Below the pieces are notes generated by a model. That model was not told the origin of the DNA, searched no databases, and saw nothing but the letters and a program-made list of their open reading frames with translations. From SAR324 cluster bacterium (GTDB lineage: Bacteria > SAR324 > NAC60-12), in NCBI GenBank assembly GCA_028282505.1, contig JANQHV010000628.1, positions 1-37,271 on the forward strand: a stretch of DNA of 37,271 bases, given 5' to 3'. Both the position numbers and the translations under genes were made by a program. Of this stretch, positions 1 to 37,271 are shown piece by piece. Each line of letters begins with the position of its first letter. The stretch's first letter is position 1.

Positions 1-43
1 AATTACTCAAGCAGTTGCTCAATCATTGTTACAAAAAGGAACC

Positions 44-1177
44 ATGCCAAAAATCATTGCAATGATTCCTGCTCGTTTAGGCAGTAAGCGGGTAAAGAAA
101 AAAAATCTCCGTTTAATCAATGGAAAACCATTGATTAGTTATGTTATTGAAACAGCAAAATCCGCAAATTGTTTTGACGGGATTTATATTAATTCAGAAG
201 CTGAAATTTTTGGAAAAATCGCAGACGAATATGGTATTCAATTCTATCAACGTCCTGACCATCTTGCCTCAGATACTGCGACCAATGATGAGTTTGCTTT
301 AGATTTTATCCAGAATGTAGATGGTGATGTGCTGATCCAATTGTTGCCAACTTCACCTCTTTTGACAGTTGATGAAGTGCGGGCATTTGTGACGATGATG
401 CAAGAAGGTGACTATGATACATTAATTTCCGTGGAGGATAAACAAATTGCCTGTGTTTATCAGGAGACCCCGATAAATTTTGATCGCTTCATCATCAATC
501 CGCCTTCGCAAACCATGACTCCTGTGCGTGCTTATGCAACAGTATTGATGGGATGGCACTATAAAAATTATCAAGAGAATATGGAACGTTATGGTAGTGC
601 CTATCATGGAGGTAATGGAAAAATCGGATATTTTGAATTGAGAGGGCTTTCGACGGTAGATATTGACCGAGAAAAAGACTTCCTCTTGGCTGAAAGTATC
701 TTGAGAGCTAGATGTGAGCAGCAGGAAACAGTGATTGAATATTACGACAGCAAATCACGGGAACATTCCGAAGTAGATGTCCCCAGTATTCTTGCCAAAG
801 ATGGTGTCATCAATAATGACCTCCATGATGCTAATAAAGAGTTGGTGAACATTGATGATATTATTGAAGTCCTTCCTAAAAATGAGTCGTGGAGTAAGCG
901 GATTATTGATACAGAAAATAATAGTATGACCCTTATTTCACAACTGCCGGGAGAAGGAAATCGTCTTCACTATCACCCCAACTGGAATGAATGGTGGTAT
1001 ATTGTTGATGGAGAGTGGGAATGGGAAATTGAAGGAGAAAAAAAGATTGTTCAGAAAGGTGATTTGGTTTTTATGCGCAAGAATCGTCAGCATAAAATTA
1101 CAGCGGTAGGGAATAAACCTGCTATTCGTATGGCTGTCAGTCGTGCGGATGTAGCCCATGTGTATCCAGAAAAATAA
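44..1177 (+). CDS. CMP-sugar (nonulosonate-type) cytidylyltransferase fused to a C-terminal cupin domain
   Basis: N-term IIAMIPARLGSKRVKKKNLRLINGKPLISYVIETA and QLLPTSPLL are typical of NeuA/PseF-type cytidylyltransferases. C-term HYHPNWNEWWYIVDGEWEWEIEGEKKIVQKGDLVFM fits cupin motifs (HxHx4Ex6G). ATG at 44; the frame is open to the left edge, so the true start may lie upstream. Confidence 0.85.
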   Translation: MPKIIAMIPARLGSKRVKKKNLRLINGKPLISYVIETAKSANCFDGIYINSEAEIFGKIADEYGIQFYQRPDHLASDTATNDEFALDFIQNVDGDVLIQLLPTSPLLTVDEVRAFVTMMQEGDYDTLISVEDKQIACVYQETPINFDRFIINPPSQTMTPVRAYATVLMGWHYKNYQENMERYGSAYHGGNGKIGYFELRGLSTVDIDREKDFLLAESILRARCEQQETVIEYYDSKSREHSEVDVPSILAKDGVINNDLHDANKELVNIDDIIEVLPKNESWSKRIIDTENNSMTLISQLPGEGNRLHYHPNWNEWWYIVDGEWEWEIEGEKKIVQKGDLVFMRKNRQHKITAVGNKPAIRMAVSRADVAHVYPEK

Positions 1178-1180
1178 AAT

Positions 1181-2020
1181 ATGCAAAAAAGTATTTTAAG
1201 CAAAATTTCGGTCTTATTTCGTTTCTTTTTTGCTCCATTATTACTTTATATGCCTGCTCTTCGTGCAGAGTATCTTAGAATGAAAGGATATTACAAATTT
1301 AAGTTTTCATATTTTGGCAAATGGGAGCGTATAAAACTGGAACGATATTCGAAGCATCATTTGGGTGATACACATAAAGTAGATATCTATAAGACTCGAC
1401 TAATGGGAGCTTGTATACTTGAGTATAACGCTTTAAAAACTTTTTTTACTAACGAATTCAAAGATCAAGTCCCCGAAAAAATTATAGATTTTGGCTGTGG
1501 TTTAGCGAGAAGTTCTGTATTTTTTATGCATATGTTTAATTGGCATTCTGCAAAATTTTTTCTAGTAGATGGAAATGCAAATGTTTTTCAACTGAGTAAT
1601 AATCAAAGGTTATTCCATCAAGATATTAATCTTATGTTTGAAAAGGGTGAAACGTTTTATACAGATTTTGATCTATTAGATCGTTTTGCGACTTCGAACA
1701 AGATGCAAAATTTTGAGTTAGTCGACCTTAATACTCATAGGCAACGGCTATCACAAATCAAAAACGTTAATTTGCTCTACTCATTTTATTCTATTGGCTA
1801 CCATTGGGATATTTTGCCTACTTTGGATTTTTATGGAATACACGATTTATTAAAAACAGATGCTTTCTTAATTTTTGGAATACGACCGAAGCGGGATCCA
1901 TTACGGAAAGAGGTAAATACTGATAGCCTGTTACAAAGAGGCTATAAACAAGTTGCTTTAATTGAAGGAATGGCTCAGGATTTATTAATATTAAAGAAAC
2001 TTTCTGATGCGAGGGTATAG
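1181..2020 (+). CDS. putative SAM-dependent methyltransferase (sugar O-methyltransferase-like)
   Basis: Motif I-like IIDFGCGLARSSVFF followed by FFLVDGNANV; cluster context. Confidence 0.55.
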   Translation: MQKSILSKISVLFRFFFAPLLLYMPALRAEYLRMKGYYKFKFSYFGKWERIKLERYSKHHLGDTHKVDIYKTRLMGACILEYNALKTFFTNEFKDQVPEKIIDFGCGLARSSVFFMHMFNWHSAKFFLVDGNANVFQLSNNQRLFHQDINLMFEKGETFYTDFDLLDRFATSNKMQNFELVDLNTHRQRLSQIKNVNLLYSFYSIGYHWDILPTLDFYGIHDLLKTDAFLIFGIRPKRDPLRKEVNTDSLLQRGYKQVALIEGMAQDLLILKKLSDARV

Positions 2021-2118
2021 AATGTTTCCTCTAAAAACGTCTGATGTCTTCTCATAATTAAGTCATATAATGCCTCATCAAATCAAACATTAAACTTCTG
2101 TTATTATAAAAATCTCAC

Positions 2119-2835
2119 ATGACGTTTTTATCTAGATCTGTTTTTTTAATTGTGGGAGGAACTTCCGGCATCGGATTACATACGGCCCAGAGGTTGTCAC
2201 AAAAAAATAAAGTATTTATTGCAGGGCGAAGAGAAATCTTTGAACCCAGGTGTGATTTTCTAGCTATGGATGTTTTAGAGGAAGAAAGCATCTGTCAAGC
2301 TTTTGAGGAGTTGGAAAACCGTTCAGGTTCTCTCGATGGTATTGTTTATTCTGCTGGGATTGCGGCTCCTCGTCAATCAATTACTGAACTCCAGGTAAGA
2401 GACTGGGAACGAGTATTTCATACAAATGTCACAGGGGCGATGCTTTGTCTTAAATATGGGTATCCACTCTTAAAAAAGTCTCAAGGAAAAGTGGTACTGG
2501 TTAATTCAATTGCAGCTCGTGATTATAGTCTATTTTCAGGGATTCAATATACAACGAGTAAGGCTGCTTTAACAGGGCTTGCTCGACAAGCTGCTGCCGA
2601 GTGGGCCCATGATGGCATTCTGGTCAATTCTATTTATCCAAGTATGACAAGAACACCCATGTTGGAAAAAAATGTTCCTCAAAACAAAATTGATGATATT
2701 GAAAGCGAAATACCGTTACGACGGATTGCCTCTCAAGATGAAATCGCAGCAGCAATTGAGTTTTTACTAAGTGGTGAAAATACCTATATGACAGGTTGTG
2801 GGATTGATCTCAATGGGGGACAGTATTTTAACTAA
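2119..2835 (+). CDS. short-chain dehydrogenase/reductase
   Basis: GGTSGIG nucleotide-binding motif, YSAGIA, YTTSKAAL catalytic YxxxK, C-terminal TGCGIDLNGGQ. Confidence 0.9.
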   Translation: MTFLSRSVFLIVGGTSGIGLHTAQRLSQKNKVFIAGRREIFEPRCDFLAMDVLEEESICQAFEELENRSGSLDGIVYSAGIAAPRQSITELQVRDWERVFHTNVTGAMLCLKYGYPLLKKSQGKVVLVNSIAARDYSLFSGIQYTTSKAALTGLARQAAAEWAHDGILVNSIYPSMTRTPMLEKNVPQNKIDDIESEIPLRRIASQDEIAAAIEFLLSGENTYMTGCGIDLNGGQYFN

Positions 2836-2911
2836 AGCTTTTTTGCACTAGCCGATGAGTGGATAAATGTTTACTGGAAAAAGGTAAGATGAAGTTGCAC
2901 TTAAAGGGACA

Positions 2912-3856
2912 ATGGTATTATTCAATCAAGAAGCAATAAATAGTTTAATTGAAGAAGCAAATCGTTCTGAGAAAGGGATCTCTTCTTATTGGATTGATTT
3001 GCTGCAAGGATTTGAATTTAAGGATGGTAAATTTGATGGGAAAGGTCTTCCAGAAGGTGAAGGGGGGTATAGCCGATCTCTTTTAGGCAGATTGATCCAT
3101 TATTTGTTACAAACTCCTTTTCGTCTTAAGGGTCAACCGTTCTCAGAATTTAATAGCCTCCTAAAAACAGCAAAACAAATTCATGAAAATAGAAATAATG
3201 GAATGAGGTTAGGAACGCTTCGTCAGGCAATATCTTTATCACTGCTTGAACAAAAAATACAAGTGAGCCAGCTGAATGATTCTATTGTGGTTATTGGAGA
3301 TGGATTCGCCGTGATGAGTTCTTTAATCCTTTTACATTTTCCGAAATTGAAGGGGAAATTAATTTTGGTAAACCTCACTCAAAACTTACTAATAGACGCT
3401 GTTTTTCTGCAAAAATCAGTACCTCACGCGACGATTGCTCTGGTCAAAAATGAAGAAGAAATAAGAGAGTCCTTAGACAACAGTGATATCCAAGCCATAT
3501 TAATTCAGGCAGACAACGCCAAGTTGATAAGTCACGCACCGATTGGATTGGCAATCAACATTGCTTCCATGCAGGAAATGAATCCTGAAATTATTGCAAA
3601 CTATTTCAGTTTCATGAGAGGTTCAAAAAATGCTGAGACTTATTTTTATTGTGTTAATCGAATTGAAAAAATCTTGCCTGACAATACGGTTGTGAAATTC
3701 TTTGAATATCCATGGGATCCTCATGATCAAATTTTAGTTGATGAACTGTGTCCCTGGCATCAAAATTATTATAGAGTTTTTCCTCCCTTTTATTTGCCGT
3801 ATGATGGCCCCCACCAACACCGTCTTGTTTTGATGAATAAGTCCTCATTTCAATAG
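2912..3856 (+). CDS. putative sugar O-methyltransferase (NanM/TIGR04371-like)
   Basis: Overall pattern NSLLKTAKQIHENRNNG...VVIGDGFAVMSSLILLHFP...INIASMQEMNPEIIANYFSFMR resembles putative sugar O-methyltransferases of glycan clusters. Confidence 0.5.
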   Translation: MVLFNQEAINSLIEEANRSEKGISSYWIDLLQGFEFKDGKFDGKGLPEGEGGYSRSLLGRLIHYLLQTPFRLKGQPFSEFNSLLKTAKQIHENRNNGMRLGTLRQAISLSLLEQKIQVSQLNDSIVVIGDGFAVMSSLILLHFPKLKGKLILVNLTQNLLIDAVFLQKSVPHATIALVKNEEEIRESLDNSDIQAILIQADNAKLISHAPIGLAINIASMQEMNPEIIANYFSFMRGSKNAETYFYCVNRIEKILPDNTVVKFFEYPWDPHDQILVDELCPWHQNYYRVFPPFYLPYDGPHQHRLVLMNKSSFQ

Positions 3857-3891
3857 TGTTGATATTCTTCCAATCAAAGTTCTTATGAAAT

Positions 3892-4500
3892 ATGATGATC
3901 TCGGCAAATATAAAGCGTTTCAAAACATTGCAAAAGCTGGTGGTGGATGAAATCCAATGCCTGTTTGAATCTGTTTTGGTATTGCCTCTCAAAGGAGTGA
4001 TGGGAACTTATATTCGAAAAAAATATTGGGGTGCAAAACTAAGAAAACTTGGTAGAAATTCTGTGATTGGGAGGCATACAATACTGGGGTTTCCTGAACT
4101 GATAGAGATTGGAGAAAACTCTTCGATTGGAGAATACTGTGCGATTAGCGCCGCATGTTCAGATGGAATCTTTATTGGAAGTGATGTCATGATTGCACGA
4201 GGCACCTATATTCACTCGGCAAATCACAAAATAGATAATCTGAGGATACCTATCTCTCAGCAAGGAACAGAGACGATGAGCCTTCCATTTAAAGGTGAGC
4301 AATATAGTGTGATTATTGAAGATGATGTTTGGATTGGAAGCAATGTGGTGATACTGGCTGGAACGCATCTTGGAACTGGAAGTGTCGTTTCGGCAGGTGC
4401 TGTGGTTTCTGGAACAATTGCTCCTTTTTCCATGTTGGTTGGTAATCCTGCCCGCATAGTTTTTAATAGGAAAAAAAGGTTTGGTGATGAATCGCATTGA
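3892..4500 (+). CDS. hexapeptide-repeat (LbH) acyl/acetyltransferase
   Basis: Hexapeptide repeats (IGRHTILGFPELIEIGENSSIGEYCAISA, IIEDDVWIGSNVVILAGTHLGTGSVVSAGAVVSG) and VGNPARIV ending. Confidence 0.88.
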   Translation: MMISANIKRFKTLQKLVVDEIQCLFESVLVLPLKGVMGTYIRKKYWGAKLRKLGRNSVIGRHTILGFPELIEIGENSSIGEYCAISAACSDGIFIGSDVMIARGTYIHSANHKIDNLRIPISQQGTETMSLPFKGEQYSVIIEDDVWIGSNVVILAGTHLGTGSVVSAGAVVSGTIAPFSMLVGNPARIVFNRKKRFGDESH

Positions 4501-5671
4501 GTCCTATCAAGTAGGGGATACAGCGCATATTGAGCATTTAATAACAGCAGACGATATTGACAAGTTTGTTGAATTGACAGGAGACGATAATCGATTGCAT
4601 GTAGATGCTGACTATGCAAAAAAAACCTCGTTTAAAGGTGTTGTTGCGCATGGAATGCTTGGTGCTTCATTCATTTCAACGATCATTGGTAAACATATCC
4701 CTGGAGATGGGGCTTTATGGGTTTCTCAAAACTTACAATTTCTATTGCCTATTCGTATTGGAGATAAATTGACGATTGCCGCGGAGGTCATTCACGTTCA
4801 GAAGCGGCAAAAGCTGTTAACGCTAAGCATTAAAATTATCAATCAACATAAGCAATTGGTTCAAACAGGGGAGAGCCAGGTAAAGGTACTAGATTTAGAG
4901 GAATCAAAAATCAAAATGGAGCAAGAGCTACAAAAAAAAGTAGTTCTCGTGACAGGAGGAGCAACTGGTATTGGGGCTGCGGTTTCTGCGTTATTGGCAA
5001 ATGAAGGATATCATGTTTTGATTAATTACCGGAATAATAAGATGGGAGCAGAAAACCTGAAACAAGAAATTCTCGCACAGGGAGGGTCTGCAAAAATTTT
5101 CCAGGCGGATGTAACTCATCGGGAAAGTGTGGAAAAAATGGTCCAGGCTACAATCCGTGAATTTGGTGCAGTGACTGCTCTTGTGAATAATGCCACTTCA
5201 AAAATCATTCCTCAGGAATTTGATACGTTAGAATGGGATGATATTGAGACCCACCTCAGGGTGCAGATTCAAGGTGCGTTTAACTGTATTACATGTGTCA
5301 TACCTGAATTGATCAAACATCAGGGAAGTGTAGTTAACGTCAGTACGATCTATACTTCGTCTACTCCTCCAGCAAAGTTATCAGGTTATATTATGGCCAA
5401 AGCCGCAATAGAAGCATTGACCAAGTCATTGGCGGTAGAATATGGCCCCCAGGGAGTAAGGTTTAACACTGTTTCACCAGGGATGACAGAGACGGCTTTG
5501 ATTGCAGATATCCCAGAGAAGGTTCGGCTCTTGACAGCAGCGCAAACTCCACTAAAAAGACTCGCTCAGCCTGAAAATATCGCCCATGCTATTGCATTTC
5601 TTTTAAGTGATCAGGCTCAGCACATTACGGGGGAAAATCTCAAGATTTGTGGCGGATCGGTAATGATTTGA
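4487..5671 (+). CDS. MaoC-like hydratase domain fused to a FabG-like SDR
   Basis: N-term VGDTAHIEHLITADDIDKFVELTGDDNRLHVDADYAKKTSFKGVVAHGMLGASFIS is an R-hydratase/MaoC hot-dog signature. C-term VVLVTGGATGIG...NNAT...YIMAKAAIEALTKSLAVEYG is SDR. ATG at 4487 is a better start than the TTG at 4481. Confidence 0.87.
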   Translation: MNRIESYQVGDTAHIEHLITADDIDKFVELTGDDNRLHVDADYAKKTSFKGVVAHGMLGASFISTIIGKHIPGDGALWVSQNLQFLLPIRIGDKLTIAAEVIHVQKRQKLLTLSIKIINQHKQLVQTGESQVKVLDLEESKIKMEQELQKKVVLVTGGATGIGAAVSALLANEGYHVLINYRNNKMGAENLKQEILAQGGSAKIFQADVTHRESVEKMVQATIREFGAVTALVNNATSKIIPQEFDTLEWDDIETHLRVQIQGAFNCITCVIPELIKHQGSVVNVSTIYTSSTPPAKLSGYIMAKAAIEALTKSLAVEYGPQGVRFNTVSPGMTETALIADIPEKVRLLTAAQTPLKRLAQPENIAHAIAFLLSDQAQHITGENLKICGGSVMI

Positions 5672-5687
5672 GTCTGCCTTATATTGG

Positions 5688-7478
5688 ATGGATTGGATGC
5701 AAGAGCTTGAAAAAATTTTAAACAATGTTTCTTTAGATAAATCGGCTTCACTCATTTCAGCGATTGATAAAGCTGATCAACTGAAAGAAGGTTTCGACGT
5801 TACTTTAAAAATTGGGGTTTTGAGAAATTATACGATTGAGGGGATTGAACCATATCTAAAATATCACCTGTACAAATCGGGAATTAAAGCAGAAGTTCAT
5901 TTTGGCAACTATGATATGATTTTGCAGGAAGTGATGGATCCAGAATCTCATTTTTCTAAAAACAAGCCTGATTTGATCATACTTTCCTTAAAATTGGAGA
6001 GCTTTTTACCTGACTATGAAACGGGCAATTGGAACTTCCATGATGTGCGAGGTCAACTCTCTGAATTACTGATTCAAGTGATGAACAACGTTTCTGGTCC
6101 GTTGGTCATTAACAATTTTATTTCTCCTTTTTATTCAATGAATGGTATCATTGGAGATGTCGCTGAGAACAGTAATCAACGACGTATTCAACGGCTGAAT
6201 TCTTTTATTGAAGATTTTGCCGCAAAAAATTCCTCACAAGTTATGCTGGCTAATTGGGAACGAATTATCCGGAAATTGGGAGAGGAACTCTCCATTGATT
6301 ATCGGTTTTGGTATAGTTCCAAATCTCCTTTTAAAAAGGATTTCTTAAATGAGTACGCAAAAGTGGTTGCAAATATTGGGAAAATCTTGGCGGGGAAGGT
6401 TAAAAAGTGTCTGGTGTTGGATTGTGACAATACCTTGTGGGGGGGGATTATCGGGGAAGATGGAATGGATGGGATCAAATTGGATAACCATGAATTTCCA
6501 GGGAAAGTGTATTATGACTTTCAAAAGTCCATTCTCCTCCTTGCGGAAAGAGGCATCCTGATCACTTTATGCAGCAAGAATAATGAAGAAGATGTCATGG
6601 ATGTTTTGGAGAACCATCCCCATTCGTTAATAAAACGAAAGCATTTGGCAGCTTGGCGAGTCAACTGGAAAAATAAAGCAGAAAATATTATTTCCTTATC
6701 TGAAGACTTGAACTTGGGGCTAGATAGTTTTGTTTTTGTAGATGATTCAGAAATTGAATGTGATCTTGTCAAAAAAATGGTACCGGAGGTTGATGTGCTT
6801 CAAGTCCCAAAGAAGATATACTTGCTTCCTTCATTACTCATGACTCATGGGCAGTTGGACACATTAACTGAAACAAATGAGGATCGACAAAGGACAATTC
6901 TTTATCAAACAGACGCAAAACGAAAAGAAGCATCAAAAAGCTTTGCCACTATTGATGAATATTTATATTCTCTCGATTTGCATGCGAAAATTCATTTGGT
7001 TGAAGACCAAGAAGTGGCACGTGTTGCACAACTGACCCAAAAAACCAATCAATTCAATTTAACAACGAAACGCTACACTGAACAAGATATCCAACAATTC
7101 GGAAAACTAACAGATAACGCTGTTTTGTCTTTAACCGTTCAAGACCGGTTTGGCAGTTCAGGGTTAACGGGAGTTTTGATTGCTAAAAAAGAAAACAGCA
7201 CTGGATATATTGATTCATTGCTTCTGAGTTGTAGAGTTTTAGGACGTAAACTGGAATATGCATTTGTCGATTATTGTCTAAAATACCTTGAGGGGCAGTG
7301 GTCGATTGCAAAGTGGATGGCTGAATATATGCCTACAAAAAAGAATGCTCAGGTAGCTAATTTTTGGTCTGAGATGGGATTCCAAATAGTGGAACAACAA
7401 GAGAAAAAAAGTATTTATTTCTTGGACGGTAGTCCGCAACAAATAATTGATACAACCTTTATTAAAATAAATGAGTGA
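5688..7478 (+). CDS. FkbH-like protein (HAD-IIIC family)
   Basis: CLVLDCDNTLWGGIIGEDG (HAD motif I of FkbH family), ILITLCSKNNEEDV, FVFVDDSEIE, QLTQKTNQFNLTTKRYTEQDI; 596 aa. Confidence 0.92.
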   Translation: MDWMQELEKILNNVSLDKSASLISAIDKADQLKEGFDVTLKIGVLRNYTIEGIEPYLKYHLYKSGIKAEVHFGNYDMILQEVMDPESHFSKNKPDLIILSLKLESFLPDYETGNWNFHDVRGQLSELLIQVMNNVSGPLVINNFISPFYSMNGIIGDVAENSNQRRIQRLNSFIEDFAAKNSSQVMLANWERIIRKLGEELSIDYRFWYSSKSPFKKDFLNEYAKVVANIGKILAGKVKKCLVLDCDNTLWGGIIGEDGMDGIKLDNHEFPGKVYYDFQKSILLLAERGILITLCSKNNEEDVMDVLENHPHSLIKRKHLAAWRVNWKNKAENIISLSEDLNLGLDSFVFVDDSEIECDLVKKMVPEVDVLQVPKKIYLLPSLLMTHGQLDTLTETNEDRQRTILYQTDAKRKEASKSFATIDEYLYSLDLHAKIHLVEDQEVARVAQLTQKTNQFNLTTKRYTEQDIQQFGKLTDNAVLSLTVQDRFGSSGLTGVLIAKKENSTGYIDSLLLSCRVLGRKLEYAFVDYCLKYLEGQWSIAKWMAEYMPTKKNAQVANFWSEMGFQIVEQQEKKSIYFLDGSPQQIIDTTFIKINE

Positions 7479-7717
7479 TTGTGGAAGAAAAAGTAAAAGA
7501 AATCATGTCCCTTATTTTTAATGTAGATATAGAAGATATCACAGAAGACTCTTCTCCTGACAATCTCGAAAACTGGGATTCTTTAAGGCATATGAACTTT
7601 GTAAATGCCTTGGAAGAAGAGTTTGATATCGAATTAACAGATGAGCAAGTCACTGAAATGATGAATTTTAAACTTGTTCTTGCCGTCCTTAAAGAAATCT
7701 CTCCTTCATCCGCATAG
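7475..7717 (+). CDS. acyl carrier protein
   Basis: 80 aa acidic protein with ENWDSLRHMNFVNALEEEFDIELTDEQV (DSL phosphopantetheine site). GTG start overlaps the FkbH-like stop by 4 nt. Confidence 0.88.
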   Translation: MIVEEKVKEIMSLIFNVDIEDITEDSSPDNLENWDSLRHMNFVNALEEEFDIELTDEQVTEMMNFKLVLAVLKEISPSSA

Positions 7718-7751
7718 ATTTATTTCCCCTCCGTTTTCTTGTAATACCATT

Positions 7752-9803
7752 ATGTCCATAAATGTTTATATCGAACAACTTTCTGTAGGAAGTGTTGGAT
7801 TTGTACTTTCGAAATTAACACAATTTTCTAAGAATAGTGACCAGGCAATCTCTCTTTACTATATTGATGGAACACCATTGGCTATTCAATTGATGGAATG
7901 GTTTTGTCAATCAAAAGGTTGGAACATGTCGCAATTGCCATTTGAGCTCCTGAACATTCGTGAAGCAGGAAGTGGTGATTTGATTCGGCTTTGTATCCCT
8001 TTCGATTACTTATGGAAAATCAAAAAGTCTATTTTGGATTTTGACTGGTTACCAGAAGAAAAAGAGCAAGCAGGGCTTCGAATGTTTTTGGAAAAGAGTG
8101 CTATTTGTGGAGTATTGTTAAATCCAAGATCACTCACTCGAACAATCTACTTGATTCATGTCGTTCAACAACACATGGAACAAGAGAAGCAGGCGGAGAG
8201 TGTGTTTATTCTGTTTGAACGATTATGGAAGCAAGTAATAGCAGACTATGCTCAAGCATTCGGGATAAAAGTCGAGTATATCAAAAATTGGATACCTATC
8301 AATATTATAATGGATTTTGGTTTTTCCTGGTCGATGGCTCTGAAACAGTGGGTATCGCAGGTTCTCAAAATCCATTTTCCATTAGGGCTCAATTGGATAC
8401 GGCGAGCGCGTTATCTTTTTAAACAACCAATCCATACCACTCCAGATGCACCCCCTAGAATTGGGGTCTTTCCACAGGGAGAATGGCATTTTAAAAATGA
8501 TGGTTTCAATTCGGATTATTTTTTCTCCTTGCAGTCTTCTTTGCCCAGTGAGTCGATTTTACTGCTGTTATCGAACTTTTCGTTAGAAAGGCATCAAAAA
8601 TTAAAACAGAATGGTGTTCACTTTTGGCTAATGAATCATGCTCCACCAGGTAAGATATCCACTCCTTTTTATTTAGGGCCTACTAATTTTTCAAAATCGT
8701 CTCCTCTTTTGCTACCTGATTTGCCTCCGTTGGAGCAACGACGGATACGATTTTTGAAAGCAGAGTTTGATTACAAGAAGACCTATTGGAGGGAGTTTTT
8801 CGAGCAACAGAAGGTGAAAGTTTTTACAACATGGTACAAGAATGAAGCCGATCATATCCCAATTGCCGAAGCAATGAGAGAAACTGGTGGGATTATGACG
8901 ATTTGGCAGCGTTCTTATGAAGAAATACCGAATGTTGGGCTTACCCTTTATACAGATGTTGCTTTTGGGTATTCTCCCTGGTTAGTGAATACGGAAAAAG
9001 CTCAGGGTTCCAAGGTTCGATATTATGTAGCGACGGGTTATCTGAGAGATTATAGTCATGCTCTTCTTAAACCAATGTCGTTGGAACTGCGCCAACAGCT
9101 TCATGATCAAGGATGTAAAAAAATAGTTTCTATTTTTGATGAAAATTCTGCCAGCGATAGCCGATGGCATTCTGGAGAAGAATTACAAAGAAAGCATTAC
9201 CAATTTTGGGCGGAGAAAGTCCTGGAACAACCTTGGCTTGGTGTTATTTTTAAACCCAAAGTTCCTAAAACGTTGAGGATGCGTTTAGGAGAAGATGTTG
9301 CCAATCTGTTGGATGAGGCTAAAAAAACAGGACGATTATTAATTTTAGATACTTCTGCGGAACACTCCAGCGCTGTTCCACCGGTTTTGGCGGCGATGGC
9401 ATCTGATATCTCCATTCAAGGACATCTCTGTGCAGGGACTACAGCAATGCAGAGTGCTTTGGCAGGAGTTCCATCAATTATGGTGGATTATGAAGGCTGG
9501 AAAAGGAGCCGGTTGTATCAATTGGGGGAAGGACTGGTTGCCTTTCCGGACTATGAAAATTTGTGGAATGTATTGCAGCAACATTGGAAATCTGAAAATG
9601 GAATTCCTGGGTTGGGAGATTGGTCTCCATTATTGGATGATTTCGATCCATTCCGTGATGGAAGAGCTGCCGAACGGATGGGTGATTATCTACATGCCCT
9701 GCTTAACGGACTCGTTCAAGGGATTGATCGGGAAATAGTAATGGCTGATGTGGCAGAAATGTACGCCAAAAGATGGGGTCCGGATAAAGTTGTAACAATC
9801 TGA
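7752..9803 (+). CDS. large putative GT-B-like surface carbohydrate biosynthesis protein
   Basis: Long ORF in cluster. C-term GHLCAGTTAMQSALAGVPSIMVDYEGW resembles the donor-binding region of GT-B transferases. ATG at 7752 is more plausible than the ORF-track TTG at 7674, which overlaps the ACP. Confidence 0.5.
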   Translation: MSINVYIEQLSVGSVGFVLSKLTQFSKNSDQAISLYYIDGTPLAIQLMEWFCQSKGWNMSQLPFELLNIREAGSGDLIRLCIPFDYLWKIKKSILDFDWLPEEKEQAGLRMFLEKSAICGVLLNPRSLTRTIYLIHVVQQHMEQEKQAESVFILFERLWKQVIADYAQAFGIKVEYIKNWIPINIIMDFGFSWSMALKQWVSQVLKIHFPLGLNWIRRARYLFKQPIHTTPDAPPRIGVFPQGEWHFKNDGFNSDYFFSLQSSLPSESILLLLSNFSLERHQKLKQNGVHFWLMNHAPPGKISTPFYLGPTNFSKSSPLLLPDLPPLEQRRIRFLKAEFDYKKTYWREFFEQQKVKVFTTWYKNEADHIPIAEAMRETGGIMTIWQRSYEEIPNVGLTLYTDVAFGYSPWLVNTEKAQGSKVRYYVATGYLRDYSHALLKPMSLELRQQLHDQGCKKIVSIFDENSASDSRWHSGEELQRKHYQFWAEKVLEQPWLGVIFKPKVPKTLRMRLGEDVANLLDEAKKTGRLLILDTSAEHSSAVPPVLAAMASDISIQGHLCAGTTAMQSALAGVPSIMVDYEGWKRSRLYQLGEGLVAFPDYENLWNVLQQHWKSENGIPGLGDWSPLLDDFDPFRDGRAAERMGDYLHALLNGLVQGIDREIVMADVAEMYAKRWGPDKVVTI

Positions 9804-9824
9804 AATTTTAGTACAAGCTTGCCT

Positions 9825-10412
9825 ATGTTTTTGGAAAAATTAAAAGAAGAAATAGATCGATGGATTGATGAGTGGATGATGTATATTCCTGGAAATCTTG
9901 GAGTACGATTGCGTCGCATTCTATTAAGAAAAAAAATGAAACAGTTGGGAAAAGATGTCCAGATTGGTCCTCTGGTAACACTGATGCACCCTGAAAATAT
10001 CGAAATTGAAGATAATGTGATTATTTCAGGAAGAAGTGGTTTCATAACAGACAAGGAGACAACTATTCGAATTGGTGCGTATACTGGTGTGAATTTCAAT
10101 TCCTACCTTGTTGCTTCTCATCAAGGTAACATAATTATTGGCAAGCATTGTATGATCGCCTTCAATGTCGTGATTCGATCCGCTAATCACCAATTCGACG
10201 ATCCGACGCGTGTCATGCAAAGCCAGGGATATACTAGCGGGGATGTGATCATTGAAGATGATGTTTGGATTGCTTCTAATGTTGTGATTTCAGCTAATGT
10301 ACGAATCGGTAAAGGGTCTGTGATTGCTGCTGGTGCTGTCGTTGTAGACGATGTTGAACCTTATTCTGTTGTAGGAGGTATTCCTGCCCGACTGATTAAG
10401 CGCAGGGTATAG
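9825..10412 (+). CDS. hexapeptide-repeat (LbH) acyl/acetyltransferase
   Basis: VTLMHPENIEIEDNVIISGRSGF...VIIEDDVWIASNVVISANVRIGKGSVIAAGAVVVDDVEPYSVVGGIPARLIKRR; ATG at 9825. Confidence 0.9.
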   Translation: MFLEKLKEEIDRWIDEWMMYIPGNLGVRLRRILLRKKMKQLGKDVQIGPLVTLMHPENIEIEDNVIISGRSGFITDKETTIRIGAYTGVNFNSYLVASHQGNIIIGKHCMIAFNVVIRSANHQFDDPTRVMQSQGYTSGDVIIEDDVWIASNVVISANVRIGKGSVIAAGAVVVDDVEPYSVVGGIPARLIKRRV

Positions 10413-10419
10413 TGCTTTC

Positions 10420-12303
10420 ATGCGGCGTATATTTATTTTTAAGACATCTTGTCCTAAACAGATTAAGCAGTGGAGTCGTCATTGCACTCATTCTCAGCCA
10501 GTGTATTTCTTTCAGAAAAGAACATTGAGTGAGCGTGTATCTCGCTTATTGGTTGAATTAGGATGGAAAGCTCTTCCTCGCTTGAAGCTTGAGGATTCAT
10601 TACGAGAGCGTTTCCTACACGAATACCTGGAAATTGTGGCCCAATTTGCAGAATGGAATGCTCAGACTATTTTCTGGTGGGCAACCCATTTTTCGTCAAA
10701 AAATCGAATCAACTCTCCTGTTTTATTGTTTCTTGAAGAGTGGGTTGAATGTATTCAAGCTATCGAGCTTTGTCCAGATGAGAAAACTCTGGTATTGATA
10801 GATGTTTCCTGGGAAGTCATCGCGGGATTAGACGCACTGGCTGCTAAACATGAATGGGAAATATTGGTTTATGCTTTACCTCTCAACCGATTGTGTTATC
10901 GAATTCAGAAAAAATTTCGATTTTGGAAAAATTTTTTTGGAGAAGTCATAGGAACCATAGTTTCCATAAGGGCCGCACGAAAAACCTTTGGAAGACCAAA
11001 GTTTGCTACTCAATCTAATGCGTTTCGTTATTTGATCAAAAGTTTTACCTATTTGCGTAATTTTAAAGAAAAGGATGAATATATAGATCCGTTTTTTGGT
11101 CATTTGCCAGAGTATATACGGCAGTCTTGTGGCCAGCCTTCATCAGTACTTACGGTGGCATTAGGTTTTCAAGACAGAAAGCAATGTTATGCTTTAATGA
11201 AAGAATTGCCAGTTGCTCTTCATCCTTTGGAAAGCTATCTGAATTATTCAGATGTGTTTGTAAAGGCGTGCCAATGGCTATATCAATTCATGTTCAATAG
11301 ATTCGGAGTAAAAGGAAAAATTGAATTATGGGGCTATGAAGCTACAGCATTTTTCCGTGAGTATGTATTTTGTGGTGGATTAGCCATTTCATTTTTTCAA
11401 TTCATGCATTTTGATGTAGCGAAACGATTAGGGAAAAAATATCAGATTAAAAATTGTTTAATGACTTATGAAGGAAGGCCCTGGGAACGCTTGTTTATTG
11501 CGGGACTAAGGGAATCATGTCCAGATATACACATTATTGGTTGCCAGCATACCGTCATTCCTCTCTCAGCGGCAGACATGTTTTTACACCCACAAGAAAA
11601 AACACTGGTTCCCCTTCCTGATCGAGTGATCACAAATGGTTTAATCACAAAAAAAATATTAGATAAATACAGTGCGTATCCCAAAGAGAAAGTTCATGTG
11701 GGATGTGCATTACGTTTTGAAGCGTTACAAAAACTATCTCTTCTACCTCGGAAAAAAACTCAGGAAACCCAGGAAACTCCGTTTACATTGTTAGTTGCTT
11801 TTGGAGGAAGCGATGAGGAAGTGCCATTATTAAATTATGCTCTACAGCAGGCGTTGGAAATGCCAGAGGTGGTCTTTCGGACGAGAACTCATCCGACATT
11901 CCCATTTGATCAATTATTACAACGTTCTTTGTGGAATGAAAGGAAATTACCGGAAAACTTGCAGGATTCCAGGAAGCCAAGTGTGATTGAGGATCTCCAG
12001 ATTTGTAATGCCGTTTTATATTGGGGGACAACCGTTTCTTTGGAAGCTTTAATGGTTGGGAAGCCTATTATTCAGTTTGATCGAGGAGATTTTTTGAATT
12101 ATGATCCTCTTTTTGAATTCAAAGATTTCAAATGGCCAGTGTGCGAAGGGGTTTCTCTCAGAGACGCTATTCAGGAAATTCGTGATATGCCGGAGGCTCA
12201 GTATGCAGAGCTTCAAGTTAAAGGCAGGAAATATGTGGAGGATTATTTTTATCCAGTGACTTCAGAGTATTTGTCTCTATTTCTTCCGGTTGCAGAATGT
12301 TAA
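10420..12303 (+). CDS. large putative GT-B-like surface carbohydrate biosynthesis protein
   Basis: C-term TLLVAFGGSDEEVPLL...RTHPTFPF...SVIEDLQICNAVLYWGTTVSLEALMVGKPIIQFDRGDF resembles GT-B/capsule-type transferases. Confidence 0.5.
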   Translation: MRRIFIFKTSCPKQIKQWSRHCTHSQPVYFFQKRTLSERVSRLLVELGWKALPRLKLEDSLRERFLHEYLEIVAQFAEWNAQTIFWWATHFSSKNRINSPVLLFLEEWVECIQAIELCPDEKTLVLIDVSWEVIAGLDALAAKHEWEILVYALPLNRLCYRIQKKFRFWKNFFGEVIGTIVSIRAARKTFGRPKFATQSNAFRYLIKSFTYLRNFKEKDEYIDPFFGHLPEYIRQSCGQPSSVLTVALGFQDRKQCYALMKELPVALHPLESYLNYSDVFVKACQWLYQFMFNRFGVKGKIELWGYEATAFFREYVFCGGLAISFFQFMHFDVAKRLGKKYQIKNCLMTYEGRPWERLFIAGLRESCPDIHIIGCQHTVIPLSAADMFLHPQEKTLVPLPDRVITNGLITKKILDKYSAYPKEKVHVGCALRFEALQKLSLLPRKKTQETQETPFTLLVAFGGSDEEVPLLNYALQQALEMPEVVFRTRTHPTFPFDQLLQRSLWNERKLPENLQDSRKPSVIEDLQICNAVLYWGTTVSLEALMVGKPIIQFDRGDFLNYDPLFEFKDFKWPVCEGVSLRDAIQEIRDMPEAQYAELQVKGRKYVEDYFYPVTSEYLSLFLPVAEC

Positions 12304-12324
12304 TTTTCAGAAAGAGATCTTTAT

Positions 12325-13332
12325 ATGTCTAAATTGCGATGTGGAATTGTTGGTTATGGCTACATGGGAGAGATTCGTAAACGGGTTATTGATTCCATGC
12401 ATGAATTAGAATTGGTAGGGGTTGTTGAAACAGTAGTAAAGAAACGGGAGTCTTTGCAAGACTGTCCGGTATTTGAGACTTTTGATCAGTTACTAGAAGA
12501 GACTTTTGATGTTGTTTTTGTGGCAACACCTAATTCTTATGCACCTGAGTTGTGCATACGCAGTATGGATCTCGGCAAACATGTGTTTTGTGAAAAACCT
12601 CCTGGGCGAAATTTGCAGGATATTCAAGCGATTGCTGAGGCTGAAAAACGGAATCCTTCTTGTAAATTGATGTTTGGTTTCAATCACCGTTTCCATCCTG
12701 CAGTATTAAAAGCAAAATCAATTGTCGATAGTGGAAATATGGGAAAAGTGCTCTCTCTTCGAGGTTTATACGGAAAGTCTGGAGGGAAAAACTTTCCTCA
12801 GTCCTGGAGAAATGATAGAACTATTTCGGGAGGAGGAATTCTTCTCGATCAAGGCATTCACATGCTTGATTTGTTTCGATTGTTTTGTGGAGATTTTGAA
12901 TCTGTCAAATGTTTTACCAGTCATGCATATTGGAATTTGGAAGTCGAAGATAACGCTTTCGTCCTCCTTGCAAATCAAAAGGGGCAAAATGCGATATTTC
13001 ATTCTTCAGCAACCCTTTGGAAACATGCGTTTCGTTTGGAAATTACGATGGAAGAGGGCTACCTTTTTGTGGAAGGTTTGCTTTCGAAGACCGGAAGTTA
13101 TGGAAGGGAGCGATTGACCGTTGGCAAACGTCAATTTGAGGATGAGATCGAAGCCTTAGGGAATCCGGCGGAAGAAATCTTTTACTTTGATCGTGACTTA
13201 TCGTGGGAATTGGAAGTCAAAGCGTTTGTACAGAGTATTATGAATAATCAGCCGATTGTCGTGAGTTCATCTACAGATGCCTTAAAAGTTATGGAAATCA
13301 TTGACCAAGCCTATAAAAACGCCCAACATTAG
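12325..13332 (+). CDS. Gfo/Idh/MocA family sugar oxidoreductase
   Basis: CGIVGYGYMGEIRKRV Rossmann motif, VFVATPNSYAPELCIRSMDLGKHVFCEKPPGR (EKP), GGGILLDQGIHMLDLFR. Confidence 0.92.
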   Translation: MSKLRCGIVGYGYMGEIRKRVIDSMHELELVGVVETVVKKRESLQDCPVFETFDQLLEETFDVVFVATPNSYAPELCIRSMDLGKHVFCEKPPGRNLQDIQAIAEAEKRNPSCKLMFGFNHRFHPAVLKAKSIVDSGNMGKVLSLRGLYGKSGGKNFPQSWRNDRTISGGGILLDQGIHMLDLFRLFCGDFESVKCFTSHAYWNLEVEDNAFVLLANQKGQNAIFHSSATLWKHAFRLEITMEEGYLFVEGLLSKTGSYGRERLTVGKRQFEDEIEALGNPAEEIFYFDRDLSWELEVKAFVQSIMNNQPIVVSSSTDALKVMEIIDQAYKNAQH

Positions 13333-13346
13333 TATAGGAAATTCTT

Positions 13347-14363
13347 ATGCATAATATAGTATACATGGATGAGTTTCACGAAGGGGATTTAAAGCCTTTA
13401 GAAGGACTCCGGAAGTATTTTCAATTGATAAAAGAAGGAATTCCTGAGTTTTTTCCGAAAAGCGAGTTAAATGAATGTTCTTGTCCTGCTTGCTCGCAGT
13501 CAAAAATAGCTGCAGAATTTACAAAATATGGCATGCGGTATATCGAGTGTGAATCGTGTAATTCACTCTGGGTTTCTCCAAGGCCCTCTGAAATTGCACT
13601 GATTCGCTACTTTGAAGAATCAAAAGCAGAGATTTTTTGGAGAAATGAATTCATTCATATGACTGACAGGAAGAGGAAGGAAAAAATCCTGCAACCCTGG
13701 ATTCGATGGATTACGGAGTCTACTCAAGAATATTATGCTAATGCTAGGTCGATAGCGGATATTCATACGAAGCAACCCGTTTACTTGGACGAATTACAAA
13801 AAATAGAACGTTTTCAGGAAAAGGTGTTGATCAGTCCTTTTCTTTCTCAAACAGTCCTGAAAGAACATCCAAGTATGCGAGTGTTTCAGGAACCGGCTAT
13901 TGAAGGGTTGGAAAATCAACAACTTGATGTCATTACTGTTTTTGATGGACTAGGCATGACAGCAGACCCTTTTGCGTTACTTTCTGCAATTTTTTCTGCT
14001 CTAGCCCCTGGTGGTCTCTGTTTCTTAACAACAACTTTGATTTCCGGATTTGATTTGCAGACACTGTGGGATGCTGCCGAGAATATTCATCCTCCTACGA
14101 GATTAAACATATTTTCAGATACCGGTCTCCTGACGTTGGTACAGAAAACAGGGTTTGAATGCATCGAGTTCAGTACACCAGGAGTTCTAGATTTGGAAAT
14201 TGTGGCCGCAGAACAGCAAAAGAATTCATCAAATTCAATTCCCCGCTTCATTGCGTATTTACTCAAACACAGAGATGAAAATACTCACAAAGCTTTCCAG
14301 GAATTTTTGCAGGCTCATCGCTTGAGTTCTTATGGCCGACTTTTGCTTAGAAAGCCTACCTGA
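13347..14363 (+). CDS. zinc-ribbon methyltransferase-like protein with degenerate SAM motif I
   Basis: CPACSQSK...YIECESCNSLWVSPRP zinc-ribbon start, and FDGLGMTADPFALLSAIFSALAPGGLCFLTTT resembling later methyltransferase motifs. The expected GxGxG is absent. Confidence 0.6.
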   Translation: MHNIVYMDEFHEGDLKPLEGLRKYFQLIKEGIPEFFPKSELNECSCPACSQSKIAAEFTKYGMRYIECESCNSLWVSPRPSEIALIRYFEESKAEIFWRNEFIHMTDRKRKEKILQPWIRWITESTQEYYANARSIADIHTKQPVYLDELQKIERFQEKVLISPFLSQTVLKEHPSMRVFQEPAIEGLENQQLDVITVFDGLGMTADPFALLSAIFSALAPGGLCFLTTTLISGFDLQTLWDAAENIHPPTRLNIFSDTGLLTLVQKTGFECIEFSTPGVLDLEIVAAEQQKNSSNSIPRFIAYLLKHRDENTHKAFQEFLQAHRLSSYGRLLLRKPT

Positions 14364-14413
14364 TTAAATGAAAATCCCTAAGTTATTAATTATTTGCTAT
14401 TGTTGGAGTCAAA

Positions 14414-15106
14414 ATGAGCGGTCTTTTTTTAGATACAGGTAATTTAGAAGAAATTAAAAAATATCACGCGATGGGAATCATTCGTGGGGTGACCACCAAT
14501 CCTACCATTTTACTGAAAGATGGAGTTACTGGGGGAATGGAAGGTATTCAGAAACGGACCAAAGACATCGCACGATTGATCAATCCTCTGCCACTCTCTG
14601 TTGAGGTCACCACAAATGACCCAGATGGAATGATAGAACAGGCTGTATCTTTTTCTAAATGGGCTTCGAATATCAATGTCAAAATAACCATTCATGGCCC
14701 CAATGGAGAATTGGATAATCTGGAAGTGATTCATGAACTAGAGAACAAACATGATATCCGAGTGAATGTGACGGCGATGATGAGTGCGCAGCAGTGTTTT
14801 TTAGCAGCAATGGCCGGTGCAACCTATGTCTCTTTATTTGGAGGAAGAGTGAATAACATGGGGTATAACGCGATTGGTGAAATTCAGAAATTGAGAGACT
14901 TGTTAGATAACTTTGGTTTGAAGGCAAAGATTATTATAGGTTCGACTCGTGAGATATTGAACATTTTGGAGTGGTTGCATGCTGGAGCACATATTGTCAC
15001 GGCAACTCCTAATCTGATTGAGGGGATGATTGTGCACCCTTATAGCAAAGAAACCGTTCAGATGTTTTTACGTGATGGAGCAAAAGTGATTGAGGAGTTG
15101 TCATGA
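14414..15106 (+). CDS. transaldolase / fructose-6-phosphate aldolase-like (TalC-type)
   Basis: GLFLDTGNLEEIKKYHAMGIIRGVTTNPTILLKDG, NVKITIHGPNGE, VNVTAMMSAQQCFLAAMAGATYVSLFGGRVNNMG, IIIGSTRE. Confidence 0.93.
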   Translation: MSGLFLDTGNLEEIKKYHAMGIIRGVTTNPTILLKDGVTGGMEGIQKRTKDIARLINPLPLSVEVTTNDPDGMIEQAVSFSKWASNINVKITIHGPNGELDNLEVIHELENKHDIRVNVTAMMSAQQCFLAAMAGATYVSLFGGRVNNMGYNAIGEIQKLRDLLDNFGLKAKIIIGSTREILNILEWLHAGAHIVTATPNLIEGMIVHPYSKETVQMFLRDGAKVIEELS

Positions 15107-15891
15107 TTTCAACTGCAGAACGCTCCTCATTACGCACCAAGCTTCGTGCTCGAAAGAAAGTTTTTGTGGGCTGGCATTCCTTATCACATCCTTCGATTAC
15201 CGAAATTTTTACCCAATGTGGTTTTGACTTTATTGGGATTGACTTGGAACATAGCACTATTAGCCAGGAACAGTCCCAACGCATAATGACTGCCTGCCAG
15301 GCTGCCGGGATTTGTTGCATACCCCGTGTTGCTTCACACAATGGTGAAATGATCAAACGGCTTCTGGATTCAGGGGCAGACGGAATTATGATTCCGATGG
15401 TATCGACTGCTGAAGAAGTAGAGTGCATTATCGATTGGTGTAAATATTCTCCAGTAGGAAAAAGAAGTTTTGGGGTCGGCAGAGCACAGAGATTCGGATT
15501 CGATTATGACGAATACACCACCAATTGGAATGATTCTTCGTCCATTATCATTCAAATCGAAACCATTGAAGGGGTTGAAAATATTGATGTTCTTCTTGAA
15601 TATGAAGAGGTGGACGGGGCGATGGTAGGACCCTATGATTTGTCGGGATCTTTGGGAATTCCCGGACAACTGGATCATCCCAAAGTTGTGCAAGCACGAA
15701 AACGAGTGAATGAAGCTTGTCTTCGATACGGAAAGGCCTCCGGCACCCATTTAGTTTATCCTGATCACCAGCAAATTCATCAGGCCTTTTTAGAGGGGTT
15801 TACTTTTATTGTTTTATCTTCAGATATCTTTTTGCTCTGGAAATGGGCGGAACAAACTCGGGAACATATTGAGTCGTTTCGGGAGAAATAA
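15103..15891 (+). CDS. HpcH/HpaI family aldolase
   Basis: FVGWHSLSHPSITEIFTQCGFDFIGIDLEHSTIS, DSGADGIMIPMVSTAEEVECIIDWCKYSPVGKRSFG, VDGAMVGPYDLSGSLGIPGQ. ATGA overlap with transaldolase. Confidence 0.93.
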   Translation: MISTAERSSLRTKLRARKKVFVGWHSLSHPSITEIFTQCGFDFIGIDLEHSTISQEQSQRIMTACQAAGICCIPRVASHNGEMIKRLLDSGADGIMIPMVSTAEEVECIIDWCKYSPVGKRSFGVGRAQRFGFDYDEYTTNWNDSSSIIIQIETIEGVENIDVLLEYEEVDGAMVGPYDLSGSLGIPGQLDHPKVVQARKRVNEACLRYGKASGTHLVYPDHQQIHQAFLEGFTFIVLSSDIFLLWKWAEQTREHIESFREK

Positions 15892-16568
15892 TGCAACTTC
15901 CATTTAAAGTACTTATTCTCGATTTTGATGGTGTTATTATTGAATCGGTGGGTATCAAAGATGATGCCTTTGAGCAATTGTTTCGTGGTTATCCAGAACA
16001 TTTAAATCAAATTATAGAATATCATTTAGCACATAATGCGACGATTCGTTTTAAAAAATTTCAATATATTACAGAGACAATTCTTCAAGAACCCTATACT
16101 GACGAAAAAGAGCAGGAATTGAGTGCTGCCTTTTCAAGACTGGTTTTTGAGCGTATTGTCCAATGTCCTTTTGTGGAAGGGGCAAAAGCCTTTTTAGATT
16201 TTTTTCTAGGACAAATTCCCGTATACTTGGTGTCTGTTTCGCCTAAAGTGGAATTAGAAACTGTTTTGGAAAGGCGACAGCTTGATATCTATTTTAAACA
16301 AGTCTATGCAGATCCCTGGAACAAAACGGATGCAATCAAAGATATTCTCCAAAATGAAAGCATTGGTGCTGAAGATGCTGTTTTTATCGGAGACACTCCA
16401 GAAGATTACCTCGCAGCTAAAGCAACAGGTCTTTTCTTTATAGGACGATTCAGTGGAAAAACATTCCCTGCCGCCGGTAAAATCCCTATATTTCAAAATT
16501 TGTTTGAAATTAAGGAATTTGTAGCTCACCTTGATTCATTTTCTACCTTTCAATCAGACTATCTTTAA
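15891..16568 (+). CDS. HAD-superfamily phosphatase
   Basis: VLILDFDGVIIES, YLVSVSPK, VFIGDTPEDYLAAKATG. Confidence 0.9.
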   Translation: MQLPFKVLILDFDGVIIESVGIKDDAFEQLFRGYPEHLNQIIEYHLAHNATIRFKKFQYITETILQEPYTDEKEQELSAAFSRLVFERIVQCPFVEGAKAFLDFFLGQIPVYLVSVSPKVELETVLERRQLDIYFKQVYADPWNKTDAIKDILQNESIGAEDAVFIGDTPEDYLAAKATGLFFIGRFSGKTFPAAGKIPIFQNLFEIKEFVAHLDSFSTFQSDYL

Positions 16569-16644
16569 ATCTCATTTCTGTTGGCTACAGAAGGAATTAT
16601 TGCTTTACGATTGTATCATTATTAGACTTGTGAAAGAATAGGTT

Positions 16645-17103
16645 TTGATTGATGAAATTCATGCTGTGATTGTCTTCTTACATGATGGTAACGGCTCCTA
16701 CTTATTTCAACTCAGAGATAATAAGAAAGATATTGTTTTTCCAGGACATTGGGGGATGTTTGGTGGAGAAATAAAACAGGGAGAATCTCCGTGCGATGCG
16801 GGTTTTCGCGAATTGAAGGAAGAGATTAATTATACCCCTCCGGCTATTTATTCATTTCGCCAATATCAGCATCAGCATGTACTGCAGGACCAATTAAGAA
16901 ATTACAGAATTGAATCATGTTATGGAGAATTAGTGGTTCCTCTTTCACAATTAGACTTACAAGAAGGTATGGATCTTGGGTTATTTTCAGTCAATGAAAT
17001 TTTAACAGGAAAACTTTTTTCCCAGAAATTGAAAACTTATTTTCCGATTGTTCCCCCCTTGATGGGTTATTTTTTTGATTATTTAAATGAGGAGGGCGTG
17101 TAA
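16645..17103 (+). CDS. Nudix hydrolase
   Basis: Nudix box GGEIKQGESPCDAGFRELKEEI. Apparent TTG start is uncertain. Confidence 0.85.
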   Translation: MIDEIHAVIVFLHDGNGSYLFQLRDNKKDIVFPGHWGMFGGEIKQGESPCDAGFRELKEEINYTPPAIYSFRQYQHQHVLQDQLRNYRIESCYGELVVPLSQLDLQEGMDLGLFSVNEILTGKLFSQKLKTYFPIVPPLMGYFFDYLNEEGV

Positions 17104-17276
17104 TTTATCTAGAAGTATTTTGCATCGTAATCTGGCCTACTATTTTTTATTTGTACACATCTCCTCATGTAAATAACCATTCAAATGTTTGGTTCGTATA
17201 ATGCATTTCTTTGTTCTATCCATAATCATGTCAGAGTAACAGTTAACGCATGTAGATATTTTTTCGAGATATTTTC

Positions 17277-18485
17277 ATGAAAATGAGTTTTATGAGGAGA
17301 ATCGATGATTCTCTTGGCTTTTTTTTATGCAAGTGTTTAGGATGGTTGCTGATCCTGAAAAAGTATCTTTTTACCAGAAGCAGAGTGATTAACAAGGAGG
17401 AAGTTCGAACGATTTTTTGTCAAAAGTATTTTGGAATGGGCAGCATTTTACATGCGATTCCACTAATCAAAGCATTACGTGAAAATTATCCGGAAGCTAG
17501 GATTATTTTTATGACACTCAAATCAAATCAGGAAGTGCTGGAATTATGTAAGATTGCTGATGAAATCCTGATAGTTCGAATTGATTCTTTGAATGAGTTT
17601 ATCAAAGATGTCATGAAACATGCGTTTTACCTGCTAAGAAAAAAAATTGATATTTCCATTGATTTAGAATTTTTTGCCAAATTCAGTTTATTGATCTCTT
17701 TTGTCACGTTGGCCAGAGTGCGAGTTGGATTTCATTTAAAAAATATTCGACCTGAAGGGATCATTACTCATAAAGTCTATTTCAATCACCATCGTCATAT
17801 TACAGAAATCTTTTTTGCCTTTGCCTTTACTCTGGGCATAGAGCGCAAAGATGCTTATTTTACTTCGCCTCTTCTTTCATTTAAGAATCCATTTGGGAAG
17901 AATTTGCTAAAGAGGCATAATATTCCAGAAGATAGTCCGATTGTGGTGGTCAACACCAATGCAAGTGATTTGTTCATTTATCGACGTTGGCCGGAAGAGT
18001 ACTATATCGAGTTAATCGAGGAGTTGATCAAGGTCTATCCACAATACACTTATATGATGATTGGAGGAAATTCGGAGTTTGATTATGTTCAGAATATTTG
18101 TAATCAAATCGAGCATGAGGATGGTCAATTGATCAATTGCGCAAGTCATACCAATCTTGCAGAATTATTTGGTTTGATTGAAATGTCGTTTTTGATGATT
18201 ACCAATGATAGTGGCCCTATGCATATTGCTTCATTATACGGAGCGAATGTCGCTGTGTTTTTTGGCCCTGAAACCCCTATATTATACGGGCCGTTGAATA
18301 AAAATTCTTTGGTCTTTTATCGGAATGAGCAATACTGTTCGCCCTGTATTAGTGTGTATGATAGTAAGAAAACTTTATATGGAGAAGATTGTGGACAGAA
18401 TGATTGTCTCTTAAAGATCAGACCTCAAGAAGTATTTCAAAAAATTGAAAAGCGCTTTTTTATTCCAGAGATAAATAATGAGTGA
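17277..18485 (+). CDS. glycosyltransferase family 9 (heptosyltransferase-like)
   Basis: KYFGMGSILHAIPLIKALRENYPEARIIFMT, HLKNIRPEGIITHKVYF, MITNDSGPMHIASLYGANVAVFFGPETPILYGP; CSPCI...CLLKI typical of GT9. Confidence 0.9.
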   Translation: MKMSFMRRIDDSLGFFLCKCLGWLLILKKYLFTRSRVINKEEVRTIFCQKYFGMGSILHAIPLIKALRENYPEARIIFMTLKSNQEVLELCKIADEILIVRIDSLNEFIKDVMKHAFYLLRKKIDISIDLEFFAKFSLLISFVTLARVRVGFHLKNIRPEGIITHKVYFNHHRHITEIFFAFAFTLGIERKDAYFTSPLLSFKNPFGKNLLKRHNIPEDSPIVVVNTNASDLFIYRRWPEEYYIELIEELIKVYPQYTYMMIGGNSEFDYVQNICNQIEHEDGQLINCASHTNLAELFGLIEMSFLMITNDSGPMHIASLYGANVAVFFGPETPILYGPLNKNSLVFYRNEQYCSPCISVYDSKKTLYGEDCGQNDCLLKIRPQEVFQKIEKRFFIPEINNE

Positions 18486-20265
18486 TAAATCCACAAACCT
18501 CGTTAGCCCAAAAAGTGGTAAAGTGCTTTATGAAAGTGATCGTGGACTTATCACAGAGTGTGGTTCTGAGTGCTTTGAATTAAAAAATGGCATTGCCTGT
18601 CTTTTAGATCCAACTACATTAGATGTGGCCTCTCAGCACGAAATGTCTGTTTTCGATGAATTGAATCTGGACAATATTTCTTTTTTTCGTGAATGCTTGT
18701 TTCAAGATGTTTTAAAAAAGATAAAGCAGGTGCATCCAACACTGGAAAAACGGCAAGAAGAGTTGGCATTTGTCGAATTAGGAGGTGGTGAAGGGCACTG
18801 GGCTAGACACTTTAAAGTAGCCTTTCCGGAAGCGAATGGTTATGTGTGTGATTTGAGTTTTAAGACGTTGGAAAGAGCACCAGAAATATTGAATCGGGTA
18901 TGTGCTAATGTAACTGATCCCATTTTCCAAAAGAAATCTATCCATTTAGCTGCGTTTTGGGTCAGTTTGCATCATCTGGAAACAAAACATGTCGCGAAAG
19001 CATTGGAAGAGGTACGCAAGGCATTAGCGGATGATGGTATGGTTATCATGTTTGAGCCCAATGCGCATTTTTTGCCTCGTCAATTGATGTATGAAAGCAA
19101 ATTGAGCAATGATGTCTATCCCGATGAGCAGGAACAGGCAATTAATTTCACGGAACTCTCGAGTATTGCCGAAAGTGTTGGTTTGATGAAGGCAGGTACC
19201 TATTTCCTGAATCCTCATTATAATCCCAATTTTATTAAAAAGTTAAAAAGGTGGCAACTCTATTTGCCTGTTGTCGAATTATTACATCAATTGGACCGCT
19301 GGATTTATGAGCCCATCTTAGGAAGCCTTTTTTCTAAGAAACAGTTAAAGTGGAAAAAATATTTAACGCTTTATGGGTTAAGCTTGTATAAGAAAAGAAA
19401 TTCAGAACTGATGGCCAAATCATGTTTGGTGTGTGGAGATACGAACTTTGTCCCTCTAGGCGTTGTCGACAAATATTCTCTGTTAGAATGTCAGCAGTGT
19501 GATTTACAATTTCTAGACCCTGCTCCTGATGAAGCAAGCTTAAATGAAATTTATAAAGATTATTACAAGGCTTGGGATCTGAAACACTCGGAAAAAGAAG
19601 TTTCTTTAATGAAACAAGAAACATTTAGTAATTACTTCAAACTCATCACCCCTTATATCACCTCTGGAAACTTGTTGGATGTTGGTTGTGCGACAGGTGA
19701 ATTGATGCAAATTGCTCAATCAAATGGATTTGATGTTTATGGAGTAGAGGTTTCTCCCTATGGTGTGAATTTGTGCAGAGAGCAGTTTGGAGAAGACAAA
19801 GTTATTGAGGGGAACTTGAAATTTGGGGATTTTCCTGAAAATTTCTTTGATATTATCACACTTTCTGATGTTTTAGAGCATATCGTCGAACCTTTACCGT
19901 TTTTGGACGCTCTATACGGTATACTTAAGCCAGGTGGAATTTTAATGATTGTGACTCCGGATACCTCTTCTGTTGTCAAAAAATTAATGGGGAAGCGATG
20001 GCTACATTATAAAGCAGAGCACATCTATTATTATAATCAGAAGAATTTGGTTCAACTCCTGTCATCTCAATATACGATGCTGCTCAATCAAAAGGCTTAT
20101 AAAAAGCTCAATGTCAATTATATTACAAGTGTCATTTGCACATACTCGAAGCATCAGCTATGGCAAAAACTAGTGGCATTGGGAAATTCAATCTTATCAC
20201 CAGTTCGGCACAGCAACTTTCCAGTTTATATTGGAGAAATGTTTATTCTTTTCAGGAAGAAATAG
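18478..20265 (+). CDS. tandem methyltransferase: N-terminal Trm112-like segment and class I MT, then zinc-ribbon class I MT
   Basis: N-half VSPKSGKVLYE...FELKNGIACLL then FVELGGGEGHWARHF. C-half CLVCGDTNF...LLECQQCDLQFLDPAP then LLDVGCATGELMQIAQSNGFDVYGVEVS and LSDVLEHIVEPLPFLDALYGILKPGGILMIVTPD. Confidence 0.88.
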   Translation: MSDKSTNLVSPKSGKVLYESDRGLITECGSECFELKNGIACLLDPTTLDVASQHEMSVFDELNLDNISFFRECLFQDVLKKIKQVHPTLEKRQEELAFVELGGGEGHWARHFKVAFPEANGYVCDLSFKTLERAPEILNRVCANVTDPIFQKKSIHLAAFWVSLHHLETKHVAKALEEVRKALADDGMVIMFEPNAHFLPRQLMYESKLSNDVYPDEQEQAINFTELSSIAESVGLMKAGTYFLNPHYNPNFIKKLKRWQLYLPVVELLHQLDRWIYEPILGSLFSKKQLKWKKYLTLYGLSLYKKRNSELMAKSCLVCGDTNFVPLGVVDKYSLLECQQCDLQFLDPAPDEASLNEIYKDYYKAWDLKHSEKEVSLMKQETFSNYFKLITPYITSGNLLDVGCATGELMQIAQSNGFDVYGVEVSPYGVNLCREQFGEDKVIEGNLKFGDFPENFFDIITLSDVLEHIVEPLPFLDALYGILKPGGILMIVTPDTSSVVKKLMGKRWLHYKAEHIYYYNQKNLVQLLSSQYTMLLNQKAYKKLNVNYITSVICTYSKHQLWQKLVALGNSILSPVRHSNFPVYIGEMFILFRKK

Positions 20266-20461
20266 TGCTGAATTCACTTTTAAATTAGTGGATATAGTAA
20301 CTTGGTATATTCTATGAATAAAATTTAAGAAAAAAAATCTTAAATATGTTGTATTAGTATCGATTTGGTGCTATTTAGATTTTAGCCGTGAATTATTTTT
20401 AGAATAAAAATTAGAGTATAAAACTGTTTTTCTCAAACTTTTGTTTAACTGATATGCGTGG

Positions 20462-21523
20462 ATGAGGATGAAAGAAATATATATAATGTGGCGAATGTTT
20501 TGGCAGGTCATGCTTGCTAAAATAACTCGAAGACCTCGACCAGTTAGTGTGAATCTACAAGTGACAAAGCATTGCAATCTCGATTGCCCTTATTGCTTTG
20601 CAGACCTCAGTACTCTCAAGGAAATTAAAGATTGGTCCACTACAGAAACACTGGAAACAATCGATGCTCTTTATGAGCGTGGTTGCAGGCATATTATTCT
20701 GATGGGGGGAGAGCCCCTAATGAGAAAAGACATTGGTGAAATTATTCGCTATATCAAGTCTAAATGGATGCGGTGCGAAATAGTGACTAATGGGTACCTT
20801 ATCCAGCAGAGAATAGAAGATTTGAAACTTTTGGATTCAGTTTGCATCAGTTTAGATGGTCCAAAGCATGAAAATGACAGAGTGCGTGGAGCTGGCTGTC
20901 ATGATGCCGTCATTAAGGGTATGCAAGTTTTGAAAGAAAATAAGATCAAGGCAAGGATTCATGCGGTTTTAACTAAATATAATAAGGACTCAGGTTTACC
21001 ATATATTTCAAAATTGGCTAAAGAACATGGCTTTCGATTCAATTTTTCCATGATCATGTTACGTCCGGAGTTGAGACCGGATTTCATCAATTTCTCAGAA
21101 GAGGAAATTGTCAAATTTCTAGATGATTATAAGAAGTGTCGTGATGATGGATATCCTGTTTTTACATCGGATGCTTGTTTTGATTATATGTATAAATGGC
21201 CAAAAAAGGGAGCCTATACCATATATAAATCGGATAACTTGTCACCGGAAGAAATGCGAAATGTCGTTCCCTGCAATTACGGGATGTACAATGCTTTTGT
21301 AGATGTGGATAACAAGGTATACAAATGCCCTTTGACTTGGAAAAACGGGCTCAACTGGAGAGAACATGGAATGGACAAGAGTATTGATCATATAGGAAAG
21401 AATCTGCTCAATTGTGTTTCTTGCCGCAGCATTGGCGATATTGACCGGGCACTTTTACTAAACTTTTCCAGTTTTAGTAATTTGAAAATGGTATCCCAGT
21501 ATATATTGAAAAGAATAAGATAA
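20462..21523 (+). CDS. radical SAM protein with SPASM-like C-terminus
   Basis: VTKHCNLDCPYCFADLS (CxxxCxxC), ILMGGEPLMRKD, C-term VPCNYGMYNAFVDVDNKVYKCPL...NCVSC. Confidence 0.92.
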   Translation: MRMKEIYIMWRMFWQVMLAKITRRPRPVSVNLQVTKHCNLDCPYCFADLSTLKEIKDWSTTETLETIDALYERGCRHIILMGGEPLMRKDIGEIIRYIKSKWMRCEIVTNGYLIQQRIEDLKLLDSVCISLDGPKHENDRVRGAGCHDAVIKGMQVLKENKIKARIHAVLTKYNKDSGLPYISKLAKEHGFRFNFSMIMLRPELRPDFINFSEEEIVKFLDDYKKCRDDGYPVFTSDACFDYMYKWPKKGAYTIYKSDNLSPEEMRNVVPCNYGMYNAFVDVDNKVYKCPLTWKNGLNWREHGMDKSIDHIGKNLLNCVSCRSIGDIDRALLLNFSSFSNLKMVSQYILKRIR

Positions 21524-21527
21524 CGAA

Positions 21528-23411
21528 ATGTACAACTGTTTTACAGATAAAGTTATTGTCGTAACTGGTGCTTCAAAAGGGATTGGGAAACATTTAACTC
21601 ATTTACTGGTAACTTCTGGGGCGAGAGTTGCTGGGATAGCTCGTTCAAAAGATATTTTAGAAGAAACAGCATTGGAGTTTGAAGGGCTTGCAGGGGAATT
21701 CCTAAGAGTCATTTGTGATGTGTCCGATCGTAAATTGGTTTCTGCTGCCATGCGTCAAGTGACTCAGAAGTTGGGGCCGATAGATATTCTGATTAATAAT
21801 GCGGGGATAGGCTTGACAGGTCCTATCATGGAAACGGAGAAAAGGGATGCCACAAAATGTTTTGATGTGAATTTTTATGGGGCTGTGAACTGCATTGAGT
21901 ATACTTTGCCAGAAATGATTCAGCGTCGAAATGGAATAATTGTCAATGTGACTTCTGTTGTCGCAAAGTATGGGCTGCCAACCACTGGCTACTATTCAGC
22001 AGCTAAGGCTGCCCTCAGTGCTTATTCTCAGGCATTGCGAGCAGAAGTTGCTCCAGCAGGTGTGAAAGTGATTACTATATACCCAGGAAATACAGATACT
22101 GAATTTCACAGCAGTCAGTTGACAACCAAAAACTATATTTCAAGAAAAACTCAAAGTAAGCAACTGGATCCAGAGGATGTGGCAAAGAAAATTTTGTCTG
22201 CTATCCAAAAAAACAAAGCAGAAGTAATCATTGGTCGTCCTGCAAAAATCATGATTCTTCTCAAAGCTTTTTTACCTCAGTTGGTTGAATTCCTTGTTAA
22301 AAAAGAACTTGGTGTTGCCCAGTGGTATCGTAAGACGGTGAGTCAGGAAATCAGAATGGATTCGGTGGACCGATGTATTCAAGAAGGAATACCTCTAAAA
22401 AATATGGATCGTTCTTGTCGGTATCATCAGTCTACAGAGCTTGTACATTGGTGGAATGTTGTGCCAGAAGGACTCAAACCTTCTTTACAGTATATTCTCT
22501 ATCCTTATCTTTTAGCAACAACTTATGGTGGTAAGTTACCTGAAGATCAAACATATCAACATCCGTTATTAACTAATGAGAAGCTGACCGATATTAAGGA
22601 GAAATCCCCGGCTCTATTGGAGCAAATTAAAAATTTTATTAAAACCTGTTTATTACCTGTCATGCCAATGGGTAGAGCAAAATCTGCCCCTGAGATTAAA
22701 ATTGGTAAGAATATTTATCCCTTTGACTTGGGGCAAGGTGGTACTTTATGCCCTGCTTCGTTTCGCTCGTTTTTTCCTTTTTTAGCTAGAAAACGTTTAA
22801 AGGATGAAAAAGAGAATATTTCATCGAGTTGGGAAGTATGCTGTCCTGATCATTTAAAGAATTTAACGTTTGGTAGTGGTAAAGGTGATACGGATTTTTA
22901 TGATTCAATTTGTTTTTGGGGAAAGTCGGCTGAAATTAAGGCACTTTCTCCATGCAAATCACAAATTAATACTGCCAGTCATTCTCTTGATGATATCGCT
23001 AAACAATTGGAAATTCCATGTCCGACCTTGCTGAATGTGGCTTACGGATACTACCTGACTTTGGAGAGGGGAGGAGAATTAGGGTTTTATAGTAAAAGCC
23101 TGGATGCAGGGATTTTTCAATGCCCTAATCCTCGTTCCAGAGTGGTTGTTGAGATATCCAAAAACAATGCCGCAATTAACTTCAAGGTTATTAATGTTAT
23201 TGGAGATGCATGCCCTAGAGGGATACATAAAGATGATGAATTTGATTTGCCCAAAAAGAGTGGTGAAAACAAATTTTGTATGGATGCTTTCAATTCTTTA
23301 TATTTGTATGCAGGACTTTCAGAGTTTTTGAAGACACCTCTTACGGTACAATGTGCTTTAAACAACTGTCCGTCTTCTTGGCAAGTCCATCATCATAACA
23401 CAGTTGCCTGA
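21528..23411 (+). CDS. SDR fused to a long Cys-containing C-terminal region with TIGR04076-like repeats
   Basis: aa 1-275 classical SDR (VVTGASKGIGKHL, NNAGIG, YYSAAKAAL). C-terminal VINVIGDACPRGIHKDDEFDLP...FCMDAFNSLYLYAG resembles the TIGR04076 pattern, with a related-looking segment upstream (PFDLGQGGTLCPASFRSFFPFL). Confidence 0.8.
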   Translation: MYNCFTDKVIVVTGASKGIGKHLTHLLVTSGARVAGIARSKDILEETALEFEGLAGEFLRVICDVSDRKLVSAAMRQVTQKLGPIDILINNAGIGLTGPIMETEKRDATKCFDVNFYGAVNCIEYTLPEMIQRRNGIIVNVTSVVAKYGLPTTGYYSAAKAALSAYSQALRAEVAPAGVKVITIYPGNTDTEFHSSQLTTKNYISRKTQSKQLDPEDVAKKILSAIQKNKAEVIIGRPAKIMILLKAFLPQLVEFLVKKELGVAQWYRKTVSQEIRMDSVDRCIQEGIPLKNMDRSCRYHQSTELVHWWNVVPEGLKPSLQYILYPYLLATTYGGKLPEDQTYQHPLLTNEKLTDIKEKSPALLEQIKNFIKTCLLPVMPMGRAKSAPEIKIGKNIYPFDLGQGGTLCPASFRSFFPFLARKRLKDEKENISSSWEVCCPDHLKNLTFGSGKGDTDFYDSICFWGKSAEIKALSPCKSQINTASHSLDDIAKQLEIPCPTLLNVAYGYYLTLERGGELGFYSKSLDAGIFQCPNPRSRVVVEISKNNAAINFKVINVIGDACPRGIHKDDEFDLPKKSGENKFCMDAFNSLYLYAGLSEFLKTPLTVQCALNNCPSSWQVHHHNTVA

Positions 23412-24945
23412 TAGTCTTATGAAACGGTATGCGTTATTCTCTGTAGATCAGACAGAAGGTCTCCTACATTTTGCAGAGTGCCTTACTTCAATCGGGTGGA
23501 CTATTATCGCAACATCAGTACCTTATACAATTTTAAAGGATGCGGGCATTGATGTGATTTCAGTTGATGATTTTGTTGATATCAAAAATGAGTATGGATT
23601 TCCTTTAACGTTGCATCCCAAAATTGAATATGCTTTGACGGTGAATGGTGCAGAAGAAAGGATCGAACTGGTATATGACATTACCTATGGATTGGAAGCT
23701 GGAAATGATGTGGGAGGGCATACATTGCTTGCTTTAGCTGCAAAAGGAAATCGCTTTCCCGTCTCATCATATGGCGAGATGGTTGACTTGGTTTCTATTC
23801 TGTCTGGTGGAGAAGAAAACTTGGAAGCTGAGCGGCAAAAGCTGATTGATCGTGCTCATTTCAAAATTGCCAAACATTATGCCCGTATGCTTTCGATTTC
23901 CAATCAGCAGCAATATGAAACCGTATTACTTTCAAAAGAAAATGATTTGTTGAATGGAGAGAATCCATATCAAGTTGCCAGTCTTATGAAACAGGAATCG
24001 AGTGATCCGCTCGCATTGCATCGTTTTCAATTGATAACAGAGAATCGGCCTTGTTTTACAAATATGGCCGATATGGATTGTATTGTCGAGGGCCTTAGTA
24101 AAATCCATCTCGCATTTCAACGAATTCGGGGTAAAACGCCTTATCTTACAATTGCGGCAAAACATGGCAACCCATGTGGGGTTGGGATGGATTGGAATGA
24201 TCCTTCAAAGTCGATTTATAAGGCGTTATGGGGCGATCCTCTGGCAATCTGGGGTGGTGAAGTCATTACTAATTTTGTGATTTCTGCTGAAAGTGCTTCA
24301 CTGTTACGTTCCAGCAGTTCAAGAGGGGAACTCTATGGTAACGATAAATGGATGCTGGATCTCATTGTTGCTCCTGAAATCGATACAGGGGCTTGTGATA
24401 TCTTGAAACGCCGCAAGAATACTAAAATTTTTACTAATCCTCAGTTGGTGAATCCTGGTTTACCACAGGAAAGCCAGGTACACCGGTTTGTTCGTGGTGG
24501 TACGCTTTGTCAATCTCCACTTTCTTATATATTGAGTTTAAGAGATGTGACATGGGTTGGAACACCACTGAGTGAAGACCAGATGGATTCCTTGATCATT
24601 GCCTGGGGGTGTGCGTATGTTTCCAACCAGGGAGGGAATGAAGTAGCTATCGCAAAGGATGGTTGCCTCTTGGGAATTGGGGGAGGACCTTCGACAGTGA
24701 ATGCTGCTGAAATCGCGGTGCAACGCAGTTTAAAATCCAATCAGGCTATGCATGATGCCATTTTTGCTGCAGATGCTTTTTTTCCATTTACCGATGCTCC
24801 TGAAATTTTGGTAAACGCAGGCTGTAATGCAGGAATTGTCCCTGCTGGAGGGATTCGGCAAAATGAAGTAGTAAGATATTTTAAAGAAGAGCGGGTAAGT
24901 GTCGCCCTGCTTAAAGAAGAATATCGTGGGTTTTGTAGACACTGA
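23404..24945 (+). CDS. divergent PurH-like (AICAR transformylase/IMP cyclohydrolase family) protein
   Basis: YALFSVDQTEGLLHFAECLTSIGWTIIAT (MGS-like domain), LTLHPKIEYAL, AAKHGNPCGVG (KHxNPCG), AKDGCLLGIGGGPSTVNAAEIA, AFFPFTDAPEILVNAGCNAGIVPAGG. Confidence 0.85.
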   Translation: MPDSLMKRYALFSVDQTEGLLHFAECLTSIGWTIIATSVPYTILKDAGIDVISVDDFVDIKNEYGFPLTLHPKIEYALTVNGAEERIELVYDITYGLEAGNDVGGHTLLALAAKGNRFPVSSYGEMVDLVSILSGGEENLEAERQKLIDRAHFKIAKHYARMLSISNQQQYETVLLSKENDLLNGENPYQVASLMKQESSDPLALHRFQLITENRPCFTNMADMDCIVEGLSKIHLAFQRIRGKTPYLTIAAKHGNPCGVGMDWNDPSKSIYKALWGDPLAIWGGEVITNFVISAESASLLRSSSSRGELYGNDKWMLDLIVAPEIDTGACDILKRRKNTKIFTNPQLVNPGLPQESQVHRFVRGGTLCQSPLSYILSLRDVTWVGTPLSEDQMDSLIIAWGCAYVSNQGGNEVAIAKDGCLLGIGGGPSTVNAAEIAVQRSLKSNQAMHDAIFAADAFFPFTDAPEILVNAGCNAGIVPAGGIRQNEVVRYFKEERVSVALLKEEYRGFCRH

Positions 24946-25011
24946 TAGAATTTGTGAGTTAGTGCTTATTTACATATACAGGAAAAGTAAATTTCGAACC
25001 GTGACTGCCAA

Positions 25012-26016
25012 ATGACAAAATTAAATAATTTTCGATTTGACAAAATAAAAACAGTCTATGGGTACTATGCGAATCGACATGTATTGGGAACTTATCCCAT
25101 GCAAGTTGCCATAGAATTAACCAATAGGTGTAATTTAAAATGCGTTATGTGTCCTCATGATAGGATGACCCGATCACAAGGGAATATGTCAGAGGAACTG
25201 TTTAAGAAAATTATTGACCAGCTTCAAGGAAAGTCTGAATTTGTTTATTTATACGGCATGGGGGAGTCTATGTTGCATCCCCAATTCTTTTCTTTAGCTG
25301 ATTATGCTGTTCAAAGTGGTCTAACGACCTCTCTTTCAACCAATATTACTTTGCTGAACGAAGAGAAGAGCCGGAAGCTTCTTGAGAGTGGTATTGATTT
25401 TATTGTATTGCCACTGGATGGGGCTGGGAAAGACTCTTATGAAAGTGTTCGAGTCGGTGGAAAATTTGAAAAGAATGTTGAACGTATCAAAACTCTGCTT
25501 AGAATAAAGCGTGAGTTAAATGCAAAAGCATATGTTGATATTCAGTATATAGTCTTGGATGAAGCAAATCAGATGGGACATGTGGAAGACCTGTTTACAG
25601 AAGAGGAAAAATCTGTGGTGAACATGTTTAGAAAAAAGCCTGTCTTAAAATCGCCTTCAATCACCACTGAAGAAATCAATCATCAACATCCTTGTTATTT
25701 TCTTTGGAGTACCATGGATATCAGCTGGGATGGCCGAGTTTCTTTATGTTGCATGGATTATGATACGGAAGTGGTATTTGGTGATTTATCAAAAACTTCT
25801 ATTTGGGAAGTTTGGAACAGCGAAGAGATGGCAGACTATAGACGAATGCATAAAAATTTAGAATACTCAAAAATGCCTATTTGCAACAAGTGTCTGCTTC
25901 CTGAAAAGAAATATTTTTCTGATGCTACGATTTTAGCCAGCTCTCTTCTCAGTGCTGGTACGTTGCGAAGATTACTTCCTGTTTATGAAAAAATCATTTC
26001 TAAAAAAAATGGTTGA
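25012..26016 (+). CDS. radical SAM/SPASM protein
   Basis: ELTNRCNLKCVMCPHDRM; C-term DISWDGRVSLCCMDYDTEVVFGDLSKTSIWEVWNSEEM...CNKC. Confidence 0.93.
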   Translation: MTKLNNFRFDKIKTVYGYYANRHVLGTYPMQVAIELTNRCNLKCVMCPHDRMTRSQGNMSEELFKKIIDQLQGKSEFVYLYGMGESMLHPQFFSLADYAVQSGLTTSLSTNITLLNEEKSRKLLESGIDFIVLPLDGAGKDSYESVRVGGKFEKNVERIKTLLRIKRELNAKAYVDIQYIVLDEANQMGHVEDLFTEEEKSVVNMFRKKPVLKSPSITTEEINHQHPCYFLWSTMDISWDGRVSLCCMDYDTEVVFGDLSKTSIWEVWNSEEMADYRRMHKNLEYSKMPICNKCLLPEKKYFSDATILASSLLSAGTLRRLLPVYEKIISKKNG

Positions 26017-26043
26017 AGGATTAATTTGATTTGGTTGGATTAA

Positions 26044-27147
26044 ATGAGAAAACATAATTTTTTAGATGATGTTGTCCACAAAAGTCGTTTGTATATGGGC
26101 GTTGTAAAAGCACAAACCCATAAAAAAATGGTACCCGTTGTTGCGAACTTGTATGTCACGGGAAGATGTAATGCGACATGTACATACTGTTATGTGGAAA
26201 TCAATAAGAAACCTAAACGCGAATTTTCTTTACAGCAGTGGAAAAAGCTGGTTGATGATCTCTATGTAAAAGGAACTCGTCTTTTTGCTTTAGTTGGAGG
26301 TGAACCACTTTTGTATCCAAAAATTGATGAGCTGGCGGAGCATATTATTTCAAAAAATGTGTATTTGAACTTAGCGACCAATGGATTTTTGCTTGATAAG
26401 CATTTAGAGATTGCCAGGATGGCAGATGAAGTTTCTATCAGTCTGGATGGTGACTTAGCCTCGCATAATTTAAATCGGGGAAATCGAAATTTTGAACGAA
26501 CAATGAAAGGTATTGATACCGCAATAGAAGCTGGTTGTAAAGTACGACTTTGTACAGTTGTTACACGCCATAATGCTGACATGATAGATTATTTAGTTGA
26601 CTTTGCTGAAGAAAGAAACATCTTTGTGACTTTTACTCCTCTTATTGATGCTCCGGATTTAAGAAAGGATGCTTCCGAACAACTACGTCTTTCTGATGAG
26701 GAAATACGAGAATTTTTTTTAAAACTAAAAGAAGTAAAGAAAAAATCCTCTCGTATCATTAATTCGTTTGCCAATATGGATTATATGATCAATTATCCCG
26801 TGCAATACGGAGAGGTCATTTGGAAAAATAGTCCTCATGCTGATTATTACCCTCATCCTTGTCCCTATGGAAGATTTCAGTTCTTAATCTCGAGTGTAGG
26901 TGAAATTTTTCCGTGTGGAATCATGTGGAATAATGATTACTTCGAGCCTAAAAATGTTCTTGATGTAGGACTAGATGAAGCATTGGAACACGCGTCTCAA
27001 GGACTGAAGTGTCAAAGTTGTTCTTTTGCAAATAGTGTTGACTGGAATAATGTCACTTCGCTGCCCTGGCTTTGGTATGGTGTGAAAATGACAGTAAAGC
27101 AATCATTTGGAAAACGGAAAATTCCTGTTTTGAGTGAAGTCTCATAA
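26044..27147 (+). CDS. radical SAM protein with SPASM-like C-terminus
   Basis: YVTGRCNATCTYCYVEINKK, LVGGEPLLYPKI, CPYGRFQFLISSVGEIFPCGIMWNN...CQSC. Confidence 0.93.
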   Translation: MRKHNFLDDVVHKSRLYMGVVKAQTHKKMVPVVANLYVTGRCNATCTYCYVEINKKPKREFSLQQWKKLVDDLYVKGTRLFALVGGEPLLYPKIDELAEHIISKNVYLNLATNGFLLDKHLEIARMADEVSISLDGDLASHNLNRGNRNFERTMKGIDTAIEAGCKVRLCTVVTRHNADMIDYLVDFAEERNIFVTFTPLIDAPDLRKDASEQLRLSDEEIREFFLKLKEVKKKSSRIINSFANMDYMINYPVQYGEVIWKNSPHADYYPHPCPYGRFQFLISSVGEIFPCGIMWNNDYFEPKNVLDVGLDEALEHASQGLKCQSCSFANSVDWNNVTSLPWLWYGVKMTVKQSFGKRKIPVLSEVS

Positions 27148-28273
27148 TTGGTGGTGGGTGAAAATGTTATCTAAAGTAAATACAGATAGGATCTTAGACT
27201 TGTATGGCCAGGCCAGGAGCTTTATGCCTGCAATGATCAGGAGACCTCTGGGGTATTATTTTTATATTACGGGCCTTTGTAATTTAAATTGTGATTATTG
27301 CTGGCAACGTGAAATGCCCGATAGGGAATCTGAAAATACAAAATCCCGTCGTAATGAGTTGAGCAAAGATGAATGGTTGAAAATCATAAATACCGTTCCT
27401 AGATTGGCCTTTGTTGGGTTAACGGGTGGTGAGCCAATGATCCATCCTGGTTTTCAGGATATTATCCAATTGTTGAGTGGGCGCAATCCCTATACAATTA
27501 ATACAAATGGATTCTACCTGAATGATAAAATTTTGAGAGATTTAATTGAATATAAAGCTTCTAATTTGTCTATTTCTATTGATGGATTTTCAGATGTTCA
27601 TGATTATTCACGGGGCAAACCCGGACTTTTCAATCATATAGTAGAACAAATTAAGAAGCTCAATGAATTGAAAGAAAAAACAGGGGCAAAAAAGCCATCA
27701 ATCACCATCAAAACGGTTCTTTTAGATCCAATTGTTGATAGGTTGGAAGAATTTTATCACTTTTGTGATCAGACCCTGAAAGCCGATTGTTTAAATATTT
27801 CCATTATGAAAACTACGGAGCATGCTCAGTATGATTTTCGTGTTTATGACAATTTAAAGGGAGTTGCTGCTGCCGGTGAACCAATATGTCATAGTTATGA
27901 AAAGAAACAGCAAATTCCAGATGTGCTGATTGATCTATTAAATCTCTCTAAAAAACACAACTGTCAGGTGCTTTATTATCCCAGGGTCACAGGAGATGCT
28001 GCTATCAGGCATCTTTTTGAGTCTGAAGGCAAGGATGGGTTTACATCGTGTTATGTACCTTGGACACTGATTGTTATTTTATCTGAAGGATCAGTTATCC
28101 CCTGTTTGTCGGTCAAATTGAGCAATATCCGGGATTTGGACTATGATGTGAAAAGGATCGATGAGTTGAAAAAGTATAATGATTTTTTAAAATGGCGTTC
28201 TAGCATGAATCATGCTGAGAAATCGCCTGCTGTGTGTAATATGTGTTGTTTTTCAAAGGTAAAAAAAGATTAA
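27134..28273 (+). CDS. radical SAM protein with SPASM-like C-terminus
   Basis: YITGLCNLNCDYCWQREM, LTGGEPMIHPGF, C-term CYVPWTLIVILSEGSVIPCLSVKL...CNMCC. Track start overlaps the upstream ORF; ATG at 27164 is an alternative. Confidence 0.92.
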   Translation: MKSHNWWWVKMLSKVNTDRILDLYGQARSFMPAMIRRPLGYYFYITGLCNLNCDYCWQREMPDRESENTKSRRNELSKDEWLKIINTVPRLAFVGLTGGEPMIHPGFQDIIQLLSGRNPYTINTNGFYLNDKILRDLIEYKASNLSISIDGFSDVHDYSRGKPGLFNHIVEQIKKLNELKEKTGAKKPSITIKTVLLDPIVDRLEEFYHFCDQTLKADCLNISIMKTTEHAQYDFRVYDNLKGVAAAGEPICHSYEKKQQIPDVLIDLLNLSKKHNCQVLYYPRVTGDAAIRHLFESEGKDGFTSCYVPWTLIVILSEGSVIPCLSVKLSNIRDLDYDVKRIDELKKYNDFLKWRSSMNHAEKSPAVCNMCCFSKVKKD

Positions 28274-28349
28274 TTCGCCTTAAATTTTTTCAAAAATCCA
28301 CTCGACGAGATCGATTTTTTGCCACGAACCATCTTTTCCAAACAGGTTC
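28273..28349 (-). mobile_element. truncated copy of the MITE-like element found at 36851-37011
   Basis: attcgccttaaatttttt...ccatcttttccaaacaggttc matches the reverse complement of 36851-36927 at about 72 of 77 positions by hand alignment. One terminal repeat is present; the other half is missing. Confidence 0.85.
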
Positions 28350-28393
28350 TAAGATGAAAAAGGCATTGTCATATATCACAAAAAAATAACATA

Positions 28394-29221
28394 ATGCACA
28401 AGGAAATCTTCTACAAAAACAAAGTAGTAGTAGTCACAGGTGCTTCAAAGGGGATTGGTAAAAGTTTAGTTTATTTGTTGGTCGCTTCAGGCGCAAAAGT
28501 TGCTGGTTTGGCACGTTCTGTGGAACTATTAGACGCAATCACCTTAAAAACAGAAAAACTTTCCGGAACTTTTTTACCTATTGATTGTGATGTAAGCGAC
28601 CGAAACGAGGTTAAATCTGCTATCGAAATAATACGTAGTAAATTTGAAAAGATTGATATTCTTATTAATAATGCTGGAGTAGGATTGACAGGGCCATCCT
28701 ATCAGACTGATAGAAGAGAAATAGTGAAATGTTTTGATGTTAATTTTTTTGGTGCATTAAACTGTATTGAGCCTGTATTACCTGAGATGCTTGAACGCCA
28801 ACAAGGTACTATTGTGAACATTGCATCCATTGTAGCCAAATATGGATTGCCGGCAAATAGTTATTACTCTGCTGCGAAAGCGGCACTAGTATCTTATACT
28901 CAAGCTCTGCGTGCAGAAGTTGCCCCGGCAAATATTAACGTTTTGACTATCTACCCAGGTAGTACAGATACCGAGTTTCAAAAAGATCAATCAAAAACTC
29001 CAGGTTTCATTCCTAATAAACCAAATAAGAGTAGGCAACTTAGTTCTAATTTAGCAGCTAAGAAAATTCTATTTGCCATTGAAAAGAATAAAAGAGAATT
29101 TATTATTAGTCGCACTACAAAAATGATGATCTTTTTAAAAACTTTTTTTCCATTTGTTGCAGAATATATTGTAATAAAAATTTTTGGTACGGAAAAGTGG
29201 CATTCTCAGAAAAAATTATAA
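28394..29221 (+). CDS. short-chain dehydrogenase/reductase (paralogue of the SDR domain at 21528)
   Basis: VVVTGASKGIGKSLVYLLVASGAKVAGLARS, NNAGVGLTGP, YYSAAKAALVSYTQALRAEVAP; very similar to the SDR half of 21528-23411. Confidence 0.92.
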   Translation: MHKEIFYKNKVVVVTGASKGIGKSLVYLLVASGAKVAGLARSVELLDAITLKTEKLSGTFLPIDCDVSDRNEVKSAIEIIRSKFEKIDILINNAGVGLTGPSYQTDRREIVKCFDVNFFGALNCIEPVLPEMLERQQGTIVNIASIVAKYGLPANSYYSAAKAALVSYTQALRAEVAPANINVLTIYPGSTDTEFQKDQSKTPGFIPNKPNKSRQLSSNLAAKKILFAIEKNKREFIISRTTKMMIFLKTFFPFVAEYIVIKIFGTEKWHSQKKL

Positions 29222-29279
29222 ATTTTTGAGTGCTGTTTATTCACACCAAACATACCCGTAGTAGGAAACATCAGAAGAC

Positions 29280-29957
29280 ATGAGCAAATTGATGAAGAAC
29301 CCAATTACGCAAATAAGCCATTGGATTAAAAATCATTATGACAACCATTATTCTTCTATCACCGTGGGGGAAAATGGGAACCATATTGTTTCTTATAAGG
29401 ATGGTAGTAAATATGAAGGGCAGTGGAAAAACGGACAACGAAACGGAGAAGGTGTAATTTTCTACAATAACGGCGAAAAGGAGTATGAAGGGCACTGGAA
29501 GGATGATCAACGGCATGGAGAAGGCGTTGAGTACTTTTATATGGAAAAAATAAAAAAGTACGAGGGAGGATGGAAAGAAGGCAAAAAACATGGTAATGGA
29601 GTCCTCTATAATAGTAAAGGGATGAAACGCTATGAAGGACAATGGAAAGACGGTTACCGTCATGGGAGCGGAGCTTTATATTTTGATAAAGTAGAAAAAA
29701 AAAGATACGAAGGAGAATGGGAAAAAGGTTTTCCCTGCGGTCAAGGAATACAGTACTATAAAAACGGTCAAATTGAATATGAAGGAATATTTGATCACCG
29801 GTTTTATGGAGATGGAAATTATTATGACAAACAAGGCGAGGTCTTACAAGATCAATGGAAAGGCGTTCATGTTTCTTTTAAAGGAAAGTTAAAACACAGA
29901 ACGGAAAAGAATGAGCATGAATTTGAACAGAAAAATTTTATTAAAGGACATTATTGA
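29280..29957 (+). CDS. MORN-repeat protein
   Basis: About six successive YEGxWKxGxxxGxGxxxY repeats (YEGQWKNGQRNGEGVIFY, YEGHWKDDQRHGEGVEYF, YEGGWKEGKKHGNGVLY, YEGQWKDGYRHGSGALYF, YEGEWEKGFPCGQGIQYY, YEGIFDHRFYGDGNYY). Confidence 0.95.
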   Translation: MSKLMKNPITQISHWIKNHYDNHYSSITVGENGNHIVSYKDGSKYEGQWKNGQRNGEGVIFYNNGEKEYEGHWKDDQRHGEGVEYFYMEKIKKYEGGWKEGKKHGNGVLYNSKGMKRYEGQWKDGYRHGSGALYFDKVEKKRYEGEWEKGFPCGQGIQYYKNGQIEYEGIFDHRFYGDGNYYDKQGEVLQDQWKGVHVSFKGKLKHRTEKNEHEFEQKNFIKGHY

Positions 29958-30187
29958 TGGTTTCGTAAAAAATATATTCATAAAATTATCGAGTATAATA
30001 CTTTAGACTGTTTTTATGAAAAATATTAATAATATCAGTGTTTTGATTCTGTTTTGTCACTGATTGAAATCATTAACCACAAAACTTTATAATCACTTAA
30101 AAAGTGTCCGAACCATTGTGAATACATAAGGCTTCATTTAAAACAAGTTTGAAAATAATCATTAGGAAACTCAAGCCAGGGTGTAAT

Positions 30188-31258
30188 ATGTTTCAGAAAG
30201 CTAAACATTTTGTTAGTCATTCAAAAATCATCAAAAGAAATATTAATCTTATTCCTAAAATTGCTTCAGGTTATTATAAAACGTTAGTGTTGAAGCAAAA
30301 CGTTTTGCGTACTTTGGAACTAGCCCTTTTAACCGAATGTAACTCTGAGTGTGTGATGTGTTATGCTACTGAAATGAAAAGAGAAGATGACCATTACTTA
30401 ACGCCCGAAGAATATAGAAATTTGTGGCAGCAAGCTAGAAAACTAGGGGCTTTCTCTGCGATATTATCAGGTGGAGAACCCACTATGCGCAAAGAATTTT
30501 TTGAGATTGTAGAGGCATTAAATCCTCATGATTCGATTATTGGTTTAGTTTCAAATTCTTCAATGCTAAATAGACCATTTTTGAAAGATTTGAAAAAAGC
30601 AGGCATTGAAACCTTACATTTAAGCTTAGATAGTTTAGATGAGGAAAAAAATGATCGAATTCGTGGTATGCCAGGACATTACAGACATGTAATGTATGCG
30701 ATAGAAGAAGGTAAAAAGCAAGGATTTCACGTATTTCTGAGTACTGTTATCATGCGTGACGGAATGGATAAAATGAAAGAAATCGTGCAATTTGCCATGA
30801 AAAATGAAATCGGTGTAATTTTCTCGTTAGCCTGTGTATCCGGTGAGTGGTCTCAAGCTAAAGACGTGCTTCTGACTGATGAAGAATGGAAGTATGTTCA
30901 AAACTATATGAAAAAAAATAACGGAATAATTCGATCTGATTGGACCATCAATTTATCAATGAAGACAGAATGCCCAGGAGGAAGGGAAAAAATTTCGGTT
31001 TCTCCTTATGGTGATATACAGGGATGTGGTATGAATTATGTTTCTTTCGGAAATATTCGAGAAGAACCTCTTGAAAGAATTTGGAGACGTTCATGTGAAT
31101 TTCCAGACTTTAAAAGAAGGCCGACTTCTTGTCTGATCGGTGCGGACATGGATTATATTGAACGTTATATTCGTCCATTGTCAGGAAAGACCGTCCCTGT
31201 CCAAATTGATCAGCATCCCACCAATCCCATTTCTTTTGCTGAATTGGAGGGGCGATAA
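30188..31258 (+). CDS. radical SAM/SPASM protein
   Basis: LLTECNSECVMCYATEMKRE, ILSGGEPTMRKEFFEIVEAL, C-term CPGGREKISVSPYGDIQGCGMNYVSFGNIREEPLERIWRRS. ATG at 30188 preferred over the track TTG at 30149. Confidence 0.92.
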   Translation: MFQKAKHFVSHSKIIKRNINLIPKIASGYYKTLVLKQNVLRTLELALLTECNSECVMCYATEMKREDDHYLTPEEYRNLWQQARKLGAFSAILSGGEPTMRKEFFEIVEALNPHDSIIGLVSNSSMLNRPFLKDLKKAGIETLHLSLDSLDEEKNDRIRGMPGHYRHVMYAIEEGKKQGFHVFLSTVIMRDGMDKMKEIVQFAMKNEIGVIFSLACVSGEWSQAKDVLLTDEEWKYVQNYMKKNNGIIRSDWTINLSMKTECPGGREKISVSPYGDIQGCGMNYVSFGNIREEPLERIWRRSCEFPDFKRRPTSCLIGADMDYIERYIRPLSGKTVPVQIDQHPTNPISFAELEGR

Positions 31259-31302
31259 GGTATCTAAACAATTAATCACTATTTAACCCCGATATTGATA
31301 AT

Positions 31303-32838
31303 ATGATAGAAACAAAAAACATGGGTGGGGTTGTGATGATACAACCCAATACTTCATTAACAGGTTCCTTTATCCGGATGCTCCCGCTTGGGGTGCTTTA
31401 TGCCTCGAGTAAAATCATAAAAGATGGATTTTCTGTAGATATTTTAGATACGCGTGTTGTGCGCTCATCTTGGAAAGAAAAACTGGCTGGAATGATAAAA
31501 GACGATACACTGGTGGTGGGGCTGTCTGTCATGAGTGGTTATTCTATTATTGAGAGTGTCAAGATCTCACGTTTTGTGAAAGAGAAATGGCCTGCGGTGA
31601 AAGTGGTGTGGGGTGGGCCTCATCCTACGTTTAGTCCAGATGATGTATTGTTGGAGTCTGCCATTGATTTCGCAATTAGTGGGTATGGGGCAGAACCTTT
31701 TCGGCAGTTAATGCAAAATTTAATTAATAGTGAACAAGCCTTACCGTTTGAACAAATCAATGGATTGTCCTGGAGAGATGAAAACGGGCTGGTTCATATT
31801 AATAAAGCAACCAACAGTTTTGAATTTATTCACTATGAGGACATTCCCTACGATCTTATTGAAAATTTTCAAGATTATAAGCATATAGATACGGATGAAA
31901 AAGTATTTCCCATGTATAGTGTGATGGGATGCCCCTATAAATGCTCTTTTTGTAGTTCTCCCGCACAATATTCAAACATTAAGAAAAAATGGGAGCAATA
32001 CCCCTTGGAAGAAATTGTCGAGCATATCAAATTTGTGAAAGAGAAATATGGTGCGACGTTTGTCTATTTCATTGATGATGATTCTTTTGTCAATTTAAAA
32101 CATGTGGAAGGCATTATTGACCAACTGAATGAAGATAAAATAAAAATCAAATTAGGATTTCGAGGGGCTCGTATCAATGAGATTATCAAGATGAGCGATC
32201 AATTTCTCGAGAAACTGGCAGCAGCTGGCACCAACACGATGCACATTGGTATTGAATCCGGGTCAAATCGGCTTCTCAAATTAATGAAAAAAAACACCAC
32301 AGTGGAGCAAATCGTCAAAGTCAATCAAAAATTAGCAAGACATCCAGAAATCACAGTTTTTTATAATTTCATAGTAGGGTATCCTACTGAGACTTTGGAG
32401 GAAACAAAACAAACAAGAGACTTAATTCTGCGTCTTGTTCAAGATAATCCCACTTGCTGTGTGATACCCCTCAATAAACCGAGACCATTACCGGGAACAG
32501 AATTATATGAATTGGCTGTCAGTTTTGGATATCAGGGACCTAAAACCCTGGAAGGATGGGGTGAGTATGATGTTGAATCCTCTGACTACAGGGTGGAGTG
32601 GTTAACAGAGGAGCATAATAAGTTTATCCGCATGATGTTTTTATGCATGTATTTTATTGATAATAAGATCCTTCAGCTTTCCAAAGGCCGTAGCCTTAAG
32701 TACACTTTTTTGAAAATTATGGCAGCACTGTATAAACCTGTGGCAACATTCCGTTTTAAATATGGCATCGACAAACTGTTGATCGAAGATATATTTTATT
32801 CTTTCTTCAATTGGTTAATTAAAAGCTCTCATCCTTAA
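31303..32838 (+). CDS. B12-binding-domain radical SAM protein
   Basis: N-term PNTSLTGSFIRMLPLGVLYASSKIIKDGFSVDILDTR...VVWGGPHPTFSPDDVL (cobalamin-binding-type fold), MGCPYKCSFCSSPAQYS, VYFIDDDSFVN, GIESGSNRLLKLMKK. Confidence 0.92.
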   Translation: MIETKNMGGVVMIQPNTSLTGSFIRMLPLGVLYASSKIIKDGFSVDILDTRVVRSSWKEKLAGMIKDDTLVVGLSVMSGYSIIESVKISRFVKEKWPAVKVVWGGPHPTFSPDDVLLESAIDFAISGYGAEPFRQLMQNLINSEQALPFEQINGLSWRDENGLVHINKATNSFEFIHYEDIPYDLIENFQDYKHIDTDEKVFPMYSVMGCPYKCSFCSSPAQYSNIKKKWEQYPLEEIVEHIKFVKEKYGATFVYFIDDDSFVNLKHVEGIIDQLNEDKIKIKLGFRGARINEIIKMSDQFLEKLAAAGTNTMHIGIESGSNRLLKLMKKNTTVEQIVKVNQKLARHPEITVFYNFIVGYPTETLEETKQTRDLILRLVQDNPTCCVIPLNKPRPLPGTELYELAVSFGYQGPKTLEGWGEYDVESSDYRVEWLTEEHNKFIRMMFLCMYFIDNKILQLSKGRSLKYTFLKIMAALYKPVATFRFKYGIDKLLIEDIFYSFFNWLIKSSHP

Positions 32839-32914
32839 ATTCTTATCAATAAAAATCAAATAAAATTCCTTCCCATTTCCTGGGAATCCCTCCTCTATTG
32901 ATCTAAAAATAGGC

Positions 32915-35470
32915 ATGCGACTTCCTTCGAAATATGAATCTCTAATTGAGATTCTGTCCTGGATAATCGGGTTGGTGTTTTTTATATACATACTCCGTTC
33001 GATGTTGTTCCTCGGTCAAACAACTATGGGGAATGAGAGTATTGCAGTACGATATTCGATTTTTCAGTATTTTGCTGAAAATATTATCAATGGTGTGTAT
33101 CCCCTCTGGAATCCGTTTACACATGCTGGAGAACCTTTGTGGCCACTGTTGATTAATTTCCGATTGTTGGATATTCAGCCTTTAGTTATATATTTGGCTC
33201 AGTTTATTACTGACGATTTGGTGATTATCTTCAATTGGGGATATGTGACCCGAAATGTGATCATGCTGGTAGGAGTATATATTGTTTTGCGGTTGTTTGC
33301 TATTCGTCTATTTATACGATTGACCCTGATCCCAATTTTACTCTTCTCCTCTTTGATGTTTATTTCCTTTTCAGCACCTGCTTTTGCCAGTCATTTTTTG
33401 ACTATTCCTTATATAGCTTATTTTCTTTTTCGCATCACATGCCTCAAAGATCACCGCTGGTTCAACTGGCTTTTTCTTGCTGGGTTAATCGGATTAAATT
33501 GGCAGGGTAATCTCTTTGGCAGTATGGCCGTGTTTTTGTTTTTCTTTTTGCTCGGTTTATTGCTTTTCCAGAAAGGTTTATTGAAGGAAGTATTTAGAGA
33601 AAAAATGATAGTGGGAAAACTATTGGTGGTGTTTATGGTGGTGGCCATTATGATGTTACCGAACATAGTAGCTTATCGGGAGAGTACAAAAAAGTATATA
33701 TTTGCAACTAGACTTAATGAGATACAAAAACGTGAATCTACTTCACTAAGTATGGGCTATGAATATGCGATCAAGTCTGGTACCTACACGCATCCAAGGG
33801 ATTATTTGATGAGTATTACACCTGATGCGAGTTTTGTTAAATCAACCCCTCATAAAACTGTTTGGGGAGGGAGGACGGAATCGTTTCTTTACATTGGATT
33901 ATTACCTTGGAGCATTGCGGTTTTGGGAATGGTAGCCGGTCGGCATCATATGAAAAAGACTTGGTTGTGTGTGATGTTGGGGATAGGGGTATTGATGTTT
34001 GGAGCACCCGGATTATTACATCGACTGTTATATTATTTTTACCCTCCTTTATGGTTTAATAGAAATATACATAATTATTTTTTATGTTTTTCTTTTGCCG
34101 TACTGTATTTTTACGTGATTGGGTTCAATCACATTTATTTAACACGATATGTTAATGCTTTTTCTAAACAATTAAGCGAGAAGAGATCTTATGTAGGCAT
34201 TGTGTTAATGACAATCTCTGTTTGTTTAGCAATGTTCTGGATAACCAGAGATGGATTCTCTTCGCAGGATTATCTTGCTCTTTGGCCTGTTGGAGTATTG
34301 GTTGTTTTGGGATGGGGGTTGTATAAATATATTGGGGATAAAGGTTTATATATTAGTTTATTGCTGGGGCAAGTATTATGGTCTGTTATTCGTACTGTTA
34401 ACCCGATCTTTAATTATATCATTTATGTTACGGTTATTGTGGGAATTCCTTTGATCTTATTTTTTGTTATTAAAGGATATGGCATTTACTTTTCCAGTAA
34501 GGCCAGACGGTATTTGACATGGAGCCTTTTTATACTTTTTTTTGTTAATCTGGTTTATGATCTGACCTACTTCACCCAAGGGATCAAACCGGTATATAGT
34601 CAGAAAAATCCAGGCGTGAAGTGTGAATTTGATACAACAGTCAAAGAATTGTATTTGCCTCAGCATCGTCAATTGTCTTCCCAGTGTGAATCAGATTGGA
34701 GGGAGGGGCAATATTTGAAATATTTTGGGTCTGCAGCACGGCAATTAAATATTTTTAGTGTTAGAGGTGATCCACCACTTACCTTTGATGAAGCATTAGT
34801 CAGACCCCCTGAACCTACCTTATTCCAACTTGCTAATTATTATAATCTCGTTAATTTAGATGTTTCTTCTAAAATATTAGAGGAAATGTTTGCTTTGAAT
34901 AAAAAAATTTTTCAATTTAAAACAGGAGCTGTATTTGTTGAAGAAAGAGAGATTCCCGGGCTATTCGGTGAATTGGGGTTAGAAAACTCTCTCCAGCTAC
35001 TAGAAAATTATATTTTCATCGCAAAACAGTTAGAAGGTGAGCTCATTGATTCTGGAGTTCCGGTGATAGACTATGATCAAGTTATTCAAGATTCATTCGA
35101 TTATTCTGCAAAGGAGAATGAGTTTTTCTACCAGATTACCCATTATGAGACGAACTCTATCACTATGGAGGTTTTGACCAATCAAGCGGGTCTCTTATAT
35201 TGGGTGGATGGGTTTGATGGTTGGTGGAAAGCAGATCTCAATGGAAATGATGTTTCAATATATAGGGCTAATGTCAATTTTAAAGCAATATTTTTGCCTA
35301 AAGGGAAAAATTTTATCAGGTTTTACTATGACCCAGCTTTTGTAAAAATAGCGATGGGAAGCTTTTATGGAATCTTGCTTTGCACATTCTTTGGAGGATT
35401 GATGAGCTTGGTTATGCAACGAGATTGCTCCAAGAATCTTGAAGAGGAAATATTTTCAAAGCAAGGATAG
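32915..35470 (+). CDS. multi-pass membrane protein, YfhO-like
   Basis: Many hydrophobic segments, YPLWNPFTHAGEPLWP, and C-term YWVDGFDGWWKADLNGNDVSIYRANVNFKAIFLPKGKNFIRFYYDP typical of YfhO-family proteins. Confidence 0.82.
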   Translation: MRLPSKYESLIEILSWIIGLVFFIYILRSMLFLGQTTMGNESIAVRYSIFQYFAENIINGVYPLWNPFTHAGEPLWPLLINFRLLDIQPLVIYLAQFITDDLVIIFNWGYVTRNVIMLVGVYIVLRLFAIRLFIRLTLIPILLFSSLMFISFSAPAFASHFLTIPYIAYFLFRITCLKDHRWFNWLFLAGLIGLNWQGNLFGSMAVFLFFFLLGLLLFQKGLLKEVFREKMIVGKLLVVFMVVAIMMLPNIVAYRESTKKYIFATRLNEIQKRESTSLSMGYEYAIKSGTYTHPRDYLMSITPDASFVKSTPHKTVWGGRTESFLYIGLLPWSIAVLGMVAGRHHMKKTWLCVMLGIGVLMFGAPGLLHRLLYYFYPPLWFNRNIHNYFLCFSFAVLYFYVIGFNHIYLTRYVNAFSKQLSEKRSYVGIVLMTISVCLAMFWITRDGFSSQDYLALWPVGVLVVLGWGLYKYIGDKGLYISLLLGQVLWSVIRTVNPIFNYIIYVTVIVGIPLILFFVIKGYGIYFSSKARRYLTWSLFILFFVNLVYDLTYFTQGIKPVYSQKNPGVKCEFDTTVKELYLPQHRQLSSQCESDWREGQYLKYFGSAARQLNIFSVRGDPPLTFDEALVRPPEPTLFQLANYYNLVNLDVSSKILEEMFALNKKIFQFKTGAVFVEEREIPGLFGELGLENSLQLLENYIFIAKQLEGELIDSGVPVIDYDQVIQDSFDYSAKENEFFYQITHYETNSITMEVLTNQAGLLYWVDGFDGWWKADLNGNDVSIYRANVNFKAIFLPKGKNFIRFYYDPAFVKIAMGSFYGILLCTFFGGLMSLVMQRDCSKNLEEEIFSKQG

Positions 35471-35474
35471 AAAA

Positions 35475-36062
35475 ATGAAGGGTATTGAACAAGACTTAAA
35501 GTATTATACCAAGTTAAACTATGATGTCGTTATAAGGAAGAGAGGAGATGTTTTTGTACTCCATCTTCCTGAACTATTATTTATTGAAGAAGATGAAAGT
35601 TTAGAAAATGCATATAAGAAGATTGAATTGAAAAAGGAAAAATATTTTCAGGAAATGATTGAATCTGGTTATCAAGATTTGATCAAAGTGCCAAAACCAG
35701 AAAAGGTTGCTCCTTCGATTCATGAAAATTTTTATGTCAAGCGTATATCCCTCTTTCTTATTCAGCTCTTTGTGATTCTATTGCTGTTTGGTATATTGTT
35801 TCAGTTTGTGTCTATAGAATTAGAGAAGCAAAGGGTAAAATTTGAAAAAAATCTATCGTCGATCAAAGGAATTGGACACATCTCTCATTTAATTGTTGAT
35901 AAACTAGACACAATGTCTGAAGAAAAGAAGGAAGAATTAAGGTTGCGTTTGAGGAAAATAATATTACATACAAAGCCATTTCTCGATGAATTTAAAATAC
36001 TATTTGAAGAAACTGTTGATCCACAAATTGAAAAAAAACAAATAGAATTACCAGGTAATTAA
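35475..36062 (+). CDS. uncharacterised single-TM protein with HicB-fold-like N-terminus
   Basis: YDVVIRKRGDVFVLHLPELLFIEEDESLENAYKKIELKKEKYFQEMIESGYQDLIKVP resembles HicB-like sequences, then one TM helix (ISLFLIQLFVILLLFGILFQFV) and a charged tail. ATG at 35475. Confidence 0.6.
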   Translation: MKGIEQDLKYYTKLNYDVVIRKRGDVFVLHLPELLFIEEDESLENAYKKIELKKEKYFQEMIESGYQDLIKVPKPEKVAPSIHENFYVKRISLFLIQLFVILLLFGILFQFVSIELEKQRVKFEKNLSSIKGIGHISHLIVDKLDTMSEEKKEELRLRLRKIILHTKPFLDEFKILFEETVDPQIEKKQIELPGN

Positions 36063-36077
36063 TTATAAAGAGGAAAA

Positions 36078-36851
36078 TTGAAGGATAAAAAAGTTGTTGC
36101 TTTGATTCCAGCACGTATGCAATCTTCTCGGTTTCCGGGCAAACCATTGAAAGCAATATTAGACTTGCCTTTGGTAGAGCACACCAGGAGAAGGGCGCTG
36201 TTATCAGAAGTTATAGATGATGTTGTCGTGGCAACCTGTGATCAAGAAATCGTAGAAATGGTGGAGGGATACGGAGGAAAAGCCGTGATGACCGCTGATA
36301 CCCATGAACGTTGCACGGACCGAGTTGAAGAAGCCTCCTACCATATGGAATGTGACATAATAGTCATAGTCCAGGGAGATGAACCGTTATTTTTTCCTGA
36401 CATGTTGGATCGATTGGTGCAACCTATGTTGGAAGACAATAAATTGTATTGTGCAAACATCCTCTCTCCTATTTCTGACAAAATCGATATGGATAATATC
36501 GATGTGGTAAAAGCTGTTTTGAATCTACAGGGAAATGTGATGTATTTTTCTCGATCACCAATTCCTCATTTTAGAGTACAGGGTGATTGTCCATTGTACC
36601 GTCAAACAGGGATTTCAGCATTCACCAGTAGTTTTTTACGACGGTTTTCCCGACTGCAACCAACTCCCTTGGAGTCTATTGAATCTATAGATTTTTTAAG
36701 AATTCTAGAGCATGGTTATCCAGTTCGTGGGATTGTATATGATCAACTAACGGTTGGGGTAGATAGGCCCGATGATGTTGCAAAAGTTGAGGCTATTTTG
36801 AAAAATGACCCAATGCAGCAAAATTGCTATCAAAAAATTTTGAATTTTTAG
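36078..36851 (+). CDS. kdsB: 3-deoxy-manno-octulosonate cytidylyltransferase (CMP-Kdo synthetase) family
   Basis: VVALIPARMQSSRFPGKPL, VVVATCDQEI, VMTADTHERCTDRVEEA, IVQGDEPLF, YFSRSPIP, YRQTGISAFT, GVDRPDDVAKVEAIL. TTG start. Confidence 0.9.
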   Translation: MKDKKVVALIPARMQSSRFPGKPLKAILDLPLVEHTRRRALLSEVIDDVVVATCDQEIVEMVEGYGGKAVMTADTHERCTDRVEEASYHMECDIIVIVQGDEPLFFPDMLDRLVQPMLEDNKLYCANILSPISDKIDMDNIDVVKAVLNLQGNVMYFSRSPIPHFRVQGDCPLYRQTGISAFTSSFLRRFSRLQPTPLESIESIDFLRILEHGYPVRGIVYDQLTVGVDRPDDVAKVEAILKNDPMQQNCYQKILNF

Positions 36852-37011
36852 AACCTGTTTGGAAAAGATGGTTCGTGGTGAAAAATCGATCTCGTTGAGC
36901 GGATTTTTGAGAAAATTTAAGGCGAATAGCGAGCCTATTTAACGAAAATTTCCTCAAAACAGACGCCAATGAGGCGGTTTTGCAGTAGAATCAGGTTTTT
37001 CAAACAGGTTC
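36851..37011. mobile_element. MITE-like element A, 161 bp
   Basis: Terminal inverted repeats gaacctgtttggaaaa / tttttcaaacaggttc (1 mismatch in 16), flanked by TTA on both sides (36848-36850, 37012-37014); no coding capacity. Confidence 0.88.
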
Positions 37012-37069
37012 TTAAGTTGAATCAGCAAAAAATTCTGTCACTTGAAATAGTTTTTCTACACATTTATTA

Positions 37070-37244
37070 GAGGGCGTTTAAAAATTATTTCCGTGACGAA
37101 AAATCGTCCAAAATGAGAGAGGTTTTTCAGAAATTTGAGGCGAATAGTAAGCTATTTAACAAGAATTTCTGGTGGTCCGGCATTCCGGAAATCCGCTCCA
37201 TTTTTGGCGGTTTTGCAGTAGGAACATAATTTTTAAACACCCTC
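37070..37244. mobile_element. MITE-like element B, 175 bp
   Basis: Terminal inverted repeats gagggcgtttaaaaattat / ataatttttaaacaccctc (1 mismatch in 19), flanked by TTA on both sides (37067-37069, 37245-37247). Core shares gaaaaatcg, aggcgaatag..ag.ctatttaac and ggcggttttgcagtag with element A. Confidence 0.88.
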
Positions 37245-37271
37245 TTAGTAAAAATAATCTGAAACAAGGAT

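Follow-up and report, generated by a model that had tools for sequence, protein, structure and literature searches.

PurH, the bifunctional AICAR formyltransferase/IMP cyclohydrolase (ATIC in human), is usually regarded as a single-purpose purine enzyme. The known sugar N-formyltransferases (ArnA-, VioF- and WbkC-type) belong to another family, PF00551. The cyclohydrolase residues of ATIC are Lys66, Tyr104, Asp125 and Lys137, and its AICAR contacts include Arg208, Tyr209, Lys267, His268 and Arg589 (PMC3261824; these contacts are numbered one higher than in this work). Outside purine synthesis, second sets of Pur-like enzymes act in formycin biosynthesis (PMC8724604), where ForH is a PurH-family protein in a specialised pathway (PMC7118188).

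The gene described here encodes a protein sharing with bifunctional PurH the fold, the domain order, the catalytic Lys-His and Asn, and the folate-side FFPF.D motif, but only 26–28% identical to it. The gene lies in a 37,271-nucleotide stretch of DNA from a SAR324 cluster bacterium (hereafter the window), which constitutes contig C348; the genome totals 7.57 Mb, is divided into 692 contigs and is estimated to be 88% complete. The relevant features of the window are as follows.

17277–18485, + strand: glycosyltransferase family 9 (heptosyltransferase-like), with a 38% identical counterpart in locus L205
20462–21523, + strand: radical SAM protein, preceding the TIGR04076 modules
21528–23411, + strand: SDR (residues ~1–270) fused to two TIGR04076-type Cys-rich modules, A then B
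23404–24945, + strand: PurH-like gene, 513 aa from TTG; probable start ATG 23419
PurH-like protein, domains: MGS/IMPCH-like N-terminal, ~8–165; AICARFT-like C-terminal, ~175–513
PurH-like protein, residues: catalytic Lys253-His254 and Asn412; rewired pocket Trp283, Glu286, Gly411, Glu413 and Thr431
25012–26016, + strand: radical SAM protein with SPASM, co-directional with the PurH-like gene
26044–27147, + strand: radical SAM protein, co-directional with the PurH-like gene
27134–28273, + strand: radical SAM protein with SPASM, co-directional with the PurH-like gene
28394–29221, + strand: second SDR, related to the SDR part of the fusion at 21528–23411
30149–31258, + strand: radical SAM/SPASM protein, with counterparts near PurH-like genes at L203:3045-4100 (34%) and L205:7062-8111 (36%)
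31303–32838, + strand: B12-binding radical SAM protein, with counterparts near the PurH-like gene in L203, L205 and L207

The ORF at 23404–24945 is a real, divergent PurH homologue. Its product matched PF01808 (AICARFT_IMPCHas; 112 bits, E = 4e-32, cut-off 25), the only domain found by Pfam analysis, with PF00551 absent. The scores against NF002049 (185.6 bits) and TIGR00355 (129 bits) were far below the respective equivalog cut-offs of 402 and 528. PF02142 (MGS) gave no match in the N-terminal half of the window protein; it matched this half of an archaeal orthologue (29 bits), and PDB PurH chains aligned to it in the window protein, so both PurH halves are present, in agreement with a preliminary description made from the sequence of the window alone. 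The motifs quoted there (KHGNPCG, ATSVP, LTLHPKIEYA and GGGPSTVNAA) were all found as given. Since the orthologues start at the equivalent of Met6, ATG 23419, located 7 nt past the stop of the upstream gene, is the likely start. The AlphaFold model (mean pLDDT 89.6) has a confident PurH fold, and among PDB entries it most resembles bacterial PurH structures (TM 0.76–0.78). ForH (PDB 6nko) was also among the Foldseek matches, over one domain-sized region (E = 4e-8). This protein offers a precedent for the recruitment of a PurH-family member to a specialised pathway, but it is a one-domain protein of ~190 aa, and the formycin pathway draws on a set of Pur-like enzymes; no gene for any of them adjoins the PurH-like gene of the window.

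Residues were mapped on an alignment with human ATIC, E. coli PurH and about 40 further sequences; the numbering follows a human ATIC sequence of 592 residues, the C-terminal part of which agrees with the PDB alignment. Among the formyltransferase contacts of the window protein, Arg207 is replaced by Leu, Tyr208 by Asn and Arg451 by Thr. In the N-terminal domain, Lys66 is replaced by Leu and Lys14 by Thr, and the STGGT loop is lost. Arg451 and Lys14 are presumed to touch phosphate. The retained residues are Lys266, His267, Asn431, Phe541, Pro543, Phe544 and Asp546 in the C-terminal domain and Tyr104, Asp125 and Lys137 in the N-terminal domain. The equivalent of Arg588 is ambiguous: the C-terminal YRGFCRH displaces the Arg by one residue, and one phosphate contact may thus remain.

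The window protein is probably not the purine enzyme of its genome. An intact, 400-aa stand-alone AICAR formyltransferase is encoded on contig C543 (L161:1328-2530; 220 bits) and PurO, an archaeal-type IMP cyclohydrolase, on contig C657 (L162; 166 bits), so that 23404–24945 would not be needed for purines. The possibility left in the preliminary description, that this is the only purH of the genome, therefore does not hold. The stand-alone enzyme shares the PF01808 superfamily domain with the window protein but belongs to a eukaryote-type branch, where it pairs with human ATIC (support 100/100), and keeps all AICAR contacts. SAICAR synthetase is also encoded in this genome, and its single PF02142 match is a 1072-codon frame, taken by its size to be CarB. 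For a bacterium, pairing a stand-alone formyltransferase of eukaryote type with a cyclohydrolase of archaeal type is an unusual purine-pathway mix. Each of the six genomes carrying an orthologue of the PurH-like gene encodes a canonical PurH (381–417 bits); another AICAR formyltransferase is thus present in 7/7 carriers.

These orthologues (at least six; 44–48% identity to the window protein) comprise one from a DPANN archaeon and five from the phylum of an Omnitrophota MAG, an assignment of that phylum that rests on the title of locus L058. The Candidatus Iainarchaeum (DPANN) protein (44.5% identity over 510 aa) was among the matches listed from a DNA pattern scan for KHGNPCG, which were mostly ordinary PurH. 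The other five (45–48%) came from 384 genomes of the Omnitrophota phylum. No orthologue was found in the other 51 of the 52 genomes of the window's phylum or in the other 86 genomes of the archaeon's phylum, and 380 Patescibacteria contained only related purine-type PurH. Peptide-pattern searches of genome and viral contigs found no orthologue, the two viral-contig loci with the KHGNPCG pattern lack a PurH-like gene, and phage and plasmid records contained only ordinary PurH (24–27% identity).

Comparison of the seven proteins revealed a common signature. None of them varies in the catalytic Lys, His and Asn or in the FFPF.D motif. Equally invariant are the changes R451T, S430G, F315W, S538A and S565G, Glu at 432, Cys at 236, and the motifs GGPST, WGGE and RGFCRH; R207 and Y208 are lost in every case. 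The loss of Arg451, which the preliminary description had reported while allowing for misalignment, is genuine. At Arg451 and Ser430 no variation was seen among the 61 sequences compared, which comprised 24 Patescibacteria-type and 37 other PurH. Tyr104, Asp125 and Lys137 are retained in the six full-length proteins; the seventh (L207) is 363 aa long and has no N-terminal domain. Mean identity among the seven is 47% in the formyltransferase domain and 43% in the N-terminal domain. Sequencing noise does not explain pocket changes that are found again in six other proteins, and a coordinated, conserved change of the pocket with the catalytic residues kept points to a functional enzyme with a different acceptor rather than to decay.

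In a tree of the formyltransferase domain alone, which includes some long branches, the seven proteins formed one clade (100/99). The archaeal protein nested among those from Omnitrophota (98/91), for which transfer between phyla would be the simplest reading. The seven fell within a larger clade (100/100) together with proteins, mostly from Patescibacteria, that carry KHGNPCG, GQQDR and RGFFGH motifs; the sister of the seven (100/96) is L180, whose gene lies in a purine operon. These Patescibacteria-type PurH, nearest in the tree, share KHGNPCG, the loss of Lys66 and an RGF..H end with the window-type proteins, but retain R451, S430, the SGGT loop and mostly Y208; their GQQDR, which contains Arg451, is replaced by GGP-ST in 7/7 window-type proteins. 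Several of them adjoin genes for SAICAR synthetase, AIR carboxylase, adenylosuccinate lyase or adenylosuccinate synthetase. Given these neighbours, they are predicted to be purine enzymes, though most have Val for Lys66, and a non-purine role considered for them was rejected. Altered contacts alone are consequently no proof of a new substrate, since Patescibacteria proteins with K66V, R207K and S450D sit in purine operons. Two features were also discarded as diagnostic: KHGNPCG, which occurs in many ordinary PurH including the purine PurH of Patescibacteria, and the loss of Lys66, which is common to the Patescibacteria-type purine PurH.

Little was found in the literature on PurH in Patescibacteria, and several further features of this group were observed. 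The purine-operon PurH of L180–L197 (Patescibacteria), L038 and L048 mostly have Val for Lys66 and Asp for Ser450, two residues that we take to be important in ATIC. At L190:7974-9622 (− strand) PurH is split: a canonical-looking cyclohydrolase ORF, which retains Lys66 and is 50% identical to E. coli, comes first, and the Patescibacteria-type formyltransferase has an ORF of its own after it. Formyltransferase-only copies of this type are also present in non-Patescibacteria hosts (L118:3912-4967, L023:4127-5167, L044:6780-7919 and L043:4080-5318), which carry canonical PurH as well, found only as a fragment in the genome of L118.

Analysis of the neighbourhoods showed that no purine gene adjoins any of the seven PurH-like genes and that TIGR04076-type modules and radical SAM genes are located near five of them. 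The preliminary description had placed the gene in a co-directional group with SDR and radical SAM rather than purine genes; the radical SAM association and the absence of purine neighbours recur. Modules A and B are separate genes in Omnitrophota, and their fusion to an SDR was seen only in the window. The conserved partner is thus a radical SAM/TIGR04076 cassette rather than the SDR. Of the five Omnitrophota-phylum loci, four (L203, L204, L205 and L207) contain TIGR04076-type genes close to the PurH-like gene; in all of the four but L205 these genes directly precede it. On contigs of sufficient length, they are themselves preceded by a match of the radical SAM protein encoded at 20462–21523 (L205:9228-10283, 36%; L207:8119-9189, 28%; L204:7354-8418, 26%). 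L205 carries, in this order, radical SAM, A, B, two radical SAMs, PurH-like and B12-radical SAM. When 218 loci (1.59 Mb) were searched with models of the modules, matches were confined to the window and these four loci (with overlapping copies); as the models were trained on the same modules, the informative part is their silence in the other loci. Little was found in the literature on the function of TIGR04076.

L154 and L206 have neither TIGR04076 nor radical SAM partners. L206, which adjoins a gene read as DAHP synthase, is not clearly a glycan locus. Several of the seven are surface-glycan loci. Glycan genes surround the copy in L204 and the archaeal copy; the archaeal locus, which contains no TIGR04076-type modules, encodes a DegT aminotransferase-GNAT fusion, a nucleotide-sugar dehydrogenase, an epimerase, a flippase and a glycosyltransferase. 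The window also encodes glycosyltransferases, cytidylyltransferases and nucleotide-sugar enzymes; no DegT-type aminotransferase was found in it by Pfam.

The homology, residue changes, purine redundancy, clade and cassette, all read from sequence, are consistent with the product of 23404–24945 being a neofunctionalised PurH paralogue, a folate-dependent formyltransferase for an amine other than AICAR, probably without a 5′-phosphate; the probability of this reading is estimated at roughly 0.62. Its gene would have common ancestry with the Patescibacteria-type purine PurH and would have spread among unrelated phyla, including an archaeon, usually inside a cassette of a radical SAM enzyme, paired TIGR04076-type Cys-rich modules and the PurH-like protein. 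Since the catalytic and FFPF.D residues are kept, the C-terminal domain is predicted to bind 10-formyl-tetrahydrofolate (10-formyl-THF) in the ancestral pocket, and Lys253, His254 and Asn412 would transfer the formyl group to the amine of the acceptor. In the rebuilt pocket the Arg contacts are lost and Glu413 and Glu286 are gained beside conserved pocket residues; on these grounds the acceptor would more likely be amine-bearing or cationic, and probably without a 5′-phosphate. The radical SAM enzymes may make the acceptor or process it further. The N-terminal cyclohydrolase-type domain, in which the phosphate loop and Lys66 are altered and which one orthologue lacks, is presumably secondary. 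A surface glycan or glycolipid is the probable destination of the product, an assignment drawn from locus content and weaker than the predictions of donor and acceptor. We give even odds to the broader proposal that the radical SAM enzymes, TIGR04076 modules and PurH-like formyltransferase constitute an undescribed mobile cassette found in two or more bacterial phyla, its PurH-like gene occurring in an archaeon too, and that in it a former purine enzyme formylates an acceptor which is neither phosphorylated nor AICAR and is destined for a surface glycan, a glycolipid or a related product.

The preliminary description had suggested formylation of an amine on a sugar or other metabolite. In a narrow form, that of an N-formyltransferase for a surface-glycan amino sugar (nucleotide- or lipid-linked), this is a tentative alternative. 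The glycosyltransferases, cytidylyltransferases and nucleotide-sugar enzymes of the window and the DegT fusion, epimerase, flippase and dehydrogenase of the archaeal locus would fit it, but no such aminotransferase was found in the window by Pfam, the best-conserved partners are radical SAM and TIGR04076 proteins instead of sugar enzymes, and L206 has neither. The chemistry proposed is that of the PF00551 enzymes, in which a glycan-pathway amine receives the formyl group of 10-formyl-THF, but these are of a different family than the PF01808 protein of the window. The alteration of both ancestral phosphate sites, with Tyr104, Asp125 and Lys137 retained in 6/6 full-length proteins, suggests another acceptor, a non-phosphorylated AICAR-like or nucleoside-like compound made with the radical SAM enzymes, which the protein would formylate and perhaps cyclise. 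The Pur-like enzymes of formycin biosynthesis (PMC8724604) and the ForH match are in keeping with such a pathway; it is nevertheless unlikely, as other pur-like genes are not beside the PurH-like gene, Lys66 is lost and the cyclohydrolase domain is absent in L207. A nucleoside-like unit joined via carbon 5′ by radical SAM chemistry is speculation.

The identical fold and catalytic residues, the position of the closest outgroup (L180) in a purine operon and the variation of several contact positions in Patescibacteria purine PurH could be expected of a divergent yet ordinary AICAR formyltransferase/IMP cyclohydrolase, carried by gene transfer and redundant with the canonical enzyme. This is improbable: R451, S430 and Y208 are changed in 7/7 proteins, the first two being invariant in both groups of comparison PurH, purine genes adjoin none of the seven, and redundancy in every carrier genome predicts loss, not 44–48% conservation across phyla. 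Still less probable is a pseudo-enzyme, a folate-binding or scaffold protein devoid of transferase activity that supports the radical SAM enzymes; the loss of several substrate contacts and the conserved association with radical SAM and Cys-rich modules are compatible with it, but the catalytic Lys, His and Asn and FFPF.D are invariant, and across lineages the mean identity of the transferase domain is 47%.

If the non-AICAR formyltransferase reading is true, a second protein family is added to those formylating unusual acceptors, and the little-studied TIGR04076 family gains a conserved partner and a testable role. The existence of several intact orthologues makes the donor and the acceptor class directly assayable. 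Automatic annotation of such genes as purH would mislead metabolic reconstructions.

Other genes of the window also deserve mention. A repeat-rich protein of the YEGQW/G type, with MORN-like repeats, is encoded among the radical SAM genes (29280–29957), and two proteins of 709 and 627 aa without a Pfam match are encoded among the glycan genes (7674–9803 and 10420–12303, respectively). Unusual glycan-precursor genes lie in the regions 26–7478 and 14414–15891; they encode a cytidylyltransferase-cupin fusion, a MaoC-SDR fusion, an FkbH-like protein, a transaldolase and an HpcH/HpaI-type aldolase, a gene content that suggests an uncommon sugar acid.
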